From Nitrosomonas sp. (GTDB lineage: Bacteria; Pseudomonadota; Gammaproteobacteria; Burkholderiales; Nitrosomonadaceae): a stretch of 64,000 bases of DNA. The notes beneath the pieces are model-generated. The model searched no databases, was not told the origin of the DNA, and saw only the letters and a program-made list of their open reading frames with translations. Positions 1 through 64,000 of the stretch are shown here, one piece after another. How positions within the stretch are numbered: position 1 is the first letter of the stretch; each line of letters opens with the position of its first letter. A program made the position numbers and the translations under genes. The stretch covers positions 122,129 through 186,128 of the forward strand of contig NZ_JAMWZS010000001.1 in the NCBI RefSeq assembly GCF_024282095.1. Direction: 5' to 3'.

Positions 1-1284
1 GCGGACAAAATGCTCGCTTCCGGACAGGCAGGTCCATTGACCGGCATTCCCATCGCGCAGAAAGATATTTTCTGCGCCAAAGGTTGGTTGACCACCTGCG
101 GTTCAAAAATGCTGTCGAACTTTATTTCACCTTATGACGCCGGTGTTATCGAACGTTTCAACCAAGCGGGTACTGTCAATATTGGCAAGACCAATATGGA
201 TGAATTCGCCATGGGATCGAGTAATGAAACATCATTTTATGGATTGGTAAAAAACCCGTGGGATGTCGCAGCAGTGCCTGGCGGCAGCTCCGGCGGCGCG
301 GCTTGCGCGGTGGCGGCAAGACTGGCGCCTGCGGCGACCGGCACCGATACCGGTGGTTCCATTCGTCAGCCGGCTGCATTGTGCGGTATTTCCGGGATTA
401 AACCGACGTATGGATTGGTGTCGCGTTACGGCATGATTGCCTTTGCCTCCAGCCTGGATCAAGGCGGCCCCATGGCCAAATCGGCAGAAGATCTGGCGTT
501 GCTGCTGAATGTCATGGTCGGGTTTGATCCGCGCGATTCAACCAGCCTGCAACGGGATGTCGAAGACTACGCGCGCGATCTGCAAAAACCCTTGGCGGGT
601 TTGCGCATCGGTTTGCCCAAGGAATATTTTGCAGAAGGCATGAGCAAGGATGTCGAAAGTGCCATAGAGCGCGCACTGGATGAATATCGCAAGCTGGGCG
701 CAGAAATGATTGAGGTTTCGTTACCGAACGCAGCGTTGTCGATCCCTGTGTATTACGTATTGGCGCCTGCGGAAGCATCGAGTAATCTGTCCCGTTTTGA
801 CGGCGTGCGCTATGGCCATCGCGCCCAATCATACAGCGATCTCGGTGATATGTACCGCAAGACGCGCGCGCAAGGGTTCGGTGCGGAAGTGAAACGGCGC
901 ATCCTGATCGGTACGTATGTTTTGTCGCATGGCTATTACGATGCGTATTATATTAAGGCACAAAAACTGCGTCGTCTGATTGCGCAGGATTTTACTGCAG
1001 CCTACCAGCAGTGCGATATCATCATGGGCCCTACGACACCCACGGTTGCTTTTAATCTGGGCGAGAAAAGCGGCGATCCGATTCAGATGTATTTGTCGGA
1101 TATCTATACCAGTGCGGCCAATCTGACCGGGTTACCGGCGATGTCGATTCCGGTCGGTTTTGGTGATAAGAATCGGCCGGTCGGTTTGCATATCATTGGT
1201 AATTATTTTATGGAAGCGCAGATGTTGAACGTCGCGCATCAATATCAGCAGATAACCGACTGGCATCTGCAATCGCCTGTTTAA
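1..1284 (+). CDS. gatA: Aspartyl/glutamyl-tRNA(Asn/Gln) amidotransferase subunit A (5' partial)
   Basis: GatA is the amidase subunit of the GatCAB complex, which turns Glu-tRNA(Gln) and Asp-tRNA(Asn) into the amide forms in the cytoplasm. The reading frame is already open at base 1, so about 60 N-terminal residues lie outside the window; the first in-window ATG at 10 is probably internal. Counting from that Met, the amidase-signature catalytic set is visible: Lys18 in [10 protein letters not shown], Ser93-Ser94 in GGSSGG, and Ser117 in [10 protein letters not shown]. The gene ends 47 bp before gatB on the same strand, so they form one operon, probably with gatC upstream. Confidence 0.97.
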
Positions 1285-1331
1285 TCGAATCGTTTATTCA
1301 TGAAACTATCCATTTAGCCGGAAAATACATC

Positions 1332-2771
1332 ATGCAGTGGGAAATTGTCATTGGTCTTGAAGTACATACTCAGCTTTCAACGCGATCCAAAATCTTCTCG
1401 GGTGCTTCCACCGCCTACGGTGCACCGCCGAATACCCAGGCGTGCGTGATCGATCTGGCACTGCCGGGGGTTTTGCCGGTGCTCAATAAGGGGGCGGTTG
1501 AGCGGGCGATTAAACTGGGTTTGTCAGTGGGCGCAAAAATCAACTCGCCGTCCATTTTTGCCCGCAAAAATTACTTCTATCCCGATTTGCCCAAAGGCTA
1601 TCAAATCAGTCAATACGAATTACCGGTGGTGCAGGGCGGCAGCATCCAGATTCAAGTGGATGGTGTCGAAAAAAACATTCGTCTGACGCGCGCTCATCTG
1701 GAAGAAGATGCCGGTAAGTCGTTGCACGAGGATTTTCATGGCATGAGCGGTATCGATCTGAATCGAGCCGGCACACCGTTACTGGAAATCGTCTCCGAAC
1801 CGGATATGCGCAGCAGCGCGGAAGCCGTCGCGTATGCGAAAACACTGCATGCACTGGTGCGCTGGATCGGTATTTGCGACGGCAACATGCAGGAAGGTTC
1901 GTTTCGCTGCGATGCCAATGTATCGGTGCGCCCGCGCGGCATGGAAAAACTCGGCACGCGTTGTGAAATCAAGAACCTGAATTCATTTCGTTTTCTTGAA
2001 AAAGCCATCGATTTTGAGGCACGAAGGCAGATAGAGATTCTTGAAGACGGCGGCACAATTCGGCAGGAAACCCGTCTGTATGATGCTAACAAAGACGAAA
2101 CACGCACCATGCGCACTAAGGAAGATGCCAATGATTACCGCTATTTCCCCGATCCGGATTTGCTGCCGCTGGAAATTCCGCAACACTGGATTGACCGGAT
2201 CAAGCACACCCTGCCGGAATTACCACAGGTGCGCCGGGACCGTTATGTGTCCGAGTTTGCACTGTCCGCCTACGATGCTTCCGCACTCACCAGCTCGCGT
2301 GAAACGGCCGATTATTTTGAAGCAACGGTTACGCAATTGCCCGCGCAAGCCAAATTGTGCGCCAACTGGATTATGGGCGAGATCAGCGGGCAATTGAACA
2401 AGGAAGGCATTGAAATCGCCGCTTGTCCGATCAATCCTGAACAACTTGCTGCACTGTTGGCGCGCATCAGTGACGGCACTATTTCCGGCAAAGCCGCCAA
2501 GACGGTGTTTGAGAGCATGTGGAACGGCGAATTGGATAAAAATGTCGATGCCATCATTGCAGCCAAAGGGCTGAAGCAGATTTCCGACGATAGTGCTATC
2601 GAGAAACTGGTCGATCAGGTATTGGCTGCCAATGCACAACAAGTCGCTGACTATCGCAACGGCAAGGAAAAAGCCTTCAATTCACTGATCGGCCAGATCA
2701 TGAAAGCTACCCAGGGCAAAGCGAATCCAGCTCAGGTGAATGCCATGCTGAAGAAAAAACTGGCTGAATAA
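1332..2771 (+). CDS. gatB: Aspartyl/glutamyl-tRNA(Asn/Gln) amidotransferase subunit B
   Basis: GatB binds the mischarged tRNA and phosphorylates its acyl group before GatA-derived ammonia amidates it. The 479-residue product has the usual family length, starts with the conserved [10 protein letters not shown] segment, carries [11 protein letters not shown] in the middle of the cradle domain, and ends in a helical YqeY-type tail rich in Lys. The ATG at 1332 is chosen because the conserved N-terminus begins within five residues of it. It directly follows gatA. No clear intrinsic terminator follows; an inverted repeat lies about 95 bp downstream. Confidence 0.97.
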
Positions 2772-3167
2772 GTCTGCGTCTAACAATTACTGCCGGTTGC
2801 TTGGCGGATTGACATCGTATTTATATTCTGCAGTATTCAACACCGATTCTTGCGCTTAATCAATAAGTGAAATTAACGATAAGTTATATTTCACTTGTTG
2901 TCTCAGTTCTTATCGATTTCTCTTGATGATTCGTTGATGAGTGGTAATTGTCACTTAACAAGGAAATGTTCCGGGCGATAATTATCAATGTTCACAATCG
3001 TCCGGTCGCAGCATAATTCATGAGACTACTTATTATATTTTGCCCGACTTCTCAGAGGCATATTGCCGCAATGATAAATAACACAAATAAAACATATTTT
3101 TTTGTTACTTAAGGGTTTGGAGCCGATTTATACAATAGGCATTTCTATTATAATAATTAATGCTTAG
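2772..3167. other. Intergenic region between gatB and the first LuxR-type regulator
   Basis: No convincing gene is seen in these 396 bases. The stretch is AT-rich, contains one perfect 9-bp inverted repeat (2865-2896), and presumably holds the promoter of the downstream regulator. No promoter could be assigned with confidence. Confidence 0.6.
2865..2896. repeat. Perfect 9-bp inverted repeat with 14-nt spacer
   Basis: AAGTGAAAT at 2865-2873 is matched by its exact reverse complement ATTTCACTT at 2888-2896. The arms are AT-rich and no T-tract follows, so a regulator binding site is at least as likely as a terminator. It lies about 270 bp upstream of the LuxR-type gene at 3168. Confidence 0.5.
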
Positions 3168-3842
3168 ATGATGACCCACATTAAAATACGCGTACTGGTG
3201 GCAGAAAGTTTTGATCTTGTTCGCATCGGTTTACGTTCGTTATTTGAGAATCATGCTGCGATCAGTCTGGTTGCGGAAACCAATCGTATAGAAGATTTAT
3301 TTTATTTGACGGCGCAACATAAACCGGATGTGATTCTCGTGGATTTGCAGTTGAGCAACGGTAACTATGCCGATCATATTGCCAAATTGTTGGATATCTG
3401 CCCACACAGTAAAGTACTGGCTTTTTCCCAACATGATAGCGAGGATAACTATTTGCAGACCTATCGTTCCGGGGTGGTAGGTGTTATCAGCAAGCATCAT
3501 TCTTGTAAATTGCTATTAAAAGCCATATATGCGATTCATGCTGGCCAAGTTTGGTTTGATCGTCACATTACTCAGTTGACTCGGCAGGCGCAGCTGGGTC
3601 GGAATACGCTTGCAAAAAGACAAACTGAGCTTACTATGTCGCAGCAGCCAAAACTAAGCGATAGTGAGCGACGCATCGCTTATCTTGCCTGTAAGGGGTT
3701 GTCAGCTAAAGAAATAAGCGTGCAGTTTTTTATTACGGAAAGAACCGTGCGCAATCAGCTATCAGTGATTTATAGAAAAATAGGTGTTAAAAAACAGATC
3801 GAACTTTGCCTGAAAGCACCACACTATAATTATTTTAAATAA
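3168..3842 (+). CDS. LuxR/NarL-family response regulator, copy 1 of a tandem pair
   Basis: A 224-residue DNA-binding regulator. An N-terminal receiver domain (about residues 5-125) carries the phospho-acceptor candidate Asp59 in ILVDL, a conserved Ser87, and Lys109 in ISKHH. A C-terminal GerE/LuxR helix-turn-helix spans about 163-220, with LSAKEIS and TERTVRNQ. The acidic pocket that binds Mg2+, normally Asp-Asp, reads Ala12-Glu13, so phosphorylation may be weak or altered. No histidine kinase lies beside it. The next gene is a close paralogue 950 bp downstream. Target genes are unknown; the oxidase genes at 5081-8891 are separated by a strong terminator. Start ATGATG at 3168 or 3171. Confidence 0.88.
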   Translation: MMTHIKIRVLVAESFDLVRIGLRSLFENHAAISLVAETNRIEDLFYLTAQHKPDVILVDLQLSNGNYADHIAKLLDICPHSKVLAFSQHDSEDNYLQTYRSGVVGVISKHHSCKLLLKAIYAIHAGQVWFDRHITQLTRQAQLGRNTLAKRQTELTMSQQPKLSDSERRIAYLACKGLSAKEISVQFFITERTVRNQLSVIYRKIGVKKQIELCLKAPHYNYFK

Positions 3843-4117
3843 TCCTGCATATACTACTTCGGGATATTTTGTCATAAAAACTCCAATAAATAGCCGTTCC
3901 GAGGGGACAAATGACATCTATTGCTTAAAAAGTAGATTTGATAAAATTATTCCCTCATGAAATTAGATAGATAGTAGTAATCAATCTCGACAGTCCAATG
4001 ATCTGATCGTGAGTCTTAGAAAAATAAAAATATGAGAATAACCTCCCAGTGAGGATTCAAGGTAACGGCTCAAGTCCTGCATCTGAGGCTTTTTAAAACC
4101 TAGGTAAATTTACAAGC

Positions 4118-4843
4118 ATGGCTGAGCGTTCTGACACAAAAATTCGTGTACTCGTAGCAGAAAGTTTTGAACTTGTACGCATCGGTTTGCGCGCATTGTT
4201 TGAGAGTCATACTTCGATATATTTGGTTGCAGAAACCGCTTGTATAGAGGATCTGCTCAATCTGGCTGTGCAGCATAAACCGGACGTGGTGTTGGTGGAT
4301 TTACATCTAAACAACGGTGATTGTACCAGCCATATTGCCAAATTATTGAGTGCCTGCCCAGACAGTAAGGTGCTGGCTTTCTCCCATCAAAACAGTGAGT
4401 ATACGTACCTGCAAACTTTTCGTGCCGGAGCGGTGGGCATTATCAGCAAGCACCATTCTTCTGAATTGTTATTGAAAGCCATTCATGCGATTCATGCCGG
4501 TCAAGTCTGGTTTGACCGTCATATTACCAAGCTACTGTGGCAAGCACAGTTTGATGGCAATCCAACCCTGGAAATGCAACCCGATGCCAAAGCAACGCAT
4601 CAATTAAAACTGAGTGATAGTGAGCGCCAAATTGCCTATCTTGCATGCAGAGGCCTGTCGGCTAAAGAAATCAGTTCGCAGTTATTTGTTACTGAGAAAA
4701 CCGTGCGTAATCAATTATCAATAATCTATAAAAAGATCGGTGTAAAAAAACAGATTGAGCTATGCCTGAAGGCACCTCTGTATGGTTATTTTAAAGATTC
4801 CTATATGGTCGGGATATTTTTCCCGGAAGATTCGGAAAAATGA
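4118..4843 (+). CDS. LuxR/NarL-family response regulator, copy 2 of a tandem pair
   Basis: A 241-residue paralogue of the preceding regulator with the same architecture: receiver with candidate phospho-Asp61, Lys111, and a LuxR helix-turn-helix at about 168-225. It shares the atypical VAES sequence where most receivers have acidic residues (VDDH-like). It differs by a charged linker between the domains and about 14 extra C-terminal residues. The two genes start exactly 950 bp apart, and the sequence after each stop is also repeated, so this is a segmental duplication. A strong terminator follows at 4985-5024. Function and signal are unknown. Confidence 0.87.
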   Translation: MAERSDTKIRVLVAESFELVRIGLRALFESHTSIYLVAETACIEDLLNLAVQHKPDVVLVDLHLNNGDCTSHIAKLLSACPDSKVLAFSHQNSEYTYLQTFRAGAVGIISKHHSSELLLKAIHAIHAGQVWFDRHITKLLWQAQFDGNPTLEMQPDAKATHQLKLSDSERQIAYLACRGLSAKEISSQLFVTEKTVRNQLSIIYKKIGVKKQIELCLKAPLYGYFKDSYMVGIFFPEDSEK

Positions 4844-4984
4844 ATATATTTTTAGGATAAATGACATCTATTTGTCAGAAATTAGCTTTGATATAATTAT
4901 TCCCTCGCTAAATTAGATAGATAGCAGCCGTCAATGGCTGTGATTTAGTTATCGAATCGTGAGCTCGGGAGAATTTTGAGTCTT

Positions 4985-5024
4985 AAAAAAAAACACCTCT
5001 GCTGATCAACAGAGGTGTTTTTTT
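4985..5024. terminator. Strong intrinsic terminator, probably bidirectional
   Basis: AACACCTCTG (4992-5001) pairs with CAGAGGTGTT (5010-5019) around an 8-nt loop. An A-tract precedes the stem and a T-tract (5018-5024) follows it, so it can act on both strands. It closes the regulator pair and insulates the oxidase genes downstream. Confidence 0.88.
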
Positions 5025-5080
5025 ACACACTTCTCCGGAGAAGATGCATTTTTTTTACATTTAAAGGAGGGATGTTAAAA

Positions 5081-6079
5081 ATGTCGTTTCAAATTAGTCG
5101 ACCTTGCTGTGCCGCAGAGTTCCTAGAGAACTCCCGTGCTACGCAATGGATGCCCCATAATGCCGCAAAGCAGTTATTGATGATGTTTTTGCTTGTGCTG
5201 GCAATGTCTTGTCTGTTGATCGACAAAAGCTTCGCAGCAGAGCATATCATTCAATTGACCGCGGAAGAAACCCAGGATGACGGATTCGGCAATAAATTGC
5301 TGGCTTACAAGATGGAAAGTCATACGGTGGATGGCGTGCCCATTACGGACCGATATAGCGCGGTTGCCACTATTCCAGGGCCAACGATTGTGCTGACTGA
5401 AGGTGATACGGTCAAGATATCAATTTTAAATGCAATTCCTGGTAATGGTATTCCTACCCCAGGAATCAGCAAGCAAGTCAGCATACATGTGCATGGCGTT
5501 CATTACGACATTCTCAGTGACGGCACGCTCAAAGTGATCAATAAGAATCATGATGAGGGAGCGGGTGCAGGATTGGAGGAAACGTATGTGGTCTATGAAT
5601 ATAAATGGAATGTCGCGCCAGGTACTGCGGGCACATGGGCATATCATGATCATAATTTTGAAACGCATAACGGTGCAGAACATAAAGGCCTGTTTGGGGC
5701 AATCATTGTAAACCCGATCGAAGCACCCAGTTATGCCAAAGAGTATGTGCTGTACATGGGTGATGATGCTTTCTGGGGCATGGAAATCAATGGCACTGAT
5801 AAAAAACAATCAAAACATGGCGCCAATCCGACACTGAGCGCGAAGGAAAACACCAATGTCAGATTTCATCTGATCGCTTTGGGTACCGATCTTCACACAT
5901 TTAAGCTGAATGGCTATCGATGGTTCGATCCAGGCACTGACAACCTTATCAATCAGGCCGAGATTGGTCCGTTGGAGAAACATGTATTTACAGTCAAAGC
6001 ACGGCACAGTTCTGTTTATGTGGACAAAAATTTCTCAAATCAGTTAATGGGCATGAGAGGACAATTTAATGTTCACTAA
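5081..6079 (+). CDS. Two-domain multicopper-oxidase-like exported protein with N-terminal copper ligands only
   Basis: A 332-residue cupredoxin-fold protein with a signal peptide (hydrophobic core about residues 31-47, cleavage likely after SFA). Start 5081 is chosen because AAAGGAGG (5063-5070) is 10 nt upstream; the ATG at 5072 is too close to it and the open frame extends back into a terminator. Cupredoxin domain 1 has the trinuclear-cluster motifs IHVHG (His136, His138) and YHDH (His189, His191), followed by GLFGAIIV. In domain 2 the expected HxxHLHxH and HCHxxxH motifs are absent: LHTFKLNG and a His-free stretch before MGM stand in their place. Alone it cannot form a standard type-1 plus trinuclear site. 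The next gene carries the missing set. Confidence 0.85.
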   Translation: MSFQISRPCCAAEFLENSRATQWMPHNAAKQLLMMFLLVLAMSCLLIDKSFAAEHIIQLTAEETQDDGFGNKLLAYKMESHTVDGVPITDRYSAVATIPGPTIVLTEGDTVKISILNAIPGNGIPTPGISKQVSIHVHGVHYDILSDGTLKVINKNHDEGAGAGLEETYVVYEYKWNVAPGTAGTWAYHDHNFETHNGAEHKGLFGAIIVNPIEAPSYAKEYVLYMGDDAFWGMEINGTDKKQSKHGANPTLSAKENTNVRFHLIALGTDLHTFKLNGYRWFDPGTDNLINQAEIGPLEKHVFTVKARHSSVYVDKNFSNQLMGMRGQFNVH

Positions 6080-6116
6080 GCAAGAAGATAGGCACTTAAA
6101 TGATAAGGATAGGAAA

Positions 6117-8891
6117 ATGAGTCATCAACATATTTCTGGCTTAACAAAACCGCTAATAACAGCCATATTTTTTGTTATTACATTGTTAACTTCGTCTTTC
6201 GTTCTGGCCGCGGTTCATAATATTTCACTGACGGCTGAAACATTGCCTAACGGGCAAGTGGCCTACGCGATGGCCGGCCATGAAGCGGTAATTCCAGGAC
6301 CAGCTTTATTTGTAAAACAAGGCGACACTATTAACGTAACACTGACCAATAACACCGGCATTAAAGTCGGATTCAAGGCCCCTGGCCTGCCACTGCCAAG
6401 CTCTGCTAAGGTCGAGCCTGGAAAAACAAAAAACTATCATGTGAAAGCCAGTAAAGCGGGCACCTATGTTTATCATGGTAATAGCGATGGCAAGGAATTG
6501 CTGGGATTGTTTGGCGCTATTATCGTTGACAAAGCGCATGGTCCGGTCGACAGCTATGTGAATGCGGATGGTAGTATTGTGCCCATTACTCAAGCTGATG
6601 TGGATAAACAATTTGTTTTGTTCATGGTCGGATCCACTTTCTGGGGAACTGAAATTTCCAGTGACGGTACACAAAAACCGCTGTGGGCCAATCCTAATCC
6701 CGGCGCTGTTACCGATGACATTGTTCGCTTCCATATTTTGTCGATTGGGCCAGGACATACGTTTCACTTACACGCGCATCGCTGGCTGAAGACCGGAACA
6801 CATGCGATCATCGATACCAAACTGATGGCAGAGGACTCGGATACGCATTCGTTTACAGTCAAAGCCGGGACTGGCGTTGGTGCCGGAGATTGGCAGTATC
6901 ATTGCCATTTGATCGCGCATATGGAAGCCGGTATGCATGGCAGCTTCAAAGTTGATCCCATCGGTGGCGACGGAGCCAGCGTTGTGGGTGCTTCACCTTA
7001 CGGTAGAATTTTATTGGGTACGAAAAATGAACCGGGACTTGTGACTTTTGAAGTGAGCGATGAACCGGCCAGCTGGTTTAGAAGCGCACGGGGTGATGCC
7101 ATTGTTACGTTGAGTGACCCAAGTGCCGAAGGTTCTCCACTTCAAGGCGGCGATATTAAAACCAGATCGCTGGAAGTGATGTCTCCGGGCAGTAGTGTCA
7201 ATTTCATCATGTCCGACACCAATGGCGTGCATACCATCAGTTCCTTGCTATGGCCTACAGGCGCGCATCATATGCCTTTCGATCAATCCAGTGCTTACCG
7301 GGGCGGGGCAATTGTGAAGTTGGATACGCCGGGACTCTATGTGTTTACTTGTAAAGTCCATCCGTACATGTTCGGTGCAGTCATCGTTGATGATCCTAAT
7401 ACGGACGGGCTTGATCTGGGTAATCCGGCGGCCAATTATACGATTGATCTGGTAACGGGCATCAATGGTCTGCCTACCAGCAGTGATCTGGCGGTACGTT
7501 TGCTGAAAACCTTTTTTATCGCTACTTCGCCGACCAACTGGCAGGATTATTCATCCGGTCTTTGGAATGTAAAATTCCCCACACTACCGGTGAGAATCTC
7601 AGGCGCACCGTTTGGCAATATTGCGGATGATGGCAATGGATATAAACTGGCCTTATCTGCACTGAATGTCCAAAATCAGTCGCTTGCAGTAGGTAATGCC
7701 CCGACAACACCGGGTGTCGGAGAGGTTTGGATTAATACCCAGTTTGAAAAAACTGCCGGTAAATACAAACCAGGCACCACGACTGTGGTTGATGCAACCA
7801 ACTGGACAGTTAAACGCAAAGTTGCGTTGCCTCAGATCAACAACAATAATCCACATAACATGTGGTCCAGCCGGGATCAATCGGTTATTTATCAAACCCA
7901 GTGGTTTGATAACAAATTTTCGATGATCAATCGTGAGAATGGTAAGTTAATCAAAAACATTCAAGTGGGGTATTCGCCTTCGCACGTGGTGACATTGCCG
8001 ACTACGGATGATATTACGATCGCGATCAATGGCGAAAACGGTATCTCTGTCATTCCGGCAGGCACAACGAAGGTTACCAAAATGATGCCCACGCAGGCGC
8101 ATGGGCATATCTCCGCTAATCCGCATGGTCATTGGGTCAGTGCAGACGGTTCCAAAATTGTAACGCCAAATATTAATACCGATGATATCGGAATTTATGC
8201 CGCCAATGGCGATATACAAGCCCGAACACCAACAGGGCAAAATGCGCCTGGTGCTCATCCGATTGCGATTGGTATGATGCCGGATTCCAGCAAAATTTAC
8301 GCTGCCAATCTGCTGCACCACACATTGACTGTCGTGAACGGTAATACCGGTGCACTGATAAAAACCATCAATCTCATTGCCGACTATAATCCGATTAATG
8401 GATCGCTTATAGATAACGACGGCAATGGTGAGCTTGCTGTCGGCGTACTGCCTATTCAATCACCTGTTTCTCCGGATGGTAAAGCAGTGGTGATTGCCTC
8501 AACCGGGGGGCAGATTGTCATTATCGACACGGCAACCGACACCATCGTCAAATCGTTGGATTGCGACCCAGGTTGCCACGGCGCTAACTTTGGTGCGAAA
8601 CAAGGTGGCGGGTATTATGCCTACGTCACAACCAAATTTGGTAACCGGCTCACTGTCGTTGATGTAGATCCGAACGGAGACGGCAATTTAAGTGATGCGA
8701 CCATCGCCGGCTATGTTTCTCTGGTCGATGGTGTAGATACTGCTAAGGATGATACCGTTATCGGTTTGCCGGGATTTGGTGGCCAAGGGGTTCTGGCTGT
8801 TCCGAATGTGTATAACGGCTGGGTACAAAATCTTCCTGCAGCCTGGAAAGAAGGTCTGACTGCTGCACAGCAAAAACCAATCGGTCAATAA
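6117..8891 (+). CDS. Multicopper oxidase-plastocyanin-beta-propeller fusion, exported
   Basis: A 924-residue protein with a signal peptide (MSHQH start, core about 13-30). The frame is open to an ATG at 6069 that overlaps the previous stop, but ATG 6117 follows AAGGATAGGA and gives a proper signal peptide. Domain 1 (about 33-140) lacks the HxH pairs. Domain 2 has a full C-terminal oxidase set, HTFHLHAH (about 214-221) and HCHLIAH (about 262-268) before MEAGM. A third cupredoxin has plastocyanin-type ligands, about His372, Cys412, His415 and Met418 in FTCKVHPYM. Residues about 440-920 form repeated propeller blades of the YVTN type. Its ligand set complements the upstream gene, so the two may assemble. 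The substrate is unknown; copper, manganese or nitrogen-oxide chemistry are all possible. Confidence 0.85.
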   Translation: MSHQHISGLTKPLITAIFFVITLLTSSFVLAAVHNISLTAETLPNGQVAYAMAGHEAVIPGPALFVKQGDTINVTLTNNTGIKVGFKAPGLPLPSSAKVEPGKTKNYHVKASKAGTYVYHGNSDGKELLGLFGAIIVDKAHGPVDSYVNADGSIVPITQADVDKQFVLFMVGSTFWGTEISSDGTQKPLWANPNPGAVTDDIVRFHILSIGPGHTFHLHAHRWLKTGTHAIIDTKLMAEDSDTHSFTVKAGTGVGAGDWQYHCHLIAHMEAGMHGSFKVDPIGGDGASVVGASPYGRILLGTKNEPGLVTFEVSDEPASWFRSARGDAIVTLSDPSAEGSPLQGGDIKTRSLEVMSPGSSVNFIMSDTNGVHTISSLLWPTGAHHMPFDQSSAYRGGAIVKLDTPGLYVFTCKVHPYMFGAVIVDDPNTDGLDLGNPAANYTIDLVTGINGLPTSSDLAVRLLKTFFIATSPTNWQDYSSGLWNVKFPTLPVRISGAPFGNIADDGNGYKLALSALNVQNQSLAVGNAPTTPGVGEVWINTQFEKTAGKYKPGTTTVVDATNWTVKRKVALPQINNNNPHNMWSSRDQSVIYQTQWFDNKFSMINRENGKLIKNIQVGYSPSHVVTLPTTDDITIAINGENGISVIPAGTTKVTKMMPTQAHGHISANPHGHWVSADGSKIVTPNINTDDIGIYAANGDIQARTPTGQNAPGAHPIAIGMMPDSSKIYAANLLHHTLTVVNGNTGALIKTINLIADYNPINGSLIDNDGNGELAVGVLPIQSPVSPDGKAVVIASTGGQIVIIDTATDTIVKSLDCDPGCHGANFGAKQGGGYYAYVTTKFGNRLTVVDVDPNGDGNLSDATIAGYVSLVDGVDTAKDDTVIGLPGFGGQGVLAVPNVYNGWVQNLPAAWKEGLTAAQQKPIGQ

Positions 8892-8920
8892 TCGTTGTAG
8901 ATTAGAAGCACTTTTAAGCA

Positions 8921-8953
8921 CGGCTACCAGTATTAACCTGGTAGCCGTTTTTA
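8921..8953 (+). terminator. Intrinsic terminator after the oxidase pair
   Basis: CGGCTACCAG (8921-8930) pairs perfectly with CTGGTAGCCG (8938-8947) around a 7-nt loop and is followed by TTTTTATTT. It lies 30 bp after the stop of the fusion oxidase. Confidence 0.92.
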
Positions 8954-9344
8954 TTTATGGGTTTAGATACTTATTGGCAAGAATAGAGTTAAAAAATTGT
9001 TCAATATTGATTGCTATCATCTGAATTTCGTGGATCAGTGGTAGCGAGAAATCTTGATTACTAATGTTTACTGAAACATAAAGTAAAGATTATTCTGCTA
9101 GTATTCAGTTCGAGTCAGTATTGGAAGCATGCGCTGTTATTTTTAATGGCCTAGTAGAAATCCAGCATGCCGTTTGCCATTGAGTCGACCAAAATGAATT
9201 GACATGAAATAACAATCGTAGGTGCTTTCTTATACTGTGGCTGGAAAGCTGTCTTGAATCGGCTTAACATGCTGTGCAGAAAAAATTATTGGATTTTTAA
9301 GTTACAGCGATCCTTTACAAAAAACTAAGGAATAATTCCAGAAA
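8954..9344. other. Intergenic region upstream of manC
   Basis: About 390 AT-rich bases between the oxidase terminator and manC. No open frame with a credible start, no RNA gene and no repeat were recognised. It probably carries the manC promoter, which could not be placed with confidence. Confidence 0.5.
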
Positions 9345-10790
9345 ATGCATTCGAATATTCATCCCATTATTTTGTCTGGTGGAAGCGGTACCCGATTATG
9401 GCCACTGTCGCGCGCCAATTACCCAAAACAGTTGCTGCCGCTTGTCAGTAAAGAAACGATGTTGCAAACTACGCTAATTCGGGCAAATACTTTATTGAAT
9501 GCGCAGGCTCCCATTCTTGTATGCAATTCTGAGCATCGCTTTCTCATCCAAGAACAATGTGAAGCCATCAACATTAAACCTGAGGCGATCTATCTTGAAT
9601 CAGCCGGTCGCAACACCGCCCCGGCGATTGCACTCGCGGCATTTCATCTTGCCCAGACCGATGAAAACGCCATCATGCTCGTGCTGCCGGCTGATCATGT
9701 CATTGATGATCCGATCGCTTTTTCGCAAGCGGTGGAAACTGCAACAATTGCTGCTCGCGAAGACTATCTGGTTACTTTTGGGGTGATGCCTGATGCGCCG
9801 GAGACTGGCTATGGTTATATTAAAATGGGTAAAACCATCGCATTTGCCGCAACCACAGCGACATCACTGACAGCCTATCAAGTACAATCTTTTTACGAAA
9901 AACCCAGCCTGGAAACTGCTCAAACTTATTTGCAGGAAGGCGGTTATGCCTGGAATAGCGGTATGTTCGTTTTTACAGCCAAGCGTTATTTGGAAGAACT
10001 GCAGCGACATAAACCGAATATTTTTGTTGCTGTTCAGGAAGCCTGGCTAAAAAGAACCGTAGATTTGGGTTTTATTCGCCCCGATAAGGATGCTTTTATG
10101 GCTTGTCCATCAGATTCCATTGATTATGCCATTATGCAGGTGACTGACCGTGCGGTCGTCGTGCCCGCGCAATTTGGCTGGAGTGATGTGGGATCGTGGG
10201 ATTCTCTCTGGCAGATTGCGCCCAAGGATGCACAAGGTAATTTTACCAGCGGAGATACGCTGGTTATGGATACGCAGAGAAGTTACATTCGTGCGGAGAA
10301 TCGCCTGGTTTCCGTGATCGGTCTCGATGATGTCATTGTAGTAGAAACAGCCGATGCCGTGCTGGTGATGCATAAGAGCAAAACTCAGCAACTCAAGACT
10401 GCGATACAGCATCTTGGATCCAATGGCCGCAAGGAGCATCTCGAGCATCTGCGCATCCATCGTCCTTGGGGTTGGTATGAAGGCATCGACAAAGGAGAGC
10501 GTTTTCAGGTCAAGCGTATCATGGTAAAGCCGGGAGAAAAGCTGTCACTGCAGATGCATCATCATCGGGCGGAACATTGGGTAGTCGTCAGTGGTACCGC
10601 CAAAGTGATCGTGGAAGATAAGGAAATGCTGTTTGCAGAAAATCAATCGACTTATATTCCATTGGGTAAGCCTCACCGTCTCGAGAATCCCGGGAAAATT
10701 CCGCTGCATTTAATCGAGGTGCAATCGGGCGCGTATCTTGGCGAAGACGATATCGTGAGATTCGAGGATTCTTACGGACGTACCCTATGA
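9345..10790 (+). CDS. manC: Mannose-1-phosphate guanylyltransferase / mannose-6-phosphate isomerase (bifunctional)
   Basis: Makes GDP-mannose from mannose-1-phosphate and GTP and, through its C-terminal cupin, interconverts fructose-6-P and mannose-6-P, feeding exopolysaccharide or lipopolysaccharide. The 481 residues match the bifunctional family. The nucleotidyltransferase motif GGSGTRLWP is at about 12-20, FYEKP and GWSDVGSW follow, and the isomerase cupin has HRPWGWYE and LQMHHHRAEHW with metal-binding His. The phosphomannomutase expected to act just before it is at 43774-45150. The gene stands alone, convergent with copZ 15 bp away. The symbols cpsB, algA or xanB are used for the same enzyme. 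Confidence 0.94.
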   Translation: MHSNIHPIILSGGSGTRLWPLSRANYPKQLLPLVSKETMLQTTLIRANTLLNAQAPILVCNSEHRFLIQEQCEAINIKPEAIYLESAGRNTAPAIALAAFHLAQTDENAIMLVLPADHVIDDPIAFSQAVETATIAAREDYLVTFGVMPDAPETGYGYIKMGKTIAFAATTATSLTAYQVQSFYEKPSLETAQTYLQEGGYAWNSGMFVFTAKRYLEELQRHKPNIFVAVQEAWLKRTVDLGFIRPDKDAFMACPSDSIDYAIMQVTDRAVVVPAQFGWSDVGSWDSLWQIAPKDAQGNFTSGDTLVMDTQRSYIRAENRLVSVIGLDDVIVVETADAVLVMHKSKTQQLKTAIQHLGSNGRKEHLEHLRIHRPWGWYEGIDKGERFQVKRIMVKPGEKLSLQMHHHRAEHWVVVSGTAKVIVEDKEMLFAENQSTYIPLGKPHRLENPGKIPLHLIEVQSGAYLGEDDIVRFEDSYGRTL

Positions 10791-10805
10791 CGAGACAGCG
10801 TATGT

Positions 10806-11018
10806 CTAAGCATCAATCACCTCAAAGCCTGCGTCGATGATCGCTTCTTTGAGTAGATCAATGCTCGTACTCGCTTGATCGTACTGCACAGTCGCTTGCG
10901 GAGGATCGAGAGAAGCATCGACTTGGGTTACGCCGGTCACGTTCTTGAGGACGTTTTTGACGCTGTTGACACAACCCATGCAGGTCATACCTTTGATTTT
11001 AATGATTGTTGTTAGCAT
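10806..11018 (-). CDS. copZ: Copper chaperone, HMA domain
   Basis: A 70-residue single heavy-metal-associated domain with the Cu(I)-binding motif GMTCMGC near residues 10-16, the usual size for CopZ. It carries Cu(I) in the cytoplasm and hands it to the ATPase. It lies 26 bp downstream of copA on the same strand, so the two are probably co-transcribed from a promoter upstream of copA. Its 3' end faces manC. Confidence 0.93.
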   Translation of the reverse strand: MLTTIIKIKGMTCMGCVNSVKNVLKNVTGVTQVDASLDPPQATVQYDQASTSIDLLKEAIIDAGFEVIDA

Positions 11019-11044
11019 CGTAGCTGTTTCCTTGATATGATTGT

Positions 11045-13444
11045 TTAGTGGTTTGCCTGCCAGCGTTTCAATAATAGTGAATTACTGACGACAGATACCG
11101 AGCTCATGGCCATGGCAGCACCGGCAATGATAGGACTAAGCATGCCCATGGCCGCCAATGGAATACCCAAGGTATTATAGACAAAAGCAAAGAACAGATT
11201 CTGGCGGATTTTTCTGAGAGTGGCACGCGACAGGGAAATGGCATCGGCAACACTCATCAAGTCATTGCGTATCAGCGTAATATCAGCCGCTTCAATGGCA
11301 ATATCCGAACCGGCGCCAATGGCGAAACTGACATCTGCGGCTGCCAGGGCCGGCGCATCGTTGATGCCATCGCCAATCATGGCAGTAAATTTGCCGCTGG
11401 CTTTCAGCTTCATGACTTCAGCAGCTTTATCTTGCGGTAGGACTTCGGCGTGATATTGCGTGATGCCGGTCTGTTTGGCAATCGCTGCGGCAGTCACGGC
11501 ATTGTCACCGGTTAGCATGACGATTTCAATACCCATCGATTGCAAACGTTCAATGGCTTTGAGAGAAGTATCCCGCAGGCGGTCGGCAATCGCCAGATAA
11601 CCGAGTATTGCGCGAGCATTATCCGCAGTGGAGGCAATCCCAATCCCGATAACGGTTTTTCCTTCTGCCTGCAAGGCGCTTATTTGCTTTTCATCCACCG
11701 CGATACCTTGCTGGGTTAAAAATTTGGGTGAACCCAGCAGATAGTGCGTGTCATTCATGCGGGCTGTAATGCCACTGCCGGTGATGGCAGAAAAATCATG
11801 AATGGGCTGAAGTGACAGTTGCATTTTCTGCGCACTATCCAGAACTGCTCGGGCCAGCGGGTGTTCAGATCCTTGTTCCAGGGAAGCTGCGATTTGTAGT
11901 AAATCCTGTGTGCTGATGGATCCAATGGGAACAATGTCGGTGACTTCCGGTTTTCCTTCGGTGAGCGTGCCGGTTTTGTCGACAATGACAGTTTGAATTT
12001 TCTCGGCATGTTCCAGTGCTGCTGCATTCTTGACCAGTACGCCAACCTGTGCGCCGCGTCCGGTGCCGACCATGATGGCGGTCGGTGTGGCTAATCCCAA
12101 TGCGCAAGGGCAGGCAATGACCAATACCGCGACAGCGTTGATGAGTGCAGCAACAAAGTCACTCGTAAGCCACCAAGTGATTGCCAATGTCAGAACGCTG
12201 ATCGCTACAACGATGGGGACAAAAATACCTGAAATAGTGTCTGCCATGCGTTGAATCGGTGCCTTGGAGCCTTGTGCTTCTTCTACCAAGTGAATAATGG
12301 CAGCCAATTGAGTATGTGCGCCGACACTGGTTGCGCGGCATTTGAGCAACCCTTGCTGATTCAGCGTGGCGGCGAACACTTTTGCGCCGGCTTGCTTGCT
12401 AACTGGTAAGCTCTCACCGGTCAACATCGATTCATTCACACTGGATGTACCTTCAACAACGACACCATCGACCGGCAGATTCTCGCCCGGGCGCACGATG
12501 AAAATATCGTTGACTTGCAGGCTGCTGGCTGGCACTTCGATGATTTCTCCGTCACGCTCAATGCGGGCTGTTTTGGGTTGTAGCCTGATCAGCGCTTCAA
12601 TGGCTTCAGAAGTTTTTCCTTTGGCGCGCGCTTCCATCAATTTGCCCAACAGAACCAGGGTGATAATGGCTGCACTGGCTTCGAAATAGACATGCTGATC
12701 CAGTGCCAATGCGGTGACCACGGCACTGAAGAAATAGGCCATGCTGGTACCTAATGCCACCAGTACGTCCATATTCGCTCCGCCACTACGTAGGGCATGC
12801 CAGCCCCCGATATAGAAACGCCGACCAATCCAGAATTGTACCGGGGTTGCCAATAGCCATTGCAACCACCGCGGCAGCATGTCCATATCATGACCGGCGA
12901 ACATGGCGCCCATTTGCAACACCAGCGGCAAGGTGAGGGCGGATGAAATCCAGAACAAGCGTAATTCGGCCTGATAAGCTGCCAAACGACGCGCTTTTTC
13001 TTCCGTATGGTTGGATTCGCTGATTTCACTGGCGCCATAGCCTGCATTGATCACCGCTTCGATTAGCTGGTCGACTGTTGTCAAACCCGGTATGAAATTA
13101 ACTTTAGCCGTTTCGGCTGCCACATTCACGGTGGCTGTAACACCGGGCAATTTATTCAGCGCTTTCTCAATATGTCCGGCGCAGGCCGCGCACGTCATTT
13201 TGTGCAATTGCAGTTGTACCGATCGTGGCGCAATATGAAAACCGGCTTTTTCGATGGTACTGATCAGCGTGTCAGTTCTAACCTGGCTGGCATCATAATT
13301 GACATGGGCCTTTTCATTGGCAAAATTGACGTTAGCCTGAACACCGGAGAGCTTATTCAGATTCTTTTCGATACGCATTGCGCAGGCAGCGCATGTCATG
13401 CCTTCAATCGGTAATTCGATGTGTTTGAGAGATGTTGTATTCAT
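11045..13444 (-). CDS. copA: Cu(I)-exporting P1B-type ATPase
   Basis: Inner-membrane pump that expels Cu(I) from the cytoplasm. The 799 residues include two HMA domains (GMTCAAC at 15-21; CAAC at 85-88), the TGES loop (342-345), the CPC metal site (445-447), the phosphorylation motif DKTGT (489-493), the conserved SEHPL (about 527-531) and GDGINDAP (691-698). All catalytic elements are present. A GAGGA ribosome-binding site precedes the ATG. copZ follows in the same operon. A possible MerR/CueR-type operator lies 30-60 bp upstream of the start. Confidence 0.96.
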
Positions 13445-13474
13445 AGGGTGTTCCTCAATCAGTGCGATATCTGC

Positions 13475-13502
13475 AAATACTTTGCCGTGGCTGGCAGGTT
13501 AA
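13475..13502 (-). promoter_or_regulatory. Possible CueR-type operator/promoter for copA-copZ
   Basis: Read on the minus strand, a TTAACC hexamer is followed by a partial dyad, TGCC-N6-GGCA, and then TATTTGC. The layout resembles MerR-family copper promoters, where a dyad sits in an overlong spacer between -35 and -10. The dyad is short and imperfect and no cueR gene is in the window, so this is only a candidate. Confidence 0.3.
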
Positions 13503-13519
13503 GCGCTGAATTTCTGTGT

Positions 13520-14158
13520 TTATTGACGATCCAGCACCAACACGCCATCAATTAACTGAATTCTGTCGCCTTGCTGAAGATTGGATGCATCGGGAAGCGC
13601 AATAATTGCCTGACTACCATCACTCATGGTGATGCCGACTTGATACGGATTACCCGCGTGGCCTGGGTGACCCACATTGCCGCCATAACCACCGGCGATG
13701 CCGCCCATCGTGTTTGGATGAATAATGCCCTGCGCGTGCGGCGTTTGGCGAATAACTTCTCGCGCGACCGTCCCGGCCACGACACCGCCTGCTATGGCAT
13801 TTAAACCAGGGCCTTGCCCAAGTTTATTGACAAAATCGATAATACCGCAGTTGGGGCACCCTGGTGCAGGCAACGGCCTGCGCATGGCGCCGGCATCCGT
13901 GCTTTTTATACTGATGCTGTCGCGGGGAGCGGGAATAGCTGTACCGATACGATGAATTTTTCTGGGTTGTCGGCTTAAATCAGATGGATTTTCCGGTAAA
14001 GGCCGGGTAGTCAGATTGTGTGGTTCTGAAGGCTGTTGATAGCTTTGCGTGGTATCCGATGATTGCGCGAATGCGCTATGGGCGGCAATTATACTGAAAA
14101 TAATAGCGACTACGATCACTGGTTTTGCTGGATCAATAACTGAATGGATATTGGGCAT
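13520..14158 (-). CDS. Exported glycine-rich protein, SlyB / 17-kDa-antigen-like
   Basis: A 212-residue protein with a signal peptide (hydrophobic core about 13-28, cleavage likely after SAFA) and no lipobox Cys. A Pro/Ser-rich linker leads to a Gly-rich segment with alternating small residues (glycine-zipper type, AIAGGVVAG and GGIAGGYGG). A C-terminal module reads like the SlyB tail: YQVGITMSDGS, then GDRIQLIDG. This suggests an outer-membrane-associated envelope protein. It lies between copA and tatC on the same strand, 75 bp from copA, but a link to copper is not shown. It is not recognised as a named gene. Confidence 0.7.
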   Translation of the reverse strand: MPNIHSVIDPAKPVIVVAIIFSIIAAHSAFAQSSDTTQSYQQPSEPHNLTTRPLPENPSDLSRQPRKIHRIGTAIPAPRDSISIKSTDAGAMRRPLPAPGCPNCGIIDFVNKLGQGPGLNAIAGGVVAGTVAREVIRQTPHAQGIIHPNTMGGIAGGYGGNVGHPGHAGNPYQVGITMSDGSQAIIALPDASNLQQGDRIQLIDGVLVLDRQ

Positions 14159-14279
14159 CGCTGATTTCCTCGTACATGGATATTCATCAATGAATTGCCT
14201 GAGTTAGATTTGGAAGGAACGGGTTGGTTTCATTATAGCGATTTCTATGCGCTTCTGTTGGTTGCCGGTACGAAAGCAA

Positions 14280-15074
14280 TCAATCTGTTTTTGTTGGGGT
14301 ATCTTTTTGTTCGAGGGAATCTTTCTCGAGGTGTGTTGACGGATCGGATTGAGTTTCCTTGTCGCGTTCTTTGGTCATAAAAGTGGCGATGAGTATGCCA
14401 AGTTCATATAGAAGGCATAAAGGTACTGCCAGCATGAATTGTGAGATGACATCGGGGGGCGTGAAAATGGCTGCAATGACAAATGCGCCGACAATGACGT
14501 AAGGACGTATTTCCTTGAGCTTCTCAATCGTGATGACGCCTGTTCTGACCAGAACGATGACAAATACCGGCACTTCAAAAGTGACACCAAAAGCCATGAA
14601 CATGGACAAGACAAAGCTTAGATACTTGCCGATGTCGGTCATGACAGCAACACCTTCCGGTGCAAAATAGGTAATAAACTCAAATACCAGCGGTAGTGCC
14701 GCAAAGTAGGCAAATGCCATGCCACAGAAAAATAAGAAACTGCTGCCAAAGACTAGTGGTAGCGCTAAGCGCTTTTCATGAGAGTAGAGTCCGGGTGCTA
14801 CAAAAGCCCATATTTGATACAAAGTGTGCGGTAATGTAATGACAAACGCCATCATCATGGCCACTTTCATCGGTACAAAAAAAGGTGTCGCAACATCGGT
14901 GGCGATCATTTGCCCACCTTGCGGCAGTTTTTCCAGAAGTGGTTGTGCCAGCAGCGTATAGAGTTCACGCGCGTAAAAAGCACAGGGGATAAAACCGAGC
15001 ATAAGTCCACCTAACGCACGAATTATTCTGGTGCGCAGTTCTACCAAGTGTGATAGGAATGAGCCTTCAAGCAT
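14280..15074 (-). CDS. tatC: Sec-independent protein translocase TatC
   Basis: Core receptor of the twin-arginine translocon in the inner membrane; it recognises RR signal peptides of folded proteins. The 264-residue sequence has six hydrophobic segments, the N-terminal HLVELRTR signature at about 10-17, and FTPPDVISQ before the last segments. The C-terminal tail after the last membrane segment is charged and a little longer than usual. It is the last gene of the his-hinT-tatABC run, 75 bp after tatB. Confidence 0.97.
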   Translation of the reverse strand: MLEGSFLSHLVELRTRIIRALGGLMLGFIPCAFYARELYTLLAQPLLEKLPQGGQMIATDVATPFFVPMKVAMMMAFVITLPHTLYQIWAFVAPGLYSHEKRLALPLVFGSSFLFFCGMAFAYFAALPLVFEFITYFAPEGVAVMTDIGKYLSFVLSMFMAFGVTFEVPVFVIVLVRTGVITIEKLKEIRPYVIVGAFVIAAIFTPPDVISQFMLAVPLCLLYELGILIATFMTKERDKETQSDPSTHLEKDSLEQKDTPTKTD

Positions 15075-15149
15075 GGCGATCGGTATAGCGATAATGATAT
15101 GGAATAAACGTCAATCGTCATTAAGATAATAGCAGCCAGGAAGTTGCTG

Positions 15150-15542
15150 TTATTTCTTTTCCTTATTAAACGTTTCGTGGTGCGGAGACTCAGCGGGATC
15201 CGAAGATGGACGGGCTTCTGTGCCAGCTTGCGATGCGGATGGATTCGTCGATGGATCGTTAATATTTTTGGCATCAGTGACCGCGGTTTCCAACTGATTG
15301 ACGCCTTGCCGTATTGAATCCTCAACCGACTGAACGGTATCTTGTACAGAGGATTGCATTTTTTTCAGTTCCTCCATGCGCATTTCGTTATGAATGTCAG
15401 TTTTAACGCTATAAACGAAGCCCCGGCAGCGCCCATATAAATGCCCCAATGTCCGCGCCACGGTAGGCAATCGCTCCGGTCCGATGACGATCAACGCAAC
15501 GATTGAAATGACCAGTATTTCCATGAAACTGATATCGAACAT
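15150..15542 (-). CDS. tatB: Sec-independent protein translocase TatB
   Basis: TatB forms the substrate-receptor complex with TatC. A single N-terminal membrane helix (about 3-21) ends in the IGPERLP motif, followed by an amphipathic helix with LGHLYGRCRG and a long polar, probably disordered tail, for 130 residues in total. It lies between tatA and tatC in the expected order. The start is fixed by the short conserved N-terminus MFDISFMEI. Confidence 0.95.
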   Translation of the reverse strand: MFDISFMEILVISIVALIVIGPERLPTVARTLGHLYGRCRGFVYSVKTDIHNEMRMEELKKMQSSVQDTVQSVEDSIRQGVNQLETAVTDAKNINDPSTNPSASQAGTEARPSSDPAESPHHETFNKEKK

Positions 15543-15622
15543 GTCGTGATTAAACTTTGTTAATGGAACGTTTATTAAGCTCGAATGTGTCGGATCTTAA
15601 TTTTAGAGAATCTGTGAAATAT

Positions 15623-16012
15623 CTAAATCTTAGTTTGTGTTTTTTCCTTGGCTTCAGTGTCGATGGTTTGACTATTTACGCTGGTCGATTGCACTGTGTT
15701 GTTTTCGGTTGCTGTTTTATTCGCTTGCGTAGGCGGCGTGGAGAAACTTGCTGGAGTGCGGTGCTCTTCTCGATTGCTTTCTTTAAAGGCACTTGTCGAA
15801 GTTTCCTTCCTTGCTTCAACTTCGATGATCGGGTCGTTGATGCGGGTTGATTGGGATGTGGTATTTTCAGTTTCCGGTTCTTTCATCCCATCCTTAAAGC
15901 CTTTAATGGCGTTTCCCAGGTCACCTCCCAGATTACGTAATTTCTTGGTGCCAAATACTAAAACGACAATGACTAATACGATTATCCAATGCCAAATACT
16001 GAATGTACCCAT
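15623..16012 (-). CDS. tatA: Sec-independent protein translocase TatA with an extended, internally repeated tail
   Basis: TatA oligomers form the translocation path. The membrane helix (about 6-21), the [10 protein letters not shown] hinge and the amphipathic helix ([11 protein letters not shown]) are typical, and GGAGAAAG precedes the ATG. The protein is 129 residues, whereas TatA is usually about 75-90. The extra length is a polar tail with an internal repeat: [12 protein letters not shown] at about 49 is echoed by [12 protein letters not shown] at about 101, and the match continues through EVEARKET and DTEAKEKT. The tail is probably disordered and its role is unknown. Confidence 0.93.
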
Positions 16013-16046
16013 TACTTTCTCCTGTTAAATGGAACAGAGTACTAGC

Positions 16047-16397
16047 CTAGCCTTGATGAATCATTGCAGGAAGGCGTTCCCTGCCACCGATGATATGGAA
16101 GTGCAAATGAAGTACTTCCTGCCCACCTACACGCCCGGTATTGATAATCGTGCGAAAACCATCTTCACAGCCTTGCTCTTTTGCTAGGTTAGGCGCTAAT
16201 AATAGCATTTTACCCAATAAACTCTGATGATTATCTTGAATATCGGTGAGTGAATCAATATGCAACTTGGGAATCAGCAAGAAATGCACAGGTGCGGCGG
16301 GATTAATGTCGTTGAAAGCAAGAATGTTTTCATCTTCATAAATTTTATTGCAGGGGATTTCTTTTCTGATTATTTTGCAAAATATACAGTTATCCAT
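16047..16397 (-). CDS. hinT: HIT-family purine nucleoside phosphoramidase
   Basis: A 116-residue cytoplasmic HIT protein that hydrolyses AMP-linked substrates. CIFCKI at the N-terminus and the histidine-triad motif HLHFHIIGG near residues 97-105 are intact. It sits 3 bp after hisE and before tatA, an arrangement common in betaproteobacteria. Confidence 0.94.
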   Translation of the reverse strand: MDNCIFCKIIRKEIPCNKIYEDENILAFNDINPAAPVHFLLIPKLHIDSLTDIQDNHQSLLGKMLLLAPNLAKEQGCEDGFRTIINTGRVGGQEVLHLHFHIIGGRERLPAMIHQG

Positions 16398-16400
16398 AGG

Positions 16401-16727
16401 TTAGCCTGTTGTTCTCGATGCTTTTTCCTCTATCCCGGAGATACCTTCACGCCTTGCCAGTTCTTGTAATACATCGTCAGGCGTCAATCCATGATAGGCC
16501 AATAATACCAAGCAATGAAACCATAAATCAGCAGTTTCGTAGACGACTTGCTCGACATTGCCATCTTTAGACGCCATCAACGTTTCAGCAGATTCTTCTG
16601 CAATTTTCTTGAGTATCTTGTCGTGTCCGCCATGAAACAATTTGGCAACGTACGAACTATTCGCATCGGCCAGTTTACGTGCTTCAATGGTTTCTGCCAA
16701 GCGGCTGAGAATGTTTAAATCGGTCAT
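16401..16727 (-). CDS. hisE: Phosphoribosyl-ATP diphosphatase
   Basis: Second step of histidine biosynthesis: removes pyrophosphate from PR-ATP. The 108-residue MazG-like all-helical protein has [11 protein letters not shown] and [13 protein letters not shown], which carry the metal-binding acidic residues. Its ATG overlaps the hisI stop by four bases, so the two are translationally coupled. Confidence 0.95.
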
Positions 16728-17116
16728 TTATTATAAATTTCTTCCGGGTCTTTGATTACGGGAGCCGCAACAATCCATTCATTGCCTTCCAGTTTCTGAA
16801 AAAAACAATTATGTCTGCCGGTATGGCAAGCAATACCGCCTATCTGCTCTACGATGAGGAGTAACACATCTTCATCACAGTCAAGGTAAATATCTTTTAT
16901 TTTCTGGATATGACCGGATTCTTCACCTTTGTGCCACAATTTTTTGCGGGAGCGCGACCAGTATACCGCCTCACGTTTTTCCACAGTTAACTTGAGTGCT
17001 TCGCGATTCATCCAAGCAAACATGAGGATTTTGCCACTATCAGCTTCTTGAGCGATTACCGGTATCAAGCCATCTTCAGACCAATTGATTTTGTTAAGCC
17101 AAGTATCAGGAGGCAT
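16724..17116 (-). CDS. hisI: Phosphoribosyl-AMP cyclohydrolase
   Basis: Third step of histidine biosynthesis: opens the adenine ring of PR-AMP. The 130-residue single-function enzyme has [17 protein letters not shown] and the metal site DCDEDVLL followed by [10 protein letters not shown]. It is separate from, but coupled to, hisE by a 4-bp overlap; in enterobacteria the two are fused. Confidence 0.95.
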
Positions 17117-17172
17117 AATTAGGTAATGCGTTCATAACGTTTAAGTGATAAATTTTGCCAACAATTTTAACA

Positions 17173-17946
17173 TTATAATCGCACTTCAATACCATGTTGC
17201 GCCATATACTGTTTAGCTTGTTGCACGGTAAATTCACCATAGTGAAAGATGCTGGCTGCTAATACTGCATCCGCGTATCCCTGTAGGATGCCGTCAACCA
17301 GATGATCCAGATTGCCAACACCACCACTGGCGATAACCGGTATGTCAATTGCATCGGAAACTGCGCGTGTCAAGGCGATATCAAAACCATTACGCGTACC
17401 GTCCCTGTCCATACTGGTGAGTAAAATTTCACCAGCTCCTAAGGCTTGCATTTTTTTTGCCCATTCGATCGCATCAATACCCGTGGCTTTACGTCCACCA
17501 TGCGTAAAAACTTCCCAGCGCGGTAGGCCATCGGGTGAATTCACCTGTTTTGTGTCAATTGCCACCACAATGCATTGAGAACCATAGTGATCCGATGCAT
17601 CGGCTACCAGTTGCGGATTCAGAACTGCGGATGTGTTGATACTGACTTTGTCAGCACCGGCATTGAGTAAGCGACGAACATCGTCGACTTGACGCACACC
17701 ACCCCCTACGGTCAAGGGAATAAATACCTGGGCAGCGACATCTTCAATGATATGCAGAATGAGATCGCGATTATCAGAACTGGCTGTGATGTCCAGGAAA
17801 GTGAGTTCATCCGCGCCTTGCTCATCATAACGGCGAGAAATTTCCACCGGATCGCCGGCGTCACGCAGCTCAACAAAATTAACGCCTTTAACAACACGTC
17901 CATTGGTGACGTCCAAACATGGAATGATTCGTTTAGCGAGGCTCAT
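17173..17946 (-). CDS. hisF: Imidazole glycerol phosphate synthase, cyclase subunit
   Basis: A TIM-barrel that uses ammonia from HisH to make imidazole glycerol phosphate and AICAR. The 257 residues are the normal length. Catalytic Asp12 lies in [15 protein letters not shown] and the second Asp in VVAIDTK; phosphate-binding ASGGVGN is near the C-terminus. The partner hisH is two genes upstream. Confidence 0.97.
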
Positions 17947-18017
17947 CAGATTTTAAAGCCGATTGTGAAAATAAAGGAAAGATAATGAATTGTGAGTTTG
18001 CAGTCGTAGCGTCTGTA

Positions 18018-18773
18018 TTATGAGAGACCGCTCTCTTTGCTGAGTTTGTCGGCCAATATCTGAGCCTCTTTAAAATCCAGAGAACCTTCATAGATCGCGC
18101 GTCCGGTGATGGCGCCCATGATACCTTCCGATTCAATTTCACACAGTTTATGAACATCATCAATATTGGTGATGCCGCCGCTGGCGATGACCGGTATCGT
18201 GAGTTCTCTGGCCAATTCAACGGTCGCCTTGATGTTGACGCCATTGAGCATGCCATCCCTGCCAATATCCGTGTAGATAATGGCTTCTACGCCGTAGCCT
18301 TCAAATTTTCTGGCGAGATCAACGACGTCATGTCCGGTGATTTTTGACCAGCCATCAACGGCTACCTTGCCATCTCTCGCATCCAATCCAACCATGATCT
18401 GACCTGGAAAAGCATTACAGGCATCTTGCAAGAAACCAGGTATTTTAATGGCTGCGGTACCAATAATGATGTAGGTTATGCCATCATCCAGATAACGCTC
18501 GATGGTATCGAGATCGCGAATGCCCCCACCTAATTGAATTGGAATTTGATCATCAATGGCCGATACAATATCACGTATCGCCGCTTCATTTCTTGGTTTG
18601 CCGGCAAATGCACCGTTTAAATCGACAAGATGAAGTCTACGTGCGCCTTGACTTAACCAATGTGCCGCCATCTCAGCAGGCGCTTTGGAAAATACCGTGG
18701 CATCTTCCATAACGCCTTGTTTGAGTCGAACACAATGTCCATCTTTAAGATCTATTGCAGGAATAATCAGCAT
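18018..18773 (-). CDS. hisA: ProFAR isomerase (phosphoribosylformimino-AICAR-P isomerase)
   Basis: A TIM-barrel isomerase of histidine biosynthesis, homologous to HisF. The 251 residues begin [12 protein letters not shown] with catalytic Asp8, and the second Asp is in [11 protein letters not shown]. The phosphate loop ASGGITN is present. It lies between hisH and hisF, 71 bp before the hisF start. Confidence 0.97.
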
Positions 18774-18827
18774 GGCTCAATCAGAATTAATAGTTGATTA
18801 ATAGAGTTGGTTTATTACTTCTTGGCG

Positions 18828-19472
18828 TTAGAAATGTGGTGTCCATTTGGCAAAATTACTCAATAGTGTCAATCCTGCTAATTGGCTTTTCTCGGGATGA
18901 AACTGTACTGCGAAAATATTATCCTTTGCAACGGCACAAGTAAATGGAAAAGGATAATTGCTATGTGCAGCAATGGATACGGCGTCAGTTGTCTCAACAT
19001 AATAGCTATGCACAAAATAAAAACGTGCATCGGCTGCAATACCTTCCCATAAAGGGTGCTTAATAGCTTGATAAACTTGATTCCAGCCCATATGGGGTAC
19101 TTTAAGTTTATGTCCATCCGCTGTTTTCATGGCTGCAGCAGGGAAGTGTACAACCTTGCCAGGCAGAATGTTTAAACCTTTGACATTTCCTTCTTCACTT
19201 TCTTCGAACAACATTTGCAGACCGAGACAGATGCCAAGAAATGGTTTGTTCGCAGCCGCCTCCATGACGGCTTCACGTAATCCGCGGGTCTCAAGCTCAT
19301 GCATACAATTACGCATGGCACCTTGTCCGGGTACTACGACCCGTTGCGCTTTTCGCACGATATCCGGGTCGCTGGTAACTGCAGTCGAGACGGTCGGTGC
19401 AACATGTTCAAGCGCTTTATGTACGGAACGCAAATTTCCCATTCCATAATCAACAATTGCGATATCAGTCAT
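18828..19472 (-). CDS. hisH: Imidazole glycerol phosphate synthase, glutamine amidotransferase subunit
   Basis: A class-I glutaminase that supplies ammonia to HisF. The 214-residue protein shows the nucleophile elbow GICLGLQMLFE with the catalytic Cys, and the His-Glu pair in QFHPEKSQ near the C-terminus. The N-terminus IVDYGMGNLRSV is typical. Confidence 0.97.
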   Translation of the reverse strand: MTDIAIVDYGMGNLRSVHKALEHVAPTVSTAVTSDPDIVRKAQRVVVPGQGAMRNCMHELETRGLREAVMEAAANKPFLGICLGLQMLFEESEEGNVKGLNILPGKVVHFPAAAMKTADGHKLKVPHMGWNQVYQAIKHPLWEGIAADARFYFVHSYYVETTDAVSIAAHSNYPFPFTCAVAKDNIFAVQFHPEKSQLAGLTLLSNFAKWTPHF

Positions 19473-19498
19473 ACGATGATGTTTATGAACAAGGTTAC

Positions 19499-20086
19499 TT
19501 ATAAAGTGCCTTTGGTGGATGGAATAATACCGACTGCGCCAGGATCATGTTCAATCGCCACACGCAATGCCCGCCCAAATGCTTTGAATATGGTTTCAGC
19601 CTGATGGTGTGCATTTTTTCCCGATAGGTTGTCAATATGCAGGGTTACCAGGGCGTGATTGATAAATCCCTGGAAAAATTCATGGATAAGATCGACATCA
19701 AAATCACCAATGCGTGCTCGTATAAAGTCGACATTGAATACCAGGCCCGGGCGCCCGGATAAATCGATGACGACGCGTGACAACGCTTCATCAAGGGGCA
19801 CATAGGCATGACCATAGCGGCGTAATCCTTTCTTATCGCCCACTGCCTGAGTAAAAGCTTGCCCCAGTGTGATGCCGATATCTTCAACGGTGTGGTGTGC
19901 GTCAATATGCAAATCGCCCTTGGCAGTAATGCCAAGATCAATCATGCCATGGCGGGCAATCTGATCGAGCATATGATCCAGAAAAGGAACCCCTGAATTT
20001 AAGGCAGACTTGCCTGTTCCATCTAAATTCAGATTGATGCTGATTTGAGTTTCCAGCGTATTTCTTGTTACCTGTGCTTGGCGCAT
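19499..20086 (-). CDS. hisB: Imidazoleglycerol-phosphate dehydratase
   Basis: A Mn-dependent dehydratase that makes imidazole acetol phosphate. At 195 residues it is the stand-alone form without the N-terminal phosphatase found in enterobacterial HisB, so histidinol-phosphate phosphatase must be elsewhere. Metal-binding motifs [10 protein letters not shown] and the later [18 protein letters not shown] stretch are present. Confidence 0.97.
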
Positions 20087-20127
20087 AGAATAAAGTTTTT
20101 GATTAATACGGGGATTTCGAGTGAGTT

Positions 20128-21213
20128 TTAAACTGTTTCACTAAGTATGGCGTGCAATGTTGCGCAAAACTGTGCGTTTTCATCCGGTGTACCTACTGTT
20201 ACACGTAGACAATTGTCTAATAATGGGTGCGTACCATCAAGATTTTTTATGAGTATTTTCCGTTGCTTAAGTGCCTGAAAGATTTGGCTGGCCGCATGGA
20301 TGCGAAACAGAATAAAATTGGCATCTGAAGGAAACACTTCTATGCCGCTGATTGTACCAAGATATGCACTCATTTTGGTACGTTCTGATTTGATAGCTTC
20401 TGCTTGTTCCAATAACACATGCGTATGATGCAATACCTTTTCTGCGATTAATTGCGTCATTATGCCAACATTATAAGGTAAACGCATCTTTTCAAACTGC
20501 ACTAACCATTCGCGCCGACCCACCAATAAACCCAATCGTAAGCCCGCTAATCCTAATTTGGATAGTGTGCGCATTAATAACAGATTGGGGTATTGCGTTA
20601 GTCTATCCATTAAACTGGCATCAGCAAAAGCATGATAGGCTTCATCGATAACGACTATACCGGAAGCCGCCTGAATGATGCGCACAATGGCATCGGCATT
20701 AAATAAATTTCCCGTCGGATTATTGGGATAAGCCAAGAAAATAACGGCTGGTTTGTGTTTCACAATGGCAGCTAACATGGCTTCCGGATCGAGCGTGAAG
20801 TCTTTTTTTAACGGTACGCCGACATATTGGATATTTGCGAATGTGGCAATCATCCGGAACATGACAAATGCGGGCTCAACGCTCATCAGTACTGCATTCG
20901 GTTTGGCAATCGCCATAGCAATGATTTGAATAATCTCATCCGATCCATTGCCAAGCAGAATATCCATATCGTCAGAAATAGCCAGCGCCTGACGCAATGT
21001 TGCCTTGAGTGAAATGGCACTGGCATCAGGATACCGATTGACGGGCGCATGCATCGTCAATTGCGCAATTTCATCACGCAAAACGGGTGGCAGCGGATAT
21101 GGATTTTCCATGGCATCCAGCTTGATCATACCCGTAGCGGGTGGTACATGATAAGCCGAGAGCGCGAGAATTTCCGGGCGGATAATTTGATCTGGATTAT
21201 GAAAATTAGACAT
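20128..21213 (-). CDS. hisC: Histidinol-phosphate aminotransferase
   Basis: A PLP-dependent fold-type I aminotransferase of 361 residues. YPNNPTGN, the VIDEAYHAF strand and the Schiff-base Lys in [13 protein letters not shown] are all visible. It is the first his gene of this strand here, followed by hisB 41 bp later. hisG and hisD, normally upstream of hisC in related genomes, are not adjacent; a methyltransferase gene lies there instead. Confidence 0.96.
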
Positions 21214-21278
21214 ACTTGTTTATTTTAACCCAACACAGGCTTAAAGTTGAGAGCGGTGATTCAATTTTATTGAATTAT

Positions 21279-22466
21279 TTACAGTAAGCGGCTTATATCC
21301 CCGCTCCTGAATCCGATCAATGATTCCGAAAAATTCTTTCCAAAGGTGATTACTTTAAATAATTCGCCCATTTCAGCCGGGCTGACCAGTTTTTGCAATT
21401 GATTGGCTTGTATTAGGTAGTTATTCGTGTCATCTACAGATGTTTGTGCCAGAATTTCAGTGACGCCGCAATTAATCAAGAAATGCGCCTGTGTAGTGTA
21501 ACCCGCCAACAGCAATCCGGCATCTTGCGCAGTTTGAGTCATTGCACTGAAATCAACGTGACTGGTGATATCCTGCAGGCCAGGCAAGTAGAATGGATCA
21601 TGATGCGCATAATGGCGGTAATGGCACATCAGCGTACCTTGATTGCGCTGCGGGTGATAATATTCGCTGCGGCCAAAGCCGTAATCGATCAATAAAATAA
21701 TCCCTTGACGCAAGATGCTTGCCAGACTGCGCATGAAGTAAGTGGCAGCGAGATTGATTTCACTGACATAGGGGTGAATCAAGTCGTTATTGGGATTTAT
21801 CAGCGGTATTAATTGGCTGGCGCTATCATGCAGCGCTGCATTGTGGACGGGGCGATCTTGCCACGCGAATTGGTCGTTCTGCCAAATGACGCCGCGCTCA
21901 AACAGCGCATTGTTATGCCATGTCACGATATGGACCGGCATGGCATCGAGTACTTCATTGGCAAGAATGACGCCATCAAATTGGCTAGGCAATTGCTCTA
22001 GCCATTCCAGCAAATATATAAGATGCGGCGCCTTGCTGGCAAACAGCATGTGTTGCCGCTGGCGTAGTTCGGCGCTGACTTCAAGAATGAAATATTTATT
22101 CGGCAAAGCATCTGATTTTTCCAGTTCAAGCAGCAGGTCTAATGCCAGTTTGCCCGATCCGGCGCCAAATTCAAGAATATCCGCTCGGTTAATTTGCCGG
22201 GAAATCTGTAGCACTTGTTGTGCCAGCGTGCGGGCAAATAACGGAGAAATTTCCGGTGCGGTGACAAAATCGCCTGCACTGCCCAATTTGGTTGCTCCGC
22301 TGGTGTAATACCCCATTCCTGGCGCATACAACGCCAAATTCATGAACTGCTCGAATGCAATCCAACCGCCTGCAGCGTGAATCCGATCCCGGATCAGTGT
22401 TTGTAGGGAATGACTATGTGCCAGCGCAGATTCACTGGCGGGTGGTAGGGATACAGGTAAAGACAT
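21279..22466 (-). CDS. MidA/NDUFAF7-type SAM-dependent methyltransferase
   Basis: A 395-residue protein of the COG1565 family, whose mitochondrial member NDUFAF7 methylates an arginine of a complex I subunit. The SAM-binding glycine motif is ILEFGAGSGKLA, and the typical N-terminal segment with APGMGYYTSG is present. Later family motifs include ANEVLDAMPV and LLIDYGFGRSEYYHP. The bacterial substrate is not known. It precedes hisC on the same strand but is probably a separate unit, divergent from the SDR gene at 22555. Confidence 0.88.
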   Translation of the reverse strand: MSLPVSLPPASESALAHSHSLQTLIRDRIHAAGGWIAFEQFMNLALYAPGMGYYTSGATKLGSAGDFVTAPEISPLFARTLAQQVLQISRQINRADILEFGAGSGKLALDLLLELEKSDALPNKYFILEVSAELRQRQHMLFASKAPHLIYLLEWLEQLPSQFDGVILANEVLDAMPVHIVTWHNNALFERGVIWQNDQFAWQDRPVHNAALHDSASQLIPLINPNNDLIHPYVSEINLAATYFMRSLASILRQGIILLIDYGFGRSEYYHPQRNQGTLMCHYRHYAHHDPFYLPGLQDITSHVDFSAMTQTAQDAGLLLAGYTTQAHFLINCGVTEILAQTSVDDTNNYLIQANQLQKLVSPAEMGELFKVITFGKNFSESLIGFRSGDISRLL

Positions 22467-22554
22467 AAAATAAGAATGTTTATGGTAAATTGCAAATGGC
22501 TGCTGTCAGTCAGGCCGTAGTGTAGCAGCACTCAGTGTTTTGAAGGAGGTGTAT

Positions 22555-23295
22555 GTGCAGGGGAAAGTGATCTTGATTACTGGCGGGGCAAAGCGAGTGG
22601 GGGCTGCCATTTGTCGCAGGTTGCACGCGCAAGGCGCAAATATGATCGTGCATTATCGTTCTTCATTGGATGAAGCGAGTGCTTTGCAAAATGAACTGAA
22701 TCAAAAACGTCCTGATTCAGTGGCATTGGTGCAAGCGGATTTGTTAGATACGGAATTGCTGTCTGATTTGGTCGAGAAAGCAGCGAAACGTTTTGGACAA
22801 CTGGATGTATTGATCAATAATGCTTCCAGCTTTTTTCCAACGCCACTTGATCAATGTACGCTGGAAGACTGGGCTGATCTGGCTGGCAGTAATTTGCAGG
22901 CGCCGCTGTTTTTATCCCAGGCAGCAGCACCTTATCTGAAACATCAACGTGGTTGCATTATTAACATTGTCGATATTCATACCGAACGACCCTTAAAAAA
23001 TTACGTCATCTACAATGCCGCCAAAGGCGGATTATTATCGCTGACCAAGTCGCTGGCCGTGGAAATGGCGCCGGAAGTGCGTGTCAATGGCGTTTCGCCG
23101 GGGCCTATTTTATGGCCGGAAGATGGGGAATGGGCTGATGAAGCGGCGCGCCAGCAGATTATTGCCAGTACCTTGCTCAAACGTTGCGGCGAACCGGATG
23201 ATATCGCTAAAACCGTGCAGTTTCTGATTGCCGATGCGCCTTATATCACCGGACAGATCATTGCGGTGGATGGCGGACGCAGTATCCATCTATGA
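22555..23295 (+). CDS. Pteridine-reductase-like short-chain dehydrogenase
   Basis: An NAD(P)H-dependent SDR that looks like pteridine reductase (dihydrobiopterin/dihydrofolate reduction). The cofactor motif ITGGAKRVGAA, NNASS, and the catalytic YNAAKGG pattern (Tyr-x-x-x-Lys) are intact; the C-terminus ends in GQIIAVDGGRSIHL. The open frame reaches back to a TTG at 22540, but AAGGAGG at 22543-22549 lies 5 nt before GTG 22555, so GTG 22555 is taken as the start (246 residues). It is convergent with yraN. Confidence 0.87.
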   Translation: MQGKVILITGGAKRVGAAICRRLHAQGANMIVHYRSSLDEASALQNELNQKRPDSVALVQADLLDTELLSDLVEKAAKRFGQLDVLINNASSFFPTPLDQCTLEDWADLAGSNLQAPLFLSQAAAPYLKHQRGCIINIVDIHTERPLKNYVIYNAAKGGLLSLTKSLAVEMAPEVRVNGVSPGPILWPEDGEWADEAARQQIIASTLLKRCGEPDDIAKTVQFLIADAPYITGQIIAVDGGRSIHL

Positions 23296-23318
23296 TTATG
23301 TGTCGGTATCCTGATTCA

Positions 23319-23657
23319 TTATTCACCAAATGCATTTTTGATCCATTCAATTTTCTTACCATCTGCGCCTGTCAGCAGTAACGCATCAAAACGGCAGGGC
23401 GGTTCGCTGTTGAGTTCGGATAGATAATGCCGCGCGGTGTGCAATAGTTTAGCCTGTTTGGCTGACGTGATACTGGCGGCGGCACCGCCAAAAAATTCAT
23501 TTGCGCGCATGCGCACTTCAACGAATACCAGCGTGGCTCCGTCACGCATGATCAGATCAATTTCTCCAAAGCGGCAACGGTAGTTTTTTGTCACTAGAAT
23601 CAGGCGCTGGCTTTGCAGGTATGATACGGCTATTTGCTCGGCATCACTGCCCTTCAT
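23319..23657 (-). CDS. yraN: YraN-family UPF0102 nuclease-like protein
   Basis: A 112-residue restriction-endonuclease-like fold protein of unknown exact role. GDAEQIA-type N-terminus (GSDAEQIA), CRFGEIDLIM and VFVEVRMR give the Glu/Asp-x-Glu-x-Lys-like core. The open frame extends further upstream, but only the region from ATG 23657 is family-like, so that start is chosen; it overlaps the lpoA stop by 14 bp and is probably coupled. The lpoA-yraN pair beside divergent rsmI is widely conserved in proteobacteria. Confidence 0.88.
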   Translation of the reverse strand: MKGSDAEQIAVSYLQSQRLILVTKNYRCRFGEIDLIMRDGATLVFVEVRMRANEFFGGAAASITSAKQAKLLHTARHYLSELNSEPPCRFDALLLTGADGKKIEWIKNAFGE

Positions 23658-24759
23658 GGGAGGTGTTATTTTGCTGTAGGTTGATGAGTTGCGCTTTACC
23701 TTGTTCGAACTGGGCAGCGACAGGTTCACGGATAAATTGATTGGGCGGTACAAAACGGATGTAGCCGGTCACACCGTCAAAAGCGATGTCATAGACAGAC
23801 TGAGGTTGCAACAGATGGGTCATCAAACGAAAAGCATCGATGCCCAAAGCATAGAGGCGTTTCATGTCGGTACTGCGGGTTTTGTCGGTGTGGCGATAAG
23901 CCATGACAGCAGGATGATCGGGTTGTAATAACCATGGCATATCGACAAACTGAATGCCATTCAGATCATTGTTCAGCAGAAAGTTATCGTCACCTGTGAA
24001 AACTTGCGAGGTGGCATACACGGGAACATCGGGATCAAGATATGCGCGTAGTGTGCGTGATTTTGCGGCATCCAAGGCAAGGAAAATCAAGTGATCCTGG
24101 CCGGTTGTCAGGCTACGAAGCTGTTGGAGTTTGGCTGGATCTTCCATATAGCGCAATAATTCAACGGTCTTTCCACTTTCACTTTGCCAGTGTTCCGTAA
24201 AAGCAGCCTGTAAGCGTTTGGATAACGCGCCATCATCGCTAATGATAATGGCACGATTTTTACCACTAGTTAGGGCCAATTTTGCGATTTGACTGGCTTC
24301 CGTTTCCATTTGCAAGCCAAACAAATACAGCTTGGACGGTAAAGTCACTGAATTATCAACGGTATTTAATGCCAGTGTAGGTACCTCCAGAATTTTACTG
24401 GATGCCATGGCCGAAACACCATCCCGGGTGAGCGGTCCGACGACGAATACAGCGCCGGCAGCCACTGCCTGCTGATAGGTAATGAAAATATCCAGTGGAT
24501 CGTCTGTCGTGGCATATAATCGGATGACGAATGGCAAGGGTTGTTCGCGCATGGTAGCAGTAACAAACCCTTCTTTGACGATATTGGCGGCTTCTCCAAA
24601 TGAGGGTGATTCTAGCGGTAAAAGTAGTGCAATATGATGCACCAGTTGGGGTTCTGACACATTCTCCCACTGCAAACGCACTATTGGATCAGTGGCCATT
24701 GCCACTGGGCTGACAGATAGCGAAATGACTGCCAGAGCAATTATAAAAAAACGTTGCAT
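23644..24759 (-). CDS. lpoA: LpoA-like penicillin-binding-protein activator (LppC family)
   Basis: A periplasmic-binding-protein fold related to the C-terminal domain of LpoA, which activates the peptidoglycan synthase PBP1A in E. coli. From ATG 24759 it is 371 residues with a clear signal peptide (MQRFFIIALAVISLS, cleavage about AMA). No lipobox Cys is present, and the N-terminal TPR domain of E. coli LpoA is absent. IALLLPLES and VVGPLTRDGVSAM are typical of the binding-protein fold. The longer open frame upstream is not used, because it would run into rsmI on the other strand. Confidence 0.82.
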   Translation of the reverse strand: MQRFFIIALAVISLSVSPVAMATDPIVRLQWENVSEPQLVHHIALLLPLESPSFGEAANIVKEGFVTATMREQPLPFVIRLYATTDDPLDIFITYQQAVAAGAVFVVGPLTRDGVSAMASSKILEVPTLALNTVDNSVTLPSKLYLFGLQMETEASQIAKLALTSGKNRAIIISDDGALSKRLQAAFTEHWQSESGKTVELLRYMEDPAKLQQLRSLTTGQDHLIFLALDAAKSRTLRAYLDPDVPVYATSQVFTGDDNFLLNNDLNGIQFVDMPWLLQPDHPAVMAYRHTDKTRSTDMKRLYALGIDAFRLMTHLLQPQSVYDIAFDGVTGYIRFVPPNQFIREPVAAQFEQGKAQLINLQQNNTSHEGQ

Positions 24760-24769
24760 AGTGAGGATT

Positions 24770-25618
24770 ATGCTGGAAAAAAACGCATTATATGTGGTTG
24801 CTACACCAATAGGAAATTTAAACGATATTAGCTTGCGTGCATTAGACATATTGGCAAAAGTTGATGTGGTTGCAGCTGAACATGTACAGAATTCCAAACA
24901 TTTGTTGGCGATGCATGCCATCACAGCAAAATTGATCAGCTTGCATCAGCACAATGAAACGGCCGTCGCGGACAAAATATTAGCACTATTGGATGCTGGA
25001 AAAAGCGTCGCACTGGTGACGGATGCGGGTACTCCCGGTATTTCTGATCCCGGTGCGATTCTGGTTAAGCGCGTGCGGGAACAAGGCTTTTCCGTCATTC
25101 CGATTCCTGGCGCCAACGCAGCTATTTGTGCGATGTCAGCGGCCGGAATCGTGCATCCGCATTTTCTATTTTATGGTTTTCTCCCTAACAGAACCGGGTT
25201 GCGCAAACGTGAATTAACAACGTTAAAATCGCAACCATGTACGTTGATATTTTACGAAGCGCCGCATCGGATTCTGGAATGTGTGGCTGATATGGTGGAT
25301 ATTTTTGGCCCACAACGCCAAATGACCATTGCCCGGGAATTGACCAAATTATTCGAGACCATTCATAACGGGACATTGGAAGCGGTATATGCCTGGCTAC
25401 AGGCAGATGCCAATCAGCAGAAAGGTGAATTTGTTTTGATGTTGTCGGGCGCAGAAATCCTGGATAAAGCCGAGATCGGTGAGCAGGCCCGACATACATT
25501 GCAATGTCTGCTGGCCGAATTGCCATTAAAGCAGGCAGTTAAACTGACCACGGAAATTACCGGTGAAAATAAGAATGCGCTGTACCAACTTGCGCTGGCA
25601 TTGAAACAACCGAAATAG
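24770..25618 (+). CDS. rsmI: 16S rRNA (cytidine1402-2'-O)-methyltransferase
   Basis: A tetrapyrrole-methylase-fold enzyme that 2'-O-methylates C1402 of 16S rRNA. From ATG 24770 (after GTGAGGA) it has 282 residues with YVVATPIGNLNDIS, VTDAGTPGISDPG and VIPIPGANA, all signature segments. The start lies only 10 bp from the divergent lpoA start, so its promoter must overlap lpoA coding sequence. Confidence 0.95.
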   Translation: MLEKNALYVVATPIGNLNDISLRALDILAKVDVVAAEHVQNSKHLLAMHAITAKLISLHQHNETAVADKILALLDAGKSVALVTDAGTPGISDPGAILVKRVREQGFSVIPIPGANAAICAMSAAGIVHPHFLFYGFLPNRTGLRKRELTTLKSQPCTLIFYEAPHRILECVADMVDIFGPQRQMTIARELTKLFETIHNGTLEAVYAWLQADANQQKGEFVLMLSGAEILDKAEIGEQARHTLQCLLAELPLKQAVKLTTEITGENKNALYQLALALKQPK

Positions 25619-25668
25619 CATGCTGACTGAGATATAATGCCGCCATTTCAACATATTCCGGGTTAATC

Positions 25669-26706
25669 GTGGACAGTATAACCATCACCCGCCCTGACGA
25701 CTGGCACCTGCATGTGCGCGATGGCGCGCAGCTGCATGCCGTGTTGCCGCATAGCGCTAAGCAATTTGCGCGTGCCATCATCATGCCGAACCTTAAACCG
25801 CCGGTAGTGACAACTGATATGGCGCTGGCGTATTGCGCACGCATACTGGCGGCTTTGCCGGCAACGCTGCAATCCGGCTTTGAGCCATTGATGACGCTCT
25901 ATCTGACGGATAATACGCCCCCCGCGGAAATCATCCGGGCTAAAGCGAGCGGGGTGGTGCACGGTGTGAAATTATATCCGGCGGGTGCGACGACCAACTC
26001 AGATGCCGGGGTGACCGATATCACTCGATGTTATGCCACCTTGGAAGCCATGGAACAAATTAATCTGCCATTGTTGGTACATGGTGAAGTGACGGATCCT
26101 GATGTGGATGTATTTGATAAAGAGAAAGTTTTCATCGACCGGATACTTGCGCCACTGACGCAGCGTTTCCCAAATTTACGCATCGTATTTGAACATGTCA
26201 CTACCCGTGATGCGGTGGCGTTTGTCAAACAAGCATCCCATCATGTAGCAGCCACGATTACGGCGCATCACCTGCTGCTGAATCGTAATGCAATCTTTCA
26301 AGGCGGCATCCGGCCACATTATTTTTGTCTGCCGGTATTGAAGCGTGAAATACACCGGCAGGCTTTGCTGACAGCGGCGACCAGTGGCGACCCCAAATTT
26401 TTTCTGGGTACCGACAGCGCACCGCATTCGCAAGCCAATAAAGAAAATGCCTGTGGTTGCGCAGGGATTTTTACCGCGCATGCAGCGATTGAATTATATG
26501 CGACAGCATTTGAACAGGCCGGTGCGCTGGAAAAGCTGGAAGCTTTCGCCAGTTTTCATGGTGCGGATTTCTATCAACTGCCGCGCAATAAAGATGTTAT
26601 TACGCTGAAAAAAGATCATTGGGTTGTGCCGGAACACTTCGAGTTTGCGCGAGAAAAGCTGATACCACTTTATGCGAATACCCGTTTGACTTGGAAGTTG
26701 GCGTGA
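25669..26706 (+). CDS. pyrC: Dihydroorotase
   Basis: Zinc amidohydrolase of pyrimidine biosynthesis that interconverts carbamoyl aspartate and dihydroorotate. The 345-residue class-II type enzyme starts with GTG and has the metal motif HLHVRDG near residue 14, the probable carboxylated Lys in [17 protein letters not shown] and FEHVTTRDA, and the GTDSAPH loop. It follows rsmI by 50 bp and is convergent with the DCC protein gene. Confidence 0.96.
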
Positions 26707-26745
26707 CGTCGGGAAATACGCTTGAATCAGTGCAAGTAAGTGAAT

Positions 26746-27114
26746 TTACCAGTGCTTCAATGCCCGATTCCAAAGATAGAGCAGGCGTGCAAATCCGTTA
26801 TAAGCGATACGTGCAAGCGGCCTGATAATCGGCAGTTGAAATAGCTGTGCCAACCAGCGCTGACCGGGTGTTCGTTGCCAAAGCGCAATGAATGCATCGA
26901 TACCGACATTGAGTTCGCTGCTGTCATTTTTGACGTGTAAGCGTTCGCGAACCTGCTCGAGCGAATTGTTTACTTCTGCAGCCGCTGCCGGGTTGCTGTG
27001 CACATCCACCCATTCAATATCATTAACGCCGCATTTCTCCATACGCTGGCGCTGATCTTTGATTCCCGCATTGCAAACCGGGCAAGCGCTGTTGTAATAG
27101 ACTTTAGTGGGCAT
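26746..27114 (-). CDS. DCC-family thiol-disulfide oxidoreductase-like protein (DUF393)
   Basis: A 122-residue protein with the redox motif ACPVCNAG near residues 10-17 and the IEWVDVHSNP segment of the family. The C-terminus has WLAQLFQLP and a final short hydrophobic helix. The partner and substrate are unknown. It lies 13 bp downstream of exoD on the same strand. Confidence 0.85.
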   Translation of the reverse strand: MPTKVYYNSACPVCNAGIKDQRQRMEKCGVNDIEWVDVHSNPAAAAEVNNSLEQVRERLHVKNDSSELNVGIDAFIALWQRTPGQRWLAQLFQLPIIRPLARIAYNGFARLLYLWNRALKHW

Positions 27115-27127
27115 TGACGATCCGGGC

Positions 27128-27745
27128 TTAATAAAACGACGGCATCGACATTCCCATCCACAACATGATCAGAACAATCATTGTGATACCTATCCCGATG
27201 GTTCCAATCATCATGCCGATCAGTATCGTGACGCCATCTCTGTTGAGAAGCCCCAGCGACATGATCAATATCCCGCAGCCTGGCGGAAAATTGGTCAAAG
27301 GCAGCGGCAGCGATATGGAAAGCGCAAAAACAAAGGAAAAAATACCGATGATTCTTTCCCACGTATGCACACTGATATAAGTCATGCGCGGTTGCATGCG
27401 ATTTTCAAGCTTCTTGAGCCAAGGATTTGCCTTGGCTACTATTTTCTCCAGATGGGCGCGTTGAATACATTTTTTTTCAATCCAGGCGGGCAGCCACGGT
27501 GCCCGCATGCCGAGAACCATTTGTATCGAGAAAATGAATAAGGGGATAGAAAACAGTGTGGTATAGCCTGGCGGAACAGGTACCGGCAGACAAATCGGCA
27601 GCGCGGCAATCGCCATTAAGATGCCGAAGCCACGTTCATGCAGCGCATTCTTGATTTCACCGACCGACATGGCCTCTTTTTTATTTTCTACCACGACAAT
27701 GGCCAGAAAATCGGAAGTGGGGCGTTCTTTCTCTTTGATTGTCAT
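27128..27745 (-). CDS. exoD: ExoD-family exopolysaccharide synthesis membrane protein
   Basis: A 205-residue inner-membrane protein with a soluble N-terminus and about four hydrophobic segments; PVPVPPGYTTLFSIPL and LPLPLTNFPPG are the repeated Pro-rich family signatures. ExoD was named from rhizobial exopolysaccharide mutants, but the molecular function is unknown. GGAGTAACTC precedes the ATG. Confidence 0.85.
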   Translation of the reverse strand: MTIKEKERPTSDFLAIVVVENKKEAMSVGEIKNALHERGFGILMAIAALPICLPVPVPPGYTTLFSIPLFIFSIQMVLGMRAPWLPAWIEKKCIQRAHLEKIVAKANPWLKKLENRMQPRMTYISVHTWERIIGIFSFVFALSISLPLPLTNFPPGCGILIMSLGLLNRDGVTILIGMMIGTIGIGITMIVLIMLWMGMSMPSFY

Positions 27746-27803
27746 GAGTTACTCCTTTTTCTACCGTGAATATGACTCAATACATAAAATCCAAGTAGAC
27801 AGA

Positions 27804-29027
27804 CTATTCATATCGTAATGCATCAACCGGTTTCAGCGAAGCGGCCTTCTTGGCGGGATAAAAGCCAAAGAATATGCCAACCGCTGAAGAAAACAAAAAA
27901 GCCAAGCCAATCATGCCCAGCGTAATGACAATCAGCATGTCAGCGAATTGACTGACTAGCCAGGCACCGCCAATACCCAATAATAAACCGATCAACCCAC
28001 CCATGATGCAGATCATCATTGCTTCCAGCAGGAATTGCGTCAAAATTGCACGCTGATTGGCGCCAATGGCCATACGGATGCCAATTTCACGCGTGCGTTC
28101 AGTGACAGAAACCAACATGATGTTCATGATGCCAATTCCGCCCACCAATAAAGAAACTGAGGCAATCGCGCCTAATACAATTGACATGATTTTTGCCGCA
28201 TCGGTTGCAACATCCGCAATAGCCGTTAGATTGCGCACCGTAAAATCATTTTCCTTGCCTTTTGCGATACGGTGACGCTGGCGTAGTAATTGGGTGATTT
28301 CTATTTCAGCGATATCCATATCATCCGCTGATTTCCCTTGTACCAGCATATATCGGATGGAACCGGGAAACTGATTACCGGTAATCTGCCGTTCGCTGGT
28401 TGTGATCGGTATGAAAACCGCGTCATCCTGATCACGCCCCGTCAAACTCTGGCCTTTGGCCATCAGTACACCGGCCACCATAAAAGGGCGATTGGTAATG
28501 CGGATGGTTTTTCCAACCGGATCTTCATCACCGAACAGATTTTTCGCTGTGACAGAACCTAAAACAGCCAGGCGGGCAGCCGAGCGCAGATCGGATTCTG
28601 TAAAAACCGTGCCCGATTCGATTTTCCAGTTACCGACTGCAAAATAATTCGGTGTGGTGCCTGTGATGATGGTGCTCCAATTCTTGGCGGCGTAATTGAG
28701 CTGTACGGTTCCGCTAGTAATCGGTGCAGTGGCGCTGATGGACGATAATTCTGCAATGGCATAGGCATCATTGATGGTCAAGGTTCTGACGCTGCCACTG
28801 CCGAAACTGAATCCACCGGAAGAAGTGGCGCCCGGGACTACGATAAATAGATTGCTACCCATGGCTGCGATGGTTTCATTGATTTTGGTTCGCGCGCCTT
28901 GACCAATCGATAACATGAGCACCACAGCGGCTACGCCAATGATCATGCCCAGCATGGTTAATCCGCTGCGTAGCCGATTTTGGCGCAGGGCGCGCAATGC
29001 TTCACCGATAATGGCAAACAAGTTCAT
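27804..29027 (-). CDS. MacB-type ABC transporter permease
   Basis: A 407-residue FtsX/MacB-like permease: one N-terminal membrane helix (LTMLGMIIGVAAVVLML), a large periplasmic domain (about 50-280) and three C-terminal helices. It is separate from its ATPase; the two are fused in E. coli MacB. It is the last gene of the adaptor-ATPase-permease operon on the minus strand. The exporter probably works with an outer-membrane TolC-like channel, not encoded here. The substrate is unknown; peptides, macrolides or siderophores are typical of the family. Confidence 0.92.
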   Translation of the reverse strand: MNLFAIIGEALRALRQNRLRSGLTMLGMIIGVAAVVLMLSIGQGARTKINETIAAMGSNLFIVVPGATSSGGFSFGSGSVRTLTINDAYAIAELSSISATAPITSGTVQLNYAAKNWSTIITGTTPNYFAVGNWKIESGTVFTESDLRSAARLAVLGSVTAKNLFGDEDPVGKTIRITNRPFMVAGVLMAKGQSLTGRDQDDAVFIPITTSERQITGNQFPGSIRYMLVQGKSADDMDIAEIEITQLLRQRHRIAKGKENDFTVRNLTAIADVATDAAKIMSIVLGAIASVSLLVGGIGIMNIMLVSVTERTREIGIRMAIGANQRAILTQFLLEAMMICIMGGLIGLLLGIGGAWLVSQFADMLIVITLGMIGLAFLFSSAVGIFFGFYPAKKAASLKPVDALRYE

Positions 29028-29090
29028 GGCGTCAACAGGAGCGGGTCATGAACAGAATATAATTCTGAATGATCATTAAACCAACTGAAA

Positions 29091-29849
29091 TCATGTGACT
29101 TCATGCAAAGTTGTCGCAACCGTGTTGTTTTTGTCAACAATGATGTGCCCGTCCTTTAAGCGAATTAAGCGTTTTGCGTGCGCCGCGATATCGTCTTCAT
29201 GCGTTACCAGCACGATGGTGATGCCCTGGTCACGATTGAGTTGCTCAAACAACAGCATAATTTCACTGCTGGTTTGTGTATCGAGATTGCCTGTCGGTTC
29301 ATCGGCCAGAATCAACTGCGGATGATTGATCAGTGCGCGACTGATGGCGACACGTTGTTGCTGACCGCCGGAAAGCTGGTTGGGCTGGTGCATGGCAAAG
29401 TTTTCCAAGCCGGTGCGGCGCAGAAATTCTAACGCTTGCTTACGGCTATTGGCACGGTTGACCCCCGCGTACAGCAGTGGTGTTGCCACGTTATCCAAAG
29501 CCGTCATGCGCTTGAGCAAATTAAATCCCTGAAATACGAAACCGATGTTTTGATTGCGAACGTGCGCCAATTCATTACTGGAAAGTGCGGCCACATTTCT
29601 TCCGGATAACCAATATGAACCGCTGGTCGGTGTATCCAAACAACCCAGTATATTCATCAGCGTGGATTTTCCCGAGCCGGAATGTCCCATAATGGCGACG
29701 AATTCGCCCCGATTGATGGTCAAATTGATGTCGAATAAAACCTGGGTGGTGATGGTTTTGCCGTCAGCATCTTGCAAACCGTAACTCTTGCAAAGATTTT
29801 CTATGTGAATGAGTGGATCGGCAGAATGCGTGGCCTGAATCGACGACAT
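29091..29849 (-). CDS. MacB/LolD-type ABC transporter ATPase
   Basis: A 252-residue ATPase with Walker A GHSGSGKS, the signature LSGGQQQRVAISRAL, Walker B LILADEPTGNLD and the H-loop VTHEDD. Its ATG overlaps the stop of the adaptor gene (TGATG), so they are coupled. It powers the permease encoded 63 bp downstream. Confidence 0.95.
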   Translation of the reverse strand: MSSIQATHSADPLIHIENLCKSYGLQDADGKTITTQVLFDINLTINRGEFVAIMGHSGSGKSTLMNILGCLDTPTSGSYWLSGRNVAALSSNELAHVRNQNIGFVFQGFNLLKRMTALDNVATPLLYAGVNRANSRKQALEFLRRTGLENFAMHQPNQLSGGQQQRVAISRALINHPQLILADEPTGNLDTQTSSEIMLLFEQLNRDQGITIVLVTHEDDIAAHAKRLIRLKDGHIIVDKNNTVATTLHEVT

Positions 29850-30994
29850 CAGAATACTCTTAACTTAAATTTGCTTTCGGCTTCTTTTTTATCGACCACT
29901 TCGCTGATGATCACTTTATCGCCTATCTGTATTTCACCGTCGATGATTTCGGTGAAATTGCCGTCGGTGATTCCTGCAGTGACATGAACAGGTGCGGGTT
30001 GATCTTCTGACAACAGGTACAGCACAGATTGATTCGTCGGTTTGCTGGGTTTGCCGCCTTCGCTGGGTTCCGTGTTCTTGGGCTGGAAACGTAAAGCGGC
30101 GTTAGGCACACGCAAGACATCGTTTTTTTGCGTGACCACAAAATGGATATTCGCCGTCATGCCAGGTAATAATGCACCATCATCGTTATTAACCAGTGCG
30201 ACAACATTATACGTGACGACATTTTCCAGAATGGTCGGATTCAGGCGGATCTGTCCGACTGTGCCGGTAAATTTGCGTTGCTGGAAGGCATCGACCGTGA
30301 AATTGATCAACTGGCTGATGTGTAACTGGCCGATATCGGCCTCCGCCACACTGATGTTGACTTGCATTTGCCGCAGATCCTTGGCAATTTGAAATAGTAT
30401 CGGTGTTTGGAAATTGGCCGCCACCGTTTGACCGATATCGACATCGCGTGCAATGACGACGCCCGATATCGGCGAGCGGATCACACTGTAATTCAGATTG
30501 GCCTGGTCGCGATCCACTTGGGCCTTGCTGACAGCCAATTGCGCGCGAGCTGCTTCGGTTTCCTGTTCAATAGCCTGTAACGCTTCGAGCGAAACAAAAT
30601 CTTGTTCTTTGAGTAGCCGATGGCGTTTCAGCTTGCTCTCGGCAATTCTTAAGGTGACCTGCGCATTGAGAAGATTCGCTTTGGATTGCTGTAATTGCGC
30701 GCGCAGTAAAGCCGGATCCAGTTCCGCCAATATTTGTCCGATTTTCACCTCATCGTTATAATCCGCATGCAATTTAGCTACGGTACCCGAAACTTGCGTG
30801 CCGACGTTGACCAGTACAACGGGGGTAAGGGTGCCGTTGGCAGAGATAGTTTGTATGATGTCGCCACGCTCAATACTGCGGGTTTTATATTGACTGGTTT
30901 TAGATTCTTTCTGTCCACCGCTGTACCAGTAGGCGGCAGTGGCAGCAATCATAATTAAAACAATGACGATTTGTTTGGTGCTGACAGTAAACAT
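29849..30994 (-). CDS. MacA-type periplasmic adaptor (membrane fusion protein)
   Basis: A 381-residue adaptor with an N-terminal membrane anchor (IVIVLIMIAATAAYWY), a lipoyl half (VSGTVAKLHADYNDEVKIG), a coiled-coil hairpin (about 100-160), the second lipoyl half (IRSPISGVVIARDVDIG), and a beta-barrel domain. It bridges the inner-membrane MacB-like pump to an outer-membrane channel. It is first in a three-gene operon with the ATPase and permease. Confidence 0.93.
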   Translation of the reverse strand: MFTVSTKQIVIVLIMIAATAAYWYSGGQKESKTSQYKTRSIERGDIIQTISANGTLTPVVLVNVGTQVSGTVAKLHADYNDEVKIGQILAELDPALLRAQLQQSKANLLNAQVTLRIAESKLKRHRLLKEQDFVSLEALQAIEQETEAARAQLAVSKAQVDRDQANLNYSVIRSPISGVVIARDVDIGQTVAANFQTPILFQIAKDLRQMQVNISVAEADIGQLHISQLINFTVDAFQQRKFTGTVGQIRLNPTILENVVTYNVVALVNNDDGALLPGMTANIHFVVTQKNDVLRVPNAALRFQPKNTEPSEGGKPSKPTNQSVLYLLSEDQPAPVHVTAGITDGNFTEIIDGEIQIGDKVIISEVVDKKEAESKFKLRVF

Positions 30995-31097
30995 TTGCGG
31001 TACTTGATTGGATTCAATTGTGGATAAACAGTTAGCAAAAAACTAATACTCACGGAGCATGGCGGATTCATCACAGGCGGGATTCTTCCAAAGTGCT

Positions 31098-32612
31098 TTA
31101 TTTTTGTTCTTTTTCTTCTTCCGCTTTGAGCGCCTGCACCTGTTTCAAGCGTGCTTCAACGCTCGATAACTGATAAAAATTCCCATTGCTGCTTTTCAGT
31201 GCGGTTTGCAACTGATCGATAGCGCCTGCGTAGTGTCCTTTCAGCATGTACGATTCGGCCAGTGCGCGGTGCTCGAGCATTCTATCACCTAATAAGGCGT
31301 AGCATTGGGCCTGTAGATTAAACAACTGAACATCATTTTGAATGAGTTGCAATTGTTTGTTGATAAATTCCAGCGCTGTTTCAGTTTGCTTGTTCTGGAT
31401 TAAAGCCTGGGCATAGCCATGCATCAACGCACGGTGTTGCGGATAGACCTTTAATGCATTTTTATATGTGTTGAACGCTTCAGTGATCTGCCCATTTGCC
31501 AGTTTCACACTGGCCGAAAGTGTCTCAATCATGGCGCCGGCGATGATGTTTTTATACTCGACACGCACGGTTTTTCCTAATACATGGTCGGTCAGAACAG
31601 GTGTGGAAGGATTAACCTGTAGCAATTGATATAAATGAGCCAATTCGATACCGGCCTGTTTGGTTTTTTTGTCACGTAACAGCGCATGGGTATAGCCATA
31701 GCGTTCAACCACCTCATTGCTATAACGTTTCTCATCCAAACGTGTTTTGAACTGCACGACTGCGTCATGCGGTTTTCCTTGTAAGGTGCGCAACTTGGCA
31801 CGTACCAGTAAAAAATCGATGCTATCCGGAACCTGGCGGTACGGCATTTCGCGGGTGCGATTTTGGATGTCGGCGATACGTTCATAAGTAATCGGGTGGG
31901 TACGCAGATAGGATGGTGCGCCGTTTTCATGAAACCGCCCGGCACGTTGCAAGCGCTCAAAAAAAACGGACATGCCTTGCGGATCAAATCCGGCATCCAG
32001 CAAGATATTCAAACCGATACGGTCGGCTTCCCTTTCATGTTTGCGGGTAAAGTCCAGTTTTGATTGAATCATACTGGCCTGGGAAGCAACGAGTACCGCT
32101 TGACTGGCTTGCGAATTGGCGCGCGACGCAATGATGGCCACCGCCACTGCAGCGATTGATTTAACCCAGTCGTATTTTTGCGAAGCAATCATGCGCGCCA
32201 GGTGTTTTTGTGTCACATGCGCGATTTCATGCGACATCACCGCAGCTAATTCGGATTCACTTTGTGCGGCGACGATGAGCCCGCTATTGAATCCCATGAA
32301 TCCGCCCGGCAAAGCGAATGCATTGATGGACGGATCCTGCACGGCAAAAAATTCAAATGACTGACCGGCACTGGCTTCATCGGAATTGGCGATCAACTTA
32401 TGCCCGAGATTACTCAAGTAACTGGCTATCTCAGGATCATCCAAATAACTGGGATCGGCACGAATCTGACGCATGATCTGCAACCCGATTTGCCGTTCCT
32501 GATGCGGTGTAATGGTCGCTTGCGACACGTCCCCCAGATCGGGTAACTCATGCGCAAAACCGCTTGCCGGAAACAGGAGTGATAACGCAATGATCAGGCA
32601 GATCAATTTCAT
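31098..32612 (-). CDS. BepA-like M48 metalloprotease with TPR domain
   Basis: A periplasmic zinc protease/chaperone of 504 residues. BepA in E. coli helps assemble or degrade the LptD outer-membrane protein. A signal peptide covers 1-20 (cleavage after SGFA). The zinc motif HEIAH is at 128-132 and the third ligand in EREADRIG. TPR-like helices fill about 260-500. It is monocistronic and divergent from the TIR/DGR locus. Confidence 0.92.
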   Translation of the reverse strand: MKLICLIIALSLLFPASGFAHELPDLGDVSQATITPHQERQIGLQIMRQIRADPSYLDDPEIASYLSNLGHKLIANSDEASAGQSFEFFAVQDPSINAFALPGGFMGFNSGLIVAAQSESELAAVMSHEIAHVTQKHLARMIASQKYDWVKSIAAVAVAIIASRANSQASQAVLVASQASMIQSKLDFTRKHEREADRIGLNILLDAGFDPQGMSVFFERLQRAGRFHENGAPSYLRTHPITYERIADIQNRTREMPYRQVPDSIDFLLVRAKLRTLQGKPHDAVVQFKTRLDEKRYSNEVVERYGYTHALLRDKKTKQAGIELAHLYQLLQVNPSTPVLTDHVLGKTVRVEYKNIIAGAMIETLSASVKLANGQITEAFNTYKNALKVYPQHRALMHGYAQALIQNKQTETALEFINKQLQLIQNDVQLFNLQAQCYALLGDRMLEHRALAESYMLKGHYAGAIDQLQTALKSSNGNFYQLSSVEARLKQVQALKAEEEKEQK

Positions 32613-32854
32613 GACGGGTATCGGGAACGAATTTTTATCAACACGGGTAATTTCCGGATTGGATTGGCTGATTGCGCGATGGTTTCTTGTGGATTGTAAA
32701 TTGTATGTTTTTTTGCGCTGATTATGAGAATGTTCACGTATGAAGTAAGGCTAATTACGGTATCTGAAAAATTTTATGATACGCTAATGGATGGTTCCTT
32801 TGTGATCAATGTAGTTATGGTGTTCTTGTTTGTTTTATGACTCAGGATAAACTT

Positions 32855-33295
32855 ATGAAAGATTTTTTCATCAGTTATAACAAGGCCGACACAGATAAAG
32901 CGGAATGGATTGCCTGGCAATTGGAGGAAGCAGGCTACACGACAATCATCCAAGCTTGGGATTTCGGCCCCGGTGAAAATTTTGTTCTGGCTATGCAAAA
33001 AGCCGCTACCGAGGCTAAGCGAACGATTGCAGTTTTGTCGCCGGATTATTTGCAAGCACAATTTACGGCACCTGAATGGGCTGCCGCATTTGCGCAAGAT
33101 CCGGCAGGTGAAAAACGGCTTTTGATTCCTGTTCGGGCGCGGGAAGTTGAACTAACCGGACTTCTCAGAACAATTGTGTATATTGACCTAGTCGGAATTG
33201 CCGACAAAAATGAGGCACGAAAGCGGCTGTTGGAAAGCATTGGAAATAACCGGAAGAAACCAAAAGCTGAACCCGACTTCGATAATCTGTTTTAG
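32855..33295 (+). CDS. Small TIR-domain protein
   Basis: A 146-residue protein that is essentially one TIR domain. TIR domains in bacterial immunity often cleave NAD+ or make signalling nucleotides. Visible are FFISYNKAD at the N-terminus, WDFGPGENF (about 35-43), a run of hydrophobic beta-strands, and the candidate catalytic Glu74 in FTAPEWAAAF. The start at ATG 32855 is preferred over 32837 because AGGA lies 7 nt upstream of it. It is first in a plus-strand series, 8 bp before a second TIR gene, so probably an operon reaching to the DGR. Enzymatic activity is inferred, not shown. Confidence 0.88.
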   Translation: MKDFFISYNKADTDKAEWIAWQLEEAGYTTIIQAWDFGPGENFVLAMQKAATEAKRTIAVLSPDYLQAQFTAPEWAAAFAQDPAGEKRLLIPVRAREVELTGLLRTIVYIDLVGIADKNEARKRLLESIGNNRKKPKAEPDFDNLF

Positions 33296-33303
33296 CTGCC
33301 GCG

Positions 33304-34710
33304 ATGGAATCAGACATAGACTATTTCATTAGCTATACCACAGTCGATAAAGAACCGGCAGAGTGGATAGCCTGGCAGATTGAGCAGATCGGCCACAAGG
33401 TAAAAATAGATGTATGGGATTTCAAGCCGGGACAGTCTTTTCCTATTGAAATGCATAACGCTTTACGCAATGCCAGAAAAGTGATTGCGGTTTTATCCAG
33501 AAATTATCTCACCGCCGAATTTGCAAGTTCCGAATGGGCTGCTGCCTTTTCCAGTGGCAAGCTGCTTCCCATTAAAATCGAGTCGATTGACGAATCTGCG
33601 TTAGGGCTTTTCAAACCTATTATTCATATCGATTTGACCGGTTTGACATCAAAAGATGAGATTATAGATCGCTTAAAAGCCAAACTTGATGCTAGCGAAG
33701 ACGGTGTAAGGAACAAACCAGCCGTTGAGCCGCCTCTCCCACGTTTATTTACAGCAGCAATTGAAACGGCTTACCAACAACCTCAAGAAATCCAAAGCAG
33801 CAAGATTGAAACGAGTCATCCCGCACCGAAAAAGAAATTCGAAGATGACCTAGAATTTAAAGCTGGATTGGTTGATAAGGATGAGCAAGCCAAGCATATT
33901 TTCGATTGGGTAGACGACAAATTTTTTACTGACAAAGAGATTTCTCCCTTGGCTTTTTTGCTTTATGGTACAGATTCGCAATGGCCGTCCGCTTTGCTGT
34001 TTATTCTTTATTATGATATCAAAAAGCAACTTAGTATTAGGAATAACGCTTCAGTAGAACCTCTTTCACCTGAACCAGTAAAATTGGATGACAAGGTTTA
34101 TAGAAGCCACACTCTTCCGGAAGATCATCTGTGGGAATTGCTGGCTAAAAAGTTGGGTTGCCCACCGACAAGTGCAGAGATCGGACGCGTATTATCCAGC
34201 AAAAATGTGCCCCATCTCCTGTATAGGAAGCTTACCGACGCGGAATCTCAAAACCAAAGACTGGTTTGCGGCATGCTAGAGGCTTGGGAAAATCTCGAAC
34301 TTGCTCACAATGCACCTCGCCATATCCTGGTTTTATACTATGAACAAACGGATCAGCCGAAGTTGACCTGGTCTTTTTGGCGAAAAAAGGACGATACATT
34401 GATTGATAGAATCAACCAATCCTTACCAGAGCAGAACCGGAAGAAATACTTACTGCCGGAAATCAAGTCCCCCAACAAACGATTAATCCATGAATGGATT
34501 GATATTCAATTCTCCAATAGCTCGAGAACGCAGGAAATTAAAATGTTTGTTGAAACTGAAATCATGAATGAGTTCAACAAGCGTAAGAATAGCAAAAATA
34601 AAATTATAGAACGCCCCTTGCATCATATTCAGGTGTCGGGTAATGATATTGAGATTCACCATGACGATTTAAAAAACATACTGATCGATGCCTTGAAAAA
34701 ATATGGCTGA
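33304..34710 (+). CDS. TIR-domain protein with a large uncharacterised C-terminal domain
   Basis: A 468-residue protein. Residues about 5-130 are a TIR domain similar to the upstream gene (YFISYTTVD, VWDFKPGQSF, candidate catalytic Glu77 in SSEWAAAF). A Pro/Glu/Ser-rich linker (about 135-180) leads to a C-terminal region (about 180-468) of mixed alpha/beta character, not recognised with certainty. It lacks a Walker A motif but has the predicted shape of an NTPase-like or 'inactive STAND' adaptor module, which is a guess. It is visibly more AT-rich than the ATPase and VP1 genes that follow. Confidence 0.85.
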   Translation: MESDIDYFISYTTVDKEPAEWIAWQIEQIGHKVKIDVWDFKPGQSFPIEMHNALRNARKVIAVLSRNYLTAEFASSEWAAAFSSGKLLPIKIESIDESALGLFKPIIHIDLTGLTSKDEIIDRLKAKLDASEDGVRNKPAVEPPLPRLFTAAIETAYQQPQEIQSSKIETSHPAPKKKFEDDLEFKAGLVDKDEQAKHIFDWVDDKFFTDKEISPLAFLLYGTDSQWPSALLFILYYDIKKQLSIRNNASVEPLSPEPVKLDDKVYRSHTLPEDHLWELLAKKLGCPPTSAEIGRVLSSKNVPHLLYRKLTDAESQNQRLVCGMLEAWENLELAHNAPRHILVLYYEQTDQPKLTWSFWRKKDDTLIDRINQSLPEQNRKKYLLPEIKSPNKRLIHEWIDIQFSNSSRTQEIKMFVETEIMNEFNKRKNSKNKIIERPLHHIQVSGNDIEIHHDDLKNILIDALKKYG

Positions 34711-34734
34711 TCAGATCATTAACGGAGTTCAAAC

Positions 34735-35901
34735 ATGACCACATTCCTTGGCGATCATTTCTACACGGGCACAGGGCAGCAAATAGAAGCGCAAAAATGG
34801 CGCCGCCTGCCCAGTTTCGACCCCGATGAACTGACGCATCCGCGCGGCTATCTGGCGCCAACGGGCTTGATATCGGCCGTTAATGTGGCGCTGGAACTGG
34901 GTATGCCACTGCTGTTGACCGGTGAGCCGGGTTGTGGCAAGTCACAGCTTGCCTATAGCCTGGCCTGGGAACTGGATTTCCCGCTGAATCCTGGCGATGA
35001 GTGGCCGAAGCCTTTGTGTTTTACGGTCAAGTCGGATACCCAAAGCCGTGATCTTTTTTATCAGTACGATACATTGGGACGTTTTCGTGCCGCGCGGGTG
35101 GAGCACGACAATGTTGATAATAGCTATCGTTATTTAAGGTTTGAAGCGCTGGGCTTCGCCATCCTGCGCGCATTGGGTGCGGATGCCATTCGTCAACTGG
35201 GTCTGGCAGGTTGTCTGGAAGAACTGCCTGCAAAACCGCAGCGCTCCGTGGTGCTGATCGATGAAATCGATAAAGCGCCGCGGGAAATCCCGAATGACAT
35301 ACTCAATGAAATTGACCGCATGAGCTTTGATATTCCCGAGTTATTCCAAACAGGGAAAGCGCGCACGATCGTGTCCTTGCAGAGCGGCAAAGCGGAATCA
35401 GCATCATCATTGCGGCCGGTAGTCATTATCACCAGCAATCGTGAGCGCGAGTTGCCGGAAGCCTTTCTGCGCCGCTGTGTGTACTATCATCTGGAATTGC
35501 CGCCTTTTCGCAGGCAACAGAGCAATAGAGTCCATGACGCTGAAAGCAATGAGGTCACGATCGAACGTATTGTAGAAAAGCGCTTGAATATTGTCATTCA
35601 GCCGGAAACTGATCAGCCGAATCAGCAAAAAAGCTTGTGGGCGGGAGGAATCGCATTGTTTGATTATCTTCGCAACGAGGTGCAATTGCAGAAACAGCCT
35701 TCTACTGCGGAATTGCTGAACTGGATGCAACTGCTGTACAAGCGTAGTCAAGGTTCGCAAGCTTACACGCTGCAAAACGCAGCGTGGCGGGAGATATTCT
35801 GCTCCAGTGCGCGCGTAACCTTGTTCAAGCACCAGGAAGACCAGGATCGCGCTAAGCAGTTGCTTGACGACTGGCTGGCGCGGCCGCTACTTAAAGGCTA
35901 A
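34735..35901 (+). CDS. MoxR-family AAA+ ATPase
   Basis: A 388-residue ATPase. Walker A GEPGCGKS is at 63-70, Walker B VVLIDEID at 172-179, sensor-1 ITSN at 232-235, and the LPEAFLRRC arginine-finger segment at about 240-248. MoxR ATPases act as chaperone-like switches, usually with a vWA-domain partner encoded beside them. Here the next gene, 8 bp away, has a vWA-like region, which fits that pairing. An ACGGAG ribosome-binding site precedes the ATG. The family is known from MoxR-vWA conflict systems that also carry TIR domains and DGRs, so a role in a defence or recognition switch is inferred. Confidence 0.93.
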   Translation: MTTFLGDHFYTGTGQQIEAQKWRRLPSFDPDELTHPRGYLAPTGLISAVNVALELGMPLLLTGEPGCGKSQLAYSLAWELDFPLNPGDEWPKPLCFTVKSDTQSRDLFYQYDTLGRFRAARVEHDNVDNSYRYLRFEALGFAILRALGADAIRQLGLAGCLEELPAKPQRSVVLIDEIDKAPREIPNDILNEIDRMSFDIPELFQTGKARTIVSLQSGKAESASSLRPVVIITSNRERELPEAFLRRCVYYHLELPPFRRQQSNRVHDAESNEVTIERIVEKRLNIVIQPETDQPNQQKSLWAGGIALFDYLRNEVQLQKQPSTAELLNWMQLLYKRSQGSQAYTLQNAAWREIFCSSARVTLFKHQEDQDRAKQLLDDWLARPLLKG

Positions 35902-35909
35902 TAGCATCC

Positions 35910-38900
35910 GTGGACGATATCCACGCTTCCCTGCGACGGCTCGACAGTCTGGCTGCTTTGTTGCATGCCGAAGGTATGTCGTGCGGACCCGATGTATGGC
36001 TGTCGGTTTATCGCTTGCTGGATCATCTGAAACGACAAAGCCGCCTACCCAAAGATATTCGTCAGTTAGCGCCGGTGCTGGGGCCGTTGTTTTGCCGCAA
36101 TCCTGAAGATCAAGCGCGATTCCCGGTGCTATTTGAGCAATGGCTGGCCATGCAAGATGAGCACGCTGCGGTTAAAGGCGATGAGTTTACGCTGGCTGCC
36201 GTGAATCAGATGACATCACCCAAGCAGACCACGCTTGCAGCCGTGCGTTCACGGGTGCAAAAAACAGGCAAGGTGTGGCTTGCGGCTATCCTGGCGTTCA
36301 TCATCACGCTGATTGCTGTGCTGATGGTTTGGGTCATGCAACCTGATCCTACGGCATTCGATCAAGGGCCAAAGCCTCCGAAAGACCCAGAAAAGATAAT
36401 AGCAAATGATACCGATCAACCCATTCAGGAAGTTTCCACGGTTCCCATCATTGATCAAGTAGTGCCGCGATCCCAGCCAGAGCCACAGAGATTGTCAGAC
36501 TATTGGAAAATGCTGCTAGCTGGCATCGCGCAGGTATTATTCTGGTTACCCTGGGGATTGGCATTTTTGTGGCTGGCAAAACGTTATCACCAGCATTGGA
36601 TTCTTAACAGTCAGCCTGCATCGGGTGATGATCTGTTGAGTCAGCTGCGGTTTGAACGGGTACTGACGCCGATTTTTGGCGGCGCCAAGGCCGAACACGC
36701 CCTGCGCGATCTACGCGCGGCGCGTTTTGAACTGACGCAGCGTCTGGATGTGGCCGCGACGGTCCAGGCTACCGCCAGGAGTGGCGGTTATTTCCATCCG
36801 ATCTATCGCAATCGCCGTGTCGCACCCGAGCATTTGCTGCTGGTGCGCAGCCTGCACCGCAACGACCAACAGGCGGCATTGGCGGAAGAACTGGAAAAAC
36901 GCTTTGTCACACTCGGTCTGCAAGTGCGGACTTACCGTTTTCGTGATGATCCGCGCTGGCTGGTGCGCTGGCATGCCAAGGATGAGAACAACAATGAATA
37001 TTACCGCTTGCCGCAATTGCTGGCCCGGCATGGCGATGCCCGGTTATTGATCATCAGCGAAACGGATATTCTGTTCCATCCCTACAGCGGGGAAATCCGC
37101 TCCTGGCTCAAGGAATTTGCGCCGTGGCAAGATAAAGTCTGGCTGCATCCGCGCGATGCGGGTGTGGCGCATGCCACATTGCTGGCGCAGCGCAATTTCC
37201 TGATGCTGCCACTGGCGCGGGACAGCCTGCCGCAACTGGTCGAGCACCTGACCACAGAGCAACCGGCCAAATTTATTCCGCAACCCGCGTATCCTCTGTT
37301 GTTGCCCGACATGATCGCGGCGGAGCCCGATGCCTGGCTGAGGGAGAAACCACCGTATGGCGCTGATCTCTCCCAACTGGTACGGCAGTTGGAATTTTTC
37401 CTGGGGAGCTATGGCCTGCGTTTGCTGCGGGCGGTGGCGGTGTATCCTAAACCGCACTGGGCGTTGACGCAGGCGCTGGATTATTTGTTGTTTGGTCACC
37501 TCAACACCGCCAATGTTACGGCGGACCCGCCACAGCGGCGCGAGCAGCGGCTGGCGCGCATCAGCCGTTTACCGTGGCTGACACACGTGCATTTACCGGA
37601 CTGGCTGCGCGAATATTTGTTGCTGGGCATGGAACGCGAAGAAAGGCAGCGCATCACAGCAGTCTGGCAGCGCCTGTTCGGTCAATTGACTGATAAAAGT
37701 GGTTTGGGCACGTTAAATCTGGAAGTTCGCACGCCATCCAAGCGCCAGCTCAGGATACGCCTGGCCGAGTTGCGCGCGATGAAAAACGCGGATAGCTTTA
37801 ACGACCCGATTTTTGCCAATATCCTGCTCGGCGGCAAGCTGGGGTTGCTCGATTTCAGACTGCCGCAGGCCATGGCCAGGCTATTGCCGCGCGCCAGTCA
37901 ATCGCTGATCTTGCGCCCGGCATTGATCGTGATATTGTGTGCGGCTATTGGCGGCTGGGGATTGCATGCCATGTGGAATAGCTATGGCCAACAAGCGCTG
38001 ACGCAATTTCAGCACTATCTCAAAACACAAGAATATGCCCAATGGCAGGTAAATCTGCATTACCAACAGGGTACTCAAGCACTGGCCGAAGCACTGCGCA
38101 ACGCATTGCAGAGCGCCAAATTCCCGGTCACCCTGCAAGCAGACACCATCGAGCCTGCTGCAGCGATCAATACGATTCAGTATGCCGCCGGCGGCAAATC
38201 CGCGGCTGAACGGGCTGCGCACAGTCTGGCCTGGCTGACGTATGATGCCGACGTCAAATTGAGCGTATCAGCTACCTTACCCGCCGATGCCATCCAGGTG
38301 CAACTGAGTCAAACTTATCAGCATGCGGCTGGATTTAATGATGAACTGCGCTTTCTTTACCAAGCTGAGTCTTCTCAGGCGAAACTTCCGTTCGAGCCGG
38401 AGATGGTGCGCATTCCACCCGGAAAATTCCTGATGGGATCGCCTGAAAATGAATCTGGGCGATATTCTGACGAAGGCCCGCAACACGAAGTCACCATCGC
38501 GTACGCCTTTGAAATCAGTAAATATGAAGTCACGTTCGACGAATACGATGCGTTTGCCAAGGATGCCAAGCGGCAATTGCCAAGCGATGAAGGTTGGGGG
38601 CGCGGCAAACGACCGGTGATCAATGTTTCATGGAAAGATGCGCGAGATTATGTGCAATGGTTATCTAAACAAACCGGTAAAAAATACCGCCTGCCGACTG
38701 AGGCCGAATGGGAATATGCCGCCCGCGCAAGAACGCAAACGGCATACTGGTGGGGACCGGACATCGGTAAAAATAATGCAAACTGTCGTGGTTGCGGTAG
38801 TGAATGGGATGGTAAACAGACTGCGCCGGCAGATTCATTTAACCCCAATACATTCGGACTTCATAACACGGCAGGTAATGTGTGGGAATGGATTGAGGAC

Positions 38901-39221
38901 TGCTCGCATGATAATTATCAAGGTGCGCCAGCGGATGGCTCGGCGTGGAAGGAAGCCAATGGCGGGGATTGTGGTCGCCGGGTGGTTCGGGGCGGTTCGT
39001 GGTTCGGCGATCCTCAGCTCCTGCGGTCGGCTGGCCGTGGCGGGGCGGCACCGGTGTTGCCGGCAGCGACCTGGGTTTTCGTATCGCCAGGGCTTTTTGA
39101 TGTTTTGTTCTTTGTGCTTTGGCTTTTGACCCTTTGCGGGGTGCAGGGGCGAAGCCCCTGCGGGTTTTGGTTTTGTAGTCATTTTGCGTTTTTGTATCAC
39201 TGCTTAGTGCGCTGTGCTTAG
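35910..39221 (+). CDS. DGR variable protein 1: membrane-anchored vWA-like/FGE C-type-lectin protein, frameshifted in its variable repeat
   Basis: Starts at GTG, 8 bp after the MoxR gene. Order: N-terminal helical region (1-115); membrane segments about 122-143 and 200-222; a vWA-like alpha/beta region (about 305-460) in which the metal-binding DxSxS is replaced by VRSLHRN; a third membrane segment about 666-690; then a formylglycine-generating-enzyme/C-type-lectin domain from about 826 (MVRIPPGKFLMGS). VR1 begins near residue 1023 (RRVVRGGSW). The Cys pair that makes true FGE catalytic is absent, so ligand binding is expected. A one-base deletion at 39044/39045 shifts the frame, so the real C-terminus (GFRIARAF, stop 39098-39100) is lost and a hydrophobic tail runs to 39221. 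Confidence 0.88.
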   Translation: MDDIHASLRRLDSLAALLHAEGMSCGPDVWLSVYRLLDHLKRQSRLPKDIRQLAPVLGPLFCRNPEDQARFPVLFEQWLAMQDEHAAVKGDEFTLAAVNQMTSPKQTTLAAVRSRVQKTGKVWLAAILAFIITLIAVLMVWVMQPDPTAFDQGPKPPKDPEKIIANDTDQPIQEVSTVPIIDQVVPRSQPEPQRLSDYWKMLLAGIAQVLFWLPWGLAFLWLAKRYHQHWILNSQPASGDDLLSQLRFERVLTPIFGGAKAEHALRDLRAARFELTQRLDVAATVQATARSGGYFHPIYRNRRVAPEHLLLVRSLHRNDQQAALAEELEKRFVTLGLQVRTYRFRDDPRWLVRWHAKDENNNEYYRLPQLLARHGDARLLIISETDILFHPYSGEIRSWLKEFAPWQDKVWLHPRDAGVAHATLLAQRNFLMLPLARDSLPQLVEHLTTEQPAKFIPQPAYPLLLPDMIAAEPDAWLREKPPYGADLSQLVRQLEFFLGSYGLRLLRAVAVYPKPHWALTQALDYLLFGHLNTANVTADPPQRREQRLARISRLPWLTHVHLPDWLREYLLLGMEREERQRITAVWQRLFGQLTDKSGLGTLNLEVRTPSKRQLRIRLAELRAMKNADSFNDPIFANILLGGKLGLLDFRLPQAMARLLPRASQSLILRPALIVILCAAIGGWGLHAMWNSYGQQALTQFQHYLKTQEYAQWQVNLHYQQGTQALAEALRNALQSAKFPVTLQADTIEPAAAINTIQYAAGGKSAAERAAHSLAWLTYDADVKLSVSATLPADAIQVQLSQTYQHAAGFNDELRFLYQAESSQAKLPFEPEMVRIPPGKFLMGSPENESGRYSDEGPQHEVTIAYAFEISKYEVTFDEYDAFAKDAKRQLPSDEGWGRGKRPVINVSWKDARDYVQWLSKQTGKKYRLPTEAEWEYAARARTQTAYWWGPDIGKNNANCRGCGSEWDGKQTAPADSFNPNTFGLHNTAGNVWEWIEDCSHDNYQGAPADGSAWKEANGGDCGRRVVRGGSWFGDPQLLRSAGRGGAAPVLPAATWVFVSPGLFDVLFFVLWLLTLCGVQGRSPCGFWFCSHFAFLYHCLVRCA
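38975..39090 (+). repeat. DGR variable repeat VR1 (in VP1)
   Basis: Aligns to TR 40689-40805 over the whole length, with 116 bases against 117. The first 28 bases and last 20 are identical to TR. Between them, 24 of 29 TR adenines are altered (23 substituted, one deleted) and no C, G or T differs. Examples: AAC to TTC, AAC to GGC, AAC to CTC, GAA to GTT. The deleted base is one of the two A of an AAC codon and shifts the frame. The 78 bases after it (39091-39168) match those after VR2 at 75 positions. Confidence 0.96.
39143..39161 (+). promoter_or_regulatory. DGR target-site hairpin downstream of VR1
   Basis: An 8-bp perfect GC-rich stem, GCAGGGGC with GCCCCTGC, closes a GAA triloop. Hairpins or cruciforms just downstream of the variable repeat are known to promote target recognition in DGRs, and GC-GNA-GC loops are known as very stable DNA hairpins. 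It lies 52 bases after the VR1 end, exactly as the VR2 hairpin does. The following CGGGTTTTGGTTTTG could also make it a weak terminator. Confidence 0.82.
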
Positions 39222-39246
39222 CACGCCCTATTTTTTAGGAGACTAT

Positions 39247-39618
39247 ATGAAACAATCCAATCAAACCATGCCAAAAGCGGTGGAAGATTGCCATGAGTTA
39301 TTGGCCTGGATCATCCCGAAATTGGATCAATTTCCGCGCAACCGGCGTTATACCTTGGGTGAGCGCATCGAAAACGGCTTATTGCTGGTGCTGGAGAATT
39401 TGATTCAGGCGGCCTATCAAAAATCGCAAACGACTTACTTGCAAACGGCCAATTTGCAGTTGGACGTGGTTCGTCATTTATGGCGCTTGAGCCATACGCT
39501 GCAATCGATTACGCACCAGAGTTATGGACAAGGCGCCGAGCGCTTGACGGAACTTGGGCGGCAGATTGGCGGCTGGCGTAAGCAAAAAGAAAGCAATACA
39601 CCTGCGAGCGCAGCATGA
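39247..39618 (+). CDS. avd: DGR accessory variability determinant (Avd), four-helix bundle
   Basis: A 123-residue all-helical protein of the bAvd/four-helix-bundle family. Avd forms a pentameric, positively charged barrel that binds the reverse transcriptase and is needed for mutagenic cDNA synthesis. The signature KLDQFPRNRRYTLGERIE (about 25-42) is present, followed by three more predicted helices. Start at ATG 39247 follows TAGGAGA; the open frame reaches further up without support. Its stop overlaps the RT start by 4 bp (ATGA). Confidence 0.93.
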   Translation: MKQSNQTMPKAVEDCHELLAWIIPKLDQFPRNRRYTLGERIENGLLLVLENLIQAAYQKSQTTYLQTANLQLDVVRHLWRLSHTLQSITHQSYGQGAERLTELGRQIGGWRKQKESNTPASAA

Positions 39619-40748
39619 TTCCATTGGAAAATGTTTGGCCTTCAATACTTGACTGGAAAAACCTGCTGCTGGCTTACCGAAAAGCACGGCGCGGCAAGCG
39701 CAATCAGGCGGAAATCCAGCAATTTGGGTTTGATCTGGAATACGAACTGAGCAGCATTCGCCAGGAATTATTGCAAAAAACCTATCAACCGGGCGGTTTC
39801 CGGCAATTCCAGGTGTGTGACCGAAAAATCCGCTTGATTTCGGCGGCGCCTTTCCGCGACCGAGTGGTGCAGCATGCGCTGATGAATCAGGTCGAGCCGG
39901 TATTGGACCGGGAATTTATTCCTGACAGCTACGCCAGCCGCAAGTTGAAAGGGGTGCATGTAGCGGTGCGGCAATATCGCGTTTGGGCGAATCGCTATGG
40001 GTATGCGCTTAAAATTGATATAAGCCGCTATTTTGACAGCATGGATCATCAAATCCTGAAACAAAAATTGGTGCGCATGATCGCTGATCCGGATGTGCTG
40101 TGGTTATTTAATACGATTATCGATTCCAGCCCGTGGCCTGCTAGTCCATACGTTGTCAAATACCCCGATGACGATCTGATGGATTTGGCGCACCGTGCAA
40201 TTGGACTGCCACTGGGTAATCTGACCAGCCAGTTTTTAGGCAATGTGTATTTGAACGATTTGGATTATTTCATTAAGGAAATCTTGCAGGTGCCAGCTTA
40301 TTTGCGTTATGTCGACGATATGATTTTATTGGCGGATGATAAAGCCACATTGTGGAATTGGTGCGAACAGATCGAGTGTTTTTTGGCCAAGGAACGGATT
40401 GGCATCCACCCGAGCAAGAAAATGCTGGTACCGGTCGCAACCGGGTTGGATGTGCTGGGGTACCGGGTTTTTCCGGATAAAACGCGATTGAGTCGCGGCA
40501 GTGGCTATCAATTTCGCCGTAAACTAAAACACTTGGCAAAAGCTTACCATGCGAATCGCATGACCTTGAATGACATTAAACCGCATGTCGCCGGCTGGTT
40601 GGGGCATGCCCGGCAAGCCGATAGCCGTGGCTTGTGCAAAGCCATTCTGGCGCAGGTATACTTCAGTAAGGGGGATACCGCTAAACGATCGCCGGGTGGT
40701 TCGGGGCGGTTCGTGGAACAACAATCCACAGAACCTGCGGTCGGCTAA
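39615..40748 (+). CDS. DGR reverse transcriptase
   Basis: Copies TR RNA into adenine-mutagenised cDNA that replaces the variable repeats. The 377 residues show the RT fingers/palm: a conserved AAPFRDRVVQHAL, ALKIDISRYFDSMDH, the DGR-specific LPLGNLTSQ (198-206, in place of the QGxxxSP of other RTs), catalytic YVDD (232-235), and thumb segment LGYRVFPDKTRL (281-292). It is translationally coupled to avd. The last 20 codons lie inside the TR, and the stop (TAA 40746-40748) is formed by a TR AAC codon read in another frame. Confidence 0.97.
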   Translation: MIPLENVWPSILDWKNLLLAYRKARRGKRNQAEIQQFGFDLEYELSSIRQELLQKTYQPGGFRQFQVCDRKIRLISAAPFRDRVVQHALMNQVEPVLDREFIPDSYASRKLKGVHVAVRQYRVWANRYGYALKIDISRYFDSMDHQILKQKLVRMIADPDVLWLFNTIIDSSPWPASPYVVKYPDDDLMDLAHRAIGLPLGNLTSQFLGNVYLNDLDYFIKEILQVPAYLRYVDDMILLADDKATLWNWCEQIECFLAKERIGIHPSKKMLVPVATGLDVLGYRVFPDKTRLSRGSGYQFRRKLKHLAKAYHANRMTLNDIKPHVAGWLGHARQADSRGLCKAILAQVYFSKGDTAKRSPGGSGRFVEQQSTEPAVG

Positions 40749-40805
40749 CCGTAACAGGAACAACACCGATGAAGCCAACAACAACCTGGGTTTTCGTATC
40801 GCCAG
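40689..40805 (+). repeat. DGR template repeat (TR)
   Basis: A 117-base template. Read in the variable-protein frame it gives RVVRGGSWNNNPQNLRSA followed by NRNRNNTDEANNN and LGFRIAS. It holds 11 AAY codons, which can mutate at both A without ever making a stop codon. The core has 29 adenines; the first 28 bases have none, and the two adenines of the 3' constant block are unchanged in both VRs, which fits the initiation (IMH-like) segment. The TR overlaps the end of the RT gene and the longest open frame of VP2. It has no hairpin after it, unlike the VRs. Confidence 0.97.
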
Positions 40806-40912
40806 TACGCCCGCAATTGTGCCTGAGCCGGGTCATTCAAGGATTATCCGGGTGTGCCGCGGGTGCCCATACGCGGCGTCTCCCGGTTGCGCAATCATGC
40901 CAACCAAAGAGT

Positions 40913-41953
40913 GTGCTGTATTCGGCAGGCGGCGGCTTGTTATCAGGCTGCCGCTTTTTATTGCTGGTGCTGGGTTTGATGGTTTGTCCGGGGATTTTGG
41001 CTGAGGATCAACCATTAGGCGATCAATCCATCGTTAAGCCACGAGGCGAGCGATCAGACGAGGAAAAAGCAAGGACAAAACAATTAGCGCAAGCCTGTTA
41101 TTTCGACAATGCGAAACTTGCGCCTGCGATGGTGGCGATTCGTCCAGATCAATTCTTGATGGGATCATCGGAAAACGAAAAAGATCGCCAGCCGAATGAA
41201 GGCCCGCAGCATTGGGTCACAATCCCCAAACCGTTTGCGATCAGCCGCTGTGAAATTACCGTGGGGCAATTCAAACAATTTGTTCAAGAAACCAATCATC
41301 GCACTACCGTTGAAGAAAACCGTAAAGGTTGTTATGTGTGGAATGCTGAGAAAAAACAAGCGGAACAATTACCAGATCATAACTGGAAAAATCCCGGATT
41401 TACGCAAGACGATCACCATCCGGTGGTGTGTGTTTCCTGGGATGATGCGCAAGCGTATGTGAAATGGTTGTCACAACGTACCGGTGCGCAGTATCGTCTG
41501 CCAACGGAAGCGGAATGGGAATACGTGGCGCGAGCGGGAACGCAAACGGCACGTTTTTATCAAGACGATAAGCAATGCGATTACGCCAATGGATTGGGAC
41601 AGGAAACAAAATCGATTGCCGGTTCTGATTGGGTTTTGGCGGATTGTTCGGATTCTTATGTGTATACCGCACCGGTTGCTAGCTTTGCAGAAAATCATTT
41701 CGGTTTATTCGATTTATTAGGCAATGCCGGGGAATGGACTGAGGATTGCTGGCATGACAATTATCGGCCTGAATCAAAACCTAACGATGGCTCAGCTTGG
41801 GGAAAAGCCGATGGCGGGGATTGTAATAGCCGGGTGGTTCGGGGCGGTTCGTGGTTCGGCGATCCGCAGGGCCTGCGGTCGGCTCTCCGTTTCAGGATCA
41901 TCACCGATGAGGCCGGCGTCGTCCTGGGTTTTCGTATCGCCAGGGCTTTTTGA
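40913..41953 (+). CDS. DGR variable protein 2: exported FGE/C-type-lectin protein
   Basis: About 346 residues from GTG 40913; the longest open frame begins at ATG 40769 inside the TR and is unlikely to be used in full. TTG 40937 is also possible and gives a compact signal peptide, CRFLLLVLGLMVCPGILA. The mature part is one FGE/C-type-lectin domain (MVAIRPDQFLMGSSENE, LPTEAEWEYVARAGTQ, GDCNSRVVRGGSW). VR2 follows and ends GFRIARAF, stop TGA. No Cys occurs in the VR where true FGE has its catalytic pair. It is intact in frame, unlike VP1, and probably displayed outside the cytoplasm. Confidence 0.9.
   Translation: MLYSAGGGLLSGCRFLLLVLGLMVCPGILAEDQPLGDQSIVKPRGERSDEEKARTKQLAQACYFDNAKLAPAMVAIRPDQFLMGSSENEKDRQPNEGPQHWVTIPKPFAISRCEITVGQFKQFVQETNHRTTVEENRKGCYVWNAEKKQAEQLPDHNWKNPGFTQDDHHPVVCVSWDDAQAYVKWLSQRTGAQYRLPTEAEWEYVARAGTQTARFYQDDKQCDYANGLGQETKSIAGSDWVLADCSDSYVYTAPVASFAENHFGLFDLLGNAGEWTEDCWHDNYRPESKPNDGSAWGKADGGDCNSRVVRGGSWFGDPQGLRSALRFRIITDEAGVVLGFRIARAF
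41829..41943 (+). repeat. DGR variable repeat VR2 (in VP2)
   Basis: Aligns base for base with TR 40691-40805 (115 bases, no gap). Changes occur at 21 of 29 core adenines and nowhere else, giving WFGDPQGLRSALRFRIITDE, then AGVV, where the TR encodes mostly Asn. The frame is open and the stop at 41951-41953 follows in the same position as the restored VP1 stop. The 78-base tail with hairpin is shared with VR1. Confidence 0.97.
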
Positions 41954-41995
41954 TGTTTTGTTCTTTGTGCTCTGGTTTTTGACCCTTTGCGGGGT

Positions 41996-42014
41996 GCAGG
42001 GGCGCAGCCCCTGC
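41996..42014 (+). promoter_or_regulatory. DGR target-site hairpin downstream of VR2
   Basis: Stem GCAGGGGC/GCCCCTGC of 8 bp with a GCA triloop, 52 bases after the VR2 end. The loop differs from the VR1 hairpin (GAA) but keeps the GNA pattern, as would be expected if the structure is selected. GGGTTTTGTTTTG follows, so it may also terminate the DGR transcript. Confidence 0.82.
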
Positions 42015-42045
42015 GGGTTTTGTTTTGTGGGTTTTTGGGGAGTAG

Positions 42046-42071
42046 GGTGGATAAGCGTAGCGCCATCCACC
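42046..42071. repeat. Short palindromic element between DGR and nadE
   Basis: GGTGGAT (42046-42052) and ATCCACC (42065-42071) are perfect inverted arms around a 12-nt centre. It looks like a REP-type intergenic palindrome and may serve as a boundary or terminator between the convergent VP2 and nadE. No second copy was noticed in this window. Confidence 0.5.
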
Positions 42072-42113
42072 ATTTTGCGGCCTCAGCCAGAGCTCCCGCT
42101 ATTTACCTTCCTT

Positions 42114-43742
42114 TTATCCTTGAAAGGTGGACCAAGTTTGATAGCTGGATGTGATGGGATAAAACCACGCGGTGCCGAAATCGCAATGCGTGATGCGAAT
42201 TCCTGGCGGTGCTTGCCGACGTTTATATTCATTCTGATGAATCAATTGAATGATTCTGTTGACATCTGCGGCGTTGTAATTCAACGCGATAATTTCAGCC
42301 GGTGAGAAATCCTTTTCGACATACGCTTCGATAATTGCGTCCAGAACTTCGTAGGGCGGCAAGGTATCCTGGTCCGTCTGATTGTGCCGCAGTTCGGCGG
42401 AAGGCGGGCGATGGATGATGCGCTCGGGAATGATCCGGCTGATTTGATTGCGGTATTCACACAGCTGATACACCATGGTTTTACTGACATCTTTCAGTAC
42501 CGCAAAGCCGCCTGCCATATCGCCATATAACGTGCAATAACCCACCGCCACTTCGGATTTGTTGCCGGTAGTCAGTACAATCGAGCCCGAGTGATTGGAA
42601 AGCGCCATTAATAATGTGCCGCGTATACGCGCTTGTAAATTCTCCGGCATGGTGTTTGTTCCCATGGGATCCGGAAGAATTTGGAAATCATGCTCAATTT
42701 TTGATAAAAATTGAGCAAACAAGGGTTGGATGCTGCATTCGTAATGTTTGACCCCTAATAATTCAGCCATTGCATTGGCGTCTTCCAGGCTGATATCGGC
42801 GGTATATTGCGACGGCAACATGACGGTTTTAACCTTGTCCGCTCCGAGTGCATCGACGGCAATTGCCAGCGTTAATGCCGAGTCAACACCACCGGAAAGT
42901 CCCAGCAGCGCGCCGGGGAAGCCGTTTTTATCGATATAGTCTTTAACGCCCAAACATAATGCCTGATAGACGCTGGCAACCGGAGCTTGCGGTGCGGCCA
43001 GTTTGCCTTTGGTGGGTTGCTTGTCGTGAATGTCGACTAATTCAGTGGTTTCAACAAATTCATCCAGTTGGTGCGTGAGCTCTCCATGCCGATTCATTGC
43101 AAAAGAAGCGCCATCAAAAACCAATTCATCCTGCCCACCCACCAGATTAGTGTGGATAACGGAGATGCCGGTGCGCTTGATAAATTGGTGCGTGGCTTGA
43201 TAACGAGAGACCTGCTTATTGATATGATATGCCGAAGCGTTCAGCACTAATAGAATGTCCGGATTGGAGTAATTCTCTGCAGTGCACAAATGACCTAGCC
43301 AGAAATCAGTGCAGATATGAATGCCAAATTGAACGCCGGCCAGTTCAAATACGCAGGGTTCAGAACCGCTGTCGAAATAGTAGGTTTCATTAAAGAAGGG
43401 CGATTTGCTGAGGACTCTTTTGTGGTAAGCATGGATGACTTCACCGTTGCGAATCACGGATGCGGTATTATAAAGTTTGCCATCCTGAAAACTTGGATGA
43501 CCCACGATCAGTGTGATGCCGTCAATCGCTTTTACCAGCGCTGCCAGCGCAGCATCGCACGATTGGCAGAAAGTTTCGCGCAGTAATAAATCAACCGGGG
43601 GATATCCGGAGAGCGCCAGTTCCGGGGTTATGAGCAACTGGGCGCCGGCCTGTTTCGCTTGCTCGACAGCGTCCAGTATCTTTGCAGCGTTCCCTGCAAT
43701 ATTACCCACGGTGCAATTAATCTGAGCAATCGCAATGCGCAT
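42114..43742 (-). CDS. nadE: NAD+ synthase, glutamine-hydrolysing
   Basis: Final step of NAD+ synthesis from nicotinate adenine dinucleotide. The 542 residues hold an N-terminal nitrilase-type glutaminase (catalytic Glu in PELALSGYPP, Lys in KRVLSKSPF, Cys in FGIHICTDFW) and a C-terminal ATP-pyrophosphatase synthase domain (GLSGGVDSAL, then TTGNKSEVAVGY). It is convergent with the TIR/DGR locus. The neighbouring TIR genes could consume NAD+, but this is probably ordinary housekeeping placement. Confidence 0.96.
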   Translation of the reverse strand: MRIAIAQINCTVGNIAGNAAKILDAVEQAKQAGAQLLITPELALSGYPPVDLLLRETFCQSCDAALAALVKAIDGITLIVGHPSFQDGKLYNTASVIRNGEVIHAYHKRVLSKSPFFNETYYFDSGSEPCVFELAGVQFGIHICTDFWLGHLCTAENYSNPDILLVLNASAYHINKQVSRYQATHQFIKRTGISVIHTNLVGGQDELVFDGASFAMNRHGELTHQLDEFVETTELVDIHDKQPTKGKLAAPQAPVASVYQALCLGVKDYIDKNGFPGALLGLSGGVDSALTLAIAVDALGADKVKTVMLPSQYTADISLEDANAMAELLGVKHYECSIQPLFAQFLSKIEHDFQILPDPMGTNTMPENLQARIRGTLLMALSNHSGSIVLTTGNKSEVAVGYCTLYGDMAGGFAVLKDVSKTMVYQLCEYRNQISRIIPERIIHRPPSAELRHNQTDQDTLPPYEVLDAIIEAYVEKDFSPAEIIALNYNAADVNRIIQLIHQNEYKRRQAPPGIRITHCDFGTAWFYPITSSYQTWSTFQG

Positions 43743-43773
43743 GATGTGTCGAACGTATGGGTAGTGTTTTCAG

Positions 43774-45150
43774 CTAAAAAGGAAGTTGCACACCCGGTTT
43801 GGCCTGCAGGATGTTGTGGCGGAAATCTTCCTGAATGCGCTTTAAGGCCGATTCATTATCAGCTTCGAAGCGTAATACGATGACCGGTGTAGTATTCGAT
43901 GCGCGCGCCAAGCCAAATCCGTCGCTGTACTCAACGCGTAAGCCATCGATGGTGACGACTTGCTGCGCATTGTTAAAAACCGCATTTTGTTGTAATTGTG
44001 CAATCAGCGTGTGATTTTCGCCTTCAGCCGTGCGCACCTGTAATTCCGGGGTGTTGAGACTGTCGGGAAGATTATTGAGCGTGGCATTGATATCCGCTTC
44101 GCGGCTTAGCAGTTCCAATAGCCGCGCACCGGCATATAAGCCGTCATCAAAGCCATACCAGCGTTCCTTGAAAAACAAGTGTCCGCTCATTTCGCCGGCT
44201 AACAAGGCTTTCTCCTCGATGAGCTTGGCTTTGATGAAAGAGTGACCGGTCTTCCACATGATCGGTGTGCCGCCATGCTGACTGATCCACGGTGCCAGAT
44301 TACGCGTGCATTTCACGTCAAAGATAACTTTGCCGCCGGGGTTGCGCGACAGCACATCAGCTGCAAACAGCATCAGTTGACGGTCAGCGTTAATAATGTT
44401 GCCGCCTTTGGTCACAATGCCGAGCCGATCGCCATCGCCATCAAAAGCGAGTCCAATTTCTGCATCGGTTGTTTGCAGCGCTTGAATGACATCGTGCAAA
44501 TTATCCGGTACCGATGGATCGGGGTGGTGGTTGGGAAAAGTACCATCCACATCGCAGAATAACTCGGTCACTTCACAGCCCAAACTACGATAAAGCGCCG
44601 GTGCAAAGGCACCAGCCACGCCATTGCCGCAATCAACTACGATTTTGATCGGGCGGGTGAGTTTAATGTCACCGGTGATGCGCTCCAGATAAGCGCTGAC
44701 AATATTATGTTCGGAATAATTGCCCGCGCCGTCGGCGAGATCGTTATTTTCTATGCGCAAACGCAGTGCCTGAATAGTCTCCGCCGCCAAGGTCTGTCCA
44801 CCCAACACAATTTTGAAGCCGTTGTATTCAGGTGGGTTATGACTGCCGGTGACCATCACGCCGGAGTACTGACATAGTTCATGTGCCGCATAATAGAGCA
44901 TGGGTGTCGCTACCATGCCGACATCCACCACATCAATTCCGCTTTTGCGGATACCGCGCGCCAACGCCTGGGACAGTTCGGTTCCCGACAATCTGCCGTC
45001 ACGGCCGATGGCTATGGATGTCAGTTTTCGGGCGCGTGCCTCGGAGCCAATGGCATGCCCGATTTTTTCAACATTTTCAGCAGTAACCGTTTTACCAACA
45101 ATGCCACGAATATCATAAGCCTTAAAGATTTCATGAGGGATTGCATGCAT
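43774..45150 (-). CDS. algC: Phosphomannomutase/phosphoglucomutase
   Basis: Interconverts hexose-6-P and hexose-1-P, supplying mannose-1-P for manC (9345) and glucose-1-P. The 458-residue enzyme has the KAYDIRGIVG N-terminus, the phosphoserine loop VTGSHNPPEYNG, the Mg2+ loop AFDGDGDRLG, and the sugar-binding GEMSGHLFF. It lies 31 bp upstream of nadE on the same strand. Confidence 0.95.
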   Translation of the reverse strand: MHAIPHEIFKAYDIRGIVGKTVTAENVEKIGHAIGSEARARKLTSIAIGRDGRLSGTELSQALARGIRKSGIDVVDVGMVATPMLYYAAHELCQYSGVMVTGSHNPPEYNGFKIVLGGQTLAAETIQALRLRIENNDLADGAGNYSEHNIVSAYLERITGDIKLTRPIKIVVDCGNGVAGAFAPALYRSLGCEVTELFCDVDGTFPNHHPDPSVPDNLHDVIQALQTTDAEIGLAFDGDGDRLGIVTKGGNIINADRQLMLFAADVLSRNPGGKVIFDVKCTRNLAPWISQHGGTPIMWKTGHSFIKAKLIEEKALLAGEMSGHLFFKERWYGFDDGLYAGARLLELLSREADINATLNNLPDSLNTPELQVRTAEGENHTLIAQLQQNAVFNNAQQVVTIDGLRVEYSDGFGLARASNTTPVIVLRFEADNESALKRIQEDFRHNILQAKPGVQLPF

Positions 45151-45236
45151 AATTTAATCGCTATAAAGTAGGGAATCGTTGATAAAAAATAAAGAATAAT
45201 CGAGTTTGTCGCTGCAATACGCATTTTCCAGGGATC

Positions 45237-45440
45237 TCAATGATGCCCTGCGACAGCGCCGCCTTTGAGGGTGTAATGTGTACCACAATAAGGACATAAC
45301 GCTTCACCGGTTGCTTCTATCGGAAGAAAAACCCGCGGATGCAAATTCCACAGCAGCATGGATGGCATGGGACAGTGCAATGGCAAGTCATCAGTTGTTA
45401 CTTCGATTTCACGTGCTTTGTTATCTGCTTGTTGATTCAT
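45237..45440 (-). CDS. Small zinc-finger (CHCC-type) protein
   Basis: A 67-residue protein with HCPMP and CPYCGTHYTL, matching the zf-CHCC family (related to the NDUFS6 subunit of complex I). The Cys/His arrangement should bind one zinc. Start at ATG 45440 is preferred because conserved sequence begins soon after and GGAG lies upstream. It follows ilvE by 24 bp on the same strand, so likely co-transcribed; its exact role is unknown. Confidence 0.85.
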   Translation of the reverse strand: MNQQADNKAREIEVTTDDLPLHCPMPSMLLWNLHPRVFLPIEATGEALCPYCGTHYTLKGGAVAGHH

Positions 45441-45464
45441 AAAAACTAACTCCAATATAACGTA

Positions 45465-46385
45465 TTAAACCAATGTAAGCCAATTCGCATGATTTTTCGC
45501 CCGACCTTTCACACAATCAAAGAACATGGTTTGAATTTGCGTGGTAATCGGTCCGCGTTTACCGGGTCCTATGATGCGATTATCCAGTTCGCGGATCGGC
45601 GTTACTTCAGCGGCGGTGCCGGTGAAGAATGCCTCGTCGGCACAATAAATTTCATCGCGAGTAATGCGTTTCTCGATGACTGGAATGCTGATTTCTGCCG
45701 CCAATTCAATCACCGAGGCGCGGGTAATTCCTTCCAAGCATGAGGTTAAATCCGGTGTGAAGATTTTTCCTTGCTTAACAATAAAAATATTTTCTCCCGA
45801 TCCTTCCGCCACATAACCTTCCACATCCAGCAACAACGCTTCGTCATATCCATTCAATGCAACTTCTTGATTGGCCAGAATGGAATTGGCGTAAGTGGTG
45901 ACCGATTTGGCGCGGCACATATTGATATTGACATGATGGCGGGTGAACGATGAAGTTTTGACGCGAATGCCGTTCTCAAGGGCCTCAGGGCCCAGATAAG
46001 TGCCCCATGGCCAAGCGGCGATGGCAACATGTGTGGACAGCGTTTTGGCGGAGAGTCCCATGGCTTCGGCGCCATAGAAAGCAATAGGGCGGATGTAGCC
46101 GGATGATAATTTGTTTTGCTTGACGACATCACACTGCGCCTGCATCAAGGTGGCCTTGTCGTAAGGCATTTTCATCATGAAAATATGCGCCGAGTTAAAT
46201 AGGCGATCGGTATGTTCTTGCAAACGAAATATTGCGGGCCCTTGCGCGGTTTCATAAGCACGCAGCCCTTCAAAAACACCCAAACCATAGTGCAGGGTAT
46301 GTGTTAACACATGTGTATTGGCATCCCGCCAGGGAACCATCTTCCCGTCATACCAGATTACACCATCACGGTCAGCCATTGACAT
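45465..46385 (-). CDS. ilvE: Branched-chain amino acid aminotransferase
   Basis: PLP fold-type IV aminotransferase for Val, Leu and Ile. The 306 residues have VIWYDGKMVPW, THTLHYGLGVFEGLR, the RAKSVTTYANSILA segment with the PLP Lys nearby, and EVTPIRELDNR. It is followed by the small zinc-finger gene. Confidence 0.96.
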   Translation of the reverse strand: MSMADRDGVIWYDGKMVPWRDANTHVLTHTLHYGLGVFEGLRAYETAQGPAIFRLQEHTDRLFNSAHIFMMKMPYDKATLMQAQCDVVKQNKLSSGYIRPIAFYGAEAMGLSAKTLSTHVAIAAWPWGTYLGPEALENGIRVKTSSFTRHHVNINMCRAKSVTTYANSILANQEVALNGYDEALLLDVEGYVAEGSGENIFIVKQGKIFTPDLTSCLEGITRASVIELAAEISIPVIEKRITRDEIYCADEAFFTGTAAEVTPIRELDNRIIGPGKRGPITTQIQTMFFDCVKGRAKNHANWLTLV

Positions 46386-46826
46386 TCAGGAACTCCCGAT
46401 AAAAATTCTAAAAACATCTATTCTAACTTATTTTTAAGGCGACGTTGAAACACGGCAGCATAATCATCATCAGTTTGTTGCACAGCCAGCTACAAAAGAA
46501 TCGCTTTCAATGCTTTCTGATGCGGTTGATCGGTCACGGGTCACGGCTTGTGTAGCCAACAAGATTAATATGGACGTCAGGCTCAACGGTTGAATATCGT
46601 TCCCGATACTTGTCGGACTGCCGTTCGGTAATTTACAGAATAGCATTGAGGATTTGTAGTTTGGAATGACTGACATTGCCGCACTGGCGCGGCATGCCGT
46701 GTTTGCTCTGTTGATATTGGCTGGTAGTGAATTTACATCGACATATTCGATCAAATAGTGTTAACAGGCCGTCGTTTGTCTAATTTATGCTCATGGCGCG
46801 CAAGCTTGTACAAAGCAAATTTCACG
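46386..46826. other. Intergenic region with no convincing gene
   Basis: About 440 bases between the ilvE start and an exported-protein gene on the same strand. A 94-codon open frame at 46470-46754 (minus) begins at TTG, has no ribosome-binding site and no recognisable family, so it is not called. The region may hold the ilvE promoter or a gene remnant. Confidence 0.4.
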
Positions 46827-47297
46827 TTAAAAATATACTAAACTTGCTGTACCACTTAACACGATGCGCTTATAAGAATCTAGTTGACCATAGTTCGGGC
46901 TGCTAGGGGTAACGCCCTTATGCCTAGTGATAATACCTTCTGTCTTGATATTTGCTGCCATCGTCGAATCGAGATTAATTCGCGGAATGAGGATCGTAAA
47001 AATAGTCGATCCTGAATTAACAGTTGTTCGGGTTGTTATGCTAACCAAAGTGCCAATTTCCGTTCCAATCGTTCTGATCTCGTCGCCTCTGAAAGACCTT
47101 GTCTTAATTCCGTCATCATAATTAAGTTGGGGTTTTCCATCAAAACTTGTTGTCGAGTAGGTTATGCGCAGATTGTCACCCTGCAAAATGAATAGATTTG
47201 GCGATTGGGGCGTAAGGGAAATGGCTAAAGCCAACGATGTGGTCGCCAGAAAAAGCGCAGTGATTAGGATCAAACTTTTGAATGTGGAATTAGCCAT
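46827..47297 (-). CDS. Small exported protein of unknown function
   Basis: A 156-residue protein with a convincing signal peptide (FKSLILITALFLATTSLALA) and a GAAGGAGAAG ribosome-binding site before the ATG. The mature part is Thr/Ser/Ile-rich with predicted beta strands (DNLRITYSTT, GTLVSITTRTT) and no Cys. No family is recognised. It stands between two long gene-poor stretches. Confidence 0.65.
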   Translation of the reverse strand: MANSTFKSLILITALFLATTSLALAISLTPQSPNLFILQGDNLRITYSTTSFDGKPQLNYDDGIKTRSFRGDEIRTIGTEIGTLVSITTRTTVNSGSTIFTILIPRINLDSTMAANIKTEGIITRHKGVTPSSPNYGQLDSYKRIVLSGTASLVYF

Positions 47298-47687
47298 AAT
47301 GCTTCTCCTTCGTTGTGATAAAAGTAAATGAGCGACTTATACACTTTATTTTTCAATAGACTATTGAGAGCTCTGTTAAAAAATATAGTTAAGAGTTATC
47401 AATGACTCCAAGAAAGATCACAGTTTAATCACATTAAAAAAAACGCAAGGATTGAATATCAATAAGAAAGAGCCTCAATTCGTGCTTCGGAAGATAATCG
47501 CAATAGTAGACTAAGAATGATCGAGATCCCGTTCAAAAAATCGGGCCTGGCTTAGTTCAAGGGCGGCTCCCCTAATCTATGCAATCTGGGAGGAAAAGTT
47601 TATCCCGCCCAGAAAATTACAGCCAACAACAAGCGTCCTGATTAATTTGATGATTCAACAGCCTGTTAAGGAACTATTGTTACAGGA
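47298..47687. other. Intergenic region between the exported protein and bolA
   Basis: About 390 AT-rich bases. No open frame with a start and ribosome-binding site, no tRNA and no clear hairpin with T-tract were seen. It probably contains the promoter of the exported protein, read leftward. Confidence 0.45.
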
Positions 47688-48002
47688 TTATCGCAATACT
47701 GAGCCCCCAAGACATGGTGGAAAATCATTGGATGCCCCGTTCTCTTCAAACCATTCTTCCATAGTCATTGTGCGCAGAACGAGGGCATGGATAGAATGAG
47801 TAAGCTCATCAGCCAGAATATTGTTGACCATTCGATGACGAGCTAAAAGCATTTTTCCATTAAATTCCTCAGAAACGATAGTCACTCTGAAATGAGATTC
47901 TGACCCCTTCGGTACATTGTGCATGTGACTTTCATTAGTTACTTCCAGGAACTGTGGTCGCAGTGATTGAAGCTTGGTTTCGATAGAATTTTTTATATGC
48001 AT
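47688..48002 (-). CDS. bolA: BolA-family protein
   Basis: A 104-residue BolA/IbaG-type protein, a partner of monothiol glutaredoxins in iron-sulfur trafficking and in E. coli a morphology regulator. The core ESHMHNVPKGSESHFRVTIV and MLLARHRMVNNIL with its conserved His is present; HSIHALVLRTMT follows. It stands alone; no glutaredoxin gene is adjacent. Confidence 0.9.
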   Translation of the reverse strand: MHIKNSIETKLQSLRPQFLEVTNESHMHNVPKGSESHFRVTIVSEEFNGKMLLARHRMVNNILADELTHSIHALVLRTMTMEEWFEENGASNDFPPCLGGSVLR

Positions 48003-48254
48003 AATAAGATCACCTTAATATCGTCTCATTGCTTCTTTTGAAAGGCCCCATGAGCCTGCTAGCATATCCGATTCCGATTCGTCTGTCCTAATGCGATCTC
48101 AATCTTAGTTGTGCTAATTGACAATTATTTAGCTATAGAGTAGACAGAAGGTAACGATTTTTTTCGTTACGGTCTCTTTGATCGCATTCAAAGAATGTAA
48201 ATAGATCAACGGACTTTAATCAGTACATATTTGGCTCCAGCCAAAGGAGGTTTT

Positions 48255-48728
48255 ATGAAAACGCAATTTTGGATTACAACGATATTGATCACTTTTTTGA
48301 TAGCATTCGGTCAGGCGAATGCGAGTGAAAAAGAAGTCAGCAAACATCAAGTGCCCAAAGTGATACTCGAAGCTTTTGAAAAAGCTTATCCCAATGCCCA
48401 AGAGGTAGAATTCGAGAAGGGAATGATTGAAGGAAAGGCCGTGTATGAAGTGGAATATAAGGAAAATGGCAGAGAATACGAAATTCTGTATGACTCCGAC
48501 GGAGCGATTCTTCAGAAGGAAGAAGCTATTGATGTCAAGGCACTGCCTGAACCGATAATTCAGGCCATTTCCAAGGCATACCCGAAAGCGACTATTGAGG
48601 ACGCAGAAAAGGTGATGAACCCTGATGGGACGGTTACAGGTTACGAGGTGGAAATCAAGACAGCAGGAAAGAAACTCGAACTTGAATTGGATACCTATGG
48701 AAAAATCTTGAAAACCGAACAGGATTAA
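48255..48728 (+). CDS. Periplasmic PepSY-like protein
   Basis: A 157-residue exported protein. ATG 48255 is fixed by AAAGGAGG at 48242-48249. A signal peptide ends at about GQANA. Two tandem repeats follow, each with 'AFEKAYPNAQEVEFEK' or 'AISKAYPKATIEDAEK' and then a beta-hairpin (VYEVEYKENG; GYEVEIKTAG), the PepSY-like (DUF2874) fold. Such proteins are thought to bind or inhibit other periplasmic proteins; the target is unknown. Confidence 0.82.
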   Translation: MKTQFWITTILITFLIAFGQANASEKEVSKHQVPKVILEAFEKAYPNAQEVEFEKGMIEGKAVYEVEYKENGREYEILYDSDGAILQKEEAIDVKALPEPIIQAISKAYPKATIEDAEKVMNPDGTVTGYEVEIKTAGKKLELELDTYGKILKTEQD

Positions 48729-48826
48729 GACGCATACATTGATTGTGTAATTTCTGTGTAATCGCGTATAGAAAATTATAGGATATTCTTAGAATGATAA
48801 TTCTCTGAATCTCTACGGGTTTAATT

Positions 48827-48854
48827 CCCCGCTGCTTGCTGCGGGGTGTTTTAT
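48827..48854 (+). terminator. GC-rich hairpin after the PepSY-like gene
   Basis: CCCCGC (48827-48832) and GCGGGG (48841-48846) form a 6-bp stem with an 8-nt loop, followed by TGTTTTATT. It lies between the convergent PepSY-like gene and nadB, about 98 bp after the former's stop. It resembles a recurring intergenic palindrome type as well as a terminator. Confidence 0.6.
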
Positions 48855-50449
48855 TGGGTTTCTTTTTGCAATATTGTATTTCTAGCAACTGATAATGTAT
48901 CCGGGTAATCCTTGCTGTAGTGTAATCCCCGGCTTTCATGACGTAACATTGCGCTGCGCACGATTAAGTCAGCGCTATCAACAAGATTACGCAATTCTAA
49001 TAAGTCGCTGGTAACCCGAAAGTTTGTATAGTATTCATTGATTTCTTCGCGTAAGAGTTCAATTCTACGTTGCGCACGCTGTAACCGTTTTGTTGTGCGT
49101 ACAATGCCGACATAACTCCACATGAAACGACGTAATTCATCCCAATTGTGCGCAATGACAATTTCTTCATCGGCATCGGTAACACGGCTTTCGTCCCAAT
49201 CAGGTAGCTTGGGTAATGGGTTAACGGGCCGGTTGGCAATATCGCTCCCTGCAGCTTGGGCCAGCACCAAACATTCCAATAAGGAATTGCTTGCTAATCG
49301 ATTGGCACCATGCAATCCGGTATGTGCGGTTTCTCCGATGGCATAGAGATTATCCAAGTCAGTTTTGCCATTCTTGTTGGTAACAACACCACCGCAAGTG
49401 TAATGTGCGGCCGGTACGACGGGAATCGATTCTTTCGTAATATCAATGCCTAATTCTAAGCATCGAGCGTGTATGGTGGGAAAGTGCTGTTTTAGAAAAC
49501 TGGCTGGTTTATGCGATATGTCCAGATAAACACAATCCAATCCTCTTTTTTTCATTTCAAAATCGATGGCGCGAGCGACGATGTCACGGGGTGCGAGTTC
49601 GGCGCGTTGATCATGCCACGGCATGAAGCGCTCGCCATTGGGAAGTTTTAATAATCCACCTTCACCACGAACAGCTTCACTGATTAAGAATGATTTTGCG
49701 TGAGGATGATAAAGGCAGGTTGGATGGAATTGAATAAATTCCATGTTGGCGATACGGCAACCCGCTCGCCAGCCCATCGCAATACCATCACCCGTGGCGG
49801 TGTCCGGATTGGTGGTGTAGAGATACACCTTGCTGGCGCCGCCCGTTGCCAACACGGTATTTTGTGCTGTAAATGTATATACGCTGCCTTTCCGCTTATC
49901 GAGTATATAGGCGCCAAAGCATCGTTTATGCTGTGAATTTTCGTGGTTAGGTAATTTATCACTGGTGATCAGATCGATAGCGATGTGATGTTCCAATACA
50001 CAGATATTCGAGTGAGCTCTGATTTTTTCGGTGAGCGCTTGTTGAACAGCTTTACCCGTTGCATCACCGCTATGAATAATCCGTCGCATGCTATGACCAC
50101 CTTCTTTAGTGAGGTGATATCCCGTTTCACTGGCTTTATCGCTGGTAAAAACAACACCTTGATTGATCAGCCAGTGTATTGCCTCGGATGCATTCTCGGC
50201 AATATATTGAGTAACTTCCTCATCACATAAACCGGCCCCAGCTATCAATGTATCTTGAACATGCTTAGATGGTGAATCATCAGTTGATAACGCTGCTGCA
50301 ATACCACCTTGTGCCCATGAGCTGGCACCTGAATCAGCCGTTTGTTTGGTTACTATGCAGATTTTTTTGTGTTGCGCTAAGTGAAGTGCAAGCGCGAATC
50401 CAGCTAACCCACTACCGATAATAAGCGTATCAAAATAATTGTTGGACAT
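48851..50449 (-). CDS. nadB: L-aspartate oxidase
   Basis: FAD enzyme that starts de novo NAD+ synthesis by oxidising aspartate to iminoaspartate. From ATG 50449 it has 532 residues beginning [17 protein letters not shown], the FAD-binding dinucleotide motif; [18 protein letters not shown], and the late [11 protein letters not shown] segment are typical. The longer open frame upstream (to 50512) is not supported. It is divergent from the rpoE operon. Confidence 0.96.
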
Positions 50450-50572
50450 TAAACTGAATTCAACTCTCAATAATGGAAGCATTGCGTATTCGTCCAATAA
50501 TAGCAGACTCAATACGCTTCATGTCTTTATTCGCAGATTTACAAGGTAAAACTGTATTAGAGAATGGGGTGT

Positions 50573-50601
50573 GAACTAATTAGCTTGGTTAATTGTCTCT
50601 A
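50573..50601 (+). promoter_or_regulatory. Possible sigma-E/AlgU-type promoter upstream of rpoE
   Basis: GAACTA (50573-50578) and TCTCTA (50596-50601) are 17 bp apart, close to the GAACTT-N16-17-TCtgA pattern of AlgU/RpoE promoters. It lies about 147 bp upstream of the rpoE ATG, where autoregulation is expected. One or two positions deviate, so it is a candidate. Confidence 0.35.
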
Positions 50602-50747
50602 CGATGAGCGATAGCGCGATATTTTAATTATCTGGTTTCCGAGATTTGTTTGAATGGATATACTTATTCTGTTGTGTAATTATGCTACATTTAGCAGGAC
50701 AAGAATAAAATCACAAATTCATTAAAAATGCTCAGGGATCAGGTAGT

Positions 50748-51347
50748 ATGGGTGATCGGGAAGTCGATCAGCAATTAGTAGAACGAGTTCAAGGTGGGGA
50801 TAAGCACGCATTCGATCTGCTAGTCATCAAATATCAACGTAAGCTAGCTCGTTTATTATCGCATTTTATACGTGATGCAGCTGAAGTTGAAGATGTGACA
50901 CAAGAAGCTTTTATTAAAGCTTATAGAGCGCTGCCTTTATTTCGCGGGGAGAGTGCCTTTTATACGTGGTTATATCGAATTGGCATTAATACTGCTAAGA
51001 ATTTCTTGGTGTCTCAGGGACGTAAGGTGCCGACACTACAGGAATTTGATAACGAGGATGCCGAAAATTTCGAAGATAGCGGTATATTAAAGGAAATGAA
51101 CACACCGGAGAGTGAACTGATGAGTAAGCAAATTGCTCAAACAGTTAACCAGACATTGAATTCATTACCTGAGGAACTACGTACTGCGATTGTTTTAAGA
51201 GAGATTGATGGATTAAGTTATGAAGAAATTGCAAATATTATGAGTTGCCCGATAGGTACTGTACGTTCGCGTATATTTCGCGCGCGTGAAGCGATATCTG
51301 AACAGTTGCGCCCTTTATTAGGAACCAGTAAAGACAAGAGGTGGTAA
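50748..51347 (+). CDS. rpoE: RNA polymerase sigma-E factor (AlgU-like)
   Basis: ECF sigma factor for envelope stress, 199 residues. Region 2 shows AFDLLVIKYQRKLARLL and DVTQEAFIKAYRAL; region 4 shows LPEELRTAIVLREIDGLSYEEIA. The operon rpoE-rseA-rseB-mucD is complete here, so this is the RpoE/AlgU group rather than a ferric-dicitrate-type factor. The rseA GTG follows after a single base. Confidence 0.97.
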   Translation: MGDREVDQQLVERVQGGDKHAFDLLVIKYQRKLARLLSHFIRDAAEVEDVTQEAFIKAYRALPLFRGESAFYTWLYRIGINTAKNFLVSQGRKVPTLQEFDNEDAENFEDSGILKEMNTPESELMSKQIAQTVNQTLNSLPEELRTAIVLREIDGLSYEEIANIMSCPIGTVRSRIFRAREAISEQLRPLLGTSKDKRW

Positions 51348-51348
51348 T

Positions 51349-51897
51349 GTGAAAAGCAAAATATCAGCATTAATGGATGGTGAGCTTGGTGAACAAGATG
51401 CATCAAATGTCATTAGAGTAATACAAGGAGATGATGATTTACGGGAAGAATGGAAAGCTTATCACCTAATTGGTGATACACTACGACAATCGTCGCGACT
51501 ATCAACGGATGTATCCTTCAGCGTTAACCAGAAATTAAAAACCGAACCTACCGTACTCTTTCCAAAAGCATCGAATATACCCAAGCAACAAAAACACAAA
51601 GTGTTTGCTTTTTCCATGGCAGCTTCGGTAGTTGCGATGATTTCCGCATGGGCAATCATGTACAACCCTTCCTACGTGCCTCAGCAAACGCTGGTTGCAG
51701 AAAATCCAAGTCACAATAGTAACCTGACTGCTGTGCCTGTAATGGTTTCATCGCCCACCTTGCTAAATAATTATCCACCGGTTGAGATTAACGAATATCT
51801 ATTTGTGCATAGAGAGTTTTCGCCAGGGACAAATATGCGCGGACAAGTTACTAATGTAAATAACGTCAATGAATATAGCGAAAGATATGGTCGATGA
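51349..51897 (+). CDS. rseA: Anti-sigma-E factor RseA/MucA
   Basis: An inner-membrane anti-sigma factor of 182 residues starting at GTG. The N-terminal RseA domain (SALMDGELGEQDASNVI and EEWKAYHLIGD) holds the sigma factor; a single membrane helix lies at about 84-103 (VFAFSMAASVVAMISAWAIM); the rest is periplasmic and binds RseB. Regulated proteolysis of this protein releases RpoE. It overlaps rseB by 4 bp. Confidence 0.95.
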   Translation: MKSKISALMDGELGEQDASNVIRVIQGDDDLREEWKAYHLIGDTLRQSSRLSTDVSFSVNQKLKTEPTVLFPKASNIPKQQKHKVFAFSMAASVVAMISAWAIMYNPSYVPQQTLVAENPSHNSNLTAVPVMVSSPTLLNNYPPVEINEYLFVHREFSPGTNMRGQVTNVNNVNEYSERYGR

Positions 51898-52883
51898 TTA
51901 GCCGCAAAATAATCACGCTGTTTTTTTTGTTAACGTTTGGTTTCTTCCATGCTGCGCTGGCGCAGAACTTACCCCATTCATCAGAAAGTGCGCTGGGATG
52001 GTTGAAAAAAATGGCCGACGCGCCGCGTCAGCATAATTACTCAGGAACGTTTGTTTATTTTGCTGATGGGCATATGGAGACATCACGTATAATCCATAAA
52101 ACAGATCAATCTGGAGAACGTGAAAAAATTGAAGTTTTAGATGGCATTCCACGCATTGTTTTCCGCAATAATGATGAGATGAAGTGTTACCTGCCTGATA
52201 GTAAGAAAATTTATACTGAAAAGCGTTGGTTTCGTAAATTCTTTCCCAATCTTCTGCCGCAATCGTTTGATAGTATAAATGACAATTATTACGTCAAAGA
52301 AACCAAGCGCGAGCGCATATCTGATCATGAATCCCAGGTCTTATCTCTGACGCCAAGAGATTCTTTACGGTACGGACATCAATTCTGGATTGATGTCCAA
52401 TCAGGTCTGTTGCTAAAAGTTGCGGTAATGGATGGGAATGAAACTGTTGAGCAATTTGCATTTGTACAGCTGGAAGTCGATGGAGAAATTCATTCTGATT
52501 CGTTAAGGCCTGATCAATCGATTCTTGCACAAGAATGGAAAGTAACCGATTTGGTTACATCAATTTTAAAAGAAGGTGAATTAAAATGGCAAGTTAAGAA
52601 CTTGCCGACTGGTTTTAAGAAATTGGTTGAGATGAAGCGTAATTTGACTGAAAAACCCACATTAGTGGATCATATTGCGTTATCGGATGGGCTTGCAACG
52701 GTTTCTATTTTTATAGAGCCTATTATTAAGGATGTACCAGCACCAGTACCAGGTGTCTTTACAAGCCGTGGTGCAATTAATATTTACGTTCGCACGCTGG
52801 GTGATAATAAAATTACGACGGTTGGTGAAGTGCCTGTGGAAACGATAAAGTTAATAGGCGATTCTGTCTTTAGGCAAGATTGA
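51894..52883 (+). CDS. rseB: Periplasmic regulator RseB/MucB
   Basis: A 329-residue exported protein (signal peptide ending about ALAQ) that binds the RseA periplasmic region and senses lipid or LPS-type signals. The large MucB/RseB N-terminal domain includes NYSGTFVYFADGHMETSRI and the DYVLSLTPRD-like stretch (QVLSLTPRD); a smaller C-terminal domain ends with the VGEVPVETIKLIGDSV motif. It overlaps rseA by 4 bp. Confidence 0.95.
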   Translation: MISRKIITLFFLLTFGFFHAALAQNLPHSSESALGWLKKMADAPRQHNYSGTFVYFADGHMETSRIIHKTDQSGEREKIEVLDGIPRIVFRNNDEMKCYLPDSKKIYTEKRWFRKFFPNLLPQSFDSINDNYYVKETKRERISDHESQVLSLTPRDSLRYGHQFWIDVQSGLLLKVAVMDGNETVEQFAFVQLEVDGEIHSDSLRPDQSILAQEWKVTDLVTSILKEGELKWQVKNLPTGFKKLVEMKRNLTEKPTLVDHIALSDGLATVSIFIEPIIKDVPAPVPGVFTSRGAINIYVRTLGDNKITTVGEVPVETIKLIGDSVFRQD

Positions 52884-52990
52884 ATATCAGTCGGTAGAAG
52901 GTTGCACAGTCGATTAAATTTAAGCCCACTGCTTTTCTTCAATTCTATCTGCAATAATTAAATATATTTCCTGATTGATTGGTAAAAAAT

Positions 52991-54457
52991 ATGAATAAAA
53001 TACTACTCAGTTATACTGGTTTCATGGTAAGAACAACAATGATCTCTCAGCTCATAGTTATCTCACTGTTTTTATCAGCAGCAACGGCTTTTGCACAAGC
53101 CAATGAGTTACCGGATTTTACCGGACTTGTAGAAAAGCATGGTGCTGCGGTGGTAAATATTAGTGCCGTGCAAACATCAAATGCACTTAATGGTCAGGTG
53201 CTTCCGGAGATACCGGGTATTCCTGAAAATTCACCTTTTTATGATTTCTTTAAAAGGCATATGCAGCCATTTCCTGCACCGAGAAGATCTGAGCCTAAGT
53301 CTTTAGGATCTGGTTTTATCATTAGCTCGGACGGCTACATTCTGACCAATGCGCATGTTGTTGAGACAGCTGATGAAGTTACTGTGAAGCTTAACGATAA
53401 ACGTGAATTTGTGGCGGAAATTATTGGTACTGATCGAAAAACAGATATTGCATTGATCAAAATAAATGCAACAGATTTACCCAGAGTTACACAAGGAAAT
53501 CCAGAAAATCTCAGGGTGGGTGAATGGGTCATTGCAATTGGATCGCCTTTCGGGTTTGAACATAGTGTGACTGCGGGGATAGTCAGTGCTAAAGGCCGTT
53601 CCTTGGCACAAGAAAATTATGTGCCATTTATACAAACGGACGTAGCAATTAATCCAGGTAATTCAGGCGGACCTTTATTTAATATGAAGGGGGAAGTGGT
53701 TGGCATTAATTCTCAAATTTACAGCCGGACTGGCGGGTTCATGGGATTGTCATTTGCCATACCGATTAATGTGGCAACTGAAATTGCAGATCAGTTAAAA
53801 GCCAACGGCAAAATAAGCCGCGGCAGAATTGGTGTCATGATTCAGGAAGTTACTAAGGAGCTGGCGGAATCTTTCGGATTGGCGGACAGTAATGGTGCGT
53901 TAGTCGTTTCAGTGGAAAAGGGTGGCCCTGCAGATACGGCAGGAATCAAGCCGCGGGATATCATTTTGAAGTTTGATGAGAAAAACGTTACGACATCTGC
54001 TGATTTGCCACGTATCGTCGGTAATACCAAACCAAATGCAAAAGTAACTATTCAGGTCTGGCGGGACGGCGCTTTAAAAACTGTCAAGGTTGAGGTTGGG
54101 GAAACACCTTCCGATGAAGTGGCAGAGAATCGCAAACTCAAGCAGGGTAAAAAACCGGATACTTCAAATCGCCTTGGATTGGCGTTGAGTGAAATTACCG
54201 CCGAGCAAAAGAAACAATTGGAGATTACCAACGGGCTATTGGTCGAAGACATGCAACCCGGTATTGCCAGTCGTTCAGGAATTCGTATCGGAGATATCAT
54301 TCTCGGGTTTAACAGCAAAGATGTTAAAAGTATTCAGCAGTTTAATGAATTGCTTGGTCAAGTTAAAAGTGGTAAGAATATCGCCTTACTGGTCAAAAGA
54401 GGAGATATGACTACTTTTATTACGATGAAGCTTACCGATGATGACAAAAAGAATTGA
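52991..54457 (+). CDS. mucD: Periplasmic serine protease MucD/DegP
   Basis: A trypsin-like HtrA protease/chaperone. ATG 52991 gives 488 residues; ATG 53024 is also possible because it would give a shorter signal peptide (MISQLIVISLFLSAATAFA). The catalytic triad is His in ILTNAHVVE, Asp in TDIALIK, Ser in GNSGGPL. Two PDZ domains follow (about 280-370 and 400-480). It works downstream of the RpoE regulators, removing misfolded envelope proteins. Confidence 0.96.
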   Translation: MNKILLSYTGFMVRTTMISQLIVISLFLSAATAFAQANELPDFTGLVEKHGAAVVNISAVQTSNALNGQVLPEIPGIPENSPFYDFFKRHMQPFPAPRRSEPKSLGSGFIISSDGYILTNAHVVETADEVTVKLNDKREFVAEIIGTDRKTDIALIKINATDLPRVTQGNPENLRVGEWVIAIGSPFGFEHSVTAGIVSAKGRSLAQENYVPFIQTDVAINPGNSGGPLFNMKGEVVGINSQIYSRTGGFMGLSFAIPINVATEIADQLKANGKISRGRIGVMIQEVTKELAESFGLADSNGALVVSVEKGGPADTAGIKPRDIILKFDEKNVTTSADLPRIVGNTKPNAKVTIQVWRDGALKTVKVEVGETPSDEVAENRKLKQGKKPDTSNRLGLALSEITAEQKKQLEITNGLLVEDMQPGIASRSGIRIGDIILGFNSKDVKSIQQFNELLGQVKSGKNIALLVKRGDMTTFITMKLTDDDKKN

Positions 54458-54731
54458 GTCGGATCCATGTGCTGTGAATCAAGCAATCACACTGATTGTA
54501 TATGGTCGTGAAGATTGCCATCTGTGCCAAGATATGATCCTTGCGCTGCAAAATTTGCAAGCGCAAGGATCATTTGATTTCCAAGTTATTGATATCGATA
54601 CCAATCCTGAACTGGTGGCACGGTATGGAGCAAAAATCCCAGTGCTGTTGTCGCCACTTACTAATCAAGAGATTTGTCATTACTTCCTGGATTTAGCAGC
54701 TTTAGATGATTATCTGAGTAAATTTCGTTAG
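54438..54731 (+). CDS. Glutaredoxin-like protein (DUF836)
   Basis: A 97-residue thioredoxin-fold protein with the redox motif DCHLCQD near residue 26. ATGATG at 54438 overlaps the mucD end by 20 bp, so translation is coupled. The core VIDIDTNPELVARYGAKIPV is typical of the DUF836 glutaredoxin-like family. Role unknown. lepA follows after 101 bp. Confidence 0.86.
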   Translation: MMTKRIESDPCAVNQAITLIVYGREDCHLCQDMILALQNLQAQGSFDFQVIDIDTNPELVARYGAKIPVLLSPLTNQEICHYFLDLAALDDYLSKFR

Positions 54732-54832
54732 AATGCTGCCTCTTTTAACTGTCCATCCACTATTTTAATTTCTGCGTTAGCGCGACATTAATTTCCACAT
54801 GACTGGAAACATATTTTATTTCTCATATCCTG

Positions 54833-56626
54833 ATGCGGCATATTCGTAATTTTTCCATCATTGCACATATTGATCACGGTAAATCGACGCTGGCAGATCG
54901 TATTATCCATTTGTGCGGCGGCTTATCTGATCGTGAAATGGAAGAGCAAGTGTTGGATTCCATGGACCTGGAGCGTGAAAGAGGCATTACCATCAAAGCC
55001 CAAACTGCGGCGTTGCACTATAAAGCAAGAAATGGTGAAACTTATTTATTGAATTTAATTGATACACCGGGGCATGTCGATTTCTCTTATGAGGTGTCGC
55101 GTTCGCTGGCTGCATGCGAAGGTGCGCTTCTGGTAGTGGATGCATCGCAAGGCGTTGAAGCGCAAACCGTTGCCAATTGTTATACCGCAATTGAGCAAGG
55201 CGTTGAGGTTATTCCGGTTTTAAACAAGATTGATTTGCCGGCTGCTGATCCCGAACGTGTTATCAGCAATATTGAAGAAGTGATTGGGATCGATGCGCAC
55301 GATGCGGTCAGAGTAAGCGCTAAAACTGGAGAGGGTGTTGAAGATGTTTTAGAGGCACTGATTGCAAGAATTCCTGAGCCGAAAGGAAATCCGGATGCGC
55401 CGTTAAAAGCCCTGATCATTGATTCCTGGTTTGATAATTATGTGGGCGTCGTGATATTGGTAAGAGTCATGGATGGTACCATCAAACCAGGTGATAAGAT
55501 TTTATTGATGGCCAGTAGGGCAGTACAGTTGTGTGAACAGGTGGGTGTATTTGTACCGAAATCAACTTATCGTGATGTTCTCAGTGCAGGTGAAGTAGGA
55601 TTCATCATTTCCGGCATTAAAGAATTGGATGCAGCGAAAGTTGGCGATACGGTCACATTAGCTAATCATCCAGCAGAAAAGCCACTGCAGGGTTTTAAGG
55701 AGATAAAACCGCAGGTATTTGCCGGTTTGTATCCGGTCGAATCCAATCAATATGACGCATTACGTTCAGCATTGGAAAAATTGAAATTGAACGATTCGTC
55801 ACTGCATTTCGAACCGGAAGTGTCTCAAGCGCTAGGTTTTGGATTCCGCTGCGGTTTTCTTGGGTTGCTGCATATGGATATTGTCCAAGAGCGGCTGGAA
55901 CGAGAATACGATATGGATTTGATCACGACTGCACCGACAGTGGTTTATCAGATATTGATGCGCGACGGCGCACTCATCGAAATTGAGAATCCATCAAAAA
56001 TCCCTGATCTTTCTAAAATTGCAGAGATTCGTGAGCCTATCATTACTTCGACCATCTTGGTACCGGAAGAATATGTTGGTGCAGTGATTACATTGTGCGT
56101 GAGTAAGCGCGGTAATCAAACGAATATGCAATATCTGGGTAAGCAAGTCATGCTGACTTATGAGATGCCGCTCAACGAAGTCGTCATGGACTTTTTTGAC
56201 CGATTGAAATCGACCAGTCGCGGTTATGCTTCATTGGATTATGAATTTAAAGAATTTCGTGCTTCTGATTTAGTGAAGCTGGATATATTGATTAATAGTG
56301 ATAAAGTGGATGCTTTGTCATTGATTATCCATAGAAGCAGCAGTCAATATCGAGGGCGCGAATTAGTGCAGAAAATGCGTCAATTGATTCCTCGTCAGAT
56401 GTTTGATATTGCCGTACAGGCAGCGATTGGTGCGCATATTATTGCGCGTGAGACTGTTAAGGCGTTACGTAAGAATGTGTTGGCAAAATGTTACGGTGGC
56501 GATATAACACGTAAACGAAAGTTGCTGGAGAAGCAAAAAGCAGGTAAAAAGAGAATGAAGCGGGTTGGTAATGTAGAAATTCCGCAAGAAGCATTTCTGG
56601 CGATTTTGCAGGTTGACAATAAATAA
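54833..56626 (+). CDS. lepA: Elongation factor 4 (LepA) ribosome GTPase
   Basis: A 597-residue translational GTPase that back-translocates or remodels ribosomes. The P-loop [15 protein letters not shown] lies near the N-terminus, DTPGHVDF and [11 protein letters not shown] follow, and the C-terminal LepA-specific domain ends [20 protein letters not shown]. The start ATG 54833 fits the [17 protein letters not shown] alignment. A 35-codon open frame sits between its stop and lepB. Confidence 0.97.
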
Positions 56627-56733
56627 TGATGAGTAAAAATAAAATTCATTCACCTAACCATAGATTGAATCTGAGTGAATATAACGAAATACAAAATGGT
56701 TTTAGTGATGTGTCAGCAAAGGGAATCGCATGA
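56626..56733 (+). CDS. Candidate 35-residue small protein between lepA and lepB
   Basis: An in-frame ATG overlaps the last A of the lepA TAA stop (TAATG), and the TGA stop overlaps the lepB ATG by four bases (ATGA). The predicted product is polar, with no membrane segment, no Cys and no recognisable domain ([20 protein letters not shown] then EIQNGFSDVSAKGIA). No good ribosome-binding site precedes it, so it would depend on coupling from lepA. AAAGGGA before the lepB ATG is inside it. It may be a coupling leader rather than a functional protein. Confidence 0.35.
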   Translation: MMSKNKIHSPNHRLNLSEYNEIQNGFSDVSAKGIA

Positions 56734-57533
56734 ATTTTCCTTTGATCTTGTTTGTTTTGCTCGTAATTACCGGCAGTATTTGGCTATTAGACACGCTGCT
56801 GTGGAAAAATAAGCGTGCACCGGAAGACAATGAACCGTGGTGGATTGAGTACCCTAAAAGTTTTTTTCCGATTATTCTGATTGTTTTCAGTTTGCGCTCG
56901 TTTGTGATTGAACCGTTTAAAATACCATCGGGTTCAATGATACCCACGTTGCTGGTTGGTGATTTTATCCTGGTAAATAAGTATACCTATGGCATCAGGC
57001 TCCCGGTGATCAACAAAAAAGTATTCGATATCAATGAACCAAAGCGCGGCGATGTGCTGGTATTCCGTTATCCGGAAGATCCATCGATTGATTACATCAA
57101 ACGTGTCGTTGGACTGCCCGGTGACACGGTTACTTATCATAATAAGCAATTAATTATTAATGGTGAAACAATCAGAACGGAGTATGAAGGCGACTTCAAA
57201 TATGTCGAATCAGGATTTGGATATATCTACTCCGATCGTTTTTCAGAATATTTAACCGAAGAGAGTCATTCGATTCTTATCAATCAGGATGTTAAAGGCA
57301 TACAATTTTCGAATGTCAGACAATTCGAATTTAAGGAAAATTGTAAATATCATCGTACAGGGTTTACGTGTGAAGTGCCGCCAGGTAATTATTTTACGCT
57401 GGGTGACAATCGTGACAGTAGCAGTGATAGTCGCTATTGGGGATTTGTTCCGGAAGAAAATATTGTGGGTAAGGCATTTATGATTTGGTGGAATTTTGGA
57501 GATTTTGGTCGTATTGGATTAGCAATTAAATAA
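56730..57533 (+). CDS. lepB: Signal peptidase I
   Basis: Inner-membrane serine protease that removes signal peptides, 267 residues. Two N-terminal membrane segments (about 2-22 and 48-62); catalytic Ser in FKIPSGSMIPTL, Lys in YIKRVVGLPGD, and the GDNRDSSSDSRYWG box. AAAGGGA precedes the ATG at 56730. It matches the lepA-lepB-DUF4845-rnc-era order of betaproteobacteria. Confidence 0.97.
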   Translation: MNFPLILFVLLVITGSIWLLDTLLWKNKRAPEDNEPWWIEYPKSFFPIILIVFSLRSFVIEPFKIPSGSMIPTLLVGDFILVNKYTYGIRLPVINKKVFDINEPKRGDVLVFRYPEDPSIDYIKRVVGLPGDTVTYHNKQLIINGETIRTEYEGDFKYVESGFGYIYSDRFSEYLTEESHSILINQDVKGIQFSNVRQFEFKENCKYHRTGFTCEVPPGNYFTLGDNRDSSSDSRYWGFVPEENIVGKAFMIWWNFGDFGRIGLAIK

Positions 57534-57560
57534 CTATTCAAATTTCTCTTTGAGGAAATC

Positions 57561-57929
57561 ATGTATTACACGACAATACGAAAACAACAAGGCTTGAGTC
57601 TGTCTAGTTTGTTAATATGGTCAATCGTCCTAGTGTTGATTGCAATACTTGGAATGAAGCTTGCGCCAGTCTATATTGAGCATTCCACAATCACAAAGAA
57701 TTTAAAAGCTATTGCCAAGGAAGTTGAATCGCCGGATGGCGACCTTAATCAAATAAGATTATCGTTTAGTAAGCGTGCACAGATCGATAACATCAAATCG
57801 ATTAGTGGGCAGGATATTAAAGTCAATCGAGAGAACGGACGTGTTGTTTTGAGCGCCAAATATACCGTAAAAATACCGCTGATCGCCAATATATCCTTGA
57901 ATATCGATTTTGAATCTACGAGTCTTTAG
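57561..57929 (+). CDS. DUF4845 membrane-anchored protein
   Basis: A 122-residue protein with one N-terminal membrane helix (about 13-33) and a small beta-rich periplasmic part ([16 protein letters not shown]). The DUF4845 family is found between lepB and rnc in betaproteobacteria; its function is unknown. It follows lepB by 27 bp and precedes rnc by 14 bp. Confidence 0.88.
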
Positions 57930-57943
57930 CACCCGGTAATATC

Positions 57944-58657
57944 ATGTCCAATGGAGATATTCACAATCAAAGCAATTACAGAGTGTTACTTGATACTTTT
58001 TGTAGACAACTCGAATATTCTTTTACACGGCCAGAATTATTGCAGGAAGCGTTAACTCATCGAAGTCATAGTGCCTCGCATAATGAACGCCTTGAGTTTT
58101 TAGGTGACGCCATATTGAATTGTGCCATTGCTGGGTTGGTTTATAAGTATTTTCCAGATTTACCTGAAGGACATTTGTCCCGGCTTCGCGCCAATTTTGT
58201 TAATCAGCAAGCTTTGTCGGACATAGCGCTTAGCTTGCAAATCGATAAAATCATTCGATTGGGCGAAGGAGAACTAAAAAGCGGTGGTTGTCATCGCCCA
58301 TCTATCTTGGCCGATGCTTTCGAAGCCGTATTGGGTGCAATTTATCTGGATAGTGGTTATGCTCAGGCAGAAGCTGTGATTGCAGTACTCTATTTGCCCA
58401 AAATAGAAAGTATAGATACTAAGAAACAAGGTAAAGATCCCAAAACCTTGCTGCAGGAATTGCTGCAAAGTCAGAAGTTGGCGTTACCGGAATATACTGT
58501 GGTGACAACAACTGGGAAAGCGCACAAACAGAAATTTAAAGTGGAATGTGTATTGCCGACGTTTAATATTCGGACGTTAGGTGAAGGGACAAGCCGTCGC
58601 GGTGCGGAACAAGCAGCAGCAAAATTAGCCTATGACGAAATCTGTGTGCATCATTAA
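57944..58657 (+). CDS. rnc: Ribonuclease III
   Basis: Double-strand-specific RNase that processes rRNA and mRNA. The 237-residue enzyme has the catalytic signature [12 protein letters not shown] near residue 46 and the second acidic cluster [13 protein letters not shown], then a C-terminal dsRNA-binding domain with [18 protein letters not shown]. It is followed by era after 59 bp. Confidence 0.97.
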
Positions 58658-58716
58658 GTATAGAAAATTGAAAAATATGACTGGTGGCAATGTTCTAATA
58701 TTCGCGATTTATCAGC

Positions 58717-59610
58717 ATGACCGCTGATGCCGATTTTAGCACTGGCTATATTGCTATTATTGGCCGTCCAAATGTTGGTAAATCGACATTACTGAATAAG
58801 CTGCTTCAGCAGAAAATCAGTATCACATCCAGGAAAGCACAAACAACTCGCTTCCGCATCAATGGCATTTTAACCGACCAACAAACACAATTTATCTTTG
58901 TTGATACACCAGGCTTCCAAACGCAATATACCAATCGTTTAAATACCGCAATGAATCGAGTGGTAACACAAAGTATTCAAGATGTGAATGTTGTTTTATT
59001 TGTTATTGAAGCAATGCATTTTGATCAACGTGACCTTGCCGCACTCAAAATTTTGCCACAGAATGTTCCGGTTATTTTGGTGGTCAACAAAATTGATAAG
59101 CTGGCCGATAAAAATCGCTTGCTGCCGTTCTTAAACGATATGGCCAAAGTATTCCAGTTCGCAGCCATGATACCGGTGAGTGCCGCGCATAAAATTCAAC
59201 TACCGGAACTGCTAAATACAATCCGTACCTATTTACCCATTAATCAACCCTTGTATGATAAAAATGAGGTAACAGACCGTAGCGAGCGTTTCATCGCCAG
59301 TGAATTTATCCGTGAAAAGTTATTTCGTTTAATCGGCGATGAAATTCCCTATTCAACCAGTGTCGTGATCGATCAATTTAAGCTGGAAGGTCAGTTACAC
59401 AAAATTTATGCCACGATTCTGGTTGAGAAAGCGAATCAGAAAGCGATCATTATTGGGAAAAAGGGTGAGAAGCTTAAGCAAATAGCCAGCCAGGCACGCC
59501 AAGATATGGAATTGATGTTTGGGGGAAAAGTGTACCTTGAAGTTTGGGTAAAAGTTAAAAGCGGTTGGGCTGATGATGAAAGCGTATTAAGAAATCTTGG
59601 TTATGAATAA
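58717..59610 (+). CDS. era: GTPase Era
   Basis: A 297-residue GTPase for 16S rRNA maturation and 30S assembly. G1 GRPNVGKS (about 17-24), G3 DTPGF, G4 NKID, and a C-terminal KH domain with [19 protein letters not shown]. It follows rnc as in most proteobacteria. The recO gene usually found after era is missing: pdxJ starts 47 bp later. Confidence 0.97.
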
Positions 59611-59657
59611 TTTCTTACAAGTCATTATTTCGTGATTGATCTCTCGGGAAACTTTGA

Positions 59658-60386
59658 ATGATGATTGAATTGGGCGTCAATATTGATCATGTGGCAACAT
59701 TACGGCAGGCGCGCGGCACCCGGTATCCGGATCCAATCGAAGCAGCACTGATTGCTGAATCCGCCGGTGCTGATGCGATTACCTTGCATTTGCGCGAGGA
59801 TCGCCGGCATATTCAGGATCGCGATGTGGAGATTTTACGCGACCGGTTAACAACCAGAATGAATCTGGAAAGCGCGGTAACTGATGAAATGATTGCCATC
59901 GCACTCAGAATAAAACCCCATGATATTTGCCTGGTTCCCGAAAGGCGCGAAGAATTAACGACCGAAGGCGGGCTTGATGTTGTGAAACATTTTGATCAAA
60001 TCAAGCGTGTGTGCCAGAAGCTGGGAGAAGCCGGAATACGTGTTTCATTGTTCATCAATGCGGATTCGTTGCAAATCAATGCAGCAGTCCGTGCAGGCGC
60101 GCCCGTTATTGAGATCCACACCGGCAGTTATGCCGACGCACCCACACCTGAAGTACAAGAAAAACAATTCAATGAGGTACGAGAATCGGTTGCGCTGGGT
60201 ACTGATTTGGGTTTAAAAGTAAATGCCGGACATGGCTTGCATTATGAAAATGTGCAGCCCATTGCCGCCATGCCTGAAATTTCCGAACTCAATATCGGTC
60301 ACGCCATTGTTGCCCGTGCCATTTTTGTCGGTTTTAAACAGGCCGTGCAGGAAATGAAACAACTCATGCTCGAGGCACGTAGATGA
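59658..60386 (+). CDS. pdxJ: Pyridoxine 5'-phosphate synthase
   Basis: A TIM-barrel enzyme that makes PNP from 1-deoxyxylulose-5-P and 3-amino-2-oxopropyl phosphate. The 242 residues have [31 protein letters not shown] and GHGLHYENV, the family signatures. ATGATG at 59658; it overlaps acpS by 4 bp. Confidence 0.97.
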
Positions 60387-60760
60387 TCTATGGCATTGGC
60401 ACCGATATCGTGCAGTCATCGCGTATCGAACAATCGCTGGAGCGTTTTGGAGATCGGTTTGCGCGGCGTATATTAACCGATAGCGAATGGTCGGAGTATC
60501 GCTCAAGCAGTAAGCCGATTCTGTTCCTGGCCAGTCGCTTTGCGGCCAAAGAAGCGCTGTCTAAAGCAATGGGTACCGGTTTACGTCATCCGGTTAATTT
60601 AACCTATATTACAATTATGAATGATCAGCTGGGAAAACCATTTTTTCAATTCCACCCTGAACTCAACCAATTACTCAGCGACGAAGGCATCACGCAGCAT
60701 CATCTTTCTATCAGTGATGAAATAAATATGGTTTGTGCCTTTGTTGTATTGGAGAAATAG
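60383..60760 (+). CDS. acpS: Holo-[acyl-carrier-protein] synthase
   Basis: Transfers phosphopantetheine to acyl carrier protein. The 125 residues contain [14 protein letters not shown] with the Mg-binding Asp and [19 protein letters not shown] with the second acidic ligand. It overlaps pdxJ by 4 bp and is followed by nagZ after 2 bp. Confidence 0.96.
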
Positions 60761-60762
60761 CC

Positions 60763-61815
60763 ATGTCACTTGGGCCAGTGATGCTCGATATCGCCAGCAC
60801 ACAATTGACCGAAGACGATGTAAGAAGGCTTTCGCACCCGCTCACAGGCGGCGTCATACTGTTTACGCGGAATTACTCCAACCATCGCCAATTGACTGAA
60901 TTGACGCAACAGATTCATGCGCTACGCAATCCGCATTTACTGATTGCAGTCGATCATGAAGGTGGTCGTGTGCAGCGATTTCAGAAAGATTTTACAAAAT
61001 TACCCGCCATGCGTGAGCTGGGTAAAATCTGGGATAAACACTCCAGCCGTGCGCGTCATCTTGCCAAGCAGGTTGGTTTTGTACTGGCTGCAGAATTAAA
61101 TGCTTGCGGTGTCGATTTCAGCTTTACGCCGGTGCTGGATCTTGACCATGGACAAAGCTGCGTCATCGGTGATCGTGCATTCCATCATGATCCCAATGCC
61201 GTCTCCGATCTGGCGAATAATCTGATGCTTGGCTTAAAGAAAGGCGGTATGCCGGCGATAGGGAAGCATTTTCCCGGACACGGCTATATTCAGACCGATT
61301 CTCATTTGGAAGAATCAATTGATCAGCGCCGATACATTGATATCGAAATGCATGATCTGGTTCCATTTCAGCACATGATCGATTCTGGATTGGCAGGAAT
61401 AATGCCGGCGCACGTGATCTATCCGGAAATTGATCTCAAGCCTGCCGGTTTTTCCACTGTCTGGTTGCAAAAAATACTGCGTACAGAACTGCAATTCGAG
61501 GGATGTATTTTCAGTGATGATTTGAGTATGCGCGGCGCAGGAGATTATCTGGAATCCATGTTATTGCGTGCACAAGCTGCACTTACCGCAGGCTGCGACA
61601 TGATATTGGTTTGCAATAATCCCGCAGGTGCGGATGAAATTTTAGCGGGATTGCAATGGGAGATGCCTGCGACCAGCCTTTCCCGCTTGGCGCGTATGCA
61701 CGCTAGAAATAACTTTAGTTCAATGACAAAGCTGCGTGAGAATGGCGATTATGTGCATGCTGTACGTGAGATCAGTGTCATTGGATGTGACAGTGAAGAG
61801 TTACCATTACAGTAA
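60763..61815 (+). CDS. nagZ: Beta-N-acetylhexosaminidase NagZ
   Basis: Cytoplasmic glycoside hydrolase family 3 enzyme of peptidoglycan recycling. ATG 60763 is preceded by GGAGAAA; 350 residues follow. [10 protein letters not shown], the KHFPGHG motif with the catalytic His, and the nucleophile Asp in [11 protein letters not shown] are all visible. It ends the rnc-era-pdxJ-acpS-nagZ run. Confidence 0.96.
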
Positions 61816-61910
61816 ATCTGCGATCCACCCATCAAAAAGAATCACGACCAGTACATTCTGTTTTACTTTAAAATTACTTCATTCATAAGATTTCTTATAA
61901 GGTTTTAATC

Positions 61911-63371
61911 ATGTCAGAAACATTTGATGTAGCAGTCATTGGAGCAGGTCCTGGAGGTTATGTTGCGGCGATCCGCTGTGCACAACTTGGCTTGAATACG
62001 GTTTGTATTGATGAATGGAAGAACCCAAAGGGTAAGGCAAGCCTCGGTGGCACTTGTTTGAATGTGGGTTGCATTCCGTCCAAAGCGCTATTGGAATCCT
62101 CCGAGAATTATTTTCAAATCAAACACAAAGTATCAGTGCACGGTATCGCCACAGAAAATGTGTCTGTGGATGTTCCTGTCATGATTGTGCGTAAAGATAA
62201 GATTGTTACTACGTTTACTGCCGGCATCACATCGTTATTCAAAAAAAATAAAGTTAAATCAATACATGGCAGAGGAACACTATTACAGCGGGAACCATCC
62301 GCCAATGCTTGGCAGATAAAAGTTGATGATAATGGCAATACGGAAATAATCCAGGCAAAGCATGTCATCGTGGCAACCGGTTCAGTACCGCGATCATTGC
62401 CTTTCACGCCGATCGACAATGACTTGGTTCTGGATAATGCCGGTGCTTTAGCTTTAACGGAAGTGCCCAAACGGTTGGGTGTCATCGGTGCTGGGGTGAT
62501 CGGTCTTGAAATGGGCAGTGTGTGGCGTAGATTAGGTGCGGAAGTCACTATTCTCGAAGCAATGCCGGGATTTCTCATGGCGGCTGATGAACAAATTGCC
62601 AAAGAAGCAAAAAGCATATTTGCCAAAGAACCTGGTTTGCAAATCAATACCGGTATCAACATCAAATCGATCAAGGTATCCAACAGTGATGTAGTTGTGA
62701 ACTATAGCGATTCCAATAATCAGGAGCAGGTTTTGGAGGTTGATAAATTAATTGTCGCTATCGGCCGCATCCCGAATACCATGGGATTAGGTGTAAGCGA
62801 AAACGGTTTGTCACTGGATGAACGTGGATTTATTGTCGTCGACCAATATTGTCGTACCAATCTGACGAATGTTTATGCGGTAGGCGATGTAGTGCGCGGC
62901 CCGATGCTGGCGCATAAAGCATCCGAAGAAGGAGTAGTCGTCGCTGAAATGATTGCACATAGTGAAAAAGGCCAGGCGAGTGAAAATGAGGCGGTCGATT
63001 TTAATACCATACCTTGGGTTATTTATACTGCACCTGAGATTGCCTGGGTGGGGAAAAATGAACAGGAATTAAGAGCTGCCGGTATTGCTTATAAGGTAGG
63101 ACAGTTTCCTTTTATCGCTAACGGTCGTGCACGTGCAATGGGGGAAACGAGTGGATTTGTTAAAATACTGGCAGATGAGAAAACCGATCGTGTGCTAGGT
63201 GTGCATATGATCGGTCCGCATGTTTCAGAGCTTATTTCAGAAGCCGTTATGGCAATGAAATTCTCGGCCAGTAGCCAAGATATTGCCTGCATTGTTCATG
63301 CTCATCCATCTTTATCGGAAGTATTCCACGAAGCTGCCCTTGGGGTGGATAAGCGTGCTTTACATATCTAA
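61911..63371 (+). CDS. lpdA: Dihydrolipoyl dehydrogenase
   Basis: FAD-dependent E3 component of 2-oxoacid dehydrogenases and the glycine cleavage system. The 486 residues have the FAD motif [12 protein letters not shown], the redox-active pair Cys49-Cys54 in [18 protein letters not shown] motif [13 protein letters not shown], and catalytic HAHPSLSE near the C-terminus. The E1 and E2 genes are not in the window, so it may be a stand-alone copy. Confidence 0.95.
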
Positions 63372-63398
63372 ATCGATTAGTACGATATAGTATGGCAA

Positions 63399-63848
63399 TT
63401 AGAAACAATGAGTCTTGTCGGGATCAACACTGCAAGACCAACGTAATTGGCGCATACCGGCCGTTTTATTCACGACATATTCCGCTTTGAGTTGCTTATT
63501 TTGTTCAATTGTTAAAGATGCTTTTTCAGGTATAAAACGCTCCTGGCTCCAAAATCTGATTCTACAAAAATCTTCATCAGCGCTGCAAAGTCTGTTGATA
63601 GCAGCGCTATAAATCGTTTTGTCTGTGTATACGCTGTGATCAATGAGCACCATATGAACAAATTTTCCAGAAGTACCCATTTCAATAGCACGGACTACTC
63701 GCCAGCCATTGCCGCTTTCCAATTGAGGTGAAGCGTTCGTAGCTGCGGCCGGTTCATCGTGTTCGTGATCTTCTCCTGCATGAGCAAAAACACTATACGG
63801 TATGGCGAGTATCAAAAATAATAAAAAACTGGATAATAGTTTGTGCAT
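63399..63848 (-). CDS. Exported protein of unknown function with a His/Glu-rich N-terminus
   Basis: A 149-residue protein with a signal peptide (LLSSFLLFLILAIPYSVFA). The mature N-terminus HAGEDHEHDEP could bind divalent metal such as copper or nickel. Four Cys sit in the C-terminal half (RLCSADEDFCRI and WSCSVDPDKTHCF), so two disulfides are possible. Not assigned to a family. It is convergent with lpdA. Confidence 0.62.
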   Translation of the reverse strand: MHKLLSSFLLFLILAIPYSVFAHAGEDHEHDEPAAATNASPQLESGNGWRVVRAIEMGTSGKFVHMVLIDHSVYTDKTIYSAAINRLCSADEDFCRIRFWSQERFIPEKASLTIEQNKQLKAEYVVNKTAGMRQLRWSCSVDPDKTHCF

Positions 63849-64000
63849 ATATTCTCCCTGGCAAATGCCAATTCGTTAACTATAAATATATAAATTTGTA
63901 TTATTGATTAACACATTGTGCTTCCAGGTAAATTTCTATTTTTACGCTGGATAATTCTTGCAGCGGGGCAGTATACTCGAAATTCGGTTTATGAACATTA

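Follow-up and report, generated by a model that had tools for sequence, protein, structure and literature searches.

A diversity-generating retroelement with three target genes and a TIR/MoxR-type operon in Nitrosomonas

The window analysed here, a stretch of 64,000 nucleotides from a Nitrosomonas sp. contig (NZ_JAMWZS010000001.1, positions 122,129 to 186,128), belongs to the 2.8-Mb genome of an ammonia-oxidising bacterium, referred to below as W. It contains an avd gene, a reverse transcriptase (RT) gene and a set of related repeats, placed among genes for TIR-domain proteins, a MoxR-like ATPase and proteins with an FGE/C-type-lectin domain (Table 1). The question raised by this locus is whether these parts form a complete diversity-generating retroelement (DGR), as a preliminary description had claimed, and what the diversified proteins may do. 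The reading preferred here, held with considerable confidence, is that a cellular DGR generates diversity at the tips of the receptors in a TIR/MoxR conflict system and of one remote TIR receptor.

Table 1. Features of the retroelement and its operon (window positions unless a contig is named)
Feature	Position	Strand	Remarks
TIR-domain protein a, 152 aa	32837..33295	+	First gene of the operon; Pfam TIR_2 118 bits
TIR-domain protein b, 468 aa	33304..34710	+	Putative effector; Pfam TIR_2 93.8 bits
MoxR-like AAA+ ATPase	34735..35901	+	Pfam AAA_5 and AAA over cut-off; MadB ATPase match under its cut-off
VP1	35910..39221	+	Long N-terminal part and C-terminal FGE/C-type-lectin domain; FGE-sulfatase 178 bits
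VR1	38975-39090	+	116 bp, one base less than TR
T-rich spacer following VR1	39091..39142	+	Common to VR1, VR2 and VR3; absent after TR
GC-rich hairpin	39143..39161	+	8-bp stem, GAA loop, 52 bp past VR1
avd accessory gene	39247..39618	+	NCBIfam DivGenRetAVD 95 bits (cut-off 80); Pfam bAvd 61 bits (cut-off 40)
DGR reverse transcriptase, 377 aa	39615..40748	+	RVT_1 68.9 bits; stop within TR
TR (template repeat)	40689-40805	+	117 bp: 31 A, 33 C, 33 G, 20 T
VP2, FGE/C-type-lectin protein	40769..41953	+	FGE-sulfatase 207 bits
Post-TR segment	40806..40930	+	In all five RT-carrying genomes: whole in four, to ~40892 in G006
Terminator-like hairpin with T tract	40927..40956	+	Probable end of the DGR RNA
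VR2	41827-41943	+	TR/VR alignment
GC-rich hairpin	41996..42014	+	8-bp stem, GCA loop, 52 bp past VR2
VR3	contig C80, L013:8447-8562		From the same TR; remote third target, TIR-FGE protein

Realignment bore out the coordinates first given for the template repeat (TR) and two variable repeats (VR1 and VR2). VR1 differs from TR at 24 of 31 adenines (16 A>G, 6 A>T, one A>C and one A missing) and at none of the 86 other positions, VR2 at 21 of 31 adenines (11 to G, 9 to T, one to C), and VR3 at 16 of 31 adenines and none of 85 other positions. The earlier counts of 24 and 21 changed adenines are the same, and the 29 core adenines named then are the 31 minus two in the invariant 3′ tail. The sole non-adenine change, C>A in VR2, lies at the extreme left (TR 40690), immediately before the VR2 start used in the preliminary description, within whose bounds indeed no C, G or T differs. 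From 40691 on, every non-adenine position is identical in TR and the three VRs. The adenine bias (Fisher p values of 5e-19, 1e-14 and 2e-11 for VR1, VR2 and VR3) excludes chance as the cause of the pattern. Two points needed amendment. The claimed end-to-end alignment fails for VR1, where one base is lacking and the VP1 frame is therefore shifted, to run to 39221 in the W assembly, and the targets number three rather than two, the third being the TIR-FGE gene on contig C80.

Besides TR/VR pairs that differ at template adenines, a DGR is recognised by its Avd accessory protein, by an RT inside the DGR RT group and by VRs at the 3′ ends of C-type-lectin (FGE) target genes. Avd scores above two curated cut-offs, and FGE-sulfatase matches are present at all three targets. 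The RT carries the motifs LPLGNLTSQ and YVDD and lies with avd between VP1 and VP2, as described earlier; both frames are open in W. The closest solved chain is 8ub7 (E 2.6e-44), and the 24 residues compared for 8ub7 and BPP-1 Brt agree. In a tree of 33 rows, in which the BPP-1 and Clostridia rows are long-branched and the internal branching order is settled only in part, the W RT is placed among 24 GxxTSQ/GxxSSQ RTs including BPP-1 Brt, and nine QGxxxSP RTs split off with 100/100 support. The preliminary description had staked its reading on the RT falling within the DGR clade, and its claim of a complete DGR stands with this RT, Avd and the adenine-only differences. No RT relative was confirmed in IMG/VR, the RT matches in 166 annotated phage records are each below 60% identity, and the best match listed for plasmids (at least 5000 records) has 43% identity.

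Four other Nitrosomonas genomes, G022, G039, G006 and G009, carry the RT and retain the W layout. In the five genomes together, 11 VRs differ from their own TR at 189/345 adenines and 2/898 non-adenines, counts that leave out the inserted bases of two G022 VRs and the edge position 40690; non-adenine mismatches in related strains were what had earlier been named as evidence against a DGR. At 15 non-adenine sites where the TRs themselves differ, 164 of 165 VR cells match their own TR. Judged at the sequence level, the targets of each of the five species track the template of their own genome, alongside the element parts and adenine-only divergence described above. In AAY codons of seven of the 11 cognate VRs, those included in the VR pattern counts and in this codon test, which was restricted to the VR middle, positions 1 and 2 are changed in 104/156 cases and position 3 in 0/78. 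The last value is hard to reconcile with paralogous C-type-lectin genes that vary by positive selection or gene conversion without any retroelement. The variable residues are presumably on the binding face and possibly under selection, as such a reading would have it, but RT, Avd and TR are all found; its probability is negligible, and for the five RT-carrying genomes it is already refuted.

The GC-rich hairpin follows each of the three VRs in W (loops GAA, GCA and GTA). Genome-wide its pattern is present three times and no more, each time after a VR, which rules out a dispersed repeat, and it occurred 0 times in 100 shuffles of the window. Across the five RT-carrying genomes the hairpin, or cruciform, follows 6 of 11 VRs, once in imperfect form, and is missing after both VRs of G022 and of G039 and after VR1 of G006. 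The DGR-like pattern therefore does not need it, and its role as a strictly required target element was rejected as stated. A BPP-1 reconstitution (PMC12875486) also reports the stem-loop as not strictly required. The post-VR hairpin scores as a terminator as well. The post-TR segment is single copy in the W genome and is probably the 3′ part of the DGR RNA; a search of Rfam over 38500-42500 yielded no hit with E up to 0.5.

Gene order is avd-RT-TR here and avd-TR-RT in BPP-1. The core of avd, TR and RT, the VR at the 3′ end of the target and the GC-rich hairpin after it are otherwise shared with this Bordetella phage DGR as described by Guo et al. 2011 (PMC3240598). The loop has three bases (GNA) and lies 43-52 bp past the VR, in contrast to four bases (GRNA) and 4-34 bp in the BPP-1 type, and, unlike in that comparison, two of the five genomes and one VR of a third lack the hairpin.

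The operon of W has the order TIR-TIR-MoxR-VP1, with the ATPase directly upstream of VP1; the label MoxR-like is given by analogy with Dore et al. 2024 (PMC10907252). That work describes clade 5A DGRs with MoxR-type conflict systems, such as DGR 8 of Thiohalocapsa PB-PSB1, and names Nitrosomonas among the hosts of multiple related DGRs. By gene arrangement W has the clade 5A-type layout, a MoxR gene, a C-type-lectin (CLec) target with a long extension and a second, short, CLec-only target, with TIR genes nearby. Unlike in the clade 5A description, the template of W has a further match in a TIR-FGE fusion on a different contig, and sister species have operons without the DGR core. The VMAP/MoxR-vWA ternary systems of Kaur et al. 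2020 (PMC7159879) similarly combine a MoxR-type ATPase, which here lies beside the target with AAA_5 and AAA matches above cut-off, an FGS/FGE domain with a DGR and TIR-type effectors. Unlike in those systems as published, with the libraries used neither vWA nor VMAP gave a match in VP1 or the operon, nor vWA in the VP1 middle part of three species (these libraries may hold no VMAP model), and two of the three ternary-defining parts are therefore missing or unrecognised. The type of DGR/conflict system is already in print in these two papers, to which W adds a well-documented locus in an ammonia oxidiser.

VP1 has hydrophobic segments near residues 122-140, 202-220 and 666-684 according to hydropathy, the third seen in just 8 of 12 homologous rows. 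The hydropathy profile also marks a fourth segment, within the frame-shifted tail. VP2 has a hydrophobic leader, seen by eye; its listed ATG falls in TR and the actual start is probably downstream. The solved relatives of VP2 include PvdO, FGE and T. denticola variable protein 1. By sequence the nearest of these are PvdO and formylglycine-generating enzymes, so that VP1, VP2 and the TIR-FGE protein, rather than being immune sensors, might serve as adhesins, as nutrient binders or as FGE/PvdO-like enzymes, with some other ligand behind their diversification. This is rather unlikely, since in W and its relatives the targets are fused to, or in an operon with, TIR and MoxR-type genes, the published setting of predicted conflict systems. 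An immune role of the targets is suggested by this analogy, and the abstract of Dore et al. 2024 (PMC10907252) itself presents such a role as a proposal awaiting test.

The DGR and its receptors could then work as follows. Avd-RT-TR would be transcribed up to the terminator-like hairpin (40927-40956), and from the TR RNA Avd and the RT would make cDNA, erring opposite adenines. A VR would then be replaced by this cDNA, with the identical 3′ tail (CTGGGTTTTCGTATCGCCAG) and the target-only T-rich spacer, in W followed by the GC hairpin, as guides. VP1, with three hydrophobic segments before its tip, may display the variable C-type-lectin tip outside the cytoplasm, VP2 may be exported, and the TIR-FGE protein may act in the cytosol, so that one template would serve three receptors, probably in different compartments. 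Binding of an invader molecule would be relayed through the ATPase to the TIR effector, and the cell would be stopped or killed. Present activity of the DGR and the sensor function of the receptors are both inferred.

A VR-tail element is found in 26 of 85 genomes of the genus, and the cognate RT in only 5. In all, 40 VRs (loci L056-L082 and L087-L116) were retrieved with a head pattern of at most 5 substitutions and a tail pattern of at most 6, and the agreement of their ends is therefore partly selection; G042 carries a tail match and yields no VR under these patterns, while G031 came via the hairpin search. The 30 orphan VRs of the 21 genomes without cognate RT have 485/944 adenines changed versus 219/2446 non-adenines, and in the 18 with the best-matching conserved ends, AAY positions 1 and 2 are changed in 237/398 cases and position 3 in 12/199. 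The orphan VRs are still adenine-patterned, and the pattern fades with age.

This decay bears on whether the DGR of W is itself inactive, its VRs recording past activity. The one-base deletion that breaks the VP1 frame and the lack of the RT in many sister genomes would fit, while the open RT and Avd frames and the complete non-adenine agreement from 40691 on, which decays in orphan VRs, make it unlikely. VP2 of G022 is frameshifted as well, and frameshifts inside VRs may be a by-product of error-prone copying.

The RT-less operons are apparently receptors frozen after loss of the diversifier. In G008, and in G020 on a single contig, both flanks of the missing avd-RT-TR core match G022, at an orthologous site. 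Alternatively, no core was lost in cis, and the targets either had been diversified before they came in by horizontal transfer or were acted on in trans, as is known for other targets (Dore et al. 2024, PMC10907252). This is a real possibility: the spacer in place of the core is homologous in G020 and G008, RT-carrying G022 nests among RT-less G008, G016 and G020 in the nadE tree, and weaker RT matches occur in 5 of the 21 RT-less genomes, with an Avd of another type in G049. Against it, RT and Avd matches are both lacking in 16 of the 21, none of the RT-less genomes holds a TR when up to 3 mismatches to the pattern are allowed, and G008 and G020 retain 61-63 bp matching the 3′ end of the post-TR stretch, of which ~31-33 bp are common to RT-carrying G039 and G009, whose VP2 leaders differ. 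Core deletion by recombination between VR1 and VR2 in G016 was considered and is unsupported, the flank being 91% identical to the VR1 side of G022 and 85% to the VR2 side.

Targets without RT and TR have been read as leftovers of loss in Treponema denticola (Wu et al. 2016, PMC4891356), where multiple targets also occur, and such leftovers are therefore not claimed as new. Unlike in that description, they are seen here genus-wide, in a conflict operon and with a filled orthologous site to which the empty one aligns. The related operons with and without the diversifier form a natural comparison for the role of DGR-diversified receptors and for whether diversified alleles stay useful once diversification ends.

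A more far-reaching and distinctly tentative idea is that avd-RT-TR is a detachable diversifier of ~1.7 kb, gained and lost as a unit at a fixed site between two receptor genes. A diversifying phase would give way to frozen, innate-like sensors and sometimes, as in G022, to diversification again, with the VP1 N-terminus and the ATPase exchanged separately from the core. With the receptor operon present in related species that have no mutator, such switching in and out is testable.

Horizontal transfer of the core between W and G022 had been considered from their RT identity of 94% versus 59-65% for MoxR, the VP1 N-terminal part and VP2, and was withdrawn after comparison with nadE. RT identity exceeds nadE identity by 7.6-11.3 points for each of the six pairs formed by W, G022, G039 and G006 (G009 has no full nadE match), and vertical descent of the RT therefore fits. 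The VP1 N-terminal part is the phylogenetically incongruent one, in a tree without G008 (frame cut); the MoxR tree is without G067 (frame broken). Drifted FGE genes in the RT-carrying genomes (L068, L071 and L106), held separate from the cognate VRs, gave 43/66 and 15/33 in the AAY codons.

On the plus strand, the Nitrosomonas locus carries in order two TIR genes, an AAA+ ATPase, VP1, avd, RT, the template repeat TR and VP2, with an FGE/C-type-lectin domain at the end of VP1. The assembly (G000, here W) comprises 81 contigs and 2.8 Mb and is 99.97% complete. The variable repeat ending VP1, VR1, departs from TR at 24 of the 31 adenines and at none of the 86 other bases, and VR2, ending VP2, at 21 of 31 adenines and one C at its extreme left edge (Fisher p for the adenine bias, 5e-19 and 1e-14, respectively). 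The adenine-only differences of the preliminary description hold, that C lying just outside the VR2 start given there, while its end-to-end alignment of TR with VR1 does not, as VR1 is shorter by one base, a TR adenine, and VP1 in the W assembly is therefore out of frame from there on. The missing base may be an assembly error.

The head of the repeat, searched with up to 3 mismatches, occurs at four places in the W genome, all exact: TR, VR1, VR2 and contig C80. The C80 repeat, VR3, forms the end of a protein of 416 aa whose N-terminal domain is TIR and whose C-terminal domain is FGE. Of the 31 TR adenines 16 are changed in it, against 0 of the 85 remaining positions, so that TR, described as serving two targets, serves these and a third. 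No match to the head pattern was found on contig C75, home of three FGE-STAND fusions, which are thus not recognisable as targets and are candidate non-diversified receptors.

In the RT tree, where long branches are flagged, the W enzyme groups with BPP-1 Brt and RTs of cyanobacterial plasmids, apart from the QGxxxSP RTs, in agreement with its proposed place among diversity-generating retroelements (DGRs); the Avd assignment exceeds curated cut-offs. PMC7517822 lists the Fischerella plasmid AP018301 as a DGR carrier, as well as an Anabaena sp. 90 plasmid under an accession differing from the one used here. A Prosthecochloris plasmid record has a similar two-target layout, FGE-HRDC-avd-RT-hypothetical-FGE. 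The W operon agrees with the description of clade 5A DGRs in Dore 2024 (PMC10907252), and the locus adds to DGRs of an already known type. Searches of VP1 and the operon with the profile libraries used found no vWA or VMAP match, so by the tests run the operon resembles the ternary conflict systems (Kaur 2020, PMC7159879) but misses their full definition.

At the level of sequence, the steps in evidence are the parts, the adenine specificity and the concerted change of template and target. By analogy with known DGRs such as that of BPP-1, RT and Avd would make error-prone cDNA on TR RNA, and VR would be replaced following cDNA synthesis. Going by the systems of Dore 2024 and Kaur 2020, the variable tip may be a sensor that, via the ATPase, acts on a TIR effector. 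Where VP1 is sited is predicted solely from hydropathy; hydrophobic segments 1 and 2 occur in 11 of 12 homologous rows (G008 is cut) and the third in 8 of 12.

A cognate RT, at 68% identity or more, is present in 5 of 149 genomes, namely W, G022, G039, G006 and G009 (RT+), all with the VP1-avd-RT-TR-VP2 layout. In their 11 VRs, each compared with its own TR, 189 of the 345 adenines are changed and 2 of the 898 remaining positions, so the adenine-specific pattern of the preliminary description holds in related genomes. There are 15 sites at which the five TRs disagree and none has an adenine; there the VRs follow their own TR in 164 of 165 cells, the mark of template having been copied to target repeatedly in each lineage. 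Single-base changes shift the frame in two of the 11 VRs, W VR1 and G022 VR2 (L083), the latter through a one-base insertion affecting VP2; G022 VR1 contains an in-frame insertion of three bases. Distinct DGR-type RTs of 30-40% identity were observed in six other Nitrosomonas genomes (G083, G033, G011, G019, G060, G063).

A VR-tail element is found in 26 of 85 genomes of the genus, and the cognate RT is missing from 21 of these. In 16 of the 21, including G020 and G044 (one contig each) and G046 and G067 (two contigs each), there was no RT match at E <= 0.001 and no Avd match. Weaker RT matches occur in G029, G049, G064, G068 and G072; G049 also has an Avd above cut-off and may therefore be served by another DGR. 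The TR pattern is a template in the five RT+ genomes only, three further matches being VRs with 3 mismatches each. Against the best of the five TRs, the 30 orphan VRs of the 21 genomes show changes at 485 of 944 adenines and, with 1 to 27 per VR, at 219 of the 2446 bases that are not adenine. VRs were then binned by their conserved ends only, and AAY codons (adenines at positions 1 and 2, non-adenine at 3) were counted in the middle. Positions 1+2 and position 3, respectively, are changed in 104/156 and 0/78 cases for seven RT+ VRs, 237/398 and 12/199 for 18 orphans (ends 0-2), 66/132 and 15/66 for six (ends 3-5), and 74/134 and 25/67 for six (ends >5). Judged by these counts, orphan VRs carry the DGR signature, which fades as divergence grows.

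Wider regions were examined in 18 stretches from 14 RT-less genomes (see table). One of them, L129 from G077 (assembly 89% complete, 7% contamination), has the window flanks on both sides, an M48-type peptidase and nadE, and is thus the window's own site without the DGR.

Coordinates and contents of features in W and related loci
Feature	Location	Remark
Window	G000:C68:122129-186128	
TR	window 40689-40805	
Last 19 RT codons and stop	window 40689-40748	Read from TR; RT frame ends inside TR in relatives' loci too
GTAGGGTGGATAAGCGTAGCGCCATCCACC-type repeats	window 42040-42080; L125 8340-8760; L129	
Three nSTAND1-FGE fusion proteins	L014 (G000:C75) 990-3176, 5880-8765, 14446-17142	Minus strand
Gap in match of G020 and G008 to G022	G022 8333-9991	8334 for G008
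Distinct DGR-type RTs	L032-L034, L037, L038, L040	Separate branches in RT tree
Orphan operons	L125, L126, L129, L131	TIR, MoxR, VP1 (frame cut in L126), VP2; no avd or RT matches
Orphan region	L130	Contig edge; VP1 end and VP2
Orphan region	L128	No VP2
Orphan operon	L133 (G067:C1:1171000-1188000)	MoxR frame broken, VP1 rearranged, one FGE gene
Orphan region	L141	End of VP1 without FGE match
TIR-FGE homologues of third target	L132, L137, L140, L142	
Other six stretches		FGE matches only

RT-less G020 and G008 match G022 on either side of a gap that opens 9 bp ahead of avd and closes 91 bp past TR, in place of which each has 147 bp; beyond VP2 the match continues for ~3 kb in G020 and ~0.2 kb in G008. 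G008 and G020 retain 63 bp (90%) and 61 bp (78%), respectively, matching the last part of the 155 bp that follow TR in the window, and G005 has a shorter piece, 114-155. Positions 93-125 of these 155 bp also occur in G039 and G009, which have differing VP2 leaders, and not in G006. Together these matches are modest evidence favouring loss of the avd-RT-TR core. Against simple loss, RT+ G022 is nested among RT-less genomes, beside G008 in the nadE tree (96/97; clade with G016 and G020) and beside G016 in the MoxR tree (99/96; W unresolved), which leaves two options, regain of the core or spread of the empty allele through recombination. W itself joins G039 and G009 in the tree of the VP1 N-terminal part (100/99), G064 and G032 in the nadE tree (95/98) and G022 in the RT tree (100/99), a disagreement suggesting that the receptor front end was exchanged. 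Short GTAGGGTGGATAAGCGTAGCGCCATCCACC-type repeats were seen by eye next to target genes and within the spacer replacing the core.

Leftover targets without RT were known before, from Treponema denticola (PMC4891356). The literature searched yielded no DGR core within a conflict operon for which both an occupied site and its empty orthologue are described, which is not proof of absence.

A T-rich stretch of ~40 bp, recognised by eye, directly follows all 11 VRs and never TR. A GC hairpin comes after six of these VRs, three in W, two in G009 (one with the loop in reverse orientation) and G006 VR2 (imperfect stem), and is missing after five. Its pattern, GCAGGGGC-GNA-GCCCCTGC with up to 2 mismatches, has exactly three matches in the W genome, 52 bp after VR1 (loop GAA) and VR2 (loop GCA) and 43 bp after VR3 (loop GTA). 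Across the 149 genomes it matches at 32 places: the three in W, 27 at loci L056-L082 and two in G008. At 26 of these 27 loci the hairpin has the end of a VR-like FGE gene immediately upstream (24 read directly, L059 and L061 once read on the opposite strand), L076 being the sole one not fitting. The hairpin also receives a terminator score, so a double role as target element and terminator is possible. The 100 bp after VR1 and VR2 are 88% alike within W and 96% within G022, although TR is without this stretch, as compared with 49-72% between genomes; within the other three RT+ genomes likeness is 56-69%, and the effect is weak or absent.
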